Below, piece by piece: positions 1 to 64,000 of a stretch of 64,000 nt of DNA. The translations under genes and the position numbers were made by a program. The notes under the pieces are model-generated. The model was not told the DNA's origin. It did not search any database and saw only the letters and a program-made list of their open reading frames with translations. The DNA comes from Fibrobacterota bacterium (GTDB lineage Bacteria > Fibrobacterota > Fibrobacteria > UBA11236). The DNA lies in contig JAEKLQ010000031.1 in assembly GCA_019509785.1 (NCBI GenBank), forward strand, positions 1 through 64,000, in the 5' to 3' direction. The first letter of the stretch is position 1. Each line of letters starts with the position of its first letter.

Positions 1-73
1 AATCGCAAGCCAAGGGATCCTGGCGACCTCGAAAACAAAGGTTGGTTTTTCCCCTGCGAAATATTGATTCCGG

Positions 74-331
74 GTGGGTCCTAAGACCCATTGCACTAAT
101 CGGGAGGATTCTATCAAGAAGCAAAGCGTTCTACTTGTGTTATTGGCCGTCGTATGCGTAATGGGCATTCTGTTGGCATGCTCCAAAAAAGGTCCGGTCG
201 AAAAAGTGGGTGCGAAATTGGACAAGACCGTAGACAAGGTCCAGGATGCCGTAACGCCGGACGGTCCCGCGGAGAAAGCGGGCAAGAAGCTGGACAAGGT
301 AATCAAGGATGCAAACGACCTAGGCCGTTGA
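74..331 (+). CDS. small entericidin-like lipoprotein
   Basis: This short protein has a lysine-rich N-region, a hydrophobic stretch and a lipobox ending in LLAC, so it should be exported and lipidated. The mature part is about 50 residues with two similar lysine/aspartate-rich amphipathic segments around GPVEKVGAKLDK and GPAEKAGKKLDK, a pattern common in small envelope lipoproteins of unknown role. The start is uncertain. GTG at 74 has no ribosome binding site, while GGGAGG at 102-107 lies 5 nt before an in-frame ATC at 113, which would give an ideal short signal peptide. It stands alone; the next gene on either strand is a tRNA. The lipoprotein call is secure, but no function can be assigned. 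Confidence 0.7.
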   Translation: MGPKTHCTNREDSIKKQSVLLVLLAVVCVMGILLACSKKGPVEKVGAKLDKTVDKVQDAVTPDGPAEKAGKKLDKVIKDANDLGR

Positions 332-386
332 TGAAGCGAGAAGGGATTCTCGGACCAAAGGAGCGAAGTTTTTTGGAGAAAAACAG

Positions 387-416
387 AAAGCCCTCGGCCT
401 TAAGACCGAGGGCTTT
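387..416 (-). terminator. intrinsic terminator of tRNA-Ala
   Basis: A perfect 11-bp inverted repeat (AAAGCCCTCGG and its complement, 8-nt loop) begins immediately after the CCA end of tRNA-Ala on the minus strand. It is followed by a run of five T in that direction, the normal rho-independent layout. On the plus strand the following bases are not T-rich, so it serves the lipoprotein gene less well. Confidence 0.8.
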
Positions 417-417
417 C

Positions 418-493
<76 letters not shown>

Positions 494-543
494 GAGGCCG
501 GTTAATTTAGCACAATCCCGATAACTTTCAAGACCTGCGAGGG

Positions 544-1968
544 CTACTCCGGCTGCGGCGGACGCGAATCTTGAGGAATCGGCGCACGCCGGCCCAAGGC
601 GTCGCGGCCGCGAGCTTCGAAGGGGGTCAACTGGAGGGCCGGCCGGGAGGCCGTAATCCCGGGCGGGGTCTTCACTAAGGTCGTAGGCGCGGCCTTGTAC
701 GCGCGGAGCAGGATATGCGCCAAGGTGTCGAGCCCGGCCGCATTGGGAACAACGCCGTCCGGGGTCAGCCGCTGGTAAGCTTGGTAACCGGTCCAGAGAT
801 CCAGGACCGTCGCGCCCTTGGCCTGGGCCGCTTGCTTGAGCTTCGGGATGACTTCGTTCTGGATCACCGACCCGCGAACCCCGTAAGCCTCGCTGCTGTC
901 CGCCTTCTTCCAGGCCGGGATGGGCGTGCATATGAAGACGCGGGGCTTCGAGGCGACGGCCGACAAGGTATCTATCAATGCTTCCAGATCGGCCGCGAGT
1001 TCATCCTTATGCGCGTCCCAAACGCTCGACGGGCTGTCGAAGGCCCCCAGGTTGATGGTGACCACGTTGGGTTGGAAGCGGATGACGGCGGCGAGTTGGG
1101 CGCTTTTGGAAAAAGGCTTGGGGCCGTTGCGAAGGATGCCGGCGCCGGGTACGCCGGCGTTCAGGACGTAATACTCGCGACCGAGCAACTCGTTGAACTT
1201 GATGGGATAGGACGATCCGCCCTGGTCGGGCCCGGTGATGGAATCGCCGATGCACGCCACGCGGGTGACCGCTCCCGTGTAAGTGCGGAAAATCTGGAGG
1301 GCGATGGAATCCTGACCGGCCTTTCCGGCATCGGGATGCACGCCATCGGTCGTGAAAAGATCGGAGCGGTTTTCCAGGAACGTATGCACATCGATCAGGG
1401 TGAGTTTGCGTTGATCCGCCGCCTGCTTGATCAAAGGCATGATCTCGTTCTTGACCACCGGCTCGTTGATGCCGTCCACGGACCAGGTTCCGTTATGTTG
1501 GAAGACCGGGACGGGATAGCAGGGCATGACCCGCGGCTTAGATGGCATGCCCGCCAAGGTATCCATCATCGCCAATGCGTCCCCCAGGAATTCGCCCTTA
1601 TGGTTGGGCCAATTGACGGGCTTGCTATCGTTGGTGCCCAGCTTGACGGTAACGATGTCGGGATGGAACGCGAAGGTCTGCGGCAAGCGCCCGTTTTTCC
1701 AATAGGTGTAATCGCCCTTCTTGAGCATGGTGGTGGCCGAAACCCCTTCGTTTTCGATCAGGTAGGCCGGGCCCAGCAGGGTGCCAAGCTTGGCAGGATA
1801 GGACTGGGTGGCAGGATTGGAGAGGCCGTACCCGTAAGTGATGCTGTTCCCGACGGTCGACCACCGGATGGGCGCCGTCGTTTGGGCCGGAGCCCGCGAA
1901 GCGGCGAAGGCCAATCCCAAAATGAGGGGGTATCGCAAAGCGGTCGCGTTACTCATCGGCATATTCAT
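544..1968 (-). CDS. secreted tandem SGNH/GDSL hydrolase
   Basis: After a signal peptide (about residues 1-29) the protein has two consecutive SGNH-fold hydrolase domains, which usually deacylate or de-esterify glycans or lipids. Domain 1 carries the expected blocks: GNSIT near residue 40, GTND, and DGVHP. Domain 2 keeps GDSIT, but its third block reads GAFD instead of GxND and its last block reads DGVVP with the histidine lost, so it is probably inactive. The C-terminal tail is basic and low in structure. I chose the ATG at 1968 because it overlaps the TGA of the upstream sulfatase-fold gene (ATGA), which suggests translational coupling. The substrate cannot be read from sequence. Confidence 0.85.
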   Translation of the reverse strand: MNMPMSNATALRYPLILGLAFAASRAPAQTTAPIRWSTVGNSITYGYGLSNPATQSYPAKLGTLLGPAYLIENEGVSATTMLKKGDYTYWKNGRLPQTFAFHPDIVTVKLGTNDSKPVNWPNHKGEFLGDALAMMDTLAGMPSKPRVMPCYPVPVFQHNGTWSVDGINEPVVKNEIMPLIKQAADQRKLTLIDVHTFLENRSDLFTTDGVHPDAGKAGQDSIALQIFRTYTGAVTRVACIGDSITGPDQGGSSYPIKFNELLGREYYVLNAGVPGAGILRNGPKPFSKSAQLAAVIRFQPNVVTINLGAFDSPSSVWDAHKDELAADLEALIDTLSAVASKPRVFICTPIPAWKKADSSEAYGVRGSVIQNEVIPKLKQAAQAKGATVLDLWTGYQAYQRLTPDGVVPNAAGLDTLAHILLRAYKAAPTTLVKTPPGITASRPALQLTPFEARGRDALGRRAPIPQDSRPPQPE

Positions 1969-4133
1969 TTCCCCGCGGAAGAATCCGGCCAAAGCGCATT
2001 GGCTTCAACCAGAAAGGTATTGAGCTTTTCCAGATCGCGCAGCCGGGGCGAAAGGGAATCGTATGCCGCCTTCGCCGCGGAGTCCTGCGGATAGAGGTTG
2101 TGCTTTTCCAAGCGATCGCCGAGGGTGTTGAAGACCTCGATGCCTTGTTCCCGCGGGCGCTCGCCCCACGGCCCATGGATGCGATAGGCCCCTTGCTCCA
2201 GGGTGCCTTGCTCCCCGCGCACCAGATAGCTCGAGGTTCCCAAGCCGGTGGCGGCGCGCACCAGGCTATGCCCCATATAATGGTTCGCCGCGCGGATGCC
2301 GGCCAGGTCAAGCACCGTCGGCCCGATATCGAGTTGGCAAGCGGGGTAATCGTGGAAAGCGCCGGGCCCGAGCTTCGGATGCCTTCCCGCGATCACGAAC
2401 GGGATCCATTCCGATTCCGCGTAGAGGCCGAATCCGATGGTGGAGGAGCCATGTTCGGAAAGCGGGAAACCATGATCGGCCAGCAGGATGAAGATGGTAT
2501 TGGCGAACCAGGGTTCGCCCCGGATGGAGGAAAGGAATTCGCCCACGGAGGCGTCGGTATAGCGCATGGTGGCCCGCATGCGTTCGGCCAGGCTCGCGCC
2601 CTCGCGCGTATGCGGCGTTCCCGGTTCCGGATTGAAAGGATAATGGTTGGTCTTGGTCATGGCCGTGAGCAGGAACGGCCTGCCTTTGGGCAGGCTGTCA
2701 TGCATCCAGCGGGACATATCCTTCAGCATGGCGCCGTCCGATTCGCGCGCACGATCGTAGCGGATGCCTTGGTACCATTGGCGCAACCACGGGACTTGGC
2801 CGTCCCAGGCCGGATCGGGCGCCGAGAAGAAGCGGGTCAGATAGCCATGCCGTCCCATTTCCTCCGTAAAGGAGCGATGCCTGAGGGTGGTGAAATCGTT
2901 GGCGATGTACCGCGTCGGATGCTGCAGTATGGAAAGATGCACGCTCATGAGCGCATTGATGGTGGGGATCCCCGAGCATGCGAAACGCGTCCAGGCATGC
3001 CCCCCGCGCGCCAAGCTATCCAGCACGGGGGTAGGATTGACGGAATCCGGTAGGCCCGCCAGCGCGCCGAAGGGGCGCAGATAGCCCGCGTTCACGCCGC
3101 GATGGGATTCCATCAGTATGATCACGAAGTTGGGAGGCGCGGCATCCATTCCGTCGCAATCCTCGTCCAGCCCGTTACCAGGGATGTCGTGGGCGCCCGG
3201 ATGGACGCGGGCATCGCCGTCGTCGCAATCCTTTCCCGCCGGGAAGCCGTCCCGGTCCGCATCGCGGGAGCAACGTTCCGCGGAAGCCAGGCCTTGCGCG
3301 CATGCCTGTCGCAGCGGGAGTTTATAGTAAGGATGGGACGTATCCGGAAAGACGTAGGCGCTGTCCCCTTGCTCGGATAGCCATTCCTTCTGGAACACGC
3401 CTCCCAGGCGGGCCAAAGGAACGGGCGCGGGCGGTTTGCCGCGGTGGTTTTGCAAGCCTTCGACGAGGGTGGCGATGAAGGGCCGCAGCTTGAGCATGCG
3501 GAAGCCGCCCGTCCAAACGAAATTGATGAAGACGAAGGCCAGGGCGGCCAATGCGGCCATGACCCACGGCGCGCGACCCAGGGCTTCGGCTCGCACCCAA
3601 GCGCGTTTGCGCAAGAAGGAGTAAAAGGCTAAGGCCGCGGGAATGGATCCGAAGAAAAGCAGGTAAGGCAGGTAGGGCACCGAAAGGTCGGAGGCGATGA
3701 ACTTGAATACTTCCCGGGTAGAGGCCACGTTGCCATAAGTGGCAAGCAGGCTCAGGTCCAGATGCATGCCCAGAAAGCGCATGGTCTCGTGATCGAGCAC
3801 GGTGAAGGGAAGCAAGAGGGAATGGAATACGACGAGGATCCACCAGGCGGTCCGCGATACCCGGGGCTTTCCGAAGGCCGCCCCCAGTAGCGCCAGTATC
3901 AGCCAGGGGAGGGACCATTCCAGGATCCATATCCAATCGATGCAGAAGGCGTGGACTACGTACCAGTCCGGTTTACCGACGAAGGGGAAGCCGTAGGCAT
4001 CGCGACGGAACAAAACGATGACGCGAAGCAAGGCATGGACGGCCCACACCGCAGCCAACCAGGCCAAGGCGGGATTCAGCCCGGCGCCGCCCCGGGCGCG
4101 TAGGCGGGCCCCTATCGGATCGTGATGCGGCAT
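1965..4133 (-). CDS. membrane sulfatase-fold transferase (LTA synthase-like) with MopE-type insert
   Basis: The first 210 residues hold about five membrane spans. A periplasmic alkaline-phosphatase/sulfatase-type domain follows from about residue 335, starting at ILMESHRG. The likely nucleophile region is GIPT near residue 390, and later metal ligands include ADHGFP. This is the arrangement of lipoteichoic acid synthase and phosphoethanolamine or phosphoglycerol transferases. Between the two parts, about residues 288-328, lies an Asp/Cys-rich segment (DADRDGF, DCDDGD, DEDCDG) typical of MopE-like metal-binding motifs, an unusual position for it. The gene is first in an operon with the SGNH hydrolase, so the pair probably modifies envelope glycans or lipids. 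The exact substrate is unknown. Confidence 0.8.
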   Translation of the reverse strand: MPHHDPIGARLRARGGAGLNPALAWLAAVWAVHALLRVIVLFRRDAYGFPFVGKPDWYVVHAFCIDWIWILEWSLPWLILALLGAAFGKPRVSRTAWWILVVFHSLLLPFTVLDHETMRFLGMHLDLSLLATYGNVASTREVFKFIASDLSVPYLPYLLFFGSIPAALAFYSFLRKRAWVRAEALGRAPWVMAALAALAFVFINFVWTGGFRMLKLRPFIATLVEGLQNHRGKPPAPVPLARLGGVFQKEWLSEQGDSAYVFPDTSHPYYKLPLRQACAQGLASAERCSRDADRDGFPAGKDCDDGDARVHPGAHDIPGNGLDEDCDGMDAAPPNFVIILMESHRGVNAGYLRPFGALAGLPDSVNPTPVLDSLARGGHAWTRFACSGIPTINALMSVHLSILQHPTRYIANDFTTLRHRSFTEEMGRHGYLTRFFSAPDPAWDGQVPWLRQWYQGIRYDRARESDGAMLKDMSRWMHDSLPKGRPFLLTAMTKTNHYPFNPEPGTPHTREGASLAERMRATMRYTDASVGEFLSSIRGEPWFANTIFILLADHGFPLSEHGSSTIGFGLYAESEWIPFVIAGRHPKLGPGAFHDYPACQLDIGPTVLDLAGIRAANHYMGHSLVRAATGLGTSSYLVRGEQGTLEQGAYRIHGPWGERPREQGIEVFNTLGDRLEKHNLYPQDSAAKAAYDSLSPRLRDLEKLNTFLVEANALWPDSSAGK

Positions 4134-4259
4134 AGCGCGGGAAAGATAGGAACTGGCGGGAAATCGCGATTGCTACTTTACGGATCCCATGGCCCCGCGC
4201 GTCACGCCGGCGCTTGACCCACGTGGGATGAAACCAGACCCCGCCTGCGCGGAGGCAGC

Positions 4260-4997
4260 ATGGAGGCCGCCATGTCCGAAGATGAAGCGAAAAGGGAAGC
4301 GGATAATCCCGAGGCCGCCTTCAATCAGGCCTTGATCCGAGGGAAACAGCGCATCGCGGCGCGGGGCCATGAACGCCTATTGGCCGGGGGCCGGCCGGCG
4401 GACCGCGAAGTGCAAGGCGCCGGAGAGCCCAATAGCCATGGTATGCCGAAGCTGCCGCCGGGCCAGCACGAAGTCAAGAACTGGCCCGTTCTCGATTTGG
4501 GGGTGAAGCCGGATATCCCGCGCGATCTTTGGTCCCTTACCTTGAAAGGTTACGTGGAAAAGCCCCAGGTGCTGGAATGGAAGGCCTTCCTCGATTTGCC
4601 CCAAGCCGACGACGTATCGGATTTCCACTGCGTCACCTCCTGGAGCCGGATGGACAACCATTGGCGGGGAGTCCGTTTCCGCACCCTCGCCGAACTCGCC
4701 GCTCCCAAGGCCGAGGTCACCCACGTCCATATCAAGGCCTACGACGGCTATTCCACCAATCTCCCGCTTTCCGAATGCATGGACGATGACGTCCTTTTGG
4801 TCCACACCTGGGAAGGCATCGATCTTCCGAGGGAGCATGGGGGCCCGGTCCGCATGATCACCCCCAGGAAGTATGCCTGGAAAGGCGCGAAATGGATCAA
4901 GGAGATCCTTTTCCTTCCGCAAGACATCCTGGGGTTTTGGGAATTACGGGGCTATAGCAACACGGCCGAACCGTGGTTCAATGACCGGTACTCGTAA
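4260..4997 (+). CDS. YuiH-like sulfite oxidase family molybdopterin protein
   Basis: The body (about residues 85-240) matches the oxidoreductase molybdopterin-binding domain of sulfite oxidases. It includes the cysteine that ligates molybdenum in FHCVTSW, the following MDNHWRGV, and the late RKYAWKGAKW segment. There is no twin-arginine signal or heme domain, so it should be a cytosolic, stand-alone enzyme like Bacillus YuiH, whose reaction is not known. Two starts, ATG 4260 and ATG 4272, each have a GGAGG 4-5 nt upstream, and I cannot separate them. The 3' end overlaps the convergent mqnE by 20 nt. Confidence 0.8.
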   Translation: MEAAMSEDEAKREADNPEAAFNQALIRGKQRIAARGHERLLAGGRPADREVQGAGEPNSHGMPKLPPGQHEVKNWPVLDLGVKPDIPRDLWSLTLKGYVEKPQVLEWKAFLDLPQADDVSDFHCVTSWSRMDNHWRGVRFRTLAELAAPKAEVTHVHIKAYDGYSTNLPLSECMDDDVLLVHTWEGIDLPREHGGPVRMITPRKYAWKGAKWIKEILFLPQDILGFWELRGYSNTAEPWFNDRYS

Positions 4998-6075
4998 CGC
5001 CGAGCTTCGCGTAGGTGGAATCTCGTTCCACGGGAACCCGACCGCGCGAACGGATAAGCCGGCCCAGCTCGGCGCTGGTCACCGCCGGAGTCTTCATCCC
5101 GCCCGCCATCGAATAGATGCGCGTCGTATCATCCACGGTCCCATCCAAATCGTCCACCCCGTAATCGAGAGCCTCGGCCGCCAGGTCCAGGCCCAGCATC
5201 ACCCAATACGCCTTCAAATGCGGGATATTGTCGAGGAACAACCGGGCCACGGCGTAATTGCGCAGATCCTCCTCCGCCGGCACCTCGGGCAAATGCGAGA
5301 GCGCGTTGGACTCGTTCCGGTACCGCAACGGGATGAACGCCTTGAAACCGCCCGTGCGATCCTGCAGATCCCTCAGGCGCAGCATATGATCGATCCGGTG
5401 CCGATGCCCTTCGACATGGCCATATAACATGGTCGCATTGGAAAGCAGCCCCAAGCGATGCGCGGCCTCGTGGACTTCAAGCCAGGTATGCGCCGGCGCC
5501 TTGCCCCCCGCAATCTTCCGACGCACCTCCGGATCGAAAATCTCCGCGCCTCCCCCCGGCAAGGAATTCAACCCGGCTCGCTTCAGCCGCTCCAAGGCGG
5601 CTTCCAAGCTAACCCCGCTCTTCTTCGCGAAGTAAGTAATCTCCACCGCCGTAAAGGCCTTCACATGCACTTCCGGCCGCACCGATTTCACGAAAGCGCA
5701 AAGCGCTTCCCCATACTCCACCCCCCGATCGGGATGCACGCCGCCCGTGATATGGATCTCGGTCAAGCTCCCTACCGGATAGGCATCCAGCTTCTTACTC
5801 AAGTCCTCGAAAGAATAATCCCAAGCCCCTTCCGCCTCCGTCGCCTTGGGCGGCCGGTAAAAGGCGCAGAACTTGCAGGCATAAACGCATTTATTGGTCG
5901 GCTCGAAATGGATGTTCCGGTTGAAGTAAGCCTCATCGCCATGCCGCTCCCGCCGCACAGCATCCGCCCGCGCCCTCAGCCAATCCGAAGGCGCCTTCTC
6001 ATAGAGGAAAAGCCCTTCCTCCGGCCCCAAACGCTCCCCCCGCCCCAGCTTCGCATCGATTTCATCCAAGCCCAT
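4978..6075 (-). CDS. mqnE: aminodeoxyfutalosine synthase (radical SAM)
   Basis: This 365-aa radical SAM enzyme has the CxxxCxxC cluster motif (CVYACKFC, about residues 64-71), the GGVHPD segment and the C-terminal LGLDLAAEALDYGVDD region typical of MqnE. MqnE joins a radical derived from 3-[(1-carboxyvinyl)oxy]benzoate to adenosine in the futalosine route to menaquinone. Its presence shows that this organism makes menaquinone by the futalosine and not the Men pathway. No other mqn genes are in the window. The start ATG at 6075 fits the family N-terminus. Confidence 0.93.
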   Translation of the reverse strand: MGLDEIDAKLGRGERLGPEEGLFLYEKAPSDWLRARADAVRRERHGDEAYFNRNIHFEPTNKCVYACKFCAFYRPPKATEAEGAWDYSFEDLSKKLDAYPVGSLTEIHITGGVHPDRGVEYGEALCAFVKSVRPEVHVKAFTAVEITYFAKKSGVSLEAALERLKRAGLNSLPGGGAEIFDPEVRRKIAGGKAPAHTWLEVHEAAHRLGLLSNATMLYGHVEGHRHRIDHMLRLRDLQDRTGGFKAFIPLRYRNESNALSHLPEVPAEEDLRNYAVARLFLDNIPHLKAYWVMLGLDLAAEALDYGVDDLDGTVDDTTRIYSMAGGMKTPAVTSAELGRLIRSRGRVPVERDSTYAKLGVTSTGH

Positions 6076-6694
6076 AACCCAAACTTAGGAAATCCCCCTC
6101 CCCGCCATCCGGGCCCGTCGCCCTGGCGATTTCTCGGCGACCAAACGCCCTCACCCGACCCCGCGCCCACACCCGTTCTCCCGCGGGCCTTGCGCCCAGG
6201 CCCGCGCGGGGCCGCAGGCCCCGTCCTCTATCTTCCCCGCCCAAGTCTATCGGGCCCGCCATGCTCTTCCCTGTCAGGGTCCGATCTCCCCTTTTCCGTC
6301 GTGGCGCATCCTGGTGTTGCCGCGTTGAACGGGTCCGATTCCCGCACCTCCGCGAAAGCCGGTCGACCGCGGCGGCGGGGCCGAGGCGGCGGGCCCGGCG
6401 CATTCAAGGCGGACGGCCTACCGCGCTTGCGCAAAACCCACCGCTTCGGCAGTCCGCATGCCCGGGGCGCGACCGCGAAAGGACGATATGCGGACGTCCG
6501 CAAGCGCGGAAGGCCAATCGGCCCACCCCTACGGCCAGCCTTGTCGCGCCGGGACCGCCGCCTCGGCCCAGACGCCAGCAGACGAACCGCCACCGCGTAG
6601 CGCCGGGACGGAGGCTCCGACCGGCGCAAGCCGCTCCAAGGTTGCGCCCAGACCCAGGTAGGGTTACTTTTCACCCCCACACGGAAAGGACCGC
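6076..6694. other. 619-nt intergenic region, GC-rich, no convincing gene
   Basis: Frames here are open only because of high GC, and none resembles a protein or has a good ribosome binding site. Two similar tRNA T-arm-like motifs occur 54 nt apart (GGGTCCGATCTCCC at 6277 and GGGTCCGATTCCC at 6331), but neither sits in a foldable tRNA. The last 40 nt should hold the promoter of the downstream gene, since GGAAAGGA lies just before its ATG. Confidence 0.5.
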
Positions 6695-7012
6695 ATGGCC
6701 AGCACAGTAGACGAAATCACCATCAATTTCGAGGAAGAGGGCGTTCTCCTCTGTAAGGAACTCCACAAGGAAGTCCTCACCAAAGGCACCTGGGCCACCT
6801 TGATGTTCAAATACCAGGACCTCGACCGGGCCACCAACAGCTTCAAGGCGCCCAAGATTTCCATCCGCCGCTACCAGAAAAGGAATGGCGAATATAAGAC
6901 CATGAGCAAGTTCAACATCTCCTCCATCGCCCAAGCCAAGAAGGTCATCGAGGTCCTGAATAAATGGACCGAAGGCGAGAACGATGCCGGGGACGGCGGA
7001 GCGGAGGACTAG
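6695..7012 (+). CDS. conserved small protein, possibly PC4/p15-like
   Basis: This 105-aa acidic-ended protein has GGAAAGGA 5 nt before its ATG. The centre (KISIRRYQKRNGEY, then KFNISSIAQAKKVIEVLNKW) reads as a beta-hairpin followed by a helix, the layout of the PC4/p15 transcription-coactivator fold that binds single-stranded DNA. That similarity is a visual impression and not a firm assignment. It is followed by ybeY with a 29-nt overlap, so the two are co-transcribed and translation is probably coupled. A nucleic-acid role next to an RNA-processing enzyme would make sense but is unproven. Confidence 0.75.
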   Translation: MASTVDEITINFEEEGVLLCKELHKEVLTKGTWATLMFKYQDLDRATNSFKAPKISIRRYQKRNGEYKTMSKFNISSIAQAKKVIEVLNKWTEGENDAGDGGAED

Positions 7013-7433
7013 GCCCCTGGCTTTCAAGGTGCAGTGGGTGGATGCCGGACCCATAGCCGTTCCCAGGGCCGAAAGCCTGGCCCGGCTGTGCGCTCGGGTC
7101 CTCCGGAGCGAGGTTCCCAAGCCATCCCAACGCGGAGCGATCAATCTGGTCTTCTGCGAGGACAGCCATATCCGGGACCTGAATAAGCGCTTTCGGAAGC
7201 TCGATAAGGTCACCGATGTCCTGTCCTTCAATTATTCCGAACCTGACGTTTTTGGAGAGATTTACATTGCCACTCTTAAGGCCAAAACGCAGGCTCCGCG
7301 ATGGAAGAACTCTTTTTATCAGGAGTTACGCCGACTGGTCGTTCACGGATCCTTGCATTTGGCGGGATTTGACCACATGGTCGTAGCCGAACGGAAGGTC
7401 ATGAGAGCGCGGGAAGATGCCTACCTGAAATGA
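6984..7433 (+). CDS. ybeY: rRNA maturation endoribonuclease YbeY
   Basis: The zinc-binding signature HGSLHLAGFDH near residues 121-131 identifies the UPF0054/YbeY metalloprotease-fold endonuclease, which acts in 16S rRNA 3'-end maturation and ribosome quality control. The upstream segment LNKRFRKLDKVTDVLSF is also typical. Length (149 aa) is normal. The start overlaps the preceding gene by 29 nt. The CBS-domain CorC-like gene follows 50 nt later, a neighbour pairing known for ybeY in many bacteria. Confidence 0.95.
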   Translation: MPGTAERRTRPLAFKVQWVDAGPIAVPRAESLARLCARVLRSEVPKPSQRGAINLVFCEDSHIRDLNKRFRKLDKVTDVLSFNYSEPDVFGEIYIATLKAKTQAPRWKNSFYQELRRLVVHGSLHLAGFDHMVVAERKVMRAREDAYLK

Positions 7434-7483
7434 ACTATATTTAACCCGGTTGGGGCCGTTCAGGTCCCCCTGTTCGGAACCCC

Positions 7484-8782
7484 GTGGATTCCTTTCCAGC
7501 ACACACACTGTCGGTTTTCTTTATAGCCGCCGGGCTCAGCGGAGTCCTGGCCGGCATTAAAACCGTCATCGGCTTCTACCAAGGGCAAAACATCGAACAT
7601 GCCCTGAACGGGGAGTCGCCCCAATTCCAGGCCATCATCGATCGATCGCGCGCCTTGTGGGAAAAACCCGGCTTTTTCGAATCCATCAGCCTAGGCCGCT
7701 TTTTCCTCGACGGGGCCGCCGTTATCGGAGCGGTCCGTTACTTGTACGGATTGTTCCCGGATACCAGCATGCTCACCTTGGGGGCCATCAGCATCGCCCT
7801 CTGCTTTATCATTTCCCATTGGCTGTTCCCCATCTTGGCTCAGGCCTTCTCCCCCTCCTTGGGACGGTGGGCTCCCCGGGCCTACCGGGTCTATAGCTTC
7901 TTCTTCATGGGGAAACTCGGGGAGTGGATGTTCCAGGCCCATGAAGTGGCCCTGAAGAAAATGGGTATCGACCCGAAACTGGCCTTCCTCGGTGAATCCA
8001 ATGTCACCAAGCTCTCCCAGACGGTGGACAATGAGAACCCCGATCGCAGCGGACTGCAGGACGATGAGAAGGAGATGATCCGCAGTATCTTCGATCTGCG
8101 CGAGACCCAGGTCAAAGAGGTCATGACGCCGCGGGTGGACATCGCGGCCCTGGAAATCGGTTCCGGCTTCCGCGAGGTGCGGGATCTGATCGCGGCGGAG
8201 AAGTGCTCCCGCATCCCCGTCTACAAGGATTCCATCGATAATATCCAGGGATTCCTGTATACCATGGACCTGATGAGCCTTAAGGACGAGCTACGCGGGC
8301 CGGGTTTCCGCTTGCAGAACCTGATCCGCGAGGCCTATTTCGTGCCCCGCACCAAAAAGATCGGTGAACTGCTGCGGGAATTCCGCCTGAAGCATATCCA
8401 TATGGCCATCGTGGTGGACGAGTACGGGGGCACCGCCGGCCTCATCACCCTAGAAGATATCCTGGAGGAGATCGTCGGAGAGATCCACGACGAGGACGAG
8501 ACCGAGACCTTCCGGATCCGTAAGGTGGAGGAAGGGACCTATATCATCGACCCCATCGTCTCGCTTTCGGACCTGAACGACGAGATCCCCCTCCATCTGA
8601 AGCCCGAGGACCCGGATATCCAGATCGATACGCTGGGCGGGTTCATCCTTTTCATCCACGGCAAGGTGCCTGAAAAGGGGGACATCATCCGCTTCAAGGA
8701 TTGCACCTTCGAGGTGATGGAGATGGACGGCCAGAAGATGCAGAAGGTGCGCTTGACGCTTCCGACCCTCGTGAATTCCTAA
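7484..8782 (+). CDS. CorC/HlyC-type membrane protein with CBS pair
   Basis: Three hydrophobic segments occur in the first 120 residues. They are followed by a CBS pair (first at MTPRVD, about 212-262; second around VDEYGGTAGLITLEDIL, about 280-335) and a C-terminal CorC_HlyC domain from about 345. This is the order of the CNNM/CorC transporters linked to magnesium or cobalt export. The N-terminal membrane part departs from the usual DUF21 sequence, so transport specificity is uncertain. The start is GTG at 7484. The gene lies behind ybeY and probably shares its transcript. Its stop overlaps the convergent 67-aa gene by 4 nt. Confidence 0.85.
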   Translation: MDSFPAHTLSVFFIAAGLSGVLAGIKTVIGFYQGQNIEHALNGESPQFQAIIDRSRALWEKPGFFESISLGRFFLDGAAVIGAVRYLYGLFPDTSMLTLGAISIALCFIISHWLFPILAQAFSPSLGRWAPRAYRVYSFFFMGKLGEWMFQAHEVALKKMGIDPKLAFLGESNVTKLSQTVDNENPDRSGLQDDEKEMIRSIFDLRETQVKEVMTPRVDIAALEIGSGFREVRDLIAAEKCSRIPVYKDSIDNIQGFLYTMDLMSLKDELRGPGFRLQNLIREAYFVPRTKKIGELLREFRLKHIHMAIVVDEYGGTAGLITLEDILEEIVGEIHDEDETETFRIRKVEEGTYIIDPIVSLSDLNDEIPLHLKPEDPDIQIDTLGGFILFIHGKVPEKGDIIRFKDCTFEVMEMDGQKMQKVRLTLPTLVNS

Positions 8783-8982
8783 GCGTCCCCGCGTTCCCGC
8801 ATATCGTGGATATTGCGGAGCAATTCGCCGTTGTAATAATCCAGCAAGGGTAGCTTATCCAGTACTTCGTCGCCGCGATCGAGCGTGCCGGCATGTTCCT
8901 GCATCACCTCGATGAGACGGTTCACGGAGAGGTGCAGATCCATCAGCGAAGATTCCAGGCCGGCCAAGTTGTCCGATGTCAT
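8779..8982 (-). CDS. 67-aa protein of unknown function
   Basis: A strong GGAGGAG lies about 8 nt before the ATG at 8982, which argues that this small frame is real. The product is acidic and predicted almost entirely helical (MDLHLSVNRLIEVMQE, LLDYYNGELLRNIHDM). It has no membrane segment and no recognisable motif. Its TAG overlaps the convergent CorC-like stop by 4 nt. I do not recognise a family. Confidence 0.6.
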   Translation of the reverse strand: MTSDNLAGLESSLMDLHLSVNRLIEVMQEHAGTLDRGDEVLDKLPLLDYYNGELLRNIHDMRERGDA

Positions 8983-9078
8983 CGCGGGCTCTCCTCCACT
9001 ATCCTTCGCGGAAATTAACTTCCCTACCCTCCCGATCCAAGCGGCGCCGCTTGGCGGGAAGGGTCGGAATTGGCCGAT

Positions 9079-9990
9079 TCATGCGCGTAAACGCAAAAAT
9101 TGACGACGTTCGTTCAAATCGAATCCCATTTCGGGCAGGGGACGCAATTTTTCCGGCCGGGAATCCGGGCCCGGTTCGCTGCGCTGATCATTGCGAACCA
9201 TCCATTCCCGCATGTCCGCATTGGCCTTCTCCAGGGAAACGAAGGCATAGGAGGGCATGAACAGCTTCTGAAGGATTTTGCCGGGACGCTTGAGACGGCC
9301 CTTCATCCAAGGAGCGAATACGGGCGTGGGATAAGCCGCATAGCCGTAATGGCGGCTACAGTCGACGAGGGGAAGATGGAAAGGCGTGCCGCCGGCCAAT
9401 CGCCTTAACTCCGGGTTCTCCCGCGTATTGTAGAAGACGCCCGCCGGGACGCCTGCGAAGAAGGTGAACGCGTTCCGATGGCAGAGCAGGAACGCCGCCA
9501 GCTCGCAGCCGGGAACCAGCTCCGCGTAGGTACGCCCCGAGAGGCCCAACTGCATCGTGAACAGATGGGCTTTGGAAATCCCGGCCGGGCCCCGCAGCGG
9601 GATCCGGTGGATCTCCACCTGGGCGAATGGCGCGTCGCCGGACGCGAAGAGCGCGCCCGCCTGGCGGCCCAGGCCGCGGCGGAGGGACTGTACCTTCTTC
9701 TTGACGAGGTCGTAACTTCCCGAATACCCATCCTCGCGCAAGCAGTTATGGAAGTCCTTGATCATGGAACGCGGCCGGCCCTCGACCATCCGCGTCAATT
9801 TCGCGAGATAGGGTCCGAGCTTGCCCCGGCCCGCATCAGCGCCGGCTTCCACGTCGGCTTTGACGCCGTCGAATAATGCGGCAACGTCCGGCGCGGGAAA
9901 ACGGTTCCGGCCGGAAGCGTGAGCGGTATGGGTCTCGGGAACTTGGGCGGGCGGGTTTGCGTACCTCTCTTGGGTCGATGGGCTATGCAC
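9079..9990 (-). CDS. IS21 IstA-like protein lacking all DDE residues
   Basis: About residues 75-110 align with the second helix-turn-helix of IstA (MIKDFHNCLREDGYSGSYD), and about 130-270 with its integrase core (FTMQLGLSGRTYAELV, FFAGVPAGVFYN, MKGRLKRPGK). The three catalytic acids are all replaced: the QVDFG-type motif reads QVEIH, YDN reads YNT, and KGKVER reads KGRLKR. The first N-terminal helix-turn-helix is missing, and no istB or terminal inverted repeats are visible. The GTG start at 9990 has AAAGGAG 5 nt upstream, and the frame is uninterrupted for about 300 codons. It may be a domesticated DNA-binding protein or an old relic that kept its frame. Confidence 0.65.
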   Translation of the reverse strand: MHSPSTQERYANPPAQVPETHTAHASGRNRFPAPDVAALFDGVKADVEAGADAGRGKLGPYLAKLTRMVEGRPRSMIKDFHNCLREDGYSGSYDLVKKKVQSLRRGLGRQAGALFASGDAPFAQVEIHRIPLRGPAGISKAHLFTMQLGLSGRTYAELVPGCELAAFLLCHRNAFTFFAGVPAGVFYNTRENPELRRLAGGTPFHLPLVDCSRHYGYAAYPTPVFAPWMKGRLKRPGKILQKLFMPSYAFVSLEKANADMREWMVRNDQRSEPGPDSRPEKLRPLPEMGFDLNERRQFLRLRA

Positions 9991-10150
9991 CCCGACTCCT
10001 TTCTCCCCTCGGAGAACCGGCCCCCATGCAAACCCCTCCGCGGGAAGGCCGGCGACCCCCCGTACGGGAGGTCGAAACAAATTTAGCCTGTTCCGACGCT
10101 CTGCGCGGGAGGTTTCGGAGGCAAATGGGAGGGACCGGGCGGGAGCCCGG

Positions 10151-11176
10151 CTAGGGCGGCCAGGAAAGGATGACCTTGCCGGCCTGTCCCGAGCCCGCGG
10201 TTTCGAAAGCTTTTTCGAATTCCTCCATCGGGAAGCGATGGGTGATGACGGGGGCGACGGAGAGGCCGGATTGGAGCATGGCGGTCATCTTGTACCAAGT
10301 TTCGAACATCTCGCGCCCGTAGATGCCCTTTAATATCAACCCCTTGAAGATGACCTGGCCCCAATCGATGGAGGCGTCGGCGGGAAGGATGCCGAGCAAG
10401 GCCAGCTTGCCGCCATGGTTCATGTGCCCGACCATGTCCCGGAACGCCCCGGCGTTGCCGGACATTTCCAGGCCCACGTCGAAACCTTCTTGCATGCGCA
10501 GCTCGCCCATGGCCCGGTCCAGCGCCCCGGGGCCGGCCGCCACCGCCTTGGCCCCCATGCGTTCCGCCAAAGCCAGCCGGTAAGGGTTCACGTCAGTAAC
10601 CGCCACGTTACGGGCGCCGACATGGCGGGCCACGGCGGCGGCCATCAGCCCGATGGGGCCCGCCCCGGTGATCAGCACGTCCTCGCCCACCAGATCGAAG
10701 GAAAGCGCGGTGTGGACGGCGTTCCCCAAGGGATCGAGGATGCAAGCCACCTCATCGGGGATGCCATCGGGGACCGGGAATACGTTGACGGAAGGCAGCG
10801 AGAGGCGCTCGGCGAAAGCTCCCGGGCGGTTCACGCCCACGCCTTCGGTGTTACGGCACAGGTGGCGCCGGCCCGCGCGGCAATTGCGGCAATGGCCGCA
10901 GGTGATATGGCCTTCGCCGGAAACGCGATCGCCGGGCTTGAGGCCGCGCACTTCCCAGCCGACCTTTTCCACGATCCCGAAAAACTCATGGCCCACGGGC
11001 ATCGGCACGGGAATGGTCTTGCGCGCCCATTCGTCCCACTGGCGGATATGGAGATCGGTGCCGCAGATGGCTGTCTGGCGTACGCGGATGATGACGTCGT
11101 TGGGTCCGCATTCGGGTTCGGGCCAATCCAGCAAGGTGATGCCCGGCTCCGCCTTGGCCTTACCTAAGGCTTTCAT
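10151..11176 (-). CDS. tdh: L-threonine 3-dehydrogenase
   Basis: This 341-aa zinc-dependent medium-chain dehydrogenase has the catalytic zinc region ICGTDLHI and GHEFFG, the structural zinc cysteines [15 protein letters not shown] (about 92-106), and the Rossmann motif GAGPIGL. It oxidises threonine to 2-amino-3-ketobutyrate with NAD. The start lies 13 nt after the kbl stop, so kbl and tdh form the classic two-gene threonine catabolic operon yielding glycine and acetyl-CoA. Confidence 0.95.
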
Positions 11177-11189
11177 AGAAGGCCCGCTT

Positions 11190-12383
11190 TCATGGAATGG
11201 CCCCCGCCGCCCGCCCGGCCCGGCTGAAGGCTTCCACGGCGCGGTCCAATTGCATGGAGTCGTGGGCGGCGGACATCTGGGCCCGGATGCGCGCCTTGCC
11301 TTGCGGAACTACGGGAAAGGAGAAGGCCACCGCGAAAACGCCATCTTCCAGGATCAGATCGGACATGCGCTTGGCTTTGGACGCATCGCCGATCAGGACG
11401 GGGATGATGGGATGTTCCCCCGGGACGAGATCGAATCCCGCTGCGGCCAGGCCGGCGCGGAAGCGGGCTGCGTTCTCCCGTAAGCGGCGACGTAGGTCGG
11501 ATCCGGCCTCGGCCATTTCGACGGCCTTGAGGGCGGCGGCCGCCAGGGAAGGAGCCAAGGTATTGGAGAACAGGTAGGGCCGGGCGCGTTGACGCAGCCA
11601 GGCGACGATCTCGGCGGAGGCGGCCACGTAGCCACCCGATGCCCCGCCCAGGGCCTTCCCCAAGGTTCCGGTCAGGATATCGATCTTCCCCTCGAGGCCC
11701 CAATGCTCCGGAGTCCCGCCGCCTTTTTCGCCCAGTACCCCCACCGCGTGGGAGTCGTCGACCAGGATCAAGGCGCCATGCCGATCGGCCAGCGCGCGGA
11801 TGGCGGGCAAATCCGCGATATGCCCGTCCATGGAAAAGACCCCATCGGTGGCGATGAGCTTGTACCGGGCCCCGGAGGCCTCGCGCAGGCGCGCCTCCAG
11901 GTCGGTCATGTCGCCGTTACGGTAACGCAGGCGTTTCGCCTTGCACAGGCGGATCCCGTCGATGATGCTGGCATGGTTCAGCTCATCGCTGATCACCGCG
12001 TCCTCCTCGCCCAGCAAGGCCTCGAACACGCCCCCGTTGGCGTCGAAGCAGGACGGGAAAAGGATGGCATCCTCGGATCCCAGGAATGCGGCCAGCCGCC
12101 GCTCGAGTTCATGGTGGACCGATTGCGTGCCGCAAATGAATCGGACCGAGGCGAGGCCGTAGCCCCAGCGGTCAAGGCCAGCGCGCGCGGCGGCGGCCAG
12201 GGCGGGATGGGCCCCGAAGCCCAGGTAGTTGTTGGCGCAGAGGTTAAGGGCCTTCCGGCCGTCGGCGAGGATCACTTCGGCGCCTTGGGGCGACGCGATT
12301 TCCCGTTCTTCCTTGAACAGCCCTTCGGCCCGTAGGCCGGAAAGGCGGCGGGACAGATCCGCGTGCAAAGGGTGATCCGGCAT
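11190..12383 (-). CDS. kbl: glycine C-acetyltransferase (2-amino-3-ketobutyrate CoA ligase)
   Basis: This is an alpha-oxoamine synthase of about 397 aa. It has the LCANNYLGF opening, the PLP-site aspartate and histidine in DDSHAVG, and the Schiff-base lysine in [10 protein letters not shown]. It cleaves 2-amino-3-ketobutyrate with CoA to glycine and acetyl-CoA. I set the start at ATG 12383 because family members begin near this residue and the longer upstream frame has no homology. The Shine-Dalgarno there is weak. The immediate downstream partner tdh confirms the assignment over other family members such as BioF. Confidence 0.93.
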
Positions 12384-12432
12384 ACCCTTATTTAACGAAT
12401 TTTCGGCCGCGCGGAACAGGGGTTTCGAAGTG

Positions 12433-12822
12433 TCAATATTGCGGGGCGGTCTCCAGGGCGCCCTCGACCATGCGCAGGAGATCGTTGCGGGTGAATGGCT
12501 TGCGCAGGTAATAGGCCTGGCCGCCGGAAACCTGCTCGGAAACCCGATCATCCTCGGTGAAAGCCGACATATAGATCACCTTGATGCCCGGGCGGATGAT
12601 GCGCATGGCATGGGCCAGATCGCAACCGTTCATGTTCGGGCTCATGCGGATATCCGTCAATAGCAAATGGATGGAAAAAGGATAGCGTTCGTTCAGGTAC
12701 AAGGCGTCCTCGCCGCTGCATCCGTCGATGATCTCGTATCCCTCCAGGGACAACATGCACTTGACCAATTCCACTATTTCGTCGTTATCATCCACGATCA
12801 GGATCGTCTTCTTATCGTTCAT
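12433..12822 (-). CDS. single-domain response regulator (CheY-like)
   Basis: A stand-alone receiver of about 129 aa. It has the acidic pair in IVDDND, the phospho-acceptor aspartate in LLLTDIRM, the threonine/serine switch in IYMSAF and the lysine in LRKPFT. There is no output domain, so it must act through a partner protein or a phosphorelay. The ATG at 12822 has GAGAGG about 8 nt upstream and lies 5 nt after the stop of the truncated sigma factor, which makes that protein the obvious candidate partner. No histidine kinase is adjacent. Confidence 0.88.
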
Positions 12823-12826
12823 CGAT

Positions 12827-13222
12827 TTACCTCTCATCAATCCGGAAACTGAAACCGGCCTGCTTAGCCAACGCGTTGCGGATGGATTGGTGGATCCACC
12901 ATTCCGCGAAAGGGGCGAAGCGGCCGTGGGCGGCATCGAAGCTTTGCGCCGCCCGGACCAAGCCCAGGTTGCCTTCTGCGATCAAATCGCCGAGGGGCAG
13001 TCCGCGGTCGCGATGGCCATGGCACGCCTTCACAACGATTTTCAGGTGGGAGGTGATCAGCTCGTTGCGGGCGGTTTTCTCGCCGCGGGATATGCGCTCC
13101 AGCAGCGCCACTTCCCGCTCTCGCGTGGGAATGCGGGTACGCTCGATCTCCCGAAGGTAAGCGGATACGGAGTCCGATCCGGCTTCGGCGTCGATACCTT
13201 GGGAAACGACGGCTTCGGCCAT
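12827..13222 (-). CDS. truncated sigma-70-like protein (regions 1.2-2 only)
   Basis: The 131-aa product contains sigma region 1.2 (about 18-50) and region 2 (HLKIVVKAC; LIAEGNLGLVRAAQSFD; WWIHQSIRNALA, a typical 2.3-2.4 stretch for -10 recognition). It then ends; regions 3 and 4 are absent. The stop is followed at once by the response-regulator gene, so no region 4 is hidden in another frame. GAGGAGG lies 6 nt before ATG 13222. It could bind core polymerase and melt or recognise extended -10 promoters, or act as an anti-sigma-type competitor. It is probably co-transcribed with cobQ upstream and the response regulator downstream. Confidence 0.8.
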   Translation of the reverse strand: MAEAVVSQGIDAEAGSDSVSAYLREIERTRIPTREREVALLERISRGEKTARNELITSHLKIVVKACHGHRDRGLPLGDLIAEGNLGLVRAAQSFDAAHGRFAPFAEWWIHQSIRNALAKQAGFSFRIDER

Positions 13223-13283
13223 GGGTGCCTCCTCGCGTCCAAGCAAAGCGACCGCAAGAACGGCCGCCTCTCCAGCTTTCTAA

Positions 13284-14843
13284 CTAGTCTTTTTCAGCGC
13301 GCTTCCCCGGGATAACTTTCGCCACGCTGGCGGGGACTTGCGTTGTTTGCGGATCGCCCAAGTAGGCAACTGAAGGCGCATGGGATTCGAGCCAATCCGC
13401 CAAGGCATCGTAGGGTTCGGGAACGGGCGCCGCGAGAGCCGGGGAATCGGTCAAGCCTTTGCGATTGCGGATCCAATCCCTGAAACCGTTGCGGGTCGTA
13501 TCGGATGCGAAGATCCCGTGGAGATAACATCCCCACACCGGTAACGTCGGCGCGACGCACCCGTCCGACCGGAAGCCGATGCCGTCGCGGATGCGGATCG
13601 CCGGCGAGGCGCCGGGGGCAACGGAAGTCCGGCCCATATGGATTTCATAACCCTCGATGGATGCGCCCGCGGGCAGGAAAGGCAGGGACAGGTTTTCCGC
13701 GCGCGCCAAGGCGGTCACCTTTTCCTTTTCCAGGCGGGTGTTCACCGGGAGCAACCGCAAACCTTCGCTTTCCCCCGCCTCGCCTTCCACCCCGGATGGA
13801 TCAGTAATGGATTCGCCGAGCATCTGGTACCCGCCGCACAAACCGAAAACGGGAATGTTCCGCGCGGCGGCCGCGGCTACGGCTCGATCCAGGCCCGAAC
13901 GCCTTAAGAAGGCGAGGTCGGCGCGTACATTCTTCGATCCCGGGAGGAAAAGCACATCGGGATTCCCCAGCGCCGAGGGCGATTCCACATAGCGCAGCGA
14001 GGCGCCCTCCAGGCGTTCCAAGGGCACGAAGTCGGTGAAGTTGCTGATATGCGGGAATCGCAACACGGCGAAGTCCAGCAGAGGGGAAGCGCCGCCGCCG
14101 ACGCCCGGGAGCGCGAGGGAATCCTCCTCTTCCAACCCCACGCGGCCCAGCCAGGGCAGCACCCCCAGGATCGGAACGCCGGTTCGGGAAGCGATTTCCA
14201 GTAGACCCGGATCGAGCAGGCCCGCATCGCCGCGGAATTTGTTGATGAGCACTCCGGCGAGACGCGCCCGCGATAGGGGCGGCATCAAGGCCGTCGTGCC
14301 CAGTATGGAGGCGAAGACGCCCCCGCGTTCGATGTCCGCGACCAAGAGGCAGTCCGCTTCCGCGTATTCGGCCATGTCCAGGTTGGCGATATCCCGATCG
14401 CGCAGGTTGATTTCGGCCGGGCTCCCCGCGCCTTCCAGGACGATGACATCATGGGCCGCGGCCAGGCGATCATAGGCCGCCCGGGCCAGGGCGCGCATCT
14501 CCCCGATACGGGCGTAGTATTCGCGCGAGTCCATCAAACCCATGGGCTTTCCCAAGGCCATGACCTGCATGCGGCCGTTCCCGGAAGGCTTCAGCAAAAT
14601 GGGATTCATGTCGGCATGGGGCCGGCAACCGGCGGCGCGGGCCTGTTCGGCCTGGGCCCTCCCGATCTCGGCGCCTTCGGGGGTGGCCCAGGAATTGTTG
14701 GACATGTTTTGCGACTTGAAGGGCGCGACCTTCAGGCCGCGGCGGGCGATGCTGCGGCATAAGGCGGCGGCCACGGTGCTTTTGCCCGCATGGGACGAGG
14801 TGCCCAGGACCATAAGGGCGCGGGCCCGGGAGGAAGATTGCAT
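13284..14843 (-). CDS. cobQ: adenosylcobyric acid synthase (glutamine-hydrolysing)
   Basis: The 519-aa enzyme begins with the dethiobiotin-synthetase-like ATP-binding domain (MVLGTSSHAGKSTVAAALCR, QNMSNNSW, LEGAGSPAEINL). It ends with a class-I glutamine amidotransferase domain having the nucleophile cysteine in FGLCGGYQML and a late histidine in GCYLHGIF. It amidates four carboxyls of adenosylcobyrinate during B12 synthesis. It lies 72 nt after the B12-dependent mutase gene, linking cofactor supply with use. No other cobalamin gene and no cobalamin riboswitch is seen in the gap. Confidence 0.94.
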   Translation of the reverse strand: MQSSSRARALMVLGTSSHAGKSTVAAALCRSIARRGLKVAPFKSQNMSNNSWATPEGAEIGRAQAEQARAAGCRPHADMNPILLKPSGNGRMQVMALGKPMGLMDSREYYARIGEMRALARAAYDRLAAAHDVIVLEGAGSPAEINLRDRDIANLDMAEYAEADCLLVADIERGGVFASILGTTALMPPLSRARLAGVLINKFRGDAGLLDPGLLEIASRTGVPILGVLPWLGRVGLEEEDSLALPGVGGGASPLLDFAVLRFPHISNFTDFVPLERLEGASLRYVESPSALGNPDVLFLPGSKNVRADLAFLRRSGLDRAVAAAAARNIPVFGLCGGYQMLGESITDPSGVEGEAGESEGLRLLPVNTRLEKEKVTALARAENLSLPFLPAGASIEGYEIHMGRTSVAPGASPAIRIRDGIGFRSDGCVAPTLPVWGCYLHGIFASDTTRNGFRDWIRNRKGLTDSPALAAPVPEPYDALADWLESHAPSVAYLGDPQTTQVPASVAKVIPGKRAEKD

Positions 14844-14915
14844 GTTGGGAAATCTAAGTCCGAATTCAGCGCATCCCGCGGCGCATCGCCTAACCGGCGC
14901 GCAGCCATGCCGGCT

Positions 14916-17900
14916 TCAGGTATTCCGGCGGTAAGCTCCGCCGACCTGGAAGAGTGCCCCCGAGATGGAACCCAGGGTACAGTACTTCGCCGCTTCCATC
15001 AACTCATCGAAAAGGTTATCACCCCTCCCGGCCGCCGCCTTCAGGCTCTCCAAGGCGCGGGCCGCTTCGACCGGAAATCGTTCCGCGTAGGCGGCCACTT
15101 GGGCCACTTGGGCCTGCTTCTCCGCATCCGTGCTCCGGATCAAGTCCGGGGACGCGGTCGCGCCGCCGCCCTCGGGATCGAGGAAGGTGTTGACCCCGAT
15201 GATGGGCAGTTCACCGCTTTGCTTGCGCCGCTCGTAAAGCATGGACTCGTCCTGGATGCGGCCGCGTTGGTAATTGGATTCCATCGCCCCCAGCACGCCT
15301 CCCCGGGCATCCAACTCGCGGAAGATCTTCAAGACCTCCGCTTCCACCTTGCGGGTGAGTTCCTCCAGGAAATAGCTTCCCTGCCAGGGATTTTCGTTCT
15401 TCATCAGGCCCATCTCCCGGTTCAGGATGAGCTGGATGGCCATGGCCCGGCGCACGGAAGCCTCGGTAGGCGTAGTCACCGCTTCGTCGTAGGCGTTAGT
15501 GTGGAGGGAATTGCAATTGTCCGCGACGGCCAAGAGGGCCTGCAAGGTGGTGCGGATGTCGTTGAATCCGATCTCGCGCGCGTGTAGGGACCGGCCGGAA
15601 GTCTGGATATGGTACTTGAGCATTTGCGAACGGGCATCGGCCCCGTACAGGTCGCGCATGGCGATGGCCCAGATGCGCCTGGCCACGCGGCCGATCACCG
15701 CGTATTCGGGATCGAGGCCGTTGGAAAAGAAGAAGGATAGGTTGGGGGCGAAGGCGCCCACATCCATGCCCCTGGCCTTGTAGTATTCCACGTAGGTGAA
15801 TCCGTTGGCCAAGGTGAGCGCGAGCTGGGTGATGGGATTGGCCCCGGCTTCGGCGATATGGTAGCCGCTGATGCTGACGCTATAGAAATTCCGCACCCCG
15901 TTCCCGATGAAGAATTCCTGGGTGTCCCCCATCAGGCGCAAGGCGAATTCCGTGGAGAAGATGCAGGTGTTCTGCGCCTGTTCTTCCTTGAGGATATCAG
16001 CCTGGACGGTGCCTCTCACGGTGCGCAGGACTTCGGCGCGGATGGTGGCGTATTCGTCAGGCTCCAAGATCAGGCTCGCTGGCAAGCCCAAGAAGCCCAG
16101 GCCGGATCCGTCATGGCCGGCGGGGAGCGGGCCCCGGTAGATGGGATGTTGCAAGTCGCGATCCGCGAACCAGCGGGCGATGCGTTCGGCGGCCACCTCC
16201 CAGCGGCCCTCGTTCTTGAGCTTGCGTTCGCAAGCGGCGTCGATGGCGGCGTTGAAGAAGTAGGCCAGCAGCATGGGCGCGGGACCGTTGATGGTCATGG
16301 AGACCGAGGTGGAAGGCGTGCAGAGATCGAAACCGGAGTAGAGGCGTTTGGCGTCGTCCAGGCAGCATACGGAAACGCCGGAGTTACCCACCTTGCCGAA
16401 GATGTCCGGCCGGTTGCCGGGATCGGAGCCGTACAGGGTCACCGAATCGAAGGCTGTGGACAAGCGGACGGCGGGCTGCCCGCGGCTGACGTAATGGAAA
16501 CGGGCGTTGGTCCTTTCCGCGATGCCTTCGCCGGCGAACATGCGGGTGGGCTCTTCGCCTTCGCGCTTGAACGGGAACACTCCGGAGGTATACGGGAAGC
16601 GGCCGGGCACGTTTTCCGCGCGCAGGAACCCCACCTGATCGGCCCAGCTCCGCGTTTCCGGCAGGGCGACCTTGGGTATCGCGAGGCCGCTCAAGGAAGC
16701 ATGGTGGTTTTGGACCTGGATATCCTGATCGCGTACCCGATAAGTCTGGGATTCCGCCGCATAAGCGGCGCGCAAAGCGTCGAAACCTTCGAGGCTGGTG
16801 CGCGTTTCGGGATCGAGTTCGGCCAGGCGGGCGTCGCGGCGTTCCCGAAGCCGCCGGCCGGTTTCATCGTGAGGGGGAGCGGATTCCGCATCCAGGGCGG
16901 ACGCGGCATGGTCGAAGTGTTGCGCTTCCCCGGCGGCATGGGCCTGGCGGGCCGTCGCGGCGTGGTAGTCTTCGACGGCGGCGGCGACGCGCCTTAGGTA
17001 GTCGGTCCGCTCGCGGGGTAGAAGGCCGCGGCGATGGGGCGCGCCTTCGGGCCAAGGCGTGAAGCCTTTCCAGGCGGGCGATTCCGCCGCAAGCTTCCGG
17101 CAAAGGGCATTGCAAAGGGCGTTCATGCCGGGATCGCGGAAGCGATGGGCGCAGGTTCCGAAGACGGGGAGCTTCTCTAGCGGCTCCGTCCACGTCTTCC
17201 GGTTGCGCTGCCAAGCCTTGCGTACGTCGCGCAGGGCGTCTTCCGCGCCGGCCTTTTCGAATTTGTTCACCGCCACGAAATCGGCGTAGTCCAGCATGCC
17301 GATCTTCTCGAGTTGGCTGGAGGCCCCGTATTCCGGGGTCATGACGTATAGGGTAGTGCCCGCGACATCGGTCACCTCGGTATCGCTTTGGCCGATGCCG
17401 GCGGTCTCGAGAAGGACCAGGTCGAAGCCGGCGGACTGCATGAGGCGGATGCCATCCCGCACGGTCGCGCTCATGGCCGCATGCGCCCGGCGCGTGGCCA
17501 AGGATCGGAAAAATACGCCCCCGGATTTCCCTGCTATCAATCCGGATCTTCCCGCGGCGTTCACGCGCAAGCGATCTCCCAAGAGGGCACCGCCGGTTTT
17601 ACGACGGGACGGATCGATGCAGATGACGGCGATGCGCTTGTCCGGATAGGCTTCCAGCAGGCGGGTGAGCAGTTCGTCGACGATGGAACTTTTTCCCGCG
17701 CCGCCGGTTCCGGTGAGGCCGACCACAGGGCAAACCGCCTTGCCTTCGCAGCGGGCGGCGATGTCCCGGGCAAGGCTTTCCGCTTCGGCGCCCCCGCCCT
17801 CCAAAGCCGTCAACAACCGTCCGATTTCCCGGGCATCATCGGGAGCAAGCCGACTCGGCAAGACCTTGGGGAGCGGAACGGGAACCGCGCGGCATTCCTC

Positions 17901-18365
17901 GATCATAAGGCGGATCATGCCTTCCAGCCCCATGACGCGGCCGTCTTCCGGGGAGAAGATGCGGGCGACGCCGCGATCATGGAGCAATGCCGCTTCCTCG
18001 GCGGTGATGACGCCTCCCCCGCCCCCGTAAACTCGGATATGCCCGCAATCGCGGGCGCGCAGCGATTCCACCAGAAAGGTGAAATACTCGACGTGCCCGC
18101 CCTGGTAGCTGGATATGGCGATGCCTTGGACGTCTTCCTGGATGGCGGCATCGACCACTTCTTGCACCGAGCGGTCATGGCCGAGATGGATGACCTCGGC
18201 GCCTTCCGCGACCAGCACGCGGCGCATGATATGGATGGCGGCATCGTGTCCGTCGAACAGGGAGGCCGCGGTGATGAAACGGATGGGAGCCTGGCCGCCG
18301 GATCCGGATTGGCCCGAAGGGACAGAAGGGTCGGATGGGACGGAATGGCCGGATGGGGGATTCAT
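14916..18365 (-). CDS. icmF: fused isobutyryl-CoA mutase (B12 domain, G-protein, mutase)
   Basis: The single 1149-aa chain has an N-terminal cobalamin-binding domain (LFDGHDAAIH at about 36-45 and the glycine-rich YGGGGG). A MeaB-like GTPase with P-loop GTGGAGKS (about 219-226) follows, then the large mutase domain (YTSGVFPFKREGE, HYVSRGQPAVRLSTAFDS, TSGRSLHAREIGFND). This order defines IcmF, which interconverts isobutyryl-CoA and n-butyryl-CoA and repairs itself through the built-in chaperone. The first 25 residues are a Pro/Ser/Gly linker. ATG 18365 overlaps the hydratase stop (ATGA); the longer open frame upstream is a shadow of that gene. Related activities on isovaleryl- or pivalyl-CoA are known in the family. 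Confidence 0.93.
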   Translation of the reverse strand: MNPPSGHSVPSDPSVPSGQSGSGGQAPIRFITAASLFDGHDAAIHIMRRVLVAEGAEVIHLGHDRSVQEVVDAAIQEDVQGIAISSYQGGHVEYFTFLVESLRARDCGHIRVYGGGGGVITAEEAALLHDRGVARIFSPEDGRVMGLEGMIRLMIEECRAVPVPLPKVLPSRLAPDDAREIGRLLTALEGGGAEAESLARDIAARCEGKAVCPVVGLTGTGGAGKSSIVDELLTRLLEAYPDKRIAVICIDPSRRKTGGALLGDRLRVNAAGRSGLIAGKSGGVFFRSLATRRAHAAMSATVRDGIRLMQSAGFDLVLLETAGIGQSDTEVTDVAGTTLYVMTPEYGASSQLEKIGMLDYADFVAVNKFEKAGAEDALRDVRKAWQRNRKTWTEPLEKLPVFGTCAHRFRDPGMNALCNALCRKLAAESPAWKGFTPWPEGAPHRRGLLPRERTDYLRRVAAAVEDYHAATARQAHAAGEAQHFDHAASALDAESAPPHDETGRRLRERRDARLAELDPETRTSLEGFDALRAAYAAESQTYRVRDQDIQVQNHHASLSGLAIPKVALPETRSWADQVGFLRAENVPGRFPYTSGVFPFKREGEEPTRMFAGEGIAERTNARFHYVSRGQPAVRLSTAFDSVTLYGSDPGNRPDIFGKVGNSGVSVCCLDDAKRLYSGFDLCTPSTSVSMTINGPAPMLLAYFFNAAIDAACERKLKNEGRWEVAAERIARWFADRDLQHPIYRGPLPAGHDGSGLGFLGLPASLILEPDEYATIRAEVLRTVRGTVQADILKEEQAQNTCIFSTEFALRLMGDTQEFFIGNGVRNFYSVSISGYHIAEAGANPITQLALTLANGFTYVEYYKARGMDVGAFAPNLSFFFSNGLDPEYAVIGRVARRIWAIAMRDLYGADARSQMLKYHIQTSGRSLHAREIGFNDIRTTLQALLAVADNCNSLHTNAYDEAVTTPTEASVRRAMAIQLILNREMGLMKNENPWQGSYFLEELTRKVEAEVLKIFRELDARGGVLGAMESNYQRGRIQDESMLYERRKQSGELPIIGVNTFLDPEGGGATASPDLIRSTDAEKQAQVAQVAAYAERFPVEAARALESLKAAAGRGDNLFDELMEAAKYCTLGSISGALFQVGGAYRRNT

Positions 18366-19159
18366 GCTTGAGCCTTGCCCCAGTCGGGTTTCCGTTTTTC
18401 GAGGAAGGCCCTCAGCCCTTCCTGCGCCTGCGGCGTCACGCGGAGATCGGCCAAGGTCTTCACCGCCAAGGGTCCTTGCGCTTCGGGAGGCAAGCGGCCC
18501 AATTCGCGTAGGAATTCCTTGGCTACGGCGATCGCGTTGGGCGAGGCCGATAGCAGGCTTTCCGTGATACGGGCAAGGGCTTTTTCCAATGCGACCGCGT
18601 CCGAAGCCACCTCGTGGATAAGGCCGATGGCGAGGGCGCGATCGGCATCGAAGCGTTCGGAAGAGAGGAAAAGCGCGCGCGCGTGGCTGGGGCCGATCTT
18701 GCGCAACACGAAGGGCCCGATGCATGCCGGTACCAGGCCGACGCGGACTTCGGAGAGGGAGAATTGCGTTCCGCGTAAGGCGAGCGCGTAATCGCATACG
18801 CTGACCAGGCCCACGCCCCCGCCCAAGGCATGTCCCTCCACCACGGCGATGACGGGCAAGGGGCAGCGATCCAGGGCTTCGAACAGGGCGTAGAGATTTT
18901 CGGCATCGGCCAGATTCTCTTCCGGGCTGAATGCCAGGCTGGCTTTCATCCAATTGAGATCGCCCCCGCTGCAGAAAGTCCCCCCTTCGCCGCGCAAGGT
19001 TATCAGCCGCAAGGAAGGGTCCATCGCCGCGGCTTGTACGGCCTGGCTCAGTTCCCGGATAAGGTCGGGATTGAAGGCGTTCCTGACCTGGGGACGGAAC
19101 AGGCGCAGGTCGAGGACCGGGCCTTGCTTATCCGCCTTGATGGTCTGAAACTGCGTCAT
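18362..19159 (-). CDS. enoyl-CoA hydratase / methylglutaconyl-CoA hydratase family
   Basis: This 265-aa crotonase-fold protein has the oxyanion-hole segments GTFCSGGDLNWM and GHALGGGVGLV, followed by SEVRVGLVP. The position directly after the carboxyltransferase gene (3 nt gap) suggests methylglutaconyl-CoA hydratase (LiuC/AtuE-like), but it could equally hydrate crotonyl-CoA made from butyryl-CoA. Its stop is coupled to icmF by an ATGA overlap. Confidence 0.85.
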   Translation of the reverse strand: MTQFQTIKADKQGPVLDLRLFRPQVRNAFNPDLIRELSQAVQAAAMDPSLRLITLRGEGGTFCSGGDLNWMKASLAFSPEENLADAENLYALFEALDRCPLPVIAVVEGHALGGGVGLVSVCDYALALRGTQFSLSEVRVGLVPACIGPFVLRKIGPSHARALFLSSERFDADRALAIGLIHEVASDAVALEKALARITESLLSASPNAIAVAKEFLRELGRLPPEAQGPLAVKTLADLRVTPQAQEGLRAFLEKRKPDWGKAQA

Positions 19160-19162
19160 ACG

Positions 19163-20782
19163 CTACATCCGGAATAAGCCGAACCCATGCCCATTGCTCC
19201 AACTCCCGTGCCGCACCGCCTCCAGGCATTGGCCCAGCACTTTGCGCGTTTCCAACGGGCTTACGATGCCGTCGTCCCACAGGCGCGCCGTGGCATGATA
19301 GGGAGATCCCTCCCGCTCGTAGGCTTCCACGATAGGCCGTTCCAGATCCTCGATTTCCTGGGCGGAAAGCTTGCGGCCTTGGGACTTCAATTGCTCGATC
19401 TTAACCTGGGAAAGCACCTTGGAGGCCTGATGGCCGCCCATGACGGAGATGCGCGCGTTGGGCCAGGAAAACAGGAAACGAGGGTCGTAGGCCCTTCCGG
19501 CCATCGCGTAATTTCCCGCCCCGTAAGATCCCCCCAGGATCAGGCTGATGATGGGGACCTTGGTGGTGGCCACCGCCGTGACCATCTTGGCGCCATGCTT
19601 GGCGATGCCGCCTTCTTCGAAATGCCGTCCAACCATGAATCCTGGTATATTTTGCAGGAATACCAGGGGAGTGGACCTTTTCTCGCACAACTGGATGAAA
19701 TGGACCGCCTTCAACGCGCCTTCGCTGAAAAGGATGCCGTTATTGCCGATGATGCCCACCGGATAGCCTGAAATGGAGGCGAAGCCGGCGATTATCGTCT
19801 TGCCGTACAACGGCTTGAACTCTTGGAACGATCCGTCGTCGGCAATTCGATTGATTACCTGATGCACGTCGAATGCAGTGCGCAGATCTTTCGGGACAAG
19901 CCCAAGGAAATCTTCCGCGCTCGCCGGGGGTTCCTTCCAATCGGCTGCGCGGGGAAAGAGCGGTTCTGGCCGCCAAGTCCGCGCGATGCCCGCCAAGATG
20001 TCCCGGGTAATGCGTAACGCGTCCCGATCATCTTCAGCGAGATAATCGGCCACGCCGGATTTGCGCGTATGCATCTCCCCTCCCCCGAGATCCTCTGCGC
20101 TCACCTCTTCTCCCGTCGATGCCTTCACCAAAGGCGGTCCGGCCAGGAAGATGGTTCCTTGGTTACGGACGATGACGGTCTCGTCGCTCATGGCGGGGAT
20201 GTACGCCCCGCCGGCCGTGCAACTGCCCATCACCACCGCGATCTGGGGGATGCCCTGCGCGCTCATGCGGGCTTGATTGTAGAAGATGCGGCCGAAATGG
20301 AAACGGTCGGGATAAACCTCGGATTGCAGCGGCAAGTAGGCGCCGCCGCTATCCACCAGATAGATGCAAGGCAAACGGTTTTGCTCGGCGATTTCCTGGG
20401 CGCGCACGTGCTTCTTCACCGTCATGGGGAAATAGCTTCCCCCTTTCACCGTCGCATCGTTGGCGACGATCATGCAAGGGATGCCCGCCACCTTCCCGAT
20501 GCCAGTTACGATCCCGGCCGACGGGCATGCGTCATCGTACATGCCGAAAGCGGCCAACGGGGAGAGCTCGAGGAAATCCGATTCCGGATCGAGCAATAGC
20601 GAAACGCGATCGCGGGCCAGCAGCTTGCCGCGGCCAACGTGCTTTTCCACCGCCTCTTGACCACCGCCGCCCTTGGCGAAGCGCAGGCGCTCGCGCAATT
20701 CGTCGAGCAGCGCCGCGTTATGGACGACGTTCTCGCGCCATTTCTCGTCCATGGCCGCATCCTGCTCCCCGCGCCGGATCAT
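19163..20782 (-). CDS. methylcrotonyl/geranyl-CoA carboxylase carboxyltransferase (beta) subunit
   Basis: The 539-aa length and the conserved stretches [33 protein letters not shown] and [19 protein letters not shown] place it in the MCC/GCC beta branch and not with propionyl-CoA carboxylase. It transfers CO2 from carboxybiotin to a 3-methyl-enoyl-CoA. The matching biotin carboxylase and carrier (alpha) subunit is not in this window, so it must be encoded elsewhere or shared. The AtuA genes upstream favour a methylbranched or terpenoid acyl substrate. The start ATG overlaps the upstream TGA. Confidence 0.87.
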
Positions 20783-21135
20783 GCTTCGCTTCCTTCCGCG
20801 GTCGGACGCATGTCCATGAGATCGGGCGGATCCGAAAGCGGCATTTCCAGCAATGCGGTCGCCAACACCTTCCCTTGCGTATCCGTGCGAAGGGAATCCG
20901 ACGCGCCTCCGCCCAGCACGTTCCGCAATACGAAATTGAAGCCGGGTAGCCGCGGCAGTTCGAATCGATCCACTCGCGCGGGCCTTAAGGCATGGAACCA
21001 GTCCCGCACCCTTTCGGCGGTGAGCTCGCGCGCCAAATACGCATGGCCCGCCGGCGTAAAGGCGATGATACCGATATTGGCATGATCGCCCTTATCGCCG
21101 CTGCGGCCATGGGCGATATCCTTCAGGTGGATCAT
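20779..21135 (-). CDS. AtuA C-terminal domain as a separate small protein
   Basis: This 118-aa protein ([20 protein letters not shown] near its start) matches the C-terminal domain that in many AtuA proteins is fused to the large DUF1446 domain. Here it is a separate chain immediately downstream of the large domain, with ATGA overlaps on both sides (21132-21135 and 20779-20782), so the three products are probably made together. AtuA is needed for acyclic terpene degradation in Pseudomonas, but its reaction is not known. The start ATG 21135 was chosen from the overlap; the longer frame is a shadow. Confidence 0.82.
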
Positions 21136-22580
21136 GCGGCCTCCTGCTTCGCGGCGAGTTCGGTCGCCGAGCGCGTTTGGACGCGGGCCGGGACGCGCGT
21201 CCGGGATACGGTCGAAGGCCAATAGGAAAGCACGGGGCGAGGCTTGGGCCGGGACCCGGCGTATCCGGTGACTCCGGGCGGGCCCGAGGTGATGATGGGC
21301 GAGAACTCGCGGCAAAACCTCTCGATGGCTTCCTTACGGGAATCCCAGGCCGACACCCGCAGGACCACTTCCCTTGGCGGGATCCCTCCGGCGCTGCCGG
21401 TGGCGCGGGCCGGCGCGGCCAGCTTACCGAAAGGCCCCTCAGGCGAAAAACCACCCGGTAAAGCCGCCTCGGTACCGAGCAATTCGATTTCCGTACGCGC
21501 GAGCGTGAATCCCGCCAATCCCACCCGATCGATGATCATCTCACCGCACGACCGCGCTTTCTCCGGGGCATCGGCGCCGCAGACCACCAAATCTCCCTTG
21601 GCGGCGAAGCCATTGGCATGGGCGCAGGAGACTTTCAGGGTGGAGGGGGGCGGAAGGCCTTTGGCTCCCTTAACCTTCACCCGGTCGCGTCCCAAGTCGT
21701 CCACCTCGACTCCGGTCAGGTCGAGGGTCACGTCGGGAGTGAGGTAGGCCGAAGGATCGCCGATCTCGTAGAGTAACTGCTCGGTTACGGTCTCCCTGTC
21801 GACCAGGCCTCCGGATCCCTGCGGCTTGGTGATGATGCAGTCGCCCGTACGCGACAGGACCGCGATGGGATAGCCGATGCGCGCATAATCGGGGACGTCG
21901 CGCCACCGGGTGCGCAGGCCGCCGGTGACTTGGGCCCCGCATTCGATCAGATGGCCCGCCAAGCTGGCGGCGGCCAACATGTCCCAATCCTCCCAGTCCC
22001 AGCCGAAAACGTGCATGGCCGGGCCCACGGTCAAGGAGGCGTCCGCCACGCGCCCGGTGATGACGATGCGGGCCCCTCCATCGAGCGCTTCGCAAATGGG
22101 ACGGGCTCCCAAATAGGCATTGGCGCTGACGAAAGCGGTAGGCGGCTCGCGTCCCGGCGCGTCGAAATGGTGGAAGCGCTCTCCGGCGGCTTTCAGTTCG
22201 CTCAGGCGCGGCAAAAGATCATCTCCGGTGATCCAAGCGATGCGCGTCTCCCCCATCCCCGCTTCGGCGAGATGACGCGCGGCGACCCGCGCGCAGGCTT
22301 CCGGATTGAGTCCGCCGGCATTGGTCACGATCCTTAAAGCCGGCTGGGCCTTAAGGCTCGGGATCAGCCGTTTCAAGGTCTCGGGGAAATCGGGAATGTA
22401 ACCCGCATCCGGGTCTCGACGGCGTTGATGCGCCAGCATGGAGAGGGTGAGTTCGGCCAGGTATTCGAGGGTCAGGAAATCCAACTCCCCCGTCTCGGCC
22501 AGGCGGATAGGCGCGTCCAGGTTGTCTCCCCAGAAGCCCGCGCCATTACCGATGCGTACGCTATCAGGCCCCCGCGCCAT
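21132..22580 (-). CDS. AtuA-like protein (DUF1446, acyclic terpene utilisation)
   Basis: The 482-aa protein opens with VRIGNGAGFWGDN and contains GDDLLPRL, ITGRVADASLTVGP and ECGAQVTGG, characteristic of the AtuA/DUF1446 family. The family is associated with carboxyl-transferase operons for citronellol/geraniol or branched acyl-CoA breakdown, but its biochemical role is unknown. The usual C-terminal domain is split off as the next gene. It lies 15 nt after the acyl-CoA dehydrogenase gene. Confidence 0.85.
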   Translation of the reverse strand: MARGPDSVRIGNGAGFWGDNLDAPIRLAETGELDFLTLEYLAELTLSMLAHQRRRDPDAGYIPDFPETLKRLIPSLKAQPALRIVTNAGGLNPEACARVAARHLAEAGMGETRIAWITGDDLLPRLSELKAAGERFHHFDAPGREPPTAFVSANAYLGARPICEALDGGARIVITGRVADASLTVGPAMHVFGWDWEDWDMLAAASLAGHLIECGAQVTGGLRTRWRDVPDYARIGYPIAVLSRTGDCIITKPQGSGGLVDRETVTEQLLYEIGDPSAYLTPDVTLDLTGVEVDDLGRDRVKVKGAKGLPPPSTLKVSCAHANGFAAKGDLVVCGADAPEKARSCGEMIIDRVGLAGFTLARTEIELLGTEAALPGGFSPEGPFGKLAAPARATGSAGGIPPREVVLRVSAWDSRKEAIERFCREFSPIITSGPPGVTGYAGSRPKPRPVLSYWPSTVSRTRVPARVQTRSATELAAKQEAA

Positions 22581-22595
22581 GGGACCGCCCTCCGT

Positions 22596-24575
22596 TCATG
22601 CCGCCCGCGTCCCGGGAAACTGCTTGATGAATTCCTTCTTGACCGCGCGCCCTTGGCCCATGGCGTTGGGCGAACGCTCGGGCAGTACGAAGCGCGCGTG
22701 CGGCAGGGTATCCGAATAAGCCAAGGCGGCCTTGGCGGCCAATTCCATGGTTTCGTCCGGATTGCGGAAAAGCGATTCCACGCAATGGTGGTATTCATGC
22801 GCGGCCATATCCAGGAAATGCAGGCCCGCCGCGCGATCGCGTTCCCAGGCCGCGCCCGTCGCGCCCGCCTTCAGTTGCTTGTCCAGCTTGGAAAGCACGC
22901 AGGCCGAAGCGTGCAGCCACATGGCCATGTCCGCCAAGCGCGCGTGGATGGCGCCGCGCGTCACGATCTTCTCCTGCACCTGGTAACTGATTTTCTTGAA
23001 CTGGTAGGCATGATCCTGGACCAGCTTTTCGAAGCGGCTGGCCCACGGCGCGAGATCGGAATGCATGCCGACCAGGCGCGGCGCGTCCTTGCGGATGCCG
23101 AGGAAAACCTCGCCCGCGATGCCCAAGGCCCGCTTCAGTATCGGGAGGTTCATGGCGTGGCGGACGATGCGGACCACGTTGCCGGGCAGGCTTTCCTGGC
23201 TATTCCACGTCAGCGCCGCCTGGATGCCCAGCATGGATTCGGCCAATTGCTTGCCGCCGTAGCTGAAAACGAAGGACTGCATCACCTCGTTGGCGCCTTC
23301 CACGATCAGGTAGATGCGCGCGTCCCGGAAGGCGCGCTCCACCTCGTTCTCCGTCATGTAGCCTTCGCCGCCCATGATTTGCACCGCGTCGTTGATGGCG
23401 CGCCAACCCATCTCCGAGGCGAAGATCTTGCAAGCCGCCGTCTCGACCATGATGTCCGAATCGTGCCGATCGAGGATGCCGGTGGTGAAATAAAGCACCG
23501 AGTCGATTGCGTAGCAATAGGCCGCCATGCGCGCGATTTTCTGCTGCACCAATTCGAAATCGGCCAAGGGACGCTTGAACTGGTATCGGGTCTGCGACCA
23601 TTTCACGGCCTGATCCATGCAGGTGCGCGCGGAACCCAACATGCCCGCCGACAAGGTACAGCGCCCGTAGTTGAGGCAGGTGAGGGCCACTTGCAGTCCC
23701 TTGCCTTCCTTATGGAGCATGTTGGCCTTGGGGATGCGGGCGTTGGTGAAGCGGATGCGCGCCTGCCAGGTCCCGCGGATGCCGCATTTACTGCGGTTCT
23801 TCTCGATCACCTCCACGCCCGGCATGTCCGGCGTGCAGATGAGGGCGGTAACGGCGTCATGCGCCTTGCCGGTCTTGGCATCGGTGAACGACTGCTTGGC
23901 CATTACCGTGAACATGCCCGATAGCGCTCCCGAGGTGGACCATTTCTTCTCGCCATTGAGGATATAGTATTGGCCATCCTCGCTTAACTTACAACGCGTC
24001 TCCTGTCCGCCCGCATCGCAGCCCACGTTGGGCTCGGACAGGGAGAAGGCGGAGAGCATATCGTTGGCCAGGCGCGGTAGCCACTTCTTCTTCTGATCTT
24101 CGTTCCCGAACACCACCAGGGCCTTGCAGCCGATGGACTGGTGCGCGGAAACCACCACCGCCGTCGAAGCGCAATACGATCCGATCATTTCCAAGGCCCG
24201 ATTGTAGCTGGTCACCCCCAAGCCTTGCCCGCCGTATTCCTTGGGGATGTTCATCCCCATCACGCCCAGGGAGAAAAGCTTCTTGATGCACCAATCGGGG
24301 ATGGCCTCTTCCTGATCGATCTGGATGCGGGGATGTTCGTTCTCGAGGTAATCCTTCAGCTTGGCCAGGATGGCATCGCAGCGATCCCTCTCTTCCGCGG
24401 AGACTTCCGGATACGGGAAAGCCAACTCTTGGCGGATGTTCCCCCAGAACAGGTTCTTGATGAATCCCATCTCCCCGGGCTCGGGGCCGAGCATGGCCTC
24501 GGCTTCCTCGATCATCTTGCGATCGCGTTCGGATATGCCTTTGATGTCCTTCAGGTCGCCCGTTTTCTGTATCAT
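22596..24575 (-). CDS. acyl-CoA dehydrogenase, long (VLCAD/ACAD9-like) form
   Basis: The 659-aa chain has an approx. 90-residue N-terminal extension, the acyl-CoA dehydrogenase core (FSLSEPNVGCDAGG, TRYQFKRPLADF, QIMGGEGYM, RIYLIVEGANEV) and a helical C-terminal domain of about 180 residues. This makes it longer than the usual 380-aa short-chain enzymes and similar in layout to VLCAD/ACAD9. It would oxidise an acyl-CoA with FAD and pass electrons to ETF. In this operon the expected substrates are butyryl-CoA from the mutase or isovaleryl-CoA. No ETF genes are seen nearby. Confidence 0.88.
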   Translation of the reverse strand: MIQKTGDLKDIKGISERDRKMIEEAEAMLGPEPGEMGFIKNLFWGNIRQELAFPYPEVSAEERDRCDAILAKLKDYLENEHPRIQIDQEEAIPDWCIKKLFSLGVMGMNIPKEYGGQGLGVTSYNRALEMIGSYCASTAVVVSAHQSIGCKALVVFGNEDQKKKWLPRLANDMLSAFSLSEPNVGCDAGGQETRCKLSEDGQYYILNGEKKWSTSGALSGMFTVMAKQSFTDAKTGKAHDAVTALICTPDMPGVEVIEKNRSKCGIRGTWQARIRFTNARIPKANMLHKEGKGLQVALTCLNYGRCTLSAGMLGSARTCMDQAVKWSQTRYQFKRPLADFELVQQKIARMAAYCYAIDSVLYFTTGILDRHDSDIMVETAACKIFASEMGWRAINDAVQIMGGEGYMTENEVERAFRDARIYLIVEGANEVMQSFVFSYGGKQLAESMLGIQAALTWNSQESLPGNVVRIVRHAMNLPILKRALGIAGEVFLGIRKDAPRLVGMHSDLAPWASRFEKLVQDHAYQFKKISYQVQEKIVTRGAIHARLADMAMWLHASACVLSKLDKQLKAGATGAAWERDRAAGLHFLDMAAHEYHHCVESLFRNPDETMELAAKAALAYSDTLPHARFVLPERSPNAMGQGRAVKKEFIKQFPGTRAA

Positions 24576-24578
24576 CTG

Positions 24579-25823
24579 TCACTCCGCTTTCCGCACCACC
24601 AATGCCGTGACGGTCATATCGTTCCCGCCCATGCTTACCATCATACCATGTTCCTTGCCAGCGCGGCCCACCTTGGCGGGATTGGGGGCCTTGCCCGTGA
24701 ACTGCTCAAGGAGGTCCACCATCTGGCGCACCCCCGTCGCCCCCACCGGATGTCCGAATCCGCATAAACCGCCGGATAGATTCACGGGGAGGGGTCCCTC
24801 CGGCGCTACCCCGCCTTCCGCGACGAATCCGGGCGCCTTTCCCGGTGCGGCGAAGCCGAGGCTTTCCAGGGCCAATAATCCCGTGATGGAAAAGCAATCA
24901 TGCAGCTCCAGCACGCCGATGTTTTCCTTCCCGATCCCGGCCATTCCCAAGGCTCCCTGCGCCGCCCTGGCGGTATTCTCCAACACGGTGGGATCGGCGG
25001 GACGCCCGGTGATATCGCCTTCGCTGCCATGGAAGCCCGCCAATTCGATGGCCTCCGCCTTCGCCAGTCCCAAACGCTTCAGGCCCTCTTCGCTGGCCAT
25101 CACCAGGGCCGAAGCCCCGTCCGAAACTTTCGAGCAATCGTAGAGGTTCAGGTGCGGCACGAATTTCCGCCCGTCCGGCGGGGTCATCCCCAGGGCCACG
25201 AGATCGGATGCCGCGTTATGATGCTCCTGGGCCTTGGGATTCTTCCGGGCGTTCAGGATGGCGCGCTCGAACCATTTGGCCATGCCTTTGCGGGCCTCCG
25301 CCTCCCCGTAACGTTGGTAATACGCCCCCGCCCGGTCCGAAAAGGTGCCGGGGAAGAAAAAGGCGTGCCCGCGCTTTCGCTCGCCGTTGAAATACCCCGC
25401 TCCCGCCAGGATATCCGCCACGTACACGGCCTTCACCAGGTTCTGCACTTCGAAACCCATTACGAAGACCGTATCGGCGGTGCCGGCCAGGATGGATCGC
25501 GCGGCGGCCGCCAAGGCCAACCCGCCCGATCCGCACGCCCCTTCAACCCGGACGCAGGGCTTGCCCTTCAGGCCGGGCACGGCCATGGGCAGAAAGCCGG
25601 GCAGGTTGCCCTGCTTCAGGAAGCGCCCGGCCATGAAATTGGCGATCACGCCTTCGTCGAAATCCGGATGGGGCACTTGGGCCAGCACGCCTTGGGCCGC
25701 GTCCTTGAGGTACGACTCGAAGGTGGGCATGGGTTGCTTGGGATGGAATTCCTTCCGTCCCGATCCGAAGCAGACGGTATTATGGCCCGCGGCGAGGAAA
25801 ACGCGTTTTCCCATGGGTCTCAT
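24579..25823 (-). CDS. thiolase (acetyl-CoA acetyltransferase, SCP2-like)
   Basis: This 414-aa thiolase has the acylated cysteine in VEGACGSGG (about residue 95), the histidine region LELHDCFS and the C-terminal GGLCGFGHPVGATG. The HDCF form and spacing fit the SCP2/archaeal-type thiolase branch more than FadA. It would cleave acetoacetyl-CoA or a 3-oxoacyl-CoA. It lies 5 nt after the 3-hydroxyacyl-CoA dehydrogenase gene and 3 nt before the acyl-CoA dehydrogenase gene. Confidence 0.88.
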   Translation of the reverse strand: MRPMGKRVFLAAGHNTVCFGSGRKEFHPKQPMPTFESYLKDAAQGVLAQVPHPDFDEGVIANFMAGRFLKQGNLPGFLPMAVPGLKGKPCVRVEGACGSGGLALAAAARSILAGTADTVFVMGFEVQNLVKAVYVADILAGAGYFNGERKRGHAFFFPGTFSDRAGAYYQRYGEAEARKGMAKWFERAILNARKNPKAQEHHNAASDLVALGMTPPDGRKFVPHLNLYDCSKVSDGASALVMASEEGLKRLGLAKAEAIELAGFHGSEGDITGRPADPTVLENTARAAQGALGMAGIGKENIGVLELHDCFSITGLLALESLGFAAPGKAPGFVAEGGVAPEGPLPVNLSGGLCGFGHPVGATGVRQMVDLLEQFTGKAPNPAKVGRAGKEHGMMVSMGGNDMTVTALVVRKAE

Positions 25824-25828
25824 GGCGG

Positions 25829-27229
25829 TTACCCCTGGCCCCAGTCGGCCGGCCCGTACAGGTGGAAGAAGCCCAACTTAAGCACCTGGCCCACGTCGTC
25901 GAGGGACGCCGCCACGCCGTCGCGGACCAAATCTTCGGCCACGATCCGGGAATGATCGAGGAATTCCCGCGCCAGACGGGCGCCGTTCCCGGGAGCCTTC
26001 TTCAGGACGCCGAAATAGGCGGAAAGCTTGGCGGCTTTACCGGGATCCTTGGATAGATGGGACCAGGAAATCCGGGCCGCGGGCGGACTAGCCGGGGAAG
26101 GCGGCTCACCCAACCAGGCATCGGCCTTTGCGAAGCGGCCGGGTTGGGTCAGGGAAACGTAGCGGTTTCCTTCCGAAGCCAGGGCGTCGGCCAGGACGCC
26201 GGCCGGCTTGTTGCGCTCGTAACGGAGAAGTCCGTCTTTCTGTTCGCCGCTGCCCCGTTGGCCGCCCTTGATGCCGGCAGCCAGAAGCGCGTCAAGGGTC
26301 GCATCCGCGAAGATGCTCCCCCCGTTTCCCTTCGCGGGCAGATGCTCCCGCATCACCTTGGCGATCATCTGGAACACGTCCAAGCCCACGTAGTCCATCA
26401 ATTGCACGATGCCCATCGGCCGGACCAGGAAATCCTGGGTGGTCCTGTTCAATAAGTACCAGGCCTCCGGCTCGCTCCACTCCTTCCGCAATTCGCGGTA
26501 TTTTTCCAAGGCGAAGAGCAACTCCCGGATGAAATGCCCGTTGCCGATGAAGCCCGCTACATCCTTGGACGCGACAATGGTCTTACCGAAGGCCTTGCCC
26601 AAATCCTTTCCCAAGGCGATCGCTTCGGGCCGCGTGCGCTTCCCGGGGATCAATTCGACCAGCTTCTGGATCGCGGGCGGATTGTAGAAGTGGAATCCCA
26701 GCAGACGCCCGTCCAAGCCGGCGCTTTCGTCCAGCTGGGAAATGGGGATGGAAGACGTATTGGTCAGGAAAATCGTTTCGGGGGAGCAGCGGGATTTCAG
26801 CCCCGCGTAAAGCTCGCGCTTCAGGGCCGCATCCTCGAAGACGGCTTCGAATACGATCCGCGCGGAGGCGGCCTCGGCGACTTCCGTCCCCCAGCGGGCC
26901 ATCGCCAGGGCGCCGTCCACGTATGCCTCGATAATCTCCCCGTTCTCGATCAATTCGGCGCGGTCCTTCGCCCAGGCCCGCAACTCGGAAATATTCTTTT
27001 CCGCGTTCTTGAGCAACTGCCCGCGCAGGTATTCCCGCAACCGCCCGAACGCTTTCCGATCGGCATCGATGAGGACGAGTTCGTATTCTCCCGAACCCGG
27101 GGACCCATGGGAAAGCGCATCCAGGTCGGCCATCGCCTTCAGGGCCACCCAGGCGATGCCGCTCCCCATCTTGCCGCCCGCGCCTATAACGGCGACGGAC
27201 TTCAGGCGTTCGCGCCAGTCCATGTTCAT
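25829..27229 (-). CDS. 3-hydroxyacyl-CoA dehydrogenase
   Basis: The 466-aa protein begins with an NAD-binding Rossmann motif (VAVIGAGGKMGSGIAW) and has the catalytic region FHFYNPP followed by VELIPG. A second dehydrogenase-type domain includes FIGNGHF and PMGIVQLMDYVGLDV. It oxidises 3-hydroxyacyl-CoA to 3-oxoacyl-CoA. There is no fused hydratase as in FadB. ATG 27229 overlaps the TGA of the oxidoreductase gene, so it is the second gene of the operon. The longer open frame is a shadow. Confidence 0.9.
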   Translation of the reverse strand: MNMDWRERLKSVAVIGAGGKMGSGIAWVALKAMADLDALSHGSPGSGEYELVLIDADRKAFGRLREYLRGQLLKNAEKNISELRAWAKDRAELIENGEIIEAYVDGALAMARWGTEVAEAASARIVFEAVFEDAALKRELYAGLKSRCSPETIFLTNTSSIPISQLDESAGLDGRLLGFHFYNPPAIQKLVELIPGKRTRPEAIALGKDLGKAFGKTIVASKDVAGFIGNGHFIRELLFALEKYRELRKEWSEPEAWYLLNRTTQDFLVRPMGIVQLMDYVGLDVFQMIAKVMREHLPAKGNGGSIFADATLDALLAAGIKGGQRGSGEQKDGLLRYERNKPAGVLADALASEGNRYVSLTQPGRFAKADAWLGEPPSPASPPAARISWSHLSKDPGKAAKLSAYFGVLKKAPGNGARLAREFLDHSRIVAEDLVRDGVAASLDDVGQVLKLGFFHLYGPADWGQG

Positions 27230-30200
27230 TGTTCCGCCGCTGCGGGGATTTCCCAATGGATGAGCCGCGCCACCGTGGCCCGGTGGATGGAGAACATGTT
27301 GCGGAGGTAAGCCAAGCGGTAGCGCCAGAAGCCCATCTCTTCCGCAAGCAGCTTCCACTCCCCGCGCAGCAGCCAATAATCGCGCTCCAAGGCCGCGTCG
27401 TCATGCGCGGAATGCGACATCATCTTCTGGATGGAGTAATACTTTTGCAGCTTTTTCTTCCAGCTTCGCTTGCCGAAGGTCCACGGGAACCAATCGATGG
27501 TCGTCCGCTTCCGCATGTATAGGGTACGGCCTTCGCGGTCCTTTACTTCCTTGTACCTGAGCGAGTAGAGATTATAGAAGTGGGAGTCGAGCGCCATCTT
27601 CTGGGCCCCTAAGGCCCTGGCCAGGTTCATTCCCTGCTCCAGGCAACTGAAGTGCATCAACAGGAGGAACGGCTTCCGCTCTTCCCGCACCACGTGGTGA
27701 CCCCACTGCAGCTTACGGTATAGATCCGCCAGGTGCACGGTCGAGGCCACCGCCCCCTGCACCCGGAATTTCTCCGCGTATTTCAGGAAGTTGAGCGGCT
27801 CCCGTCGCGAGACGTGCCCGTCGCGGGTCTTCGCGCCGGTCATGGTCGTGGCCGTGGCCTGCCCGCCGGTATTGCCCAAGGTCTGGTTGATGACCACGAT
27901 GTGGAAGATGGGATCCTGCTGATGCAAGGCATCCTCGACCGAGCGCAATCCTTGGATGAAACCGCCGTCGCCGGAAATGGAAACCACGATATCGCCGGAA
28001 GCCACGTTATGCGACAACCCGGAGGCCACGCCATGGGCCGTCTCGAAGGCGATGCGGATATAGGGAAGGTTCCAAATCGAGGTCCGGTTCAGGCCGGAGA
28101 TCACCGTACCGCAGCCATCCTGCTCGCTGACGTAGATTTTGCCCTTGTCTTGTTGCAGATATCCCAGGTAGTTGAACACGGTGCGGAAGATGTTCATCTG
28201 CCCGCAACCCGCGCATGCCATATCGCCCGCGGTGAGCGGCCCCGTGCCGTTCAGGGCGATGTACATGCTTTGTACCTTGTTGATGGTCGGGTGGAAGCGG
28301 AACATAGTCTGATAGGCCCATTTCTTGAGGCCGTACAGTTTCTCCAGCATGCGTAGCTTGCGCGGATTATCCAACGCCTTGAGTATGGGTTCGGGCAGGA
28401 TGCGGGCTTGGAACTGTTCCAAGCTTTCCATCGGCGAGGCCGGCCCGCTTTCCTCTCCGGGGCCGCTTCCCGCGCTCCAATCCTCGCCCGCGAACGCCGC
28501 CGGCACCTTCCCATCGGGCGCCGTCCCCGGCGGACGCAGCAAGGCCAGCTTGGACTCCTGATCCGCTTTCCGGTACGCCAGGAAGCCCGCCACCACCGCT
28601 TCCCGGTTCTTGGGCGTCAACAGCAGGCGCGCCTCCTTCTCGACGCCTTTCACTTGCCCGACCGCGTCCAACAGGGCCAGCAGTTCCTCCGCATCGTCCG
28701 CGCCCATATTCGCGAGCATGGCCCCGCATAGGATCATGTTGGTCCGCGCGGCGCTTCCGAACAACCGGCGCGCGATCCCCTTGGCGGGAATCAGCACTAT
28801 GCGTCCGCCCGGCGGCATCAGTCCGCGGTAACGACGCGCCGTTTCCTCATCACTGTCCAGGATCAGGATACCGCCCGGGCTAAGTTGCTTGAGCATCGGT
28901 TCCAGGGACACGTCGCCATCGAAGGCCATGATGGTATCGGCCATGATGATGTCCGACCAATCGCGGATGGGCTCATTGGATTGCTTGATGGATAAGGTGA
29001 TGCCGCCGCCGCGCTGGAGCGCGCCGAATCCGGCCATGGAAAGCGCATACTGGCCTTTCACGCTGGCCAAGCCGGTGAAGATGGAGTTCAATTGCAACAG
29101 GCCTTGGCCGCCCTTGCCGATCACGGCTATCTGGCGCACTCCCTCTTCCATCAGGGGAACGTCGAAGGACGCATCGGTCTGGGGATACGCGTTGCCGCGG
29201 GTTCCCAGCACGAAGGAATGGCCGGGGGCATGTTCCTTCAGCCATTTGTGGGCGCGCGTCTCGGGAAGGCCCGACGACAAGTCGGAGAGCATGCGGAAAA
29301 GGGCCACCCAATGCGGGATGGTCACCGCGCGGCCGCCCAGGCCGATGGTGGCGGAGACCAGGAAGGGCGGATGATCCAAATCGTACAGGGCCGAACGGAT
29401 TTCCTGAGCCAGGACGCCGCCCCCCGATCGCCCCGACCAATTATTGTATTCCACCACGGCGACGGCTTTGCATCCGGCCATCGCCGCCTGCAGGGCTTCC
29501 GCCGGGAAGGGGCGGTACAGGTTGATGGAAACCACTCCGCAACGGACGCCCTGGTCGCGCAAGCGCCCGGCCACGTACTCCGCCGCCGACATGTCCGGAT
29601 CGTTCAGGCCGATGATGCAGAAATCCAGGGGCCCTTCCGCGGGATAGCGTTCCACCTTGCGCAGGGCGGGACGTCCCGTGAAGCGCGCCAGCTCGGCGGC
29701 CGCCCCGTCGAAGGCGCGGCCGGCCCGGCTCAGAACCTCATCGATGGCCTGGCGCTGCTCCGCGTAACGGCTGTCCATGTCCAGCACGCCCACCGAACGG
29801 TTTTCCTTATCGTCGAATACGAAGGGATTCTGCGGCCGCCCCAGGAATGCGTCGGCATCCGCGTCGCTCAACTTTTGCAAATGCCCTTGCTTCTCCGAAG
29901 TCAAGGTATGCGTCTCCACGAATCCCTTCACCACCAAGCGGCCCGGGATCCACACGCCTTCCGACTCCATCAGCTTGAGCAACAGCATGGCCTTGTCGTA
30001 ATCGTCCTGGATGCCCCGGCCGAAAAGCATGATCTCGCCGGTATCCGAGGTCCGGAAGGTGGTGGTATGGTCCGGCTTGGTGGTCGTGCCCGGCGACAAG
30101 GCGCGGGTCAGCTCCAGCATGAAGATGGGCAAGTGCAAGCCGGGATTGATGTTCATGAACTCGTAGATCTGCGCCAGGCTTTGCGAGCCCTGTGCCATCA

Positions 30201-31089
30201 GGGAGCGCTTCCCGCGCACGGCCGATCCCGTCAGCCAGGCATATCCCGATTCTTCCGAGAGGCAAGGGCGGAACTGCAAGTGGTGCTGGGCATCGGGGGA
30301 TTGCCTGGAGGCGCGCTCCTCGATATGCTTCAAGAGGGAGGTGTTCGGGGTGATGGGGAAGATGGATACGTTGTCGAACTTCGCTTGGAAGGTGAAGTCG
30401 GAAAACATCGACGATCCGTTGAAGACCTGCGGGGCGGCGCCGGATAGTTCCCGCGCCGGATGGGCCGCCACGATGGCGGCGGCATCCTTGATCCAACCTT
30501 GGACCTTCTGCTCGCCTTCGGCGGACGGCGACTTGAAGATTTCCGCCACCCGGCCGGGCGTAATGGGCTGCCCGTCGTACTTCTTCACGTCCACCAATTC
30601 GGCGGGCACGAAATGGATGGCGCCCGTCGGGCATGCCGAAGCGCATACGAAACATCCCTTGCAATGGCTGTAATTGGTCGCGCCCTTCTTGACCTGATGG
30701 GTTTCGGTGCGCGGATCCAGATTGACGCCCGGCAGCAGGTTGAAGGTCTTGGTGAAGAGATGGAAGATGGGCTCCACCGCGCGGTCGCCCACTTCATAGC
30801 CGATGGAATGATGAGGGCAGGCCACTACGCAATGCAGGCAATCGATGCATTGGGTCGAAAGGGTTATCGGGATGAAATTCTTATCGGTCCAGTTGCGCGC
30901 GGCCGCGTTCCCGCCCGCCACCACCGTACCCTTGTCGGAAAAATCCTGGAAGGTTTCCAGGCGGATGAGGCGATCGCCCAGCACCTGGTTGGGCGCCTCG
31001 TTGATGGAGGAAAGGTGGATGAAGTCGGAAGCCTTGAGGGTCGCGGCTTCCCCGCGCCCTTGCGCTCCCGTGCCGGCGTTCGCGATCAT
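27226..31089 (-). CDS. single-chain 2-oxoacid:ferredoxin oxidoreductase with N-terminal ferredoxin
   Basis: All parts of a 2-oxoacid:ferredoxin oxidoreductase are in one 1287-aa chain. First comes a two-[4Fe-4S] ferredoxin domain (CIDCLHCVVACP about 81-92; CKGCFVCASACP about 143-154). The alpha domains follow (SIFPITPNT about 242-250; GLNDPDMSAAEY near 494), then a gamma domain (VIGKGGQGLL near 655) and a C-terminal TPP-binding beta domain (CAGCGQM near 960; SGDGG near 1040; GNTGGQ near 1072). In pyruvate synthases of the NifJ type the ferredoxin domain lies between gamma and beta; here it is first. GGAGG sits 6 nt before ATG 31089. As leader of a branched acyl-CoA operon it may oxidise branched-chain 2-oxoacids, but specificity is inferred. 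Confidence 0.88.
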   Translation of the reverse strand: MIANAGTGAQGRGEAATLKASDFIHLSSINEAPNQVLGDRLIRLETFQDFSDKGTVVAGGNAAARNWTDKNFIPITLSTQCIDCLHCVVACPHHSIGYEVGDRAVEPIFHLFTKTFNLLPGVNLDPRTETHQVKKGATNYSHCKGCFVCASACPTGAIHFVPAELVDVKKYDGQPITPGRVAEIFKSPSAEGEQKVQGWIKDAAAIVAAHPARELSGAAPQVFNGSSMFSDFTFQAKFDNVSIFPITPNTSLLKHIEERASRQSPDAQHHLQFRPCLSEESGYAWLTGSAVRGKRSLMAQGSQSLAQIYEFMNINPGLHLPIFMLELTRALSPGTTTKPDHTTTFRTSDTGEIMLFGRGIQDDYDKAMLLLKLMESEGVWIPGRLVVKGFVETHTLTSEKQGHLQKLSDADADAFLGRPQNPFVFDDKENRSVGVLDMDSRYAEQRQAIDEVLSRAGRAFDGAAAELARFTGRPALRKVERYPAEGPLDFCIIGLNDPDMSAAEYVAGRLRDQGVRCGVVSINLYRPFPAEALQAAMAGCKAVAVVEYNNWSGRSGGGVLAQEIRSALYDLDHPPFLVSATIGLGGRAVTIPHWVALFRMLSDLSSGLPETRAHKWLKEHAPGHSFVLGTRGNAYPQTDASFDVPLMEEGVRQIAVIGKGGQGLLQLNSIFTGLASVKGQYALSMAGFGALQRGGGITLSIKQSNEPIRDWSDIIMADTIMAFDGDVSLEPMLKQLSPGGILILDSDEETARRYRGLMPPGGRIVLIPAKGIARRLFGSAARTNMILCGAMLANMGADDAEELLALLDAVGQVKGVEKEARLLLTPKNREAVVAGFLAYRKADQESKLALLRPPGTAPDGKVPAAFAGEDWSAGSGPGEESGPASPMESLEQFQARILPEPILKALDNPRKLRMLEKLYGLKKWAYQTMFRFHPTINKVQSMYIALNGTGPLTAGDMACAGCGQMNIFRTVFNYLGYLQQDKGKIYVSEQDGCGTVISGLNRTSIWNLPYIRIAFETAHGVASGLSHNVASGDIVVSISGDGGFIQGLRSVEDALHQQDPIFHIVVINQTLGNTGGQATATTMTGAKTRDGHVSRREPLNFLKYAEKFRVQGAVASTVHLADLYRKLQWGHHVVREERKPFLLLMHFSCLEQGMNLARALGAQKMALDSHFYNLYSLRYKEVKDREGRTLYMRKRTTIDWFPWTFGKRSWKKKLQKYYSIQKMMSHSAHDDAALERDYWLLRGEWKLLAEEMGFWRYRLAYLRNMFSIHRATVARLIHWEIPAAAEQ

Positions 31090-31546
31090 GGACGTCCTCC
31101 AAGCTTATCCGTAGTAACATACAAGTTACCCTGTCCGGGAGTGCGGGCTCCGGAGCGCCACGGCGCGCGGGCGCCGGTTCGACGGGCCCGGCCGCGGATG
31201 ACGATCTGGCGGTCGCGACTACCCGATGGATGGCGATTCGAGGTTATGCGGGGAAACGGGCCGCCTTGGGAGGCTATGCCGCCCGGACCGCCGGGACGTG
31301 CCGGATCCCTTCGTCGCAAGGAACTTCCGGCTTGGGTGCGGAACCCGCTGTTTCCCATCCTCCTTTTATTATAAACCCTTTCGCCATCCCGGGACATATT
31401 CTGGGGTTGCGGGAGAAGCCCGAATCCCATTGGGTACCGAGCGCCAAAGGCTCTTTTCCCCCTTGGAAGCGACTTGAGCAGTAAGTCGGGTTTTCAATCA
31501 AATTGGAAAAAACATCGTATTTGGGGATCGCATCGTGGTCCCGGGA
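31090..31546. other. 457-nt intergenic region, operon promoter side
   Basis: No protein-like frame is present. The arginine-rich open frames are GC artefacts, including one whose TGA overlaps the oxidoreductase ATG. The segment next to 31089 should hold the promoter of the catabolic operon and includes a small inverted repeat at 31114-31129. An AT-richer patch at 31365-31400 lies in the middle. I see no clear terminator for the esterase genes that end at 31547. Confidence 0.5.
31114..31129. promoter_or_regulatory. candidate operator of the acyl-CoA operon
   Basis: The 16-bp sequence GTAACATACAAGTTAC has perfect 5-bp arms (GTAAC/GTTAC, 6-nt centre). It lies 25-40 nt upstream of the first ATG of the oxidoreductase-led operon, where a repressor such as a TetR- or MerR-type regulator of acyl-CoA genes would act. 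No regulator gene is adjacent, and no second copy was noticed. Confidence 0.35.
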
Positions 31547-32584
31547 CTAAGGAACCACCGGCATGAGGGCGGACACTGTCCACCCGTTCCCGTCCGCCAC
31601 CAGCCGGTAAACCCCGGATGTCTTGGACCGGAAGGGGATTTCACCCGCCCGGGCTTTCGCCTCGAACACGACCCGGCCCTGAAGATCCAGGATGCGTATT
31701 CGCACGCCCGGTTCGACCCCATCCAGCCTAAAAGCGCCCGCCGCATATGCGGCGGATATCCGGGCGCGTTTATCTCCGGGCAAGGGCCGGGCGGAAGTCG
31801 CCGCCCCATGCAATGTCCACTGCTTGAAGAAGCCCCAAACCTCTTCGCTGCCGTTCATCTTGGTCTTCGTGTCCATGGGCCATTCGTGCGGCCCTCCTTT
31901 GATGGAGTCGGCCCAGACCGCGATACCGTCCTTGCAAGGGCCGAATTCCATATGCGTAACGACGGAGCTGGCATTGCCCGCGGGATAGGGGCGGGTGATG
32001 GCCGGCGTTTTCGGGCAGCCATCGAAATCGGCTATGATCCCGAGGTCCTTCATGAAAGCGTCGGGCGTGAGCACATCGCTGGTGCCGAAAATGGCGAGCA
32101 GCGGGATGGTCCGCTTCGGGACGCAAGTCTCCTGGATCCGCCCCGAGACGGGGGCTACGGCGGCGAACTTATCCGCGTACCGGCAGGCGGCATGGTAGGC
32201 CATGACACCGCCTTGGGAGAAACCTGAGACATAAACACGTTCGCGATCGATATGGTATCGGACGTCGAGGGTGTCGACTATGGCCAGGAGAAACTCGAAA
32301 TCGGTGGCAGGCGCGGTTTGCCAGGAGTTGTTGATCCCGTTCGGGTAGACGGCGAGGAATTTCTCCTTATCCGCGACGGCATCCATCTTGGTATTGGTCA
32401 CCATCTGCGCGCCGGTCATGCCCGAGCCATGCAGGACGAAGACGACGGGCGGTTTGGACAGGCCCGTGGGGGCGTGCAGGATGAAATGGCGCGCGACTCC
32501 GCCGAACTGGATGGTCTGATCCTGGGCGAAGGCCCCGGCGAGCAAAGAGGCTAGGACGGCCACGGAAATCCTCAGGTGCTGCAT
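31547..32584 (-). CDS. secreted PHB-depolymerase/feruloyl-esterase-like enzyme with sorting-type C-domain
   Basis: After a signal peptide (about 1-20) there is an alpha/beta-hydrolase of the polyhydroxybutyrate depolymerase/LpqC/CE1 type. It has FVLHGSGMTG, the nucleophile serine in GFSQGG (near 118), an acid in FGTSD and histidine in PHEWP. The last 70 residues (RIRILDLQGRVVFEA to SGVYRLVA) resemble the C-terminal sorting domain of type IX secretion cargo. It is the last of three tandem paralogs. The likely role is cleaving ester links in plant cell wall or polyester, but the substrate is unproven. Confidence 0.85.
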   Translation of the reverse strand: MQHLRISVAVLASLLAGAFAQDQTIQFGGVARHFILHAPTGLSKPPVVFVLHGSGMTGAQMVTNTKMDAVADKEKFLAVYPNGINNSWQTAPATDFEFLLAIVDTLDVRYHIDRERVYVSGFSQGGVMAYHAACRYADKFAAVAPVSGRIQETCVPKRTIPLLAIFGTSDVLTPDAFMKDLGIIADFDGCPKTPAITRPYPAGNASSVVTHMEFGPCKDGIAVWADSIKGGPHEWPMDTKTKMNGSEEVWGFFKQWTLHGAATSARPLPGDKRARISAAYAAGAFRLDGVEPGVRIRILDLQGRVVFEAKARAGEIPFRSKTSGVYRLVADGNGWTVSALMPVVP

Positions 32585-32601
32585 GCGATCCGCCCGGAAG
32601 A

Positions 32602-33639
32602 TTATGGAACCACCAATTCCAAGGCGCCCGTACGGCCTTCCCCGCTTACGACAACGCGATAAACCCCGGCCGGTTTCCCGCGGAAATCGATTTCGCCTTG
32701 CCCGGCGGCGCCTTCGGCCACCAGCCTGCCTTGATGATCCAAAACCCGGACGGAAGCCCTCTCCGCCGTCCCCTGCAATCGCACCATGCCGTTCGCGTAG
32801 GTCGCCCGGAAGGTCGGACGCGCGGCGGCCGCTCGCGGCAAGGCCGTGGTCCCGCTCAAGGTGAACTTCTTGAAGAAGGACCAGACCTCTTCGCTATTGT
32901 TCACCTTGGTCGTGGTGTTCATGGGCCATTCATGCGGCCCGTCCTTGATCGAATCCGCGATCACCTCCGTGCCGTTCTTGCATGGGCTCCAAGTGATTCG
33001 CGTCACCAGGGAGTTGGAATTGGTGGCCGGATATGGGCGCATGACCGTGGGGGTGGCCGGGCATCCGTCCAAGCTCGCCCAAGTCGACGCGCTGTTCATG
33101 AAAACGGCGGGAGTGGCGATATCCTTGGTGCCGAAGGTCAGGAACATGGGGATGGCCCGGGCCGGCTTGCAGGTAGCCGGAATGTTACCGGAGGTGGGCG
33201 CGATGGCGGCGAACTTGTCCGCGTATCCGCAGCCCACGCCGTGCGTCATGCCGGCGCCTTGGGAAAAGCCCGCGGCATAGACCCGGTTCCGGTCGATGTG
33301 GTATTTGGCATCGATGGTATCGATAAGGGCCACGAAGTACTTGAAATCGGAATCCCCGGCCTGATCCCAGTTCATGGCGATGGCATCGGGATAGACGACG
33401 ATGAACTTTTCCCGATCGGCGATCCCGTCCATTTTGGTATCGCTCTCCTGCTGCGCGCCGGTCATGCCGTGGCCGCAAAGTACGAACATCAAGGGAGGAT
33501 TGGCGGGCGCGCCGGTCGGAACGTGGAGGATGTAGGTCCGGGCCACCCCTCCGAACTGCATCTTCAGGGATTGGGCGAAACCGGTGATCGGGAGCGCAGC
33601 GGCGGAAAGCGCCGCCCATAGGCCGAAATGCTTCATCAT
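32602..33639 (-). CDS. secreted esterase paralog, middle copy
   Basis: It has the same architecture as its neighbours: signal peptide, hydrolase domain with GFSQGAG in place of GFSQGG, the acid FGTKD, PHEWP, and a C-terminal domain ending VRVLDHQGRLVAEG to AGVYRVVV. The change after the nucleophile (GAG for GGV) is the only active-site difference seen. It starts 6 nt after the upstream paralog ends, so the three are one operon created by tandem duplication. Confidence 0.85.
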   Translation of the reverse strand: MMKHFGLWAALSAAALPITGFAQSLKMQFGGVARTYILHVPTGAPANPPLMFVLCGHGMTGAQQESDTKMDGIADREKFIVVYPDAIAMNWDQAGDSDFKYFVALIDTIDAKYHIDRNRVYAAGFSQGAGMTHGVGCGYADKFAAIAPTSGNIPATCKPARAIPMFLTFGTKDIATPAVFMNSASTWASLDGCPATPTVMRPYPATNSNSLVTRITWSPCKNGTEVIADSIKDGPHEWPMNTTTKVNNSEEVWSFFKKFTLSGTTALPRAAAARPTFRATYANGMVRLQGTAERASVRVLDHQGRLVAEGAAGQGEIDFRGKPAGVYRVVVSGEGRTGALELVVP

Positions 33640-33645
33640 ACCTCC

Positions 33646-34707
33646 TTAGGGGACCACAATCTTGAGCGCGTACGACCTAACGTCGTCCTTCACCAGGACC
33701 TGATATACGCCGCTCGGTTCAGCTTGGAATTCCAGTTCGGTTCGCCCGGCGGGAGCGGCCGCCATCAAGGCGCCCCGACTATCGACGATCCGCACCGCGG
33801 CCGTTTTTCCCGCCCCTTGCAGGCGGACGATGCCATTCGAATAGAATGCGGAAGGATATGCTTTCCCGGCCCCGGTCGCGGGCGGGGAAATCGCCGCAGA
33901 GCCGCTTAACGTGAACTTCTTGAAGAAGGCCCATACCTCTTCGCTGTTGTTCACCTTGGTCGTCGTATTCATGGGCCATTCATGCGGCCCGCCTTGGACG
34001 GAATCGGCGATGACTTCGGAACCGTCCTTGCACGGAGCATAGTCCAGCCGGGTCACCACCGATTTCGCGTTGCTGGCGGGATAAGGGCTCGTCACTTTCG
34101 GGGCGGCAGGGCAGCCGATCATCTTCACCCACGCGTCGACGCTCTTCATGAAATTGTCCGGCGTGGCCACGTCGGCGGTCCCGAAGGTGAGGAACATGGG
34201 AACCGGACGGGTCACGTTACAGGCACCCGTCAAAAGGCCGGATACCGGCGCGATGGCGGCGAACTTATCCGCGTACCGGCAGCCCAGTTGGAAGGACATG
34301 AATCCGCCCTGGGAGAAACCCGAGGCGTAGACCTTGTTCTTATCGATGTGGTATTTAGCGTCCACCGAATCGATGATGGCCAGGATGAAGTTGAAATCGT
34401 TGGGGCCCGACATGTTCCAGGACTGCTGGTTATTGCTATCGGGGAGCGCATCGGGATAGACGACGAGGAATTTCTCCCTGTCGGCGACCTTGTTCATCTG
34501 CGTCAGTTGCACTTCCTGCTGCCCGGACATGTTGAAACCGTGGATGACGTAAACGAGGGGAGGTTGGGCGGCGAGGCCGGTGGGGGCGTACAGGATATAT
34601 TTCCGGGCCGTACCGCCGATGCGCATGGTCAGGTTTTGGCTTTGGGCGAAGGCGCTCAGCGAGGAAAGGAACCATAGGGTAACCGCAAAGAAACCCGACC
34701 GATTCAT
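33646..34707 (-). CDS. secreted esterase paralog, first copy of operon
   Basis: The 353-aa protein has a signal peptide (about 1-22), a hydrolase domain with VIHGFNMSGQ in the oxyanion region, nucleophile GFSQGGF, acid FGTAD and histidine PHEWP. It ends with the same sorting-type domain (VRIVDSRGALMAAA to SGVYQVLV). GGAGGGG precedes ATG 34707, and the gene leads the three-esterase operon. Conserved cysteines around RYAD, CNVT and the PCKDG segment suggest disulphides in the exported enzyme. Confidence 0.85.
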   Translation of the reverse strand: MNRSGFFAVTLWFLSSLSAFAQSQNLTMRIGGTARKYILYAPTGLAAQPPLVYVIHGFNMSGQQEVQLTQMNKVADREKFLVVYPDALPDSNNQQSWNMSGPNDFNFILAIIDSVDAKYHIDKNKVYASGFSQGGFMSFQLGCRYADKFAAIAPVSGLLTGACNVTRPVPMFLTFGTADVATPDNFMKSVDAWVKMIGCPAAPKVTSPYPASNAKSVVTRLDYAPCKDGSEVIADSVQGGPHEWPMNTTTKVNNSEEVWAFFKKFTLSGSAAISPPATGAGKAYPSAFYSNGIVRLQGAGKTAAVRIVDSRGALMAAAPAGRTELEFQAEPSGVYQVLVKDDVRSYALKIVVP

Positions 34708-34897
34708 GACCCCTCCCCTATTCCTATTTCCCGGGCAAGACCTAATATAAGGCCAAGGACGCCAAATTCTCGTGGAAAAACGCCAACCCTCTTTTCTAAC
34801 TTCATCCCGAACGCCGGGATCCTTCGGAAGCCCGCAAATACGGGGCCTCCAGCGAGGCGGATCGAATTCCGGGGCCTGTGGCGGCCGGTTCCCCTGA

Positions 34898-34952
34898 GTT
34901 ACATTCCGTTACAAGGGGGAGAAAAGACGGCAATCTCCCCAGCTTAGTTTTA
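34898..34952 (+). promoter_or_regulatory. direct-repeat box plus -10-like element
   Basis: GTTACATTCCGTTAC (34898-34912) contains two GTTAC units 10 bp apart. TAGTTTTA follows at 34945, and the ATG of the next gene lies 12 nt beyond the start of that element. The same box with the same 47-bp start-to-start spacing occurs at 46334-46388. No -35 hexamer is visible at the right distance, which fits an activator-dependent promoter with the box at about -59 to -45. Confidence 0.55.
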
Positions 34953-34956
34953 GGAC

Positions 34957-35244
34957 ATGCTTTTCGTAGTTAAAATGCTTCTGGTGGCGTTCGGCATCTT
35001 CGGCCAGGCCAAGATCATGCCCAATGCGGATTCAACGGTCGAATCGGAGTTGGATACCCTTACCTTGCCCAAGGATCATCCGGAGTGGGTCCTGGCCCGT
35101 CGTGCCATGGCTTCGGAAGGTTTGTGCGGCTCGGGGCATGACGCGGCGAAAGATTCCGTCGTGGCCCTCCGCGAAGGGGAACTTCCGGAAGCCTCCGTCT
35201 CCGACTATTCCATCGTTCGCCTCGTAGCCGAAGCCTGCGAATAG
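34957..35244 (+). CDS. small secreted protein of unknown function
   Basis: The 95-aa product begins with a hydrophobic stretch that reads as a signal peptide (LLVAFGIFGQA, cleavage about residue 18). An acidic region without recognisable motif and with two cysteines follows. AGGAC precedes the ATG closely. If TAGTTTTA upstream is the -10 element, transcription would begin at or near the start codon. The ferredoxin gene follows 24 nt later and is probably on the same transcript. I do not recognise a family. Confidence 0.55.
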   Translation: MLFVVKMLLVAFGIFGQAKIMPNADSTVESELDTLTLPKDHPEWVLARRAMASEGLCGSGHDAAKDSVVALREGELPEASVSDYSIVRLVAEACE

Positions 35245-35268
35245 ACGGCTCGGAGGTAAGGTCGATAG

Positions 35269-35574
35269 ATGGACGCCGCCCCCTCCTCCGCATCGTGCCC
35301 CCAGCCAGCCGGTAGATTCGAACCCGTCGTCAATCGCTCGCGTTGCGAGGCCAAAGGCCCCTGCGTCCCGGCCTGCCCCTACTCGGTACTGGAAATCCAT
35401 CCTCTAACCGATACGGACAAGGCCGGGCTGGGTTTCCTGGCCCGCCTCAAGGTGCGGGCCCACGGGAACCGGCAAGCCTTCGCGATCCATCCCGAGGCTT
35501 GCCGCGCTTGCGGGAAATGCGTGGAGGCGTGCCCGGAAAAGGCCATCACCCTACGCCTTCGCGCATTGACATGA
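35269..35574 (+). CDS. two-[4Fe-4S] ferredoxin
   Basis: The 101-aa protein has two cysteine clusters separated by an insert: CEAKGPCVPACP (about 26-37) and CRACGKCVEACP (about 79-90). The first has CxxxxCxxxC spacing, so it is a modified site that may hold an altered cluster, and the second is a normal CxxCxxCxxxCP. It would serve as an electron carrier. The 2-oxoacid:ferredoxin oxidoreductase 4 kb away is a possible partner. Its stop abuts the convergent esterase with no gap. Confidence 0.85.
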   Translation: MDAAPSSASCPQPAGRFEPVVNRSRCEAKGPCVPACPYSVLEIHPLTDTDKAGLGFLARLKVRAHGNRQAFAIHPEACRACGKCVEACPEKAITLRLRALT

Positions 35575-36756
35575 TCATGGCCCGCCCGCGACCGCGGCTA
35601 GGAACCGCTCGATGAAGTACAGGCTTATCTGCGATCCCGGGCCGCGGAAAACGTAATCGTAGCCATGCGGGGCCCAAGGCAGATCCACCTCGAAGCGTTT
35701 CACCCCCAGGCGCGCCAGCTTTTCCCGCATATGCTCCACGTGATGGAAGGTAACCAGCACGTCGGGACGGCCATGCAAAAGCAGGGTGGGTGGCGCGCCC
35801 GCATCCAAGGTTTCCAAAGGCGATGAAGCCACCGCGAGGGGGAGCCCCGACTCCCCTTCCTTCCCGAGATAGTTCACGATCAACTTGCGGGAATCCAGGA
35901 TCAGGGGATTGCCCGGGTAATGGTAGGCCATCACCATATTCGCCGGGGCATAAAACGAAATCACCCCCCGAACGGACGGATCGCGATCGAGGTAGGCAGC
36001 TTGCAGGGCGATTTGGCCGCCCGCCGAACGCCCGGCCAAGATGAACCGGCCCGCATCGATACCCAACTCCGCGGCATGGGTTTTCAGCCAGGCCAAGGCC
36101 GCCCGCGCATCTTCGACCGGCGCCGGGTAATTGAAGCGGGGCGAGAGACGGTACTCCATGGACGCCACGGCATACCCTTGCGAGGCCAGGAAAAGGTTCA
36201 GCTCCCGGAAATCCGCATGCGAGCCGCCGTCCCATCCGCCTCCGTGGAGCAGTAATACGCATGCGGCCTTGCCCGCCGATCCGCGGGCCCGGAAGAATTC
36301 GAGCCCGAGTTCCCATTCGCCATTCCGGGAAAAGACATGCGCTTCGGGCTCGAACCGGTCAATGCGGATCCCGCGGAAAAGATCGGGGAAAACGATGGGA
36401 TGCAGGCGACGGAAACCGCCGGACCCGGGCATAATTTCGCCCCATGCCGCCTGGAATTCCCTCTGTAAAGAGGCCGCCGTAAAATACGCGCGGGCCAGGG
36501 TGACTCCATACATGACCGCCGCGGCCAGGAACAGGATGGCCGCGGCCGGGATCCCCGCGACGGTTACGGAATCGCCGCTCCGGAAGGCCTCTCCGGCCAA
36601 AAGCAAGCACGGGAGCACCATCCAATGGCCGCCTTCGCGCACCAGGATGGAAAGCTTCCACAGCCTATACGTGGGTGGCTTCAAGAAAGCCAAAAATCCT
36701 GGGAGGATGAGGAAAAACGCCGAACAAAGGCGCGGCCCGCCGGGAAGGGACAACAT
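35575..36756 (-). CDS. membrane-anchored HSL-type esterase
   Basis: The first 95 residues carry three or so hydrophobic segments. An alpha/beta-hydrolase of the hormone-sensitive-lipase class follows, with HGGGWDGG (oxyanion hole), nucleophile GRSAGG (near residue 240), acid in HGRPDVL and final histidine in APHGYD. The active domain probably faces the periplasm. It does not belong to the tandem esterase family upstream and lacks their C-terminal domain. Confidence 0.83.
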   Translation of the reverse strand: MLSLPGGPRLCSAFFLILPGFLAFLKPPTYRLWKLSILVREGGHWMVLPCLLLAGEAFRSGDSVTVAGIPAAAILFLAAAVMYGVTLARAYFTAASLQREFQAAWGEIMPGSGGFRRLHPIVFPDLFRGIRIDRFEPEAHVFSRNGEWELGLEFFRARGSAGKAACVLLLHGGGWDGGSHADFRELNLFLASQGYAVASMEYRLSPRFNYPAPVEDARAALAWLKTHAAELGIDAGRFILAGRSAGGQIALQAAYLDRDPSVRGVISFYAPANMVMAYHYPGNPLILDSRKLIVNYLGKEGESGLPLAVASSPLETLDAGAPPTLLLHGRPDVLVTFHHVEHMREKLARLGVKRFEVDLPWAPHGYDYVFRGPGSQISLYFIERFLAAVAGGP

Positions 36757-36912
36757 ACGGCCCTTGGACGTAGAAATTCCCCTACCGCCGCTCCACTTTT
36801 TCTTTGCGCCTGCCCCCTAAATATCGATATAGGGTTAGGAGCGCACCATGATCCGGCCAAAAAAAGATGTCCATGGCAAGAGGGGGAACCGCATCCCGAG
36901 GTGCGCAAAAGA

Positions 36913-39162
36913 ATGAAACCTTCGGGCTCCGGCGACTGGCGCGAAGATGGCCCGGGCGGCGGCCCCGTTCCCGCCCACGTTCCTGCCGTCCCCTTCTCTT
37001 CTCCCGCGGGCCACGGGCATGCGGTCCGTTTCTACGCCCGCGATGAAGAATGCATCGAAGCGTTGGCCGCTTTTCTTTCCCCGGGCCTGGGTTGGGGCGA
37101 GGCCAACCTCGTCTTCCTATCCCCGGAACATCGCCGGGCCCTGTTCCCCGCCTTAACCGGAATCGGCATCGACCCTAAAGCCGCCGTAGAGGGAGGCCGC
37201 CTCTACATCCACGATGCCCGCCAGGTCCTGGACCGCATTCTATCGCCCGACGGACGCCCTGACGAGGATCTTTTCATGCGCGTGATCGGCGGCTTGATCG
37301 CGAAGGCGTCGGCGGGAAAACCCGCCTTACGCGCTTTCGCCGGAATGGGAACGCTGCCCTGGGCCCAAGAGGATCCCGAAGCCGCCCTGGCGTTGGAGCA
37401 GCTCTGGAACAAGCTGGGGCGGACGGTAGCCTTCTCCTTGCTTTGCGCTTACCCCATCGGCTGCTTTCGGGGGCGAAACCATCGGCTTTCCGGAATCTGC
37501 GACGCCCATGACTCCTTGATCCCATGCGGTCCCTTGCGCACGGGCGCAAGCGAGTCGGAAACCCTACGCGAACTGGTCGAATTACAACTCAAGGTCGCCG
37601 AGTTCCAGGAAGGACCCCCCGAAGGAAGCCGTGCCCCGCAGCCGACGGATGGGACGATCGCGGGAATGGCCGATGCCGCCCCGGCCCTCCTATGGGCCAC
37701 CGATTCCGAAGGCCGCCGCGCTTACGTGAACCGGACCTGGCTCGAATTCACCGGCAAGGATGAACAGCATGAACTCAATAGCGGCATGGAAGGCGTTCAT
37801 CCCGAAGATCGGGGCATGGTCGAGGCCGCATACGCGAGGGCCTGGGAAGCCCGCGCGGGCTTCCGCACGGAATTCCGCTTCCGGCGCCGGGACGGCGCTT
37901 GGCGCTGGCTGTTGGGCATGGTTTCCCCGCGCTTAAGCCCGGACGGATCTTTCCTAGGGTTCGTGGGAGCGAACGTCGATATCACCGAGCGGAAAGCCGC
38001 CGAAGAACAGTCCCGCCAGATGCGTAACCTGGAGTCGGTCGGGCGCCTGGCGGGCGGATTGGCGCATGACTTCAACAACCTGCTCACGGCCATCAACGGT
38101 TATAGCGAAATCGGGCTATCCATTGCTCCGGAAGAAGGTCCCTTGCGGGATTTCCTCTCCGAAATCAAACGGGCCGGGGAACGGGCTACGGAGTTGACGC
38201 GTCAGCTCTTAGCCTACGGCCGCAGGCAGGTGATGGCCGCCGCCGTTTTCGATCTGAACACCACCCTCGATGACATGGACCGCATGCTGCGCCGACTGCT
38301 CGGCAACGATATCCGGCTGGAGCGAACGCAAGCGGCCGGCCTGGGACGCGTGCGGGCCGACCCCGGGCAGGTGCAACAACTCATCGTGAACCTGGCGTTG
38401 AACGCGCGCGAAGCCATGTCCGCCGGCGGAGTCCTGACCTTGGAAACGCTGGACGGGATCGCGATCGGTCCGGACCAGATCCCGCGGCCTTACGTCATGC
38501 TGACCCTGCGCGATGACGGGACGGGCATGACCGAAGACGTGAGGGCCCGCATCTTCGAGCCGTTCTTCACCACCAAGGAAGAGCGCGCCGTCGCAGGGCC
38601 TGAAGATGCCGGATCGGGGCCGCAAAGCAGCGGGAACGGGTTGGGTCTTTCCACCGCCTATGGAATCGTCCGGCAGAGCGGAGGGTTCATTTCGGTGGAA
38701 AGCGAACCGGGCCAAGGTTCGGTTTTCCGGGCCCATTTCCCCTGGATCGATCCGGAGGAAGGAAAGCCCATCGGGCATTCGCCCGATCCCGGCGCCCGCA
38801 TGGCCTTGGTCGTCTCCGCGGACGATTCCCTAAGGCGCTTTCTCGCGCGGGCCTTGGCGGGCGAAGGATTCGCCGTCGCCGAAGCCGCCGATCCGGCCTC
38901 GGCCCAAGCCTCCGCCGATTCGATGCCCGGTTTGCATTTGCTGATCACCGAAGACCCCTGCGCCCAAGCGCGTGCTTCCGCGCTAATGGCCCGCCTCAAG
39001 ACGCGGCATTCGTCCTTACGCGCCTTGGCGATTCCCGCCACGCCCGAGGCATTCCATCTTCCGGGCGGGGATGGGACGGATGGGCTCGTTCAACTGCAAT
39101 TGCCGATAACCCGGGCGGGCCTGCTTGACCGCATCCGGCTGGCCACGGCGGCCTCTGCCTAG
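36913..39162 (+). CDS. MEDS-PAS hybrid histidine kinase with pseudo-receiver
   Basis: The order is a MEDS (DcmR-type) sensory domain (HAVRFYARDEECIEALAAFL to LLCAYPIGCF, about 35-180), one PAS domain (about 245-365), HisKA with H-box LAGGLAHDFNN (near 380) and HATPase (NLALNAREA, DDGTGM, FEPFFTTK, GNGLGLST). The C-terminal domain of about 115 residues aligns with receivers but is degenerate. The phospho-acceptor position reads ITEDP where aspartate is expected (glutamate), and the conserved KP lysine is leucine. No membrane segment is present, so it senses a cytosolic signal. ATG 36913 is preceded by GAGGTG; the longer frame upstream has no homology. Confidence 0.85.
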   Translation: MKPSGSGDWREDGPGGGPVPAHVPAVPFSSPAGHGHAVRFYARDEECIEALAAFLSPGLGWGEANLVFLSPEHRRALFPALTGIGIDPKAAVEGGRLYIHDARQVLDRILSPDGRPDEDLFMRVIGGLIAKASAGKPALRAFAGMGTLPWAQEDPEAALALEQLWNKLGRTVAFSLLCAYPIGCFRGRNHRLSGICDAHDSLIPCGPLRTGASESETLRELVELQLKVAEFQEGPPEGSRAPQPTDGTIAGMADAAPALLWATDSEGRRAYVNRTWLEFTGKDEQHELNSGMEGVHPEDRGMVEAAYARAWEARAGFRTEFRFRRRDGAWRWLLGMVSPRLSPDGSFLGFVGANVDITERKAAEEQSRQMRNLESVGRLAGGLAHDFNNLLTAINGYSEIGLSIAPEEGPLRDFLSEIKRAGERATELTRQLLAYGRRQVMAAAVFDLNTTLDDMDRMLRRLLGNDIRLERTQAAGLGRVRADPGQVQQLIVNLALNAREAMSAGGVLTLETLDGIAIGPDQIPRPYVMLTLRDDGTGMTEDVRARIFEPFFTTKEERAVAGPEDAGSGPQSSGNGLGLSTAYGIVRQSGGFISVESEPGQGSVFRAHFPWIDPEEGKPIGHSPDPGARMALVVSADDSLRRFLARALAGEGFAVAEAADPASAQASADSMPGLHLLITEDPCAQARASALMARLKTRHSSLRALAIPATPEAFHLPGGDGTDGLVQLQLPITRAGLLDRIRLATAASA

Positions 39163-39164
39163 GC

Positions 39165-39542
39165 TCAGGCGACTTGCATCGCGAACAGGATTTCCACGCT
39201 GGCGAGCAGCTGGTTCGCGGTGAACGGTTTGGGAAGGAATTGGATATTCTGTTGCTCGAATAGCCCCTGGCTCTCTTCCCGCGTGTGCCCGGCGAATCCG
39301 CTCATGAGGAGGATGGGCATGGAGGAATCCATGGCGCGGACGGCGCGTCCCAGCTCGAACCCGGTCATGCCGGGCATGCGGATATCGGAGATCAGGGCAT
39401 CGACGCCGGGATTCGCGCGCAATATTTCCATCGCCTGCGATCCGTCCACCGCCTTTAAGGAGGCGTAGCCTGCCTTTTGCAGGAACAGAGCGGTCATGGT
39501 GAGCACGGCCGGCTCATCATCGGCTATTAGGATGGTTTTCAT
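39165..39542 (-). CDS. single-domain response regulator
   Basis: The 125-aa receiver has IADDEP, the phospho-acceptor aspartate in LISDIRMPGMTG, LLMSGF and the lysine in LPKPFT, so it is complete and active-looking but without output domain. It lies convergent to the pseudo-receiver kinase (2-nt gap) and divergent from the second MEDS kinase, and is the natural phosphate acceptor for either. AGGA lies about 8 nt before its ATG. Confidence 0.88.
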   Translation of the reverse strand: MKTILIADDEPAVLTMTALFLQKAGYASLKAVDGSQAMEILRANPGVDALISDIRMPGMTGFELGRAVRAMDSSMPILLMSGFAGHTREESQGLFEQQNIQFLPKPFTANQLLASVEILFAMQVA

Positions 39543-39588
39543 TGCTGATTCCTGGCTTGAATGATACCGCGAATTCCTTCCATGGCCT

Positions 39589-39621
39589 TTAAGAGTCCTG
39601 AAGCCAAGGGAGGACTCTTAA
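39589..39621. repeat. 11-bp perfect inverted repeat in a divergent promoter region
   Basis: TTAAGAGTCCT and its exact complement are separated by 11 nt within the 259-nt region between the response regulator (minus) and the second MEDS kinase (plus). It starts 47 nt upstream of the regulator ATG. It has no T-run on either side, so an operator or a leader-RNA hairpin is more likely than a terminator. The region is AT-richer than its surroundings and also includes GTTTAAAACG and TATCTT upstream of the kinase. Confidence 0.5.
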
Positions 39622-39801
39622 GCCAATTAAATTCGCTTTCGCAAATCTCGTATGCAAAGGAAATCGACACCCAATAAACGCGCCCCTGATCCGGCAGGCC
39701 CCAACTAATCTCTTTTGTAGCCTGTTTAAAACGTCTATCTTCGCGGGACGGCCGTTTCTCCGAGGGAACGGAGTCAGCGTTATTCCCAGGAAGCGGCATC
39801 C

Positions 39802-42800
39802 ATGGCTCATCAACACGTAGTCCAGTTTTACGAGCAGGATTCCTTCCTCATCGCGAAGTTGTCGGACTTCCTCATCGAAGGATTCGAACGGGGGGAAACG
39901 GGCATCGTGATCGCCACGGCGGATCATCGCCAAGCCCTGACGCGCAGGCTCAACGAATCCGGATTGAAACCCGAGGGCCTGGAACTGAAAGGCCGGCTGC
40001 TCCTGCTGGATGCCCAGGAAACCTTGTCCGGCTTCATGCGGGACGAACTCCCCGACGAGTCCTTATTCCAAAAGGCCTTCCATTCCATCATGAAGCAAGC
40101 CGGGGCTCCGGGAAAAGCCGTGCGCGCTTTCGGCGAGATGGTGGCCCTGCTCTGGATGGAGGGAAACGAAAATGCCGCCGTCCGCCTGGAAGAACTATGG
40201 GAAGACGCGTTGGCCGAATCCCCGGCCAGCCTGCTCTGCGCTTATCCCATCCAAGGCATGTCCGGGGCGGCCAGCCTAAAGCCCTTCCGCGACGTTTGCG
40301 AGCGCCACAGCCGGGTTCTCCCGTCCGAAAGCTTTTCCTCGCCCCATGTCACCGATGAGGAACGCAGCCGCATGGTGGCCGAGCTGCAACAGCGGGCCGC
40401 CACCTTGGAAGGCCAGGCCCGCGAGATGGATGAACTGCTAGAGGACGTGCGCCAGCTGCACAATCTGACCTTCACCTTGAGCCATTTTACCGGGCTGGAC
40501 GAGACCCTTCAGGAGATCCTCCGCCATGCCCTCATGGTATACCGGACGGGCCAAGGAGTGCTTTTCGTCCCCTTGGAAGACGGCTCCGGCCTACACATAG
40601 AATCCAGCATCGGTTTTTCGCCCGGATTCCTGGAAAAATTCTCGCTGATCGCGGCAGGCAGGGGCGCATCGGGTTATTGCATGCTGACGCGCAATCCGGT
40701 GATCGTCGAGGACATCGAAACGGATGCGTTGTTCGACGATTTCCGCGATATGGCCCAGCAGGGCGGGTTCCGCGCGGTGCATAGCATGCCGCTCACCACG
40801 CGGGACGGACGGCTGATCGGGGTGCTTTCCATCCATTTCCCCACGCGCCGCCGTCCGACCGATCGGGAAACCAAGTTCGGCGAAATGTATTCGCGGTTGG
40901 CCGCCGATTCCATCGAGCAGGCCCAATTGCGCCTGGTCGCGGCGAGAGAACAGGCGGGACGGCAGGCCGCCGAGAAGAAGCGGATAGAGCAGTCCCTGGT
41001 CATGGAAGCCCTAAACCGGAGCGCGACCCATCTCTCCGCCGAGCATGACCTGGAAAAAATCGTACAGGCCGTTACCGACGGGGGACGCGAGATAACCGGC
41101 GCGGCCTTCGGGGCGTTTTTCCATAACCAGATCGACGAGAAGGGCGAGTCCTACCAGCTCTATACCCTGTCCGGAGCGCCGCGGGAAGCTTTCGCCAACT
41201 TCCCCATGCCGCGGAACACCCCCGTCTTCGGACCGACCTTCGAGGGCAAGGGGCCGGTGCGCATCGACGACATCCTGAAGAGCCCCCTGTACGGCCAATT
41301 GGCGCCCCATCATGGCATGCCCAAAGGGCATCTACCCGTACGCAGCTATCTGGCGGTGTCGGTGGTTTCCCGGACTGGAACGGTGCTGGGAGGATTGTTC
41401 TATGGCCATCCCGAACCGGGCCGGTTCACGGAAGCGGATGAAAAGAACCTTACGAGCCTCGCGTCCCAAGCCGCCGTCGCCATCGACAACGCCAATCTGT
41501 ACACCGCATTGCAAAAGCAGATCGAACAAGGCAGGCATCGCGAGAATTCGGCCCGACATTTCGCCGCAATAGTGGAATCGTCCAACGACGCCATCATCAG
41601 CAAGGATTTGAATTCCACCGTCTTGAGCTGGAACAAGTCCGCCGAGCGCATCTTCGGCTATAGCGCCGAAGAGATGATCGGCACCTCCATCACCCGCTTG
41701 ATACCCGAAAACCATCTGAACGAAGAACCCGAAATCCTGCGGCGAATCCAGAGCGGCCAAACCATCACCCATTACGATACCATCCGCCGGCGCAAGGACG
41801 GGACCCTCCTGAACATCTCGCTCACGGTTTCGCCCATCAAGGACGGCACCGGAAAGATCGTCGGCGCCTCCAAGATCGCCCGGGACATTACGGACCTCAA
41901 GGTGGCCGAAGAGCAATTGCGGCAAGCGCAGAAAATGGAAGCGGTGGGCCGCCTGGCGGGGGGCGTCGCCCACGATTTCAACAATCTACTCACCTCCATA
42001 TTGGGTTTCGTGGATATGGCCCTGGCGGAGACCGACTCCGAATCCGAAGTCGCCGAATACCTGGAGGAAGTGCGCAAGGCGGGGAACCGGGCCTCCACCC
42101 TCACCCACCAGCTCTTGGCGTACAGCCGCAAGCAAATCCTGGCCCCGCGGGTGGTCGATCTGAACGAAAGCGTGATGGATCTGAACAAGATGTTGCGCCG
42201 CCTCATCGGCGAGGATCTGGAATTCCGCACCCGCCTCGACCCGGATTTGGCCAAGGTCAAGGCCGATCCCGGGCAAATCCAGCAGGTGATCATGAATCTG
42301 GCGCTCAACGCGCGCGACGCCATGCCTTCCGGCGGCCTGCTCATGATCGAGACGGAGAACGTGTACCTGGATCGGGCCTACGTCGGCAACCACCCGGAGG
42401 CGACGACGGGGCCGCACGTCCAGCTGACGGTGACGGATACCGGCATGGGCATGGCGCCCGAGATCCTGGCGCACATCTTCGAACCGTTCTTCACCACCAA
42501 GGAAGTGGGGAAAGGCACCGGGCTAGGGCTTTCGAGCGTCTACGGTATCGTAAAGCAAAGCGGCGGCAGCATCGCCGTCGATAGCCACGTGGGGAAAGGC
42601 ACGGTATTCCGGATTCTATTCCCGGCCGTAGATCGGAAAGGCCATGGTCTGAAAGAAGGCCCGCACCAGCGCAAACCCGGGGCCGAAGCGCATATGGACG
42701 AAATCATCCTTCTGGCCGAGGATGAGTCGGCGGTCCGCAAGTTCCTGATGGCGGCCCTCAAATCGCATGGCTACCGCGTGGTGGAAGCGCGCGACGGCGC

Positions 42801-43071
42801 CGACGCGCTCGAGATCGGGCGCAAGTTGCAACATATCGATCTCGTCCTGAGCGATGTGGTGATGCCCAGCATGAACGGAGGCAAGCTGGCGACCGAGTTG
42901 AAAATCATCCATCCCAAGGCGAAATTCCTCTTCATCTCCGGATACACCAAGGACACCGTATCGATGAAGGATCTGGGGGACGGGGCCTCGTTCCTGCAAA
43001 AGCCCTTCACCCAAGGCGAAATCCTCGCTAAGGTCCGCGAAGTACTGGGAACGCCGGCGACCTCGGGCTGA
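39802..43071 (+). CDS. MEDS-GAF-GAF-PAS hybrid histidine kinase
   Basis: This 1089-aa cytosolic kinase has an N-terminal MEDS domain (HVVQFYEQDSFLIAKLSDFL to LLCAYPIQGM, about 4-152) and a short coiled coil. Two GAF domains (about 215-375 and 410-580), PAS (about 590-710), HisKA (LAGGVAHDFNN near 723) and HATPase (NLALNARDA, DTGMGM, FEPFFTTK, GTGLGLSS) follow. It ends in an intact receiver (AEDESA, LVLSDVVMP, LQKPFT). ATG 39802 has AGGAAG upstream. It is a paralog of the kinase at 36913 with extra sensory domains and a functional receiver. The ligand of MEDS domains is not established. Confidence 0.87.
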   Translation: MAHQHVVQFYEQDSFLIAKLSDFLIEGFERGETGIVIATADHRQALTRRLNESGLKPEGLELKGRLLLLDAQETLSGFMRDELPDESLFQKAFHSIMKQAGAPGKAVRAFGEMVALLWMEGNENAAVRLEELWEDALAESPASLLCAYPIQGMSGAASLKPFRDVCERHSRVLPSESFSSPHVTDEERSRMVAELQQRAATLEGQAREMDELLEDVRQLHNLTFTLSHFTGLDETLQEILRHALMVYRTGQGVLFVPLEDGSGLHIESSIGFSPGFLEKFSLIAAGRGASGYCMLTRNPVIVEDIETDALFDDFRDMAQQGGFRAVHSMPLTTRDGRLIGVLSIHFPTRRRPTDRETKFGEMYSRLAADSIEQAQLRLVAAREQAGRQAAEKKRIEQSLVMEALNRSATHLSAEHDLEKIVQAVTDGGREITGAAFGAFFHNQIDEKGESYQLYTLSGAPREAFANFPMPRNTPVFGPTFEGKGPVRIDDILKSPLYGQLAPHHGMPKGHLPVRSYLAVSVVSRTGTVLGGLFYGHPEPGRFTEADEKNLTSLASQAAVAIDNANLYTALQKQIEQGRHRENSARHFAAIVESSNDAIISKDLNSTVLSWNKSAERIFGYSAEEMIGTSITRLIPENHLNEEPEILRRIQSGQTITHYDTIRRRKDGTLLNISLTVSPIKDGTGKIVGASKIARDITDLKVAEEQLRQAQKMEAVGRLAGGVAHDFNNLLTSILGFVDMALAETDSESEVAEYLEEVRKAGNRASTLTHQLLAYSRKQILAPRVVDLNESVMDLNKMLRRLIGEDLEFRTRLDPDLAKVKADPGQIQQVIMNLALNARDAMPSGGLLMIETENVYLDRAYVGNHPEATTGPHVQLTVTDTGMGMAPEILAHIFEPFFTTKEVGKGTGLGLSSVYGIVKQSGGSIAVDSHVGKGTVFRILFPAVDRKGHGLKEGPHQRKPGAEAHMDEIILLAEDESAVRKFLMAALKSHGYRVVEARDGADALEIGRKLQHIDLVLSDVVMPSMNGGKLATELKIIHPKAKFLFISGYTKDTVSMKDLGDGASFLQKPFTQGEILAKVREVLGTPATSG

Positions 43072-43093
43072 GCCCCTAACGGAATGGATGCGT

Positions 43094-43522
43094 TCAGTTC
43101 TTCCGCAAGAAGGCGGAATACTGCATGTCGATTTTCATGATATGGTCCACCAGCCAGCCCTGCAGCATGTCCATCAACTGCTCCAGTACTCCCAAATCGC
43201 CTTCCTGCCAGAGCTTTTCCATCTCCGCCAGGTTCGCGATGAATTCCAAGTGCACCGCCTGATGATCCTTCAGACCCGGGAATGAAGCCTTCGCCATAAG
43301 CTCTTCTTCAGCCTGGAAATGGTATCGCACGTAGTGCTTTAGGCTATCCAGGCATTTTTGGATCACGCCTTGGGCCTGGTCCATCCACATGGCCTCGTAT
43401 AGCTCGTTGATCAGGTTGACGAGTTGCATATGATCGGCGTCCATCTCGGTGTTCTTCACGGACATGACATCGGCCCAATTGATGAGCAAATGTTTCACTT
43501 GGACATCGTTGAAATCGGCCAT
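43094..43522 (-). CDS. bacteriohemerythrin
   Basis: The 142-aa four-helix protein has the di-iron ligands in expected order: an early histidine in DADHMQLVN, HYVRYHFQAEEE, HQAVHLEF and WLVDHIMKID. Hemerythrins bind or sense oxygen. GGAGG lies 9 nt before ATG 43522 and 3 nt before ATG 43528; I chose the former for spacing. It is convergent with the MEDS hybrid kinase and could report oxygen to it, but this is only context. Confidence 0.9.
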   Translation of the reverse strand: MADFNDVQVKHLLINWADVMSVKNTEMDADHMQLVNLINELYEAMWMDQAQGVIQKCLDSLKHYVRYHFQAEEELMAKASFPGLKDHQAVHLEFIANLAEMEKLWQEGDLGVLEQLMDMLQGWLVDHIMKIDMQYSAFLRKN

Positions 43523-43766
43523 AACCATGCTCCTCCGCTCTTCGAACCAACCCGATAGGCGCGCATTATTCTGTCTACCGGCAGCGCCCGGATCCAAGCG
43601 ATTAGATTCCCGAATTCATGCCATTCTTGCTCGGGATTTTGGAGGAGTTGCGGCAATCCGGCAGGCACTAAGGTATTTTACGCAGCGATTACTAAGCCCA
43701 CCGGAAAAAGCCTTACCAGGATTCCGGATCGGAAGCCAGGGGCGGCTGACAAAAGGGGAAAACGAG

Positions 43767-44570
43767 ATGCAGCCATCGGAACGGTACCAGAAGGGTTGGG
43801 AAAAGCTCAAAGAAGTCGATGGCGAAGCCGTAGAAAAGGTATGCCAAAGCCTGAGGGAGATATCGCCGGATTTGGCGAAATTCATAATCGAATATTCCTT
43901 CGGCGACATTTACTCGAGGGACGGGCTCGAGCTACGGCTAAAGGAAATCGCCGTGGTGGCCGCTTTGACCGTGATGGGGACGGCCCAACCCCAGTTGAAG
44001 GTGCATCTCCAAGGCGCGCTGAATACCGGCAATACGATTAACGAAGTGAAAGAGGTGATTTTGCAAATGTCCGGCTACGGGGGGTTCCCGAGTTGCATCA
44101 ATGCCATGGCGGCTTTGAAGGAGGTTTTAGCGGAACGGGAAGAGCGCGGCATCAAGGACAACGCGGGGAGGTTGCCGACGGAAAGTCCCCGCGGCGATCG
44201 GCTGCGGTACGGCGAGGAGGAGTTATCCCGGTTGGATGCCTTGCAGCCAGAAAGGCTCAGGTCCGCCTTCGGCGTGATCTCCCCCGAACTCGTCCGGTTC
44301 ACTCTCGAGTACGGTTACGCGGATGTCTATTCGAGAGACAATCTCGGCAGACGGGAGCGCCAAATAGCCACCATCGCCGCCTTGACGGCCATGGGCAATG
44401 CGGAACCTCAACTGAGATTCCACGTCAACGCGGGCCTGAATGTCGGCTTGACGATTGAAGAGATCAGGGAGGTTATGCTTTTGATGACGGTGTACGCCGG
44501 CTTCCCGGCCGCCATCAATGGGACGAACATCCTGAAAGAGGTCGTGAACGGGCGGCCGAAACCGGCTTAG
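43767..44570 (+). CDS. tandem carboxymuconolactone decarboxylase-family protein
   Basis: The 267-aa product has two CMD domains (about 20-125 and 145-260), each with the family pattern of a helix (EIAVVAALTVMG; QIATIAALTAMG), a histidine in LKVHLQGALN or LRFHVNAGLN, and YGGFP or YAGFP. Neither domain has the CxxC pair of AhpD-type peroxidases, so it is closer to gamma-carboxymuconolactone decarboxylase. A tandem chain can form the trimer-of-dimers seen in the family. Activity is unknown; no aromatic pathway genes are near. Confidence 0.83.
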   Translation: MQPSERYQKGWEKLKEVDGEAVEKVCQSLREISPDLAKFIIEYSFGDIYSRDGLELRLKEIAVVAALTVMGTAQPQLKVHLQGALNTGNTINEVKEVILQMSGYGGFPSCINAMAALKEVLAEREERGIKDNAGRLPTESPRGDRLRYGEEELSRLDALQPERLRSAFGVISPELVRFTLEYGYADVYSRDNLGRRERQIATIAALTAMGNAEPQLRFHVNAGLNVGLTIEEIREVMLLMTVYAGFPAAINGTNILKEVVNGRPKPA

Positions 44571-44583
44571 TTGCCCGGCCGGA

Positions 44584-44659
44584 TGGTGTCCCCACGCCGA
44601 CTCGAACGGCGATCCACAGTTTAGGAAACTATTGCTCTATCCTGTTGAGCTATGGGAAC
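44584..44659 (-). tRNA. tRNA-Arg (anticodon CCT)
   Basis: The minus strand folds with acceptor GTTCCCA paired to TGGGGAC, D arm GCTC...GAGC, anticodon stem ATAGT/ACTGT with loop TTCCTAA (anticodon CCT), T arm CGCCG-TTCGAGT-CGGCG and encoded CCA. It reads AGG arginine codons, rare in GC-rich genomes. Confidence 0.95.
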
Positions 44660-44798
44660 CGGGCATCCGCGCCGATTGGGCAGGGCGTCCAATCTAGGAA
44701 TTTCCTCCGCACGTCCTTTTCACGAAAACCCCTTGAGAGCCACATTCCGCATCCTCCCCTGGATTTTAAAGTCAATTTCCTATTTTTCAATTTATGCC

Positions 44799-44837
44799 TT
44801 GCTGATTTTAAAATATCAAAGTATCATTTAAAATATG
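44799..44837 (+). promoter_or_regulatory. predicted leaderless promoter with paired TTTAAAATAT boxes
   Basis: TTGCTG (44799-44804) and TATCAT (44822-44827) are 17 nt apart, an ideal sigma-70 spacing, and would start transcription at about 44834-44835, where the DUF2089 ATG begins. No Shine-Dalgarno precedes that ATG. Two copies of TTTAAAATAT lie at 44807 and 44827, exactly 20 bp apart, one in the spacer and one across the start codon. The surrounding 80 bp are markedly AT-rich. This looks like an autoregulated promoter. Confidence 0.5.
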
Positions 44838-45260
44838 AAGCTAATCGATTCCAATCTGGCATGCCCGGCCTGCCAGCAAGCGCTTCAGCCCAAGCTGCTG
44901 GTTTGCCCCGCCTGCGATATCAAAGTCGAAGGGCCTTTCCAGTTGAATGAGTTCGCGACCTTGGGCCCCGAGGACCTGCATTTCCTCCGCATCTTCGTGC
45001 GAAGCGAGGGCCGTATCCGAGACATGGAATCGGCGCTCGGCCTTTCCTATCCCACTATCCGCGCGCGCCTGTCCGCGCTCAAGCGAAAGCTCTCCGGCGA
45101 AGCCGCGGATACCGGCGGAGCGGAAGACGAAGCCAAGCGCCCGCGGAACGAAGAAGAAGCCGTGGCTGCGGTGCTCGCGAAATTGAACGCGGGGAAAATC
45201 CCCTTCGCTGAAGCTATGCAGGAAATCAAGCGCATCCGCGCGCAACCAGGAAAGGAGTGA
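44835..45260 (+). CDS. DUF2089 regulator (zinc ribbon plus HTH)
   Basis: A zinc ribbon with CPAC (10-13) and CPAC (24-27) is followed by a helix-turn-helix-like region (about 40-85, with GRIRDMESALGLSYPTIRAR), the architecture of DUF2089 proteins. An acidic linker and a C-terminal SHOCT-like segment (VLAKLNAGKIPFAEAMQEIK) end the 141-aa chain. It probably binds DNA, perhaps its own promoter. The next gene starts 4 nt after the stop behind AAAGGAG; such DUF2089-led pairs are a recurrent arrangement. Confidence 0.85.
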   Translation: MKLIDSNLACPACQQALQPKLLVCPACDIKVEGPFQLNEFATLGPEDLHFLRIFVRSEGRIRDMESALGLSYPTIRARLSALKRKLSGEAADTGGAEDEAKRPRNEEEAVAAVLAKLNAGKIPFAEAMQEIKRIRAQPGKE

Positions 45261-45264
45261 GGCG

Positions 45265-46290
45265 ATGAAGGAGCAGATCGAGCAGGTATTGAGGATGAAC
45301 AAGGATGGTAAGCTGACCGACGCGCAGACGGCGGAGCTCTTGGCGGAGCTGGCCCGGCCCGGCGAAGCGCATGCGAGCGGGCCCGGATGGGGCCGCGGAA
45401 GCGTCCTCGAACCCCTGGTGTCCAAGGTCAACGAGACCCTGAAATCCGCCCTCGATTCGGCCTTCGCCTGGAACGAGTCGCGTGATCATCGTGACGAAGC
45501 CTGGGCGAATCCATCAGCCCGGAATTCCATCCACATGTCCCGCTTCGATTATCCGGAAGGCAAGGACGTCGTATTCACCGGAAACGTCATCCGCATGTCC
45601 TCGATGAAGGACCTGCGCATGGATCGATCCGAGATGACCGGAAACACCATCGACATGAGCAAAGCCGATGACCTCCGCCTACGGGACGCCAAGCTGCAGG
45701 ACTGCGAGATCCGGGCCAGTTCGGTGGACGATTGGCACCTGGATGGATCGACCCTGGACGCGATCATGGTGCAGGGATCCCGGGTGGCCGATCTCCAATG
45801 CACGGACCGATCGGAACTGCGCAAGGCGCGCATCCAAGGCGTTTCCCTGAAAGGCTTCCGCCTGGCCGAAGGCAGCAAGGCCGAAAACCTGCTCCTCAAC
45901 GGCTCATCCCTGGCCGATATCCGCCTGCTCCGATCGGAGTGGGGCGATTCCGAGATCCTGAACTCTTCCGTATCCGACCTCGCGCTGGAAAGTTGCCGGG
46001 CGGCCCGATTCCTGATTCGTTCCCTGTCCGCCAAGAAAGCCGTTTTCTCCGATTGCACCCTGACCGACGTAGCCTTTTCGGCCGAGACCCGTTGGGCCTG
46101 GAAAAAGCACGGCCTGAAGGACGTCCGTATCGACGGCTGCGACTGGGAAAAGGTCGCCTTCTCCGATTGCCGCCTGGACAATTGCGTGATCAAGAACGTA
46201 ACCCTACGCGATCGGCAATTCCGCGGATTGGACCTGGCGGACCTCCGCATCGACGGCACGGAGGCTTTCTTGAAGGCGGTCGGGGGCTGA
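45265..46290 (+). CDS. SHOCT-like N-domain fused to pentapeptide-type repeats
   Basis: The first 35 residues (LRMNKDGKLTDAQTAELLAELA) match the short helical SHOCT-like domain also seen at the end of the DUF2089 partner. From about residue 85 a regular approx. 20-residue repeat follows (e.g. MTGNTIDMSKADDLRLRDAK, then CEIRASSVDDWHLDGSTLDA), predicting a right-handed beta-helix like pentapeptide or DUF4097 proteins. There is no signal peptide or membrane segment, so it is cytosolic. The shared helical motif suggests that the two operon products bind each other. Function unknown. Confidence 0.8.
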   Translation: MKEQIEQVLRMNKDGKLTDAQTAELLAELARPGEAHASGPGWGRGSVLEPLVSKVNETLKSALDSAFAWNESRDHRDEAWANPSARNSIHMSRFDYPEGKDVVFTGNVIRMSSMKDLRMDRSEMTGNTIDMSKADDLRLRDAKLQDCEIRASSVDDWHLDGSTLDAIMVQGSRVADLQCTDRSELRKARIQGVSLKGFRLAEGSKAENLLLNGSSLADIRLLRSEWGDSEILNSSVSDLALESCRAARFLIRSLSAKKAVFSDCTLTDVAFSAETRWAWKKHGLKDVRIDGCDWEKVAFSDCRLDNCVIKNVTLRDRQFRGLDLADLRIDGTEAFLKAVGG

Positions 46291-46333
46291 ATCCCACTTT
46301 CGCCCCCGCGGTGAAGACCGGCCTCCGACCCGC

Positions 46334-46388
46334 GTTACACTCCGTTACGGTCCGGAAAGAATCCGGATAAGCTCGTCGGGTAGTTTTA
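46334..46388 (+). promoter_or_regulatory. second copy of direct-repeat box plus -10-like element
   Basis: GTTACACTCCGTTAC (46334-46348) is followed exactly 47 bp from its first base by TAGTTTTA (46381-46388), as at 34898-34952. The DNA between differs between the two sites, so the match is not a recent duplication. Two TCCGGA copies lie between. The Panacea gene starts 58 nt downstream, and purL-purQ lie beyond. Confidence 0.55.
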
Positions 46389-46445
46389 CAACCTCACCTT
46401 TCCGTTAGGGGCTCTAAAGAGGGCCGATTGGACCGGAGAAAACTT

Positions 46446-46955
46446 ATGCATGGATTCGCGCCCGATGATGACCGCTTGGCTGAATTGATTTTATACATCT
46501 CCGGCCGTTGCGCCGATTGGGATGAATTCGATCCCGTCGTCCTGGATCGCATCCTGTTCCAGGCCGACTTCCTCAACTACCGCGAGTCCGGAGTCCCCAT
46601 CAGCGGGCAAACCTACCGGCGCGGGCCTTCCGGCCCGACGCCTAGGGGCCTTCCCCGCGTACTGCGCGGGCTGGCGCGCGAATTCGCGATCCTGGAGATA
46701 CCGCTGGGGGACGGTTTGCACGTGCAACGGCGCCCGGTGGCTATGCGGGAGGCCCGGCTCGAACTCTTCGAAGCCAGCGAACTCGCCATCGTCGACGAGG
46801 TCATGCGGCATTACCGGAGCACTTGGGCCCGGTTGCGGGAGAGCCCCGATTTCCTGGAGATAGACTGGGAAGCCGCCGGGCCCCGCGAGATCATCCCCTA
46901 TGCATGGGTCGGGACCCTCCCCGTCGGCATTGGACCCGGGGCCCCCAGGTACTAA
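46446..46955 (+). CDS. Panacea/SocA-type (DUF4065-like) protein
   Basis: The 169-aa product contains AELILYISGRC, LDRILFQADFLNYRESG and ISGQTYRRGPSGPTPRGL (about 12-75), the signature of the Panacea domain found in antitoxins such as SocA and in diverse toxin-neutralising systems. No toxin-like gene lies beside it; the following gene is purL. ATG 46446 has GGAG about 8 nt upstream; an upstream TTG at 46428 is less likely. It may be an orphan antitoxin or a proteolysis adaptor like SocA. Confidence 0.75.
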   Translation: MHGFAPDDDRLAELILYISGRCADWDEFDPVVLDRILFQADFLNYRESGVPISGQTYRRGPSGPTPRGLPRVLRGLAREFAILEIPLGDGLHVQRRPVAMREARLELFEASELAIVDEVMRHYRSTWARLRESPDFLEIDWEAAGPREIIPYAWVGTLPVGIGPGAPRY

Positions 46956-47036
46956 ATTGGACAGCATCGGCCGGCGCGTTCCGCCCGGCCGTTTCCGGCG
47001 CCCGGGCCTTCGCCACGGACGCCGCCTGAGGACCGT

Positions 47037-50036
47037 TTGCTTACTCGCATCGAAGTCGGGCAAAAGAGCCCCGCCACCGACTCCACAGCCCGGAAAATAC
47101 TCGCCACCATCCGGGAGACCTTCCATCTCCCGGTGGACTCGGCGTCCGCCGTTTCCATCTACACCTTGGAGATGGATCTTACGGACGCGGAAAAGGAACG
47201 CGTCGCCCGCGAGCTTTTCACCGATCCCATCACGGAGCGTTTCGCCATCGACTCGCATCTGGCCGGGAAAGGCACAGCCGGGAACGACGGCACCGGGTTC
47301 GATTTCCTGATCGAGGCAGGCTATAAGCCGGGCGTGACCGACAACGTGGGCCGCTCCAGCCGCGAGGGCATCGCCGATCTTTTAGGGCGCCCCCTTACCG
47401 ACGCCGACCAGGTCTATACCGGAAGGCAGTTCCTGTTCCGAGGCAAGCTAAGCCGGGCCGATGCCGAGACCATCGCCACCAAGCTTTTGGCCAATCCGCT
47501 GATCGAAACTTATCTGATCCGCTCGGCGGAAGACTGGCGCAAGGAGCCGGCGCTGCCCAAGGTTTCCGGCAAGGTCGCTTTCGCGCATAAGCCTGAAACC
47601 CGCACCATCGATTTGCCCGATTCGGATGCGGCGCTGCAAAAGCTGTCGGACGAAAAGGTGTTGGCCCTGACTATCGAAGAGATGCGCGCCATCAAGGGCC
47701 ATTACGCGGATGCGGCCGCGCGCTCCCGTCGCGAAAAGGCCGGCCTCCCCCCTTCCCCCACCGACGTGGAGCTGGAGGTGATCGCCCAGACCTGGAGCGA
47801 GCATTGCAAGCATAAGATCTTCGCCGCCGACATCGAGTACACCGATGACCGCGGGGAAAAGACCGCCATCCGCTCGCTGTACAAGACCTATATCAAGGCG
47901 GCGACCGAAAAGGTGCGGCCCCAGGCCCCTTGGCTCAAATCCGTTTTCACCGACAACGCCGGCATCATCGCCTTCACCGAGGATTACGACGTGAGCATGA
48001 AGGCGGAGACCCACAATTCGCCCAGCGCGCTGGACCCCTATGGCGGGGCCATGACGGGCATCGTGGGAGTGAACCGCGACATCCTCGGCAGCGGCAAGGG
48101 CAGCCGTCCCATCTTCAATACCGACGTCTTCTGCTTCGCCTCGCCCTTCTACGACCGGCCCGTCCCGCCCAAGCTCCACCATCCGCGCCGGATCTTCAAG
48201 GAAGTGCATCGGGGCGTGAAGGACGGCGGCAACGAGAGCGGCATCCCCACCGTGAATGGCAGCATCGTTTTCGACGATCGCTACCTGGGTAAGCCTCTCG
48301 TGTTCTGCGGGACCGGGGGCCTGCATCCGGCCCGGGTCGGCGGCGAGGCTTCCTGGAAAAAGACCATTAATCCGGGTGATCGGATCCTGATGGCGGGCGG
48401 CCGCATCGGGAAGGACGGGATCCACGGGGCGACCTTTTCCTCGGCGGCCCTCACGGAGGCCTCACCCACTTCGGCCGTGCAAATCGGCGATCCCATCACC
48501 CAGAAGAAGTTGTCCGACTTCCTCCTGGAGGCGCGCGATCTGGGGCTATACCGCTTCGTGACCGACAACGGCGCCGGCGGCTTGTCTTCCTCGTTGGGGG
48601 AAATGGCGCGCGAAAGCGGCGGGTGCAAGATGCATCTCGAAAAGGCCCCCCTCAAATACGCCGGCCTCGACCCATGGGAAATCCTAGTTTCCGAGGCTCA
48701 AGAGCGGATGTCCTTCGCGGTCCCGCCGGACAAGCTGGCGGCCTTCCTGGAGCTAGCCCTGCGCCGCGGCGTGGAGGCCTCCGACCTGGGCGAATTCACC
48801 GCGGACGGATTGTTCGAGGCCTATTACCAAGGCAAGCTCGTTTGCTCCCTGGACATGCATTTCCTCCACGAAGGCAATCCGCGCTTGACGCTCAAGGCCA
48901 AATGGGCGCCGCCGCGCCATCTGGAACCGACTGCCGCTTCCCTCGCAGGCCGCGATCTCGAGGCCGATGCCCTGGCCCTGCTCTCCGCCTTGAACATCTG
49001 TTCCAAGGAAAGCTGGGTGCGCCAGTACGATCACGAAGTGCAAGGCATGAGCGTGGTCAAGCCCTTCGTGGGCGAAAAAGGCGACGGCCCCAGCGATGCC
49101 GCCGTCATCCGCCCGCTCTACGATCGCAAGGAAGGCCTGGCGGTCGCGCACGGGATCGTACCGCGCTATAGCGACATCGATACCTACCATATGACCGCCT
49201 GCGCCCTGGACGAGGCGGTCCGCAACGCCGTGGCCGTGGGCGCCAAGCCCGGCACCCTGGCCGGCCTCGACAATTTCTGCTGGCCCGATCCGGTGGAGTC
49301 GGAGAACACGCCGGACGGCCAATACAAATTGGCCCAACTTGTCCGCTCCAACCAAGCCCTATACGACTATTGCGTCGCGTACGGCCTGCCGCTCATCTCG
49401 GGCAAAGACTCGATGAAGAACGATTACGGCCGGGGGAAGGACAAGATCTCCGTCCCCCCCACCCTGCTCTTCACCGTGATCGGCAAGCTCGAAGACTGCG
49501 AGAAGGCGTTGACCATGGATGCCAAGGCCGCCGGCGACCTCGTCTATGCGCTGGGAACGACCCGGGACGAACTCGGGGCCTCGGAGTACTACCGTATCGT
49601 CGGGGTTACGGGGGCCAACGTCCCCAAAGTGGACGCGGCGGCGGCCCTCGCCCTCTATGAACGCCTGCATGCGGCCATCCAGAAGGGCCTGGTCCGTTCG
49701 GCCCATGACTGTTCGGACGGGGGCCTGTTCGTGGCCCTGGCCGAGGTCTGCATGGCCGGCCGCCTGGGCGCGCGCGTCGACCTTTCGGTCCTTCCCGTCG
49801 ATGGCATGGTCTCCCCCATCGCCAAGCTCTTCTCCGAAAGCCAAAGCCGCTTCGTCGTTACCGTCCGCCCGTCCGATCAGGCCGCCTTCGAGGCCGCCCT
49901 GGCGGGTTCCGCCTTCGCCAAGCTAGGCGCCATCGCCGAAGCGCCGTCGCTGGAAATCGCCGACGGTTCCGCCCCACTCTTTTCCGCCACGCTGGACGCG
50001 ATGTTCGAGCGCTGGCGCCGTCCTTTGGATTGGTAA
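47037..50036 (+). CDS. purL: phosphoribosylformylglycinamidine synthase, large subunit with fused PurS-like N-part
   Basis: The 999-aa chain begins with about 200 residues of PurS-like and linker sequence (RIEVGQKSP..., then TGRQFLFRG). The ATPase domains follow, with catalytic TWSEHCKHK near residue 252, AETHNSPSALDPYGGA and later the second half with AHDCSDGG. No glutaminase domain is attached; purQ follows 1 nt later. It converts FGAR to FGAM in purine synthesis. The start is TTG 47037 behind GAGG, matching family N-termini; no ATG fits. Confidence 0.93.
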   Translation: MLTRIEVGQKSPATDSTARKILATIRETFHLPVDSASAVSIYTLEMDLTDAEKERVARELFTDPITERFAIDSHLAGKGTAGNDGTGFDFLIEAGYKPGVTDNVGRSSREGIADLLGRPLTDADQVYTGRQFLFRGKLSRADAETIATKLLANPLIETYLIRSAEDWRKEPALPKVSGKVAFAHKPETRTIDLPDSDAALQKLSDEKVLALTIEEMRAIKGHYADAAARSRREKAGLPPSPTDVELEVIAQTWSEHCKHKIFAADIEYTDDRGEKTAIRSLYKTYIKAATEKVRPQAPWLKSVFTDNAGIIAFTEDYDVSMKAETHNSPSALDPYGGAMTGIVGVNRDILGSGKGSRPIFNTDVFCFASPFYDRPVPPKLHHPRRIFKEVHRGVKDGGNESGIPTVNGSIVFDDRYLGKPLVFCGTGGLHPARVGGEASWKKTINPGDRILMAGGRIGKDGIHGATFSSAALTEASPTSAVQIGDPITQKKLSDFLLEARDLGLYRFVTDNGAGGLSSSLGEMARESGGCKMHLEKAPLKYAGLDPWEILVSEAQERMSFAVPPDKLAAFLELALRRGVEASDLGEFTADGLFEAYYQGKLVCSLDMHFLHEGNPRLTLKAKWAPPRHLEPTAASLAGRDLEADALALLSALNICSKESWVRQYDHEVQGMSVVKPFVGEKGDGPSDAAVIRPLYDRKEGLAVAHGIVPRYSDIDTYHMTACALDEAVRNAVAVGAKPGTLAGLDNFCWPDPVESENTPDGQYKLAQLVRSNQALYDYCVAYGLPLISGKDSMKNDYGRGKDKISVPPTLLFTVIGKLEDCEKALTMDAKAAGDLVYALGTTRDELGASEYYRIVGVTGANVPKVDAAAALALYERLHAAIQKGLVRSAHDCSDGGLFVALAEVCMAGRLGARVDLSVLPVDGMVSPIAKLFSESQSRFVVTVRPSDQAAFEAALAGSAFAKLGAIAEAPSLEIADGSAPLFSATLDAMFERWRRPLDW

Positions 50037-50037
50037 T

Positions 50038-50829
50038 ATGAAACCCCGCGTCGCCGTCATCACCGGCTACGGGATCAACTCGGACAACGAGTTGGCCCAT
50101 TGCTTCGCCCTGGCCGGGGGCGATCCCCGCCGGGTGCATATCAACGATCTCATCGCGAGCAAGCCGTCCCTCTCTGAGTTCGACCTGATCGCGATACCCG
50201 GAGGGTTCTCCTTCGGGGATCATATCGCCAGCGGCCGCGTCTTCGCGAACAAGCTGAAAGCCCATTTGGCCGAGGATCTGGCCCGGGCGGCCGACCGGAA
50301 GGTGCCCATGATCGGCATCTGCAACGGCTTCCAGGTGATGGTCAAATTGGGACTTCTCCCCGGGGACGGAGCCGGACCGGAAAGCCGCTTCGTCCAGACC
50401 GCCACCCTCACCTACAACGACTCGGGCCGCTTCGAGGATCGCTGGTGCCATCTGGCGCGCGACCGGGCTTCCAAATGCCTGTGGACCAAGGGCATCGAAC
50501 GCATCTATCTGCCCATCCGGCACGGCGAAGGGAAGTTCATCCCGAGGGATGCGGAGCAATTGGCGGCCTTGGGCCGCAATGGCCAAATCAGCTTGCGGTA
50601 TTGCGCCGCGGACGGATCGGCTCCTTCCGGCTATCCCGAGAATCCGAACGGCTCCATCGATCATATCGCCGGCATTTGCAGCGCGGACGGGCGCATCTTC
50701 GGGCTGATGCCGCATCCCGAGGCCCATATGCTGGCGACCAACCATCCGCAATGGCAGAAGCTGGGCCTTAAAGGCGAAGGCGAAGGGGTGCGGATTTTCC
50801 GGAACGCGGTGGAGTCGGTCCAGGGCTGA
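50038..50829 (+). CDS. purQ: phosphoribosylformylglycinamidine synthase, glutaminase subunit
   Basis: The 263-aa class-I amidotransferase has the oxyanion segment IPGGFSFGD, the nucleophile cysteine in IGICNGFQVM (about 98) and the histidine-glutamate pair in MPHPEAH. It supplies ammonia from glutamine to PurL. The gene follows purL at 1 nt, so the two are co-translated. It ends before a strong bidirectional terminator. Confidence 0.95.
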   Translation: MKPRVAVITGYGINSDNELAHCFALAGGDPRRVHINDLIASKPSLSEFDLIAIPGGFSFGDHIASGRVFANKLKAHLAEDLARAADRKVPMIGICNGFQVMVKLGLLPGDGAGPESRFVQTATLTYNDSGRFEDRWCHLARDRASKCLWTKGIERIYLPIRHGEGKFIPRDAEQLAALGRNGQISLRYCAADGSAPSGYPENPNGSIDHIAGICSADGRIFGLMPHPEAHMLATNHPQWQKLGLKGEGEGVRIFRNAVESVQG

Positions 50830-50860
50830 ATCTTCGCGGACGCAAAAGCCGAGGAAAAAA

Positions 50861-50890
50861 AAGGCCGGCTGCCCTAGGGTAGCCGGCCTT
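50861..50890. terminator. bidirectional terminator between purQ and esterase
   Basis: AAGGCCGGCT and AGCCGGCCTT form a 10-bp stem around a 10-nt loop that can itself pair (CCC/GGG). On the plus strand it is followed by TTTTCC, and on the minus strand by eight T, so it ends both purLQ and the convergent esterase transcript. Confidence 0.85.
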
Positions 50891-50920
50891 TTCCTTGCGC
50901 TTGGCTCTTCGAAACGAAGC

Positions 50921-51985
50921 TCAACGCTCCTGGGGCAGGATCAGATTCATGCGCTTTCCGGTCGTGGAATAGGCCCGATCGGAAACTTCCAGAACGGGAA
51001 TCCCGCCGCGCAATCCGAAAACGGGTTTCGCCCGGGACGCCGACTGGGTCCGGTGCGGGGCCAGGCCGGTGGTCGCGGAGCGCGGGCCCGGGGCCGGCCA
51101 GGTGAAGGTGGAAACCCCGAGGGCCTTCGACTTGGACATGATCCAGGGGACGAGGATGGGGCTGTCCCAGGCTGCATGCCAGCCGCTCCCATGGTCGCCA
51201 CCGGTGATTTCCGAGTACAGGTATTTCTGGCCGGCGGCCACCGCCTTCCGCAACGAATCCACCGAGATGGCCGTCGGATTCGCCATATTGGCTCCGGAAA
51301 CGAATTGCGATACGTCGATCTTGGCCGCTTCCACCGCAGATATAAGCGCCCGATCGTCCCCGACCGGAACGGTCCCGTCCGAGCCGCCATGGAAAATCCA
51401 GAACGGGGTCTTGGTCATAACGCTGACGGTATTGAGATGGTTCTCCCCGGCGCAGGGGATGGCCGCGGCGAACTTGTCCGGATAGGACATCATGATGGCT
51501 TCGGTGCCGATGCCGCCCCAAGAAAGGCCGCCGACATAGAGGCGGGTGGTGTCGATGGGATACACCTTGATCAGGGAGTCGATGACCTTGATGGCCGCTT
51601 GCGCGGGAAGGCCGGCGTAGCCCTTTTGGTCCGCCGTACCGGTGTTGAAGTACCCCCATTCGTAGGAGGAACTGGGACATTGGGGATACAGGACGAAGGC
51701 CTGGTACTTGGTCTTCACGCTGTCCAGCATCCATTGCTTGGAGAGATCTTCGCGATCGACCTGAACGCGATTGTCCGACCCGCATTCACCGATCCCGTGC
51801 ATCATCATGACCAGGGGATACCGCTTCTCGGTGGAGATGCCTTTCGGAACGTATAGCCGGAAGAACATGCTTTTGCCATCCGACATCTTGATGCTGGAGG
51901 CCTGGCAGGAATCGGAAGGCGCGCTGAAAATAGGATATGCGGATAATGCGCCGACCAAGGCGGCGGCTCGGAAAATGCGGATCAT
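50921..51985 (-). CDS. secreted CE1/prolyl-oligopeptidase-like esterase
   Basis: A signal peptide (about 1-21) precedes an alpha/beta-hydrolase with LVMMMHGIGECG, nucleophile serine in GGLSWGGIG, acid near GGSDGTVPVGDD and histidine in GGDHGSGWH. This is the pattern of carbohydrate esterase family 1-like proteins (PHB depolymerase/feruloyl esterase related). The C-terminus has a short basic tail (LEVSDRAYSTTGKRM), not the 70-residue sorting-like domain of the 31-34 kb esterases. The gene is monocistronic. Confidence 0.83.
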   Translation of the reverse strand: MIRIFRAAALVGALSAYPIFSAPSDSCQASSIKMSDGKSMFFRLYVPKGISTEKRYPLVMMMHGIGECGSDNRVQVDREDLSKQWMLDSVKTKYQAFVLYPQCPSSSYEWGYFNTGTADQKGYAGLPAQAAIKVIDSLIKVYPIDTTRLYVGGLSWGGIGTEAIMMSYPDKFAAAIPCAGENHLNTVSVMTKTPFWIFHGGSDGTVPVGDDRALISAVEAAKIDVSQFVSGANMANPTAISVDSLRKAVAAGQKYLYSEITGGDHGSGWHAAWDSPILVPWIMSKSKALGVSTFTWPAPGPRSATTGLAPHRTQSASRAKPVFGLRGGIPVLEVSDRAYSTTGKRMNLILPQER

Positions 51986-52127
51986 TCAAACTCCATTAGC
52001 GAAAATCCACCCGGATTACGAAGGCAAAGGTAATTAGCCGACGAGGTCCCCGCTAGCGGATTTTCGGGAAGGGCCCGGTTCCGATTTCGGTTTTTTATGC
52101 CAAATACAGGTTCTTCGGCTCTTCCCT

Positions 52128-55100
52128 CTAATGGCAAGTCCCCCCGTTGATGTTTATGACATCGGTCGCGCATGAGAAATTCACGCCCGAACCGATGGTC
52201 AAGGATCCGGTCTGGCTGATATTGGCCTGTCGCGGGTAATCGCTATTGCTGAAATTCCCCGAGATGACCGCGCCGCTGGACAAGGTCATGGCCCCGCCGA
52301 TGCTGAGATCGGCGTACGCGCTGGAATTGTTCGTAATTGATCCGCCTACCATCTTGAAGGTACCGGTGAAATCGATCACGCTGGATCCGTACGTCCTGCC
52401 GGTGATCACGAGGTTATTCGCCGTGATGTTGCTTTCGAGCATTTCCATCCCGTAACTCCACGACGTTTCCTTAGAATCCACCGTCACGTTGTTCAGGGTA
52501 AGGTTGATGTTTTCGGATCCAAGAACCTCCATTACCATCCCATCCAAGGTGATATTGAGCGCCGTGGCATCGGACGGGCCGGCGAAGAAATAGTCGGTGA
52601 TACGCGTGCTGATATTATCCCGGTTGGTTTTGTCGAACGGTGTTTTGGTGGCATCGAAACCGCCGTATAGGCTCACGTTGTTATGGATCTGCAAATTGAC
52701 GTTGTAGGAGCCCTTGCCCATCCAGAATTCACTGCCGGCGTAAGCAGCATTCACCGCCGCCGCCGCAAAACCGTCCGAGCTCATGGCGTTTTCCCAATCG
52801 ACCCCGGTGCCGTTCAGGGCGCCGCCGACGGTTACGAAAACCGCCTTAGACCAGCGGTAAACCGTCACGCTCGCCGTGCCCACGTTCCCCGCGGCATCGG
52901 TGGACTTGGCCGAGCAGGTATTGGCCCCGTTCGCGTTGGTCAGATTGCAAGTGGTGTCCTTGGCCGCGCCGTTGTCGACGCTGTAAGAGAAGGGGACGGA
53001 CGCCTTGTTGGTGACGTAATTGTTCCGCAACCCGCTGATGGTTACGGAAGGCGCGGTCTTGTCGACGACGATGGTCTTGGCAGTCGAGGAAGGCGACCAA
53101 TTGCCGGCCTTGTCCTGCTCTTGCACGATCAGGGTATAACTGCCTTGCGTGGTCGTTGAGTATGACAGCGCGGTGGTCGATACCCAGGTGGTGGCGTTGT
53201 CCAAGGAATACCGGAACTGGGCAGGAGTGCGCATCCCGGCCCCACCCGTGTTGTCGCCGCCCGAGGTCCATGACCAGGTCGCGGTGCCATTGGTCGGCGA
53301 AGCCGTCGCCGTCAAGTTCGGGGGATTGGGCTGGGTGGCATCCTTGGTCACTGTTACCGTATCGCTTCCGATATTTCCGGAAGGGTTGTCGCTGGGAAGC
53401 GAAGAGACGATCAGACGGTTCGCCCCTTCGACGAGAGTGAAGGTCTTGGTCTGCGCCGCTCCTCCGGCTACGGTATAGGTTACGGTAAAGGTACCGGCGG
53501 TGGTGATCGTCAGGTTATCGCCGGGATTGGTGATGACCACGCTAGGGGCCGGCACGTTCACGTTCACCGCCACCGAGAGTGTGTGGACATTGCCCACCCG
53601 GTCCGTAGCCGTAATCAGGAGGGGATTCGCTCCGGACTTCAAGGTCAAGGCGGCGGTGGTCCAGGTTCCGGCGGTGATCGTAATCGTCCCGCTCCCGGCC
53701 TGTTGCCCGGAAACCGTCATGGCGGCTACGGCCGTGCCGGTGTCCTTGACCTGGCCGGACAAGGTGATGGTCGTGGACGAGGTGTTGACGGGACTGGTAT
53801 GGCTGGTCAAGGTGATGATCGGCCCGATGGTATCGACACGCACGCTGCGCGTCGCCGAAACAGACCACAGCGAAGCGCGATCTTGCTCCTGCACGGCGAA
53901 GACGTTGGCGCCTTCGATGAGGGGCAGATTGGTCAACAAGGCAGCCGTAGTATCCTTCCAGGCGCCGCCGTTGAGGGAATAGCGGTAGTGGCCGTTCAGA
54001 CCGCTGCCCGCGAGTCCATCCGATCCCGCGGTCCAGGCGAAATCGGCCTTGACGACGTTTATCTCGGTCGGGCCCGTAGTAAGGACAGGGGCCGCGGGAG
54101 GCGTTGCATCCATCAGCACGTTCAATACGGCCTCGCCGGTATTGCCGGCCTGGTCGACGGCGGTTACCGTAACCTGTACGCTACTGCCTTCGGCCAAGGG
54201 AATGGCCGCGGTGGACCAGTTGCCCGCGGTAAAGGTCGCTTTGGCCGCGGTCCCCGTGCCTACCTTGTAGTTGACCTGGGAGATGGCCACGGGACCGGAA
54301 GCGGATCCCGACAAGATGACCGAAGCGGTGCTGGCGTAGTAGATGCCCGACGCTTGCGGGGACGTAATGGTGACGACCGGAGCCGTAACGTCGTAGCGGA
54401 TGGGAAGGCTGTTGGGAACGGACCAGTTCCCGGCCAAGTCGCGTTCTTCCACGTAGAGGGTATAGGTGGTGCCCGATACCGGATCGGTGGCCAGGGTATA
54501 GTTGGAGTCCCGGGTCGTGGCCGCGTCCGCGGGGAAGATGGCGTCCGCGAGGCGGAAGCGGTATTCGCCGGAGCCGCCGCCGCCCCCGCTGGTCCAGCTC
54601 CACTTGGGCTTCACGTTGGTGGGCGAGGTTCCCGATAGCGCCGGCTTTGCCGGAGGGACGGTATCCAAGGTCACGGTAATGGTCGCGGTGAATACTTTAC
54701 CCGCCGAATCGCGGGCGGAGCGGCTGATGACGTTGGGCCCCACGACCAGATCCTGGCTCTTGAGCGAATCCTGGGTGATGCCATTCACGCTCCAAACGAC
54801 CGGGATGTGCTTTTGGTTGCTATAGGAATTGTCCTTGGGGGAGTCGATGGAAACGGTCGAGCCGCCCACCACCCGCACGGAGAAGCTGCCCGTGGTCACG
54901 TTCCCTTCGCTGTCCCGCACGCGGAAGCGCGCGGTCACCGGACCGGACTTATCGTATTTGGCCGTTACCGGAGGCAGATCCACGCTGACGCCCGGCCACG
55001 GGCCCGAAAGCGAATCCTCCCAGACGCTGTTCCCGTCCGCATCCCATTGGAACAGGACGATCTGGCCGAACTCCTGGGCGGCCTTGACATGGAATACCGC

Positions 55101-56585
55101 GTTGGCGCCCGCCGAGACGACGCTATCCCCGGTGATGGTCAAACGGGGAGCGTCGACTTTGACCGAGACGGACACGGTATCGCGTTGCGTGCTGTCCGCC
55201 GCGCTCATCGCCACGATACGTGCGAAGCCCGCCAGCAGAGGCGCGATCGCTCCGGTCTGGACGTCCACCGAAACCACCGTGGGCGAAAGGCTCTTCCAGC
55301 GCACGCCTTGCGGAACGTCCGCCGGCAAAACCTTGGCCGCCAAGGTACGGCCTGGTCCGCCCAGGTAAAGCGTCACGTCCGAATCATCGGCTATCACCTT
55401 TTCCACACGCACGGGTTCTTTCACGGTAACCTTCAGCACAGCCGATTTGGTTACGTCTTCCACGGAGAAGACCGTTACGGTGAGATTGCCGGCGGCCTTG
55501 GGCGAAAGCAACCGGCCCGCGAGGGACGCCTTGGCGGAATCGCTCAGGGTGAATTGGACCTCGGGATTGGCGAGGACGGGCAGCACCTCTACCTGGAGGC
55601 TTTCCGGCGCGCCGCCGAGGAAGAGCGTCAGGGAGTCCCTGAGGAAGCGCACGGAGGTTACGGGCTGCGGTTCGCTGACCACGATCCAGCCGCTATCCAT
55701 GATCTCCGGCTTTGCCTTGGAGGCCACCCACACCTTGGTCGTGCCCCGCGCGGTGCCGACGAACGCGCCGTCCGTCCTCTGGGTCGCGAGGGTCGAGTCG
55801 GCGAGCCGCCAGACGAGGTCCGGATCGGCCTGGAAGGGCTCGATCGCGACCGTGAAGCGTGCCGGGGCCCCATTCACGGCCAAATGCAGGGTGTCCCGAT
55901 CCAAGATCAAACGGGTAGGCGGAACGGATCCCGAGCCCACCCGCACGGTGAAGACGATCTTTTGGGTGCTGTCCTTGTCGAGGCTCACGGTGAGACGGGT
56001 GCTCCCGTCGGAAATCCCGACCAACTGGCTCCCGTCCACCGCCGCGATGGCGGTATTCTCGGAAGCCCAACGTATCCCGGGTTCGGTAAGGGTGGCGGGA
56101 TGCACCTGCACCTGCGGCAGCGGCACCCGCTCGCCTACGCCTACCTGGATATTGAACGCGGCCCCCGTCGAGAGGGTGGGATGGAGGAAGATAAGCACCT
56201 CGGTCGAATCCGTTTTGTTGGTGATTCCGTTGTAGCTTTTCTTTTCCGCGAATACGGGCCCGACCTGGCCATTCATATATCCGCTGATGAAGATATCGAT
56301 GGGCCCGCCGTCCCAGCCCGGCACGATGAGCTTATTGAGATCGCCCGGCGCGGCCGGCTTCCCCTTATAGATCACCCCTAAGGATTTCCCGCTCGCATCC
56401 TTCACTTCGATGACCAAGGAATCGAAGGTGGACAGCGTATCGAAGCGTTTGGAGAAGGACAGGGAATTCTCTTCCGTGGTCTCCTGGCCCAGATGGCAGG
56501 CCAAAACCAGGAATCCCAAGGCGAAGAAGGCCAGGAATAAGCCGCGCGAGGAGGCAAATGCGGATGACATGGTATTTTTCCTCAT
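52128..56585 (-). CDS. large surface lipoprotein: Ig-like repeats plus beta-helix
   Basis: The 1485-aa protein has a lipoprotein signal (FLVLAC near residue 30), then repeated bacterial Ig-like domains of the BIG2 and FN3/PKD kinds over residues of about 100-1250. Examples are VSLDKDSTQKIVFTV, MSAADSTQRDTVSVSV and repeated WSWTSGG...FRYSL units. The C-terminal 200 residues have the small, Asn-rich rungs of a right-handed beta-helix with a GG.Y repeat start. It is likely a cell-surface adhesin or structural protein. ATG 56585 overlaps the TGA of the partner gene (ATGA); the longer frame is a shadow. No enzymatic motif is seen. Confidence 0.83.
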   Translation of the reverse strand: MRKNTMSSAFASSRGLFLAFFALGFLVLACHLGQETTEENSLSFSKRFDTLSTFDSLVIEVKDASGKSLGVIYKGKPAAPGDLNKLIVPGWDGGPIDIFISGYMNGQVGPVFAEKKSYNGITNKTDSTEVLIFLHPTLSTGAAFNIQVGVGERVPLPQVQVHPATLTEPGIRWASENTAIAAVDGSQLVGISDGSTRLTVSLDKDSTQKIVFTVRVGSGSVPPTRLILDRDTLHLAVNGAPARFTVAIEPFQADPDLVWRLADSTLATQRTDGAFVGTARGTTKVWVASKAKPEIMDSGWIVVSEPQPVTSVRFLRDSLTLFLGGAPESLQVEVLPVLANPEVQFTLSDSAKASLAGRLLSPKAAGNLTVTVFSVEDVTKSAVLKVTVKEPVRVEKVIADDSDVTLYLGGPGRTLAAKVLPADVPQGVRWKSLSPTVVSVDVQTGAIAPLLAGFARIVAMSAADSTQRDTVSVSVKVDAPRLTITGDSVVSAGANAVFHVKAAQEFGQIVLFQWDADGNSVWEDSLSGPWPGVSVDLPPVTAKYDKSGPVTARFRVRDSEGNVTTGSFSVRVVGGSTVSIDSPKDNSYSNQKHIPVVWSVNGITQDSLKSQDLVVGPNVISRSARDSAGKVFTATITVTLDTVPPAKPALSGTSPTNVKPKWSWTSGGGGGSGEYRFRLADAIFPADAATTRDSNYTLATDPVSGTTYTLYVEERDLAGNWSVPNSLPIRYDVTAPVVTITSPQASGIYYASTASVILSGSASGPVAISQVNYKVGTGTAAKATFTAGNWSTAAIPLAEGSSVQVTVTAVDQAGNTGEAVLNVLMDATPPAAPVLTTGPTEINVVKADFAWTAGSDGLAGSGLNGHYRYSLNGGAWKDTTAALLTNLPLIEGANVFAVQEQDRASLWSVSATRSVRVDTIGPIITLTSHTSPVNTSSTTITLSGQVKDTGTAVAAMTVSGQQAGSGTITITAGTWTTAALTLKSGANPLLITATDRVGNVHTLSVAVNVNVPAPSVVITNPGDNLTITTAGTFTVTYTVAGGAAQTKTFTLVEGANRLIVSSLPSDNPSGNIGSDTVTVTKDATQPNPPNLTATASPTNGTATWSWTSGGDNTGGAGMRTPAQFRYSLDNATTWVSTTALSYSTTTQGSYTLIVQEQDKAGNWSPSSTAKTIVVDKTAPSVTISGLRNNYVTNKASVPFSYSVDNGAAKDTTCNLTNANGANTCSAKSTDAAGNVGTASVTVYRWSKAVFVTVGGALNGTGVDWENAMSSDGFAAAAVNAAYAGSEFWMGKGSYNVNLQIHNNVSLYGGFDATKTPFDKTNRDNISTRITDYFFAGPSDATALNITLDGMVMEVLGSENINLTLNNVTVDSKETSWSYGMEMLESNITANNLVITGRTYGSSVIDFTGTFKMVGGSITNNSSAYADLSIGGAMTLSSGAVISGNFSNSDYPRQANISQTGSLTIGSGVNFSCATDVININGGTCH

Positions 56586-57340
56586 TGGGGCTGATGATCC
56601 TGGACGACGACCTTGGGCTTTTCCTCGGCGAGGTAATACAAGGTGGCCGCGCTTGCCGCGACCGCGACGGCGGCCGCTCCCAGCCACACGTATCCGGAGC
56701 CGCTTTTCTTCGGCTCTTCCCGGGCGGCAGCCGGCTCGTGGCTTTCGGGTTCGTGCGGCCGTCCGGAAACGCGGAGCATGGCGTCGCCCGAGTCGGGCTG
56801 GGCCGAATGCTCATGCGTTTCCGCGTATTCCTCCTGGATGTTCTTGAAGATCATGTAGATCATGTCGCTCGCGTACATATCCATGATCTTGGCGGTCGGC
56901 TCGACCAAAAGGAGCCGGTGCATATAGTAACGGCCCTTCTCGCGCGTCGCGTCGCTGGCAGCGTACATTACGCCGAGATGCTTGTAGATGAAGACGCTAT
57001 CGTTATGGTTGTATTGCCGCGTATCCCTGAGATTGGCCTCCAGGACGTTGATGGCCTGGTCGAACTCGCCTTCCACGTAGAGCGTATGCACGCGGGCGGA
57101 ATCCAGGCGGGGACCCTTCGATTCGCTCTGGGGCGCGGGCGCCGTGGCGCGGGCGGTTTGCCTGGGCTTGGCCGCATCATGCTTGCTTCCCGATGATCCC
57201 TTCGATGCGGAGGCCTGGGCGCCGGCGGCCGCGATGAGGGCCAGGGAAACCAGAAAACCACCCAGCCTGGGCCGGAATCCCGTTGTAGAAGCGGTTTGCG
57301 CCGGATTTTCCGAACGGCGATGCGATAAGGTGCAGGGCAT
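56582..57340 (-). CDS. exported helical-repeat protein coupled to the surface lipoprotein
   Basis: The 252-aa product has an extended N-terminus with a hydrophobic stretch (GFLVSLALIAAAGAQASA) and a TPR-like helical region (about 80-165, VHTLYVEGEFDQAINVLEAN). A Ser/Pro/Glu-rich linker and a C-terminal membrane segment (YVWLGAAAVAVAASAATLYY) with a short tail follow. It probably spans or attaches to a membrane with its helical domain in the periplasm. The ATGA overlap with the 1485-aa lipoprotein gene implies joint synthesis, perhaps for assembly or export of that protein. I do not recognise a family. Confidence 0.7.
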   Translation of the reverse strand: MPCTLSHRRSENPAQTASTTGFRPRLGGFLVSLALIAAAGAQASASKGSSGSKHDAAKPRQTARATAPAPQSESKGPRLDSARVHTLYVEGEFDQAINVLEANLRDTRQYNHNDSVFIYKHLGVMYAASDATREKGRYYMHRLLLVEPTAKIMDMYASDMIYMIFKNIQEEYAETHEHSAQPDSGDAMLRVSGRPHEPESHEPAAAREEPKKSGSGYVWLGAAAVAVAASAATLYYLAEEKPKVVVQDHQPQ

Positions 57341-57644
57341 ACGTACTTCCTATGTCTCTCTCCGCGGGACGAATGGCCTGGTCATGGGACGCTGCCCCAT
57401 CCGCCAGGACCCTTAGGGCGGGTTTTGCGAACCGAAATAAAAGTAATGCATAAGAAGACAGGCAAGGATGATCGCCATCACACTCTTATGGGCCGGGATA
57501 GAAGCCCGGTGAATAGGGGAATTTGCGTGGAAGCACCACGCGAGATGGTCCTCGGCATAGGGAAGTTTGGGGGCGGAAGCTTTCGGCCCGGTTATCCGGG
57601 CCGAAAAATGATACAAGAAATAAGGCTGGGCAGACGACTTCGGG
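57341..57644. other. 304-nt intergenic region with hairpins
   Basis: No supported gene lies here. A perfect inverted repeat is at 57581-57606, and a smaller GGGATAGAAGCCC hairpin at about 57495-57510. The part next to 57341 should contain the promoter for the helical-repeat protein. The open frames on both strands lack ribosome binding sites. A structured RNA leader cannot be excluded, but I recognise no riboswitch class. Confidence 0.45.
57581..57606. repeat. inverted repeat downstream of gmk
   Basis: TTTCGGCCCGG and its exact complement enclose a 4-nt loop (TTAT). It is 39-64 nt after the gmk stop in the direction of gmk transcription and would form a very stable hairpin. The T-run expected of an intrinsic terminator lies on the upstream side instead, so a terminator role is plausible but imperfect. 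Confidence 0.55.
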
Positions 57645-58250
57645 CTATGCCGATGCCCCCGCGCGGGCGCGCGGCTGCCCCAATTCCTTTTCGAAGATGC
57701 GGGTCAATTCCTCCAGGGCGCGATCGAAGCTGTCGTTGACGATGCGGTATTCGTATTTGCCGTTGCGGGCCGCGAATTCAAGTTCATTGACCGCGTTCTG
57801 CAGGCGTACCCGGATGGTCTCGGGGGAATCGGACTTGCGCGCGACGAGGCGGCGTTCCAGCTCTTCCAGGCTGGGCGGGACGATGAGGATGCCCAAGGCG
57901 TCCGGGAAGGCCTTGTCGAAGTTCACCTTCCCGTATACGTCGAGGTCGAGGATCACGCTGAGGCCCTTTTCCAGGGCCTTCAGGATGGGCGCCCGCGGCG
58001 TGCCGTAATGGTTGCCGTGCACTTCCATATGCTCGACCAGGTCGCCGTAATCGATCATCGCCTGGAACTCTTCCAGGGATTTGAAGAAATAATGCTCGCC
58101 CTCGTGCTCGCCGGGGCGCGGCTTGCGGGTGGTGGCCGAGATCGAGTAGCGCAGGCCCGGGAACCGGGACATCAAGGCGTCCTTCAAGGTACTCTTCCCC
58201 GCCCCCGAAGGCGCCGAGAAAACGATCAGGCGGCCATGCGGGTCAGCCAT
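57645..58250 (-). CDS. gmk: guanylate kinase
   Basis: The 201-aa enzyme has the P-loop SAPSGAGKST (about 12-21), the GMP-binding region YSISATTRKPRPGEHEGEHY and the lid and ARK segments. It phosphorylates GMP to GDP and is essential for guanine nucleotide supply. Its start lies inside the end of a small membrane-protein gene (8-nt overlap). Confidence 0.95.
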   Translation of the reverse strand: MADPHGRLIVFSAPSGAGKSTLKDALMSRFPGLRYSISATTRKPRPGEHEGEHYFFKSLEEFQAMIDYGDLVEHMEVHGNHYGTPRAPILKALEKGLSVILDLDVYGKVNFDKAFPDALGILIVPPSLEELERRLVARKSDSPETIRVRLQNAVNELEFAARNGKYEYRIVNDSFDRALEELTRIFEKELGQPRARAGASA

Positions 58251-58539
58251 TGCCGTCCTTCTTCTTTTCCTTGCTCAAGCGTTCCATGAAGGGGATGTTG
58301 AGCAATAGATCGTTCTTCTTGGCTTTGGCCAAATCGGTTTGCTGCGCCTTCTCGCGCGTGATCTTCTCCTGTTCCTTGGCGCGCATCGCCAATTGCACTT
58401 CGCGATTGATGATGGCCTCGACGCGATTGAAAGCGTATTCCAGGTTGGCCACGGTGCGGATGATGATCATGTACAGGGAGAGGAGTTCCAGGGCCAGGAA
58501 GCATGCGAAAACGATTTGGACTTTCAGCCCTATTTCCAT
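58243..58539 (-). CDS. small membrane protein with coiled coil
   Basis: The 98-aa product has one N-terminal membrane span (VQIVFACFLALELLSLYMII) and then a charged helix likely to form a coiled coil (NREVQLAMRAKEQEKITREK). It ends in a lysine-rich tail. It is conserved in position with gmk through an 8-nt overlap, which supports its reality. ATG 58539 was chosen because the hydrophobic segment starts right after it. Function unknown. Confidence 0.68.
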   Translation of the reverse strand: MEIGLKVQIVFACFLALELLSLYMIIIRTVANLEYAFNRVEAIINREVQLAMRAKEQEKITREKAQQTDLAKAKKNDLLLNIPFMERLSKEKKKDGNG

Positions 58540-58664
58540 CCCCCAAGTATATGAAATCGGCCCGAAGCGGTGCAAATCCCCCTTCGCGTTTTGCGCATAC
58601 GCCCCGGCAAGGCCGTCCGGGGCCGAAGCCTTCCGGGGACGCGGGGGAATTTTACCTTGTGTCC

Positions 58665-59570
58665 ATGAACCTTTTCGCGCCCCTGGCGGAGATCATCGCC
58701 GATCCAGGCCTCTTGGAACGATGCCGGGATCTGGAGACCGGGCTAAGCGCCTTCCCTTCGGCCCTGGTCGCCTTTTCGGGCGGGGCCGACTCGGCATTGC
58801 TCGCGGCCATGGCCCGCCGCGTTCTCGGACGGGACCGGGCCAAGGCTTGCATCGCGGTAGGGCCTTCCCTGCCCGACCGGGAATTGCGCGCCGCCCGGGA
58901 ATTGGCCGAAAGCCTGGATCTGGAATTGGCCGAATTCGCCGCCACCGAGGGGGACAACCCCGCCTACGCCGCCAACGGGCCGGATCGCTGCTACCATTGC
59001 AAGGCCGATCTCTTCTCGCATCTTGTCCGCATCGCCGCCGACGCCGCGTCCGCGGCGGGACCGGCCCCCGCCCTGCTGTACGGGGGTAACTTGGATGATA
59101 CCTACGACTACCGGCCCGGGCGGAAGGCCGCCGCCGAAGCCGGCGCGAGGGCGCCCTTGGCCGAAGCGGGCCTGGCCAAAGCGGATGTAAGGGCCTTGTC
59201 GCGGGCCTTGGGGTTGCCCACGGCCGATAAGCCGGCCCAACCTTGTCTTAGCAGCCGCATCCCTTACGGGCAGGCCGTGACTCCGGAAAAGCTCGCGGCC
59301 GTGGAGGCGGGCGAGGAAATTCTGGCGGGCTTCGGCTTCCGGGAATTCCGCGTGCGCCATTTCGGGACCGCGGCCCGCATCGAGGTGGCCCAAGGGGAAC
59401 GTGAGGGCCTGACCGCGGGTATCCGCGCGGAGTTGGCGAATCGCCTAGGCGCCTTGGGATTCGATCGCGTCGATTTCGATTCGGAAGGATTCCGCTCAGG
59501 CCGTCTCAATGAAGCCTTGGCGCCGGAAGCGCGGGGCCGCGCGGGCGGGACCGTTTCCGACCGGAGTTAA
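58665..59570 (+). CDS. larE: ATP-dependent sacrificial sulfur transferase LarE
   Basis: The protein has the PP-loop FSGGADSALL near residue 38, RCYHCKADLF, and the segment AQPCLSSRIPYG carrying the conserved cysteine that gives up its sulfur in the LarE of lactobacilli. LarE sulfurates the nicotinic-acid-derived pincer cofactor of nickel lactate racemase and relatives. LarB and LarC are not in the window. ATG 58665 is the best start; GTG 58659 is possible. The stop codon lies in the loop of a perfect hairpin. Confidence 0.88.
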   Translation: MNLFAPLAEIIADPGLLERCRDLETGLSAFPSALVAFSGGADSALLAAMARRVLGRDRAKACIAVGPSLPDRELRAARELAESLDLELAEFAATEGDNPAYAANGPDRCYHCKADLFSHLVRIAADAASAAGPAPALLYGGNLDDTYDYRPGRKAAAEAGARAPLAEAGLAKADVRALSRALGLPTADKPAQPCLSSRIPYGQAVTPEKLAAVEAGEEILAGFGFREFRVRHFGTAARIEVAQGEREGLTAGIRAELANRLGALGFDRVDFDSEGFRSGRLNEALAPEARGRAGGTVSDRS

Positions 59571-59580
59571 TCGGAAACGG
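59551..59580. repeat. inverted repeat spanning the larE stop
   Basis: CCGTTTCCGA and TCGGAAACGG are exact complements separated by 10 nt that contain the larE TAA. The position between two convergent genes (larE and the Fe-alcohol dehydrogenase) suggests a bidirectional transcription-end hairpin, although neither side has a T-run. Confidence 0.55.
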
Positions 59581-59602
59581 TAGCGTCCCGGGAAGAGGCC
59601 GT

Positions 59603-60751
59603 TCACCAAGCCGCCCGATAGACAGCCAGCATTTCTTCCCGTTTCACCGGGATGAGGTTCGAGGCATGGCAGGTGTCCTCGATGGCGTCGGCCGACAGGG
59701 GTTCCAGGTCGACCTCGGGCACCTTATGATTCCGTAACCCAAAGGTTACCCCCAGGGAAACGAACAGGGAGCGGGCCGATTCGGACAAGGATTCCTTGGC
59801 GATTCCGGCTTCGCGGAACAGCCCTTGGATGCGTTCCATCTTGGCCCGGGCAGGGGCAGCCAGGGGCCGGGCCTCCAGGAAGGCGAGGGCGTCCGGTAGC
59901 AACAGGGCATTGGCCAAGCCGTGATGGGTATTGTAGCGGGCCGAGAGCGGATGGGCCAGGGAATGGATCATCCCCAGGCCTTTCTGGAAGGCGGTGGCGC
60001 CCATGGCCGCGGCCATCTGCATCGCCCCGCGCGCCTCCAAATCGCGCCCATCGGCGTAGGCGGCCGGCAAGGCCTTGAGTATGAGGCGGATGCCTTCCAA
60101 GGCGATCCCGTCGGCCATGGGATGGAAGGCGTTGACGAAGTAGGCTTCCAGGCAGTGGGTGAAGGCATCGATGCCGGTGGCGGCGGTGATATGCGGCGGC
60201 AGGCCGGCGGTAAGCGACGGTTCGAGCACGGCGATATCGGGCATGAGCCTGGGATGGAAGAAGATGGTTTTCTTGCCGGTCGCCCTCAGGATGATGACCC
60301 CCGAACGCCCCACTTCGCTGCCCGTGCCCGCGGTGGTGGGGATGGCGTACAGCGGAGGCATGGGATTGACGATCAGCTTATCCCCGCCCTTGGCGTCATC
60401 GTATTGGGCCAAGGGGCCCGGATGGACGGCCATGAAGCGGATCACCTTGGCCGTGTCCATGGGGCTTCCGCCCCCCAGCGCGATCAAGGCATCGCATCCG
60501 CCCGCGCGGTAGGCCTCCAGTCCGTTCTCCACGTCCTCTTCGACGGGATTGGGATGGGTCCCGTCGAAAACGGCGGCGGCAACGCCCTCCTTACGTAACG
60601 CCTCGGTTACTGTTGCGGCCAAGCCCGCCTTGGCGAGGGTGGCGTCGGTGACCAGGAGGGCGTTGCGGACCTTGCCCTTGAGCCGCTGCGCGAGTGCCGC
60701 GAGCGAACCCTCGCCGTAAAGGATGGTGGTAGGATAATTGAATTGCTGCAT
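59603..60751 (-). CDS. iron-containing alcohol dehydrogenase
   Basis: The 382-aa group III dehydrogenase has the NAD-binding [11 protein letters not shown], the iron ligands within [10 protein letters not shown] and [19 protein letters not shown], and normal family length. It starts 7 nt after the glutamine-synthetase-like gene, so the two form one operon. By analogy with gamma-glutamylation pathways it could oxidise the alcohol of a gamma-glutamyl amino alcohol to the aldehyde, but many substrates are possible for this family. Confidence 0.9.
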
Positions 60752-60758
60752 AGGCCCC

Positions 60759-62171
60759 TCAGATGATCTCGAAATACCTCGCCAACTGCCAATCCGTGAT
60801 CTGCCGCTCGTATTCCCGGACTTCCCACTCCCGCGAATTCGCGAAATGGTCCACGAAAGCCTCGCCGAAAAGCTCCTTGGCCTCCGCGCTCGCGCGCAGG
60901 TTGCGCAGGGAATCGCGCAGGTTGCTGGGAAGCTTCAATTCCTCCGGAAGGGAATCCTGCACTTCGTAGGCGCTGCCCTTCACGGGGGCGCCCAATTTCA
61001 GCTTGCGTTCGATGCCCAAAAGTCCCGCCCCCAGGCAAGCCGCGGCCACCAGGTAAGGGTTGCCGTCGGCGGCTCCCAAACGGAACTCGGCGCGCTGGGA
61101 TTTCGGGGAACCGGGAATGACGCGCAAGGCGGTGGTGCGGTTCTCCACGCCCCAGGTCGCGCTGGTCGGGGCCCAGGCGCCTTTGACGAGGCGCGAATAG
61201 CTGTTGATGGTAGGCGCGCACAAGCATAGGAACGGCTTGAGGAACTTCTGCATCCCGGCCACGTAGCTCTCCATGAGCGGGCTCATGCCTTCCCGCCCGC
61301 CGGCCTTATGGAAGACCGGGTCCCCCGTTTTGTGGGAATACAGGCTCTGATGCATATGGCCGCTCTGGCCGGGGTAATCCAGGGACCATTTGGCCATGAA
61401 GGTGGCCACCTTCTGGCGTTTCTGGAAAAAGACCTTGGTGAAGGTCTTGAAGATGGCGGCCTTATCGGCGGCGCGCAGGGCTTCGTCCGCGGTGAGCGCG
61501 GCTTCGATGACGCCGGGGCCGGTCTCGCAATGCAATCCTTCGATGGGGCAATCCAGCGCTGCCTGGTAATCCATCAGGCCGGTGAACAAATCCGATTCCA
61601 CCGAACTGCGCAGCACCGAGTAACCGAAATTGCCCGGCGTGTAAGGCTTGAGATCCTTGTAACGTTTCTCCCGGATCGTATGCGGGGTTTCGTCGAAGAC
61701 GAAGAACTCGTACTCGAAACCGATCTTGGCGCCGAAGCCCATGGACTTGGCCCGATCGAGGATCCTTTGCAGCAGGCTGCGCGGGCAAAGCGGATGCCGC
61801 TTCCCGCTTCCGTCCGGATCGGTGAATTCGCCCAGGAAGAAGGGAATGCCGCCTTCGTCGGCCAGGCGGCGTTCGGTCGACAAGTCCAGGCGGAAAGGCG
61901 CGTCGGGAAAGGCGGTATGCCAGCCGGTGTACGAGACGTTGTCGTACAGCTTATCGTCCATGTCCCAGCCCAGCACGCAATCGCAAAAGCTTCCGCCCGA
62001 CTTGGCCACCGAGGCGAACTTGTCCAGGGAGATGTATTTGCCCCGCATGACCCCGTCGATGTCGGTGAGGGCCAGCTTGACGCGGGTGATGCCTTCTCGC
62101 TGCCAGGCCGCGATCCTGTCGTCTACGGCCGGTGCCGAGGTTGCTTTGGCCTTGGCGGGAGTCTTGTTCAT
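60759..62171 (-). CDS. glutamine synthetase-like gamma-glutamyl-amine ligase
   Basis: The 470-aa protein is in the glutamine synthetase superfamily ([44 protein letters not shown]). It resembles the PuuA/GlnA4 side branch, with the C-terminal [20 protein letters not shown] typical of amine ligases, and no adenylylation loop is apparent. It would join glutamate to an amine such as ethanolamine or a polyamine. GAGAGGAG lies before the ATG at 62171. The Fe-dehydrogenase downstream and the aldehyde dehydrogenase upstream fit successive oxidation of the glutamylated alcohol. The amine itself is not identifiable. Confidence 0.87.
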
Positions 62172-62256
62172 GATTCTCCTCTCGACTGGTTATCCGGCCC
62201 CGTGATGAGGCTTGGAGTCTATCCTTAGCCCTGTTCCAATATAAATCCTTCGGATC

Positions 62257-62937
62257 TTACGACCCGGGCCCACGCATTGCGGGATTATTGATCATCCCGA
62301 GCCACCCAAGCAACCGGGCATTTACGATTGCGGAATGCGTCATCGAGATCAGATGCCCGCCGTCCGGAATCAGGACGTCCCGGTTCTCCCGCCCGGCCGG
62401 GATCAGGCGATCCCGAAGCCCGTGGATAGAGAATATGGGAACCTCCGGCAGAGAAGGGCCGAGAAAATCAAGGCAGAGTTCCGTGATTTCCTTGAATCGC
62501 TTCGGCGGCAAGCGACGGGCCATGGCATATAAAAGATCGACATGGGAAGGATCGGCGATTCCGAAATAGCGCTTGGAGACGACCGAGGGGAGAAGGCGCA
62601 TATCGAATAGGGCCGATGGAATGCAGGGGAGGATCGGTCGGAAGCAGGCCAGCGAAGGCGCGATGGACCGGGAAGAACGGCAGGATGAGATCAAAATGAT
62701 TCCCGAGGGCCGAAGCTGACCGGCCAGCATCTGGGCCGCCATGCCACCGAAGGAAATCCCGATGAAAACGTCCCCGGCCCGGATTGGATTCGCCTCTTGG
62801 AGGCCCGACAAGAATTCGGGCCAGTCGCGGGAGGCCCGCACCGGCCACTCCACCCACGCCGTCTCGTATCCCGGCAGAGCATGGAAGGGACCGAGGGAAG
62901 CATCCGCTCCCAGCCCCGGGAAGAACCAGACCTTCAT
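62257..62937 (-). CDS. alpha/beta hydrolase
   Basis: The 226-aa hydrolase has the nucleophile serine in GISFGGMAAQ (about 62), the acid in HGLRDRLIP and the histidine in DGGHLISM. It has no signal peptide. ATG 62937 overlaps the TGA of the aldehyde dehydrogenase (ATGA), so the two are co-translated. It could release a product in the surrounding pathway, but gamma-glutamyl amide hydrolysis is normally done by a different fold, so its role is open. Confidence 0.8.
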   Translation of the reverse strand: MKVWFFPGLGADASLGPFHALPGYETAWVEWPVRASRDWPEFLSGLQEANPIRAGDVFIGISFGGMAAQMLAGQLRPSGIILISSCRSSRSIAPSLACFRPILPCIPSALFDMRLLPSVVSKRYFGIADPSHVDLLYAMARRLPPKRFKEITELCLDFLGPSLPEVPIFSIHGLRDRLIPAGRENRDVLIPDGGHLISMTHSAIVNARLLGWLGMINNPAMRGPGS

Positions 62938-64000
62938 CCGACCCTGAAGTGGATCGCCTTCCTCCGGGTCATCGCGTAGAACCCGTACTTCGACAGCGAA
63001 GTCCCCCGCCCGCTGTCCCGCACCCCGGTCCAAGGCAAGGCCGGGTCCAGGTAATCGCAACGGTTCATGTACACCGTGCCCGTATCCGCCGAGGCCGCGA
63101 AGCGCTCCGCGCGTTCCTGGTCGCGTGTGTAAATGGCGGAAGTAAGGCCATAAGGGGAATCGTTCACTAGGCGGACCGCTTCTTCGTCGTCGCGCACGGG
63201 AACCACCGGGAGGATGGGGCCGAAGTTCTCCTCGCGCATCAGGTCCATGCGGTGATCGGCATTGGTTATGAGGGTCGGCTCGAAAAAGGTCCCCATCCCC
63301 ACTTTGCGCGCGCGGCCGCCGGCGACCACTACGGCGCCTTTGGCGCGGGCGGCCTCCACCTGGCCCAGCATGGCCTCGGCCGATTTCGCCGTCGCCAAGG
63401 GGCCCATGGTGGTGGCATGCTGACGGGGGTCGCCCAACACGTAGGCCGAAGCCAGTTCGGCGCATTTGTCGAGGAAATCGCGGTAGCGATCCTTGTGCAC
63501 GTATACGCGCTCGATCCCGCAGCACGACTGGCCCGCATTATACATGGCTCCGTCCACCAGGTCGGCGGCGGCCTTCTCCAGATCGGCATCGGCGGCGACG
63601 TAGGCGCCGTCCTTGCCGCCCAGTTCCAACGCGCAATCGATGAAGCGGTTGGCCACTCCCGATCGGTTCGCCAAGCTCTTTTGCACGGAAAGGCCGCCTT
63701 CCACCGAACCCGTGAATACGACGTGATCGATGTCGCAGTTCTCCATGACTTTTCCGATGGCCCCATGGCCCGATACTACGGCTTGCAATACGTTCTCGAG
63801 CGGTCCCCCGGCTCCCATGCTCCCGAAGGCCCTGGCGAAATGCTCGCCGACGGCGGGGGTGAGGCTGGAATGCTTCAGGATGACGGCGTTCCCGGCCAAG
63901 AGGGCCGCAGCCACGCCGTTCACGGCGGTCAGCAGCGGATAATTCCAAGGCGCGATGATGAGGACGACGCCGAGGGGCGCATGTTCGATGCGCCGGACGA
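62934..64000 (-). CDS. aldehyde dehydrogenase, 5' part beyond window
   Basis: The frame runs from 62934 to the window edge; the codons at 63999-63920 continue it with APLGVVLIIAPWNYPL, so the true start is outside. The catalytic glutamate is in LELGGKDG, the nucleophile cysteine in NAGQSCCGIER, and the C-terminal part is complete (about 355 residues seen). It oxidises an aldehyde with NAD(P). Its operon continues into the alpha/beta hydrolase and then, across an 85-nt gap, the glutamyl-amine ligase genes. Confidence 0.92.
   Translation of the reverse strand, partial: VRRIEHAPLGVVLIIAPWNYPLLTAVNGVAAALLAGNAVILKHSSLTPAVGEHFARAFGSMGAGGPLENVLQAVVSGHGAIGKVMENCDIDHVVFTGSVEGGLSVQKSLANRSGVANRFIDCALELGGKDGAYVAADADLEKAAADLVDGAMYNAGQSCCGIERVYVHKDRYRDFLDKCAELASAYVLGDPRQHATTMGPLATAKSAEAMLGQVEAARAKGAVVVAGGRARKVGMGTFFEPTLITNADHRMDLMREENFGPILPVVPVRDDEEAVRLVNDSPYGLTSAIYTRDQERAERFAASADTGTVYMNRCDYLDPALPWTGVRDSGRGTSLSKYGFYAMTRRKAIHFRVG

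Follow-up and report, generated by a model that had tools for sequence, protein, structure and literature searches.

A single-chain 2-oxoacid:ferredoxin oxidoreductase with an N-terminal ferredoxin module heads an acyl-CoA operon in one Fibrobacterota genus

The window, that is, the whole stretch of 64,000 nucleotides analysed here, encodes on its minus strand a single-chain 2-oxoacid:ferredoxin oxidoreductase (OFOR) in which a ferredoxin (delta) module precedes alpha domains I-II, gamma and beta, an order that is real and far above chance. The protein is a variation on a well-known enzyme, and its chain order was found in no other sampled lineage. Our leading interpretation, to which we give roughly even chances, is that its four modules were fused independently of NifJ and that it most likely serves branched-chain 2-oxoacids, feeding the operon it heads. 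We propose more tentatively, at somewhat short of even confidence, that chains of the order delta-alpha-gamma-beta form an OFOR family of their own, fused independently and confined together with its operon to a single Fibrobacterota genus in the sample, where it would link branched-chain 2-oxoacid oxidation to ferredoxin beside PDH, OGDH and NifJ.

Table 1. Features of the oxidoreductase locus, with positions in the window
Feature	Position	Strand	Basis
IcmF, fused isobutyryl-CoA mutase (B12-dependent)	14916..18365	minus	NF045497
Enoyl-CoA hydratase (crotonase), 265 aa	18362..19159	minus	AtuE-type hydratases among closest structures
Acyl-CoA carboxylase carboxyltransferase, methylcrotonyl-CoA carboxylase (MCC) beta-like	19163..20782	minus	Pfam, homology matches
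AtuA ferredoxin-like domain protein (PF23544), likely start ATG at 21135	20779..21135	minus	Pfam
AtuA family protein (PF07287)	21132..22580	minus	Pfam
Acyl-CoA dehydrogenase, ACAD9/VLCAD type	22596..24575	minus	Pfam, relatives' loci
Thiolase	24579..25823	minus	Pfam, profile models, relatives' loci
3-hydroxyacyl-CoA dehydrogenase (3HCDH)	25829..27223	minus	Pfam
Single-chain 2-oxoacid:ferredoxin oxidoreductase, 1287 aa (delta-alpha-gamma-beta)	27226..31089	minus	ORF, Pfam, orthologue alignment
C-terminal extension after TPP domain, residues 1181-1287, ~107 aa, conserved	27229..27549	minus	Orthologue alignment
Beta/TPP module, residues 945-1180, cysteines C959 C962 C993 C1149	27550..28257	minus	Pfam, alignments
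Gamma module (POR 660-835), GKGGQG loop just N-terminal at 658-663	28585..29112	minus	Pfam
Alpha module, domains I-II (POR_N 235-398, PFOR_II 501-591)	29317..30387	minus	Pfam, alignments
Delta (ferredoxin) module, residues 66-170	30580..30894	minus	Pfam; two CxxCxxCxxxCP motifs 50 residues apart
Small conserved ORF, 95 aa, in front of ferredoxin gene	34957..35244	plus	ORF, relatives' loci
Dicluster ferredoxin, 101 aa, divergent from oxidoreductase	35269..35574	plus	ORF, relatives' loci

Domain order, motifs and predicted electron route

The open reading frame lies exactly where the initial annotation had placed it. Its start is an ATG with GGAGG 6 nt upstream, and the N-terminus (MIA...) is common to all five orthologues in the alignment. 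Five genomes carry the same open frame, which rules out an artefact of assembly or frameshifting. A Pfam profile search returned the order Fer4x2 - POR_N - PFOR_II - POR(gamma) - TPP_C, precisely the one initially described and none different. The Fer4 dicluster was detected at about residues 68-163 (PF12838 30.4 bits, PF13187 30.2, PF13237 29.9, each above cut-off), while alpha matched PF01855 (59 bits) and PF17147 (59 bits), gamma PF01558 (76 bits) and beta PF02775 (TPP_enzyme_C, 1012-1129, 52 bits). The latter four all exceed the Pfam gathering score and represent OFOR superfamily domains I, II, III/gamma and VI/TPP. As a control, the same library applied to the genome's own NifJ gave alpha-gamma-EKR-Fer4-beta, congruent with the earlier statement that NifJ-type enzymes carry the ferredoxin domain between gamma and beta. 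In the orthologue alignment a variable linker (~840-885) precedes beta. The C-terminal extension contains many invariant Trp, Tyr and Arg residues; it is placed like the arm-like domain VII of D. africanus PFOR, and no sequence match to that domain was found.

Key OFOR residues were located via a HMMER alignment to solved enzymes and a MAFFT alignment to Por subunits, with the meaning of the YPITP motif, the carboxylate-binding Arg and the pocket residues taken from structural work on the superfamily (PMC5020499). Both delta cluster motifs are full CxxCxxCxxxCP (C81-C91 and C143-C153). The YPITP motif of alpha reads FPITP at 244-248, with T247 kept, and the carboxylate-binding Arg and conserved Glu correspond to R329 and E279, respectively. 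GKGGQG is present in gamma, and beta harbors the four proximal-cluster cysteines together with GDGG (1040-1043) and NTGGQ (1073-1077). The claim that all domains have intact motifs was thus confirmed, and the alignable catalytic positions as well as twelve candidate cluster cysteines (eight in delta, four in beta) are invariant across four orthologues at 79-82% identity, so that the oxidoreductase looks like a maintained enzyme. AlphaFold2 modeling of residues 46-1245 with the five-orthologue alignment yielded a pLDDT of 31.9 and a pTM of 0.28.

The predicted chemistry, in which a 2-oxoacid is oxidatively decarboxylated with the help of TPP to give acyl-CoA and the electrons go to ferredoxin, is well supported at the sequence level and corresponds to the established OFOR mechanism (PMC5020499, PMC8091585). 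For catalysis, the dimer, the electron route, the ferredoxin partner and the substrate we infer the following scheme. The chain would most likely form a homodimer, in which TPP between domain I and beta would decarboxylate the 2-oxoacid and gamma-held CoA would accept the acyl group. Two electrons would pass one by one from the proximal [4Fe-4S] cluster in beta to the two N-terminal delta clusters, and onwards to an external ferredoxin. The initial annotation had raised an electron path peculiar to this chain order, which we do not uphold: the same three [4Fe-4S] sites are present, and as the ferredoxin module lies beside the proximal cluster in known OFOR structures in either architecture, as domain V of one chain or gamma-fused (PMC5020499), a new position along the chain need not alter the route. 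A location of the N-terminal clusters near the beta cluster is here argued from homology only.

The divergent ferredoxin is perhaps the external electron acceptor, and is a candidate for this role. Its gene was recovered upstream in four of the five loci (the window and three relatives, at 66-68% identity), the contig of the fourth relative being too short, and the 95-aa ORF in front of it was seen in both relatives read in detail. Between the oxidoreductase and this gene, the window also contains three tandem esterase-like ORFs with signal-like N-termini (31547-34707, minus strand), which are absent from the corresponding gap in two relatives, L004 and L006.

Relationship to known oxidoreductases and distribution

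Known OFORs include homodimers as well as enzymes of two, three and four subunits (PMC5020499, PMC13285125). With NifJ (TIGR02176; D. africanus, M. thermoacetica) the chain shares its single-chain nature, the alpha-gamma-beta relative order and three [4Fe-4S] sites, but its ferredoxin module is N-terminal rather than between gamma and beta. It could therefore be a NifJ whose ferredoxin domain was shuffled to the N-terminus and which functionally remains a PFOR, a reading for which the common core order, NTGGQ and the long stretch between the delta cluster motifs, as in NifJ-type chains, would speak. We nevertheless consider it highly improbable: the EKR domain, a hallmark of PFOR (PMC13285125) present in the genome's own NifJ, is absent from the oxidoreductase by Pfam, the NifJ equivalog TIGR02176 yields 71.3 bits against a cut-off of 911 (the genome's own NifJ reaches 1781), and the alpha clade stands apart from NifJ. 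Identity to the alpha of the genome's own NifJ is only ~23%.

The four-subunit Por/Vor enzymes (PorGDAB, e.g. 9bt4) comprise the same four modules, with alpha 25-31% identical (~102-168 bits), but these are separate genes with gamma first, whereas the oxidoreductase is fused, has another substrate loop and a 50-residue spacing between the delta motifs, as compared to 18-27 in the PorD proteins compared. Among profiles, it matches pyruvate-type models best for both alpha and beta (PorA_Arch, PRK11865). PorA_Arch (NF040682) gives 154.6 bits, below the cut-off of 550, and the chain is fused, placing it outside the four-subunit pyruvate synthases; the alpha model of Vor (NF006232, 2-ketoisovalerate:ferredoxin oxidoreductase) gives 122.5 bits against 646, less than the Por models, with all scores far under cut-off. 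Oxalate oxidoreductase (M. thermoacetica, 5c4i) has the same modules and an alpha match of 1e-23, but there gamma-delta is fused, alpha and beta are separate and the motif is YPIRP, which in the alignment is absent from the present chain with its FPITP. Core domains I-III and VI are held in common with the two-subunit OFOR/Kor (S. tokodaii type), which however is a gamma-alpha fusion without ferredoxin module; the Lys important for 2-oxoglutarate in such enzymes (PMC5020499) is replaced here by V996. In indolepyruvate oxidoreductase (IOR), finally, subunits E and F (alpha and beta) are joined to each other (PMC13285125), while here gamma stands between them, so that the chain is not an IOR-type fusion.

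Consistent with the suggestion that the order marks a separate branch, the five fused chains group together (100/100) in a maximum-likelihood tree of alpha, on a very long stem of ~5 changes per site, in addition to lacking EKR, scoring far sub-threshold for NifJ and occurring in one genus of the sample. Two NifJ-like rows form a separate clade (97/99), with long branches leaving the attachment point of the fused chains unsettled. By profile score, alpha is closer to Por-type alpha than to NifJ (154.6 bits for PorA_Arch versus 71 for TIGR02176). In those four-gene operons that were retrieved, alpha is immediately preceded by the delta gene, making a delta-alpha fusion a short step, and gamma, where found, is located before delta, so that its position between alpha and beta requires a rearrangement. 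With moderate confidence, the sequences point to a fusion independent of NifJ.

Five of the six genomes of one genus contain the full chain, with no match found in the sixth (G092, ~90% complete) or in any other of the 151 Fibrobacterota genomes. A profile search of ~450 genomes of other phyla (handle count; a bacteria-wide draw plus one further phylum, a shallow sample) gave no full-length match, only separate alpha proteins of ~400 aa. Scanning 84,980 species genomes with one protein returned same-genus loci only, by exact 8-residue peptides, a method insensitive to distant relatives. The plasmid collection yielded, by tblastn, NifJ-like and multi-subunit enzymes only, none covering 80% of the query, and no oxidoreductase relatives were found in viral_contigs. 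No paper describing the delta-alpha-gamma-beta order was found in the literature searched, a search that most subscription literature and UniProt lie outside. At this depth of sampling, the order may also occur elsewhere. A donor search via the acyl-CoA dehydrogenase gave nearest outside matches of ~60%, without the oxidoreductase on their contigs. The 6.1-Mb genome G444 contains a distant ACAD-carboxyltransferase-AtuA cluster, and the fused OFOR was detected in 0 of 68 genomes of its phylum.

Two further loci deserve mention in their own right. A Persicobacter plasmid (L018:2908-7692) carries a NifJ-like protein that extends beyond the sequence retrieved and is at least 1595 aa long; it contains large insertions and, close to its end, an additional cysteine motif. 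A 955-aa frame in G363, considered as a candidate relative, turned out to belong to a PadG-like multi-gene set; there (L060, G363:C14:24000-30500), PadG-like alpha and beta genes adjoin a glutamate-synthase-like flavoprotein with a ferredoxin module at its end, and the set as a whole looks like that of an NAD-linked phenylglyoxylate dehydrogenase.

The operon and the probable substrate

The oxidoreductase is the first gene of a compact operon (intergenic gaps -4 to +15 nt), and four other genomes keep its gene order up to the ends of their contigs. The 3HCDH starts at an ATG 2 nt past the oxidoreductase end; a second ATG in the same frame overlaps that gene's stop codon. Most top matches of the carboxyltransferase favor MCC beta over geranyl- or propionyl-CoA carboxylase, and no dedicated biotin-carboxylase partner was found beside it; biotin-carboxylase matches elsewhere in the genome are a 467-aa chain, a urea carboxylase and a 1159-aa frame. 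The hydratase, among whose close structural relatives is isohexenylglutaconyl-CoA hydratase, is kept in L004, L005 and L006; located between the carboxyltransferase and IcmF, its gene had been masked by an over-extended 1345-aa IcmF frame (14916-18953). IcmF itself scores 1594.6 bits with NF045497, above the cut-off of 1500, and its alignment retains the Phe (RMFAG) and Gln (QNTC) that we take to be the isobutyryl-CoA mutase signature. It adjoins the operon in three of four readable loci (the window and two of three relatives), the exception being L004. Of the 151 Fibrobacterota genomes, five encode the fused OFOR, and these five and no others also encode AtuA. On the far side of IcmF (10151-14843, minus strand), cobyric acid synthase CobQ adjoins this B12-dependent enzyme, with a Kbl-Tdh threonine degradation pair further on.

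Given an operon that combines IcmF and an MCC-like carboxyltransferase with a complete set of beta-oxidation enzymes, the most economical substrates would be branched-chain 2-oxoacids, and we regard these as the probable ones, this Vor-like function being deduced from the operon only. The operon enzymes would then degrade the branched-chain acyl-CoA products, those of valine via isobutyryl-CoA and those of leucine via isovaleryl-CoA. IcmF would convert isobutyryl-CoA to butyryl-CoA, to be followed by acyl-CoA dehydrogenase, hydratase, 3HCDH and thiolase, while the isovaleryl-CoA branch would employ the carboxyltransferase, the hydratase and AtuA. The genome also encodes PDH E1 and OGDH E1 (both above cut-off), NifJ and a Kor-type gamma-alpha chain, so that pyruvate and 2-oxoglutarate already have dedicated enzymes, which we count in favor of branched-chain substrates. 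The substrate range of its own that had been suggested for the enzyme is plausible, given that the loop after the carboxylate Arg reads SPGTTTKPDH as compared to SAPINIxxDH in the PorA consensus and that the operon is unlike that of a pyruvate enzyme, with the substrate itself assigned by inference. Several observations count against the branched-chain reading, however: no residue signature establishes such a substrate, the Vor alpha model scores lower than the Por models, the ACAD belongs to the long-chain type, branched-chain acids could be served by a fused E1 alpha-beta 2-oxoacid dehydrogenase (G000:C28), IcmF does not adjoin the operon in L004, and no dedicated biotin-carboxylase partner was found beside the carboxyltransferase. 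AtuA and the AtuE-like hydratase would equally suit acyclic-terpene or branched fatty-acid degradation, without any 2-oxoacid step.

This last point leads to an unlikely alternative, in which the substrate is another 2-oxoacid (aryl, or one formed in the breakdown of acyclic terpenes or branched fatty acids) and the operon is Atu-like rather than a branched-chain amino acid pathway. AtuA, the AtuA ferredoxin-like domain protein, the hydratase near isohexenylglutaconyl-CoA hydratase and the long-chain-type ACAD fit such a role, but the carboxyltransferase is nearer MCC beta than geranyl-CoA carboxylase and IcmF indicates isobutyryl-CoA. A slightly better, still rather doubtful, possibility is a second pyruvate (or pyruvate/2-oxobutyrate):ferredoxin oxidoreductase of unusual chain order, with the acyl-CoA genes merely co-transcribed. 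The pyruvate-type top profiles (PorA_Arch, PRK11865) are what one would then expect, and T247, R329, N1073 and V996 match pyruvate-type residues or conservative replacements (PMC5020499); yet NifJ and PDH are already in the genome, several near-invariant alpha positions of the Por set around the substrate loop are replaced, and the operon contains acyl-CoA enzymes of branched-chain type.

If the branched-chain, independently fused enzyme that we favor is correct, it would constitute a second route to fusing all four OFOR modules, and thereby offer a separate check on what module arrangements the fold can accommodate, as well as on whether the ferredoxin module must be tethered beside beta. In bacteria equipped with PDH and OGDH, the operon would furthermore connect ferredoxin-dependent oxidation of 2-oxoacids with IcmF and the breakdown of branched acyl-CoAs.
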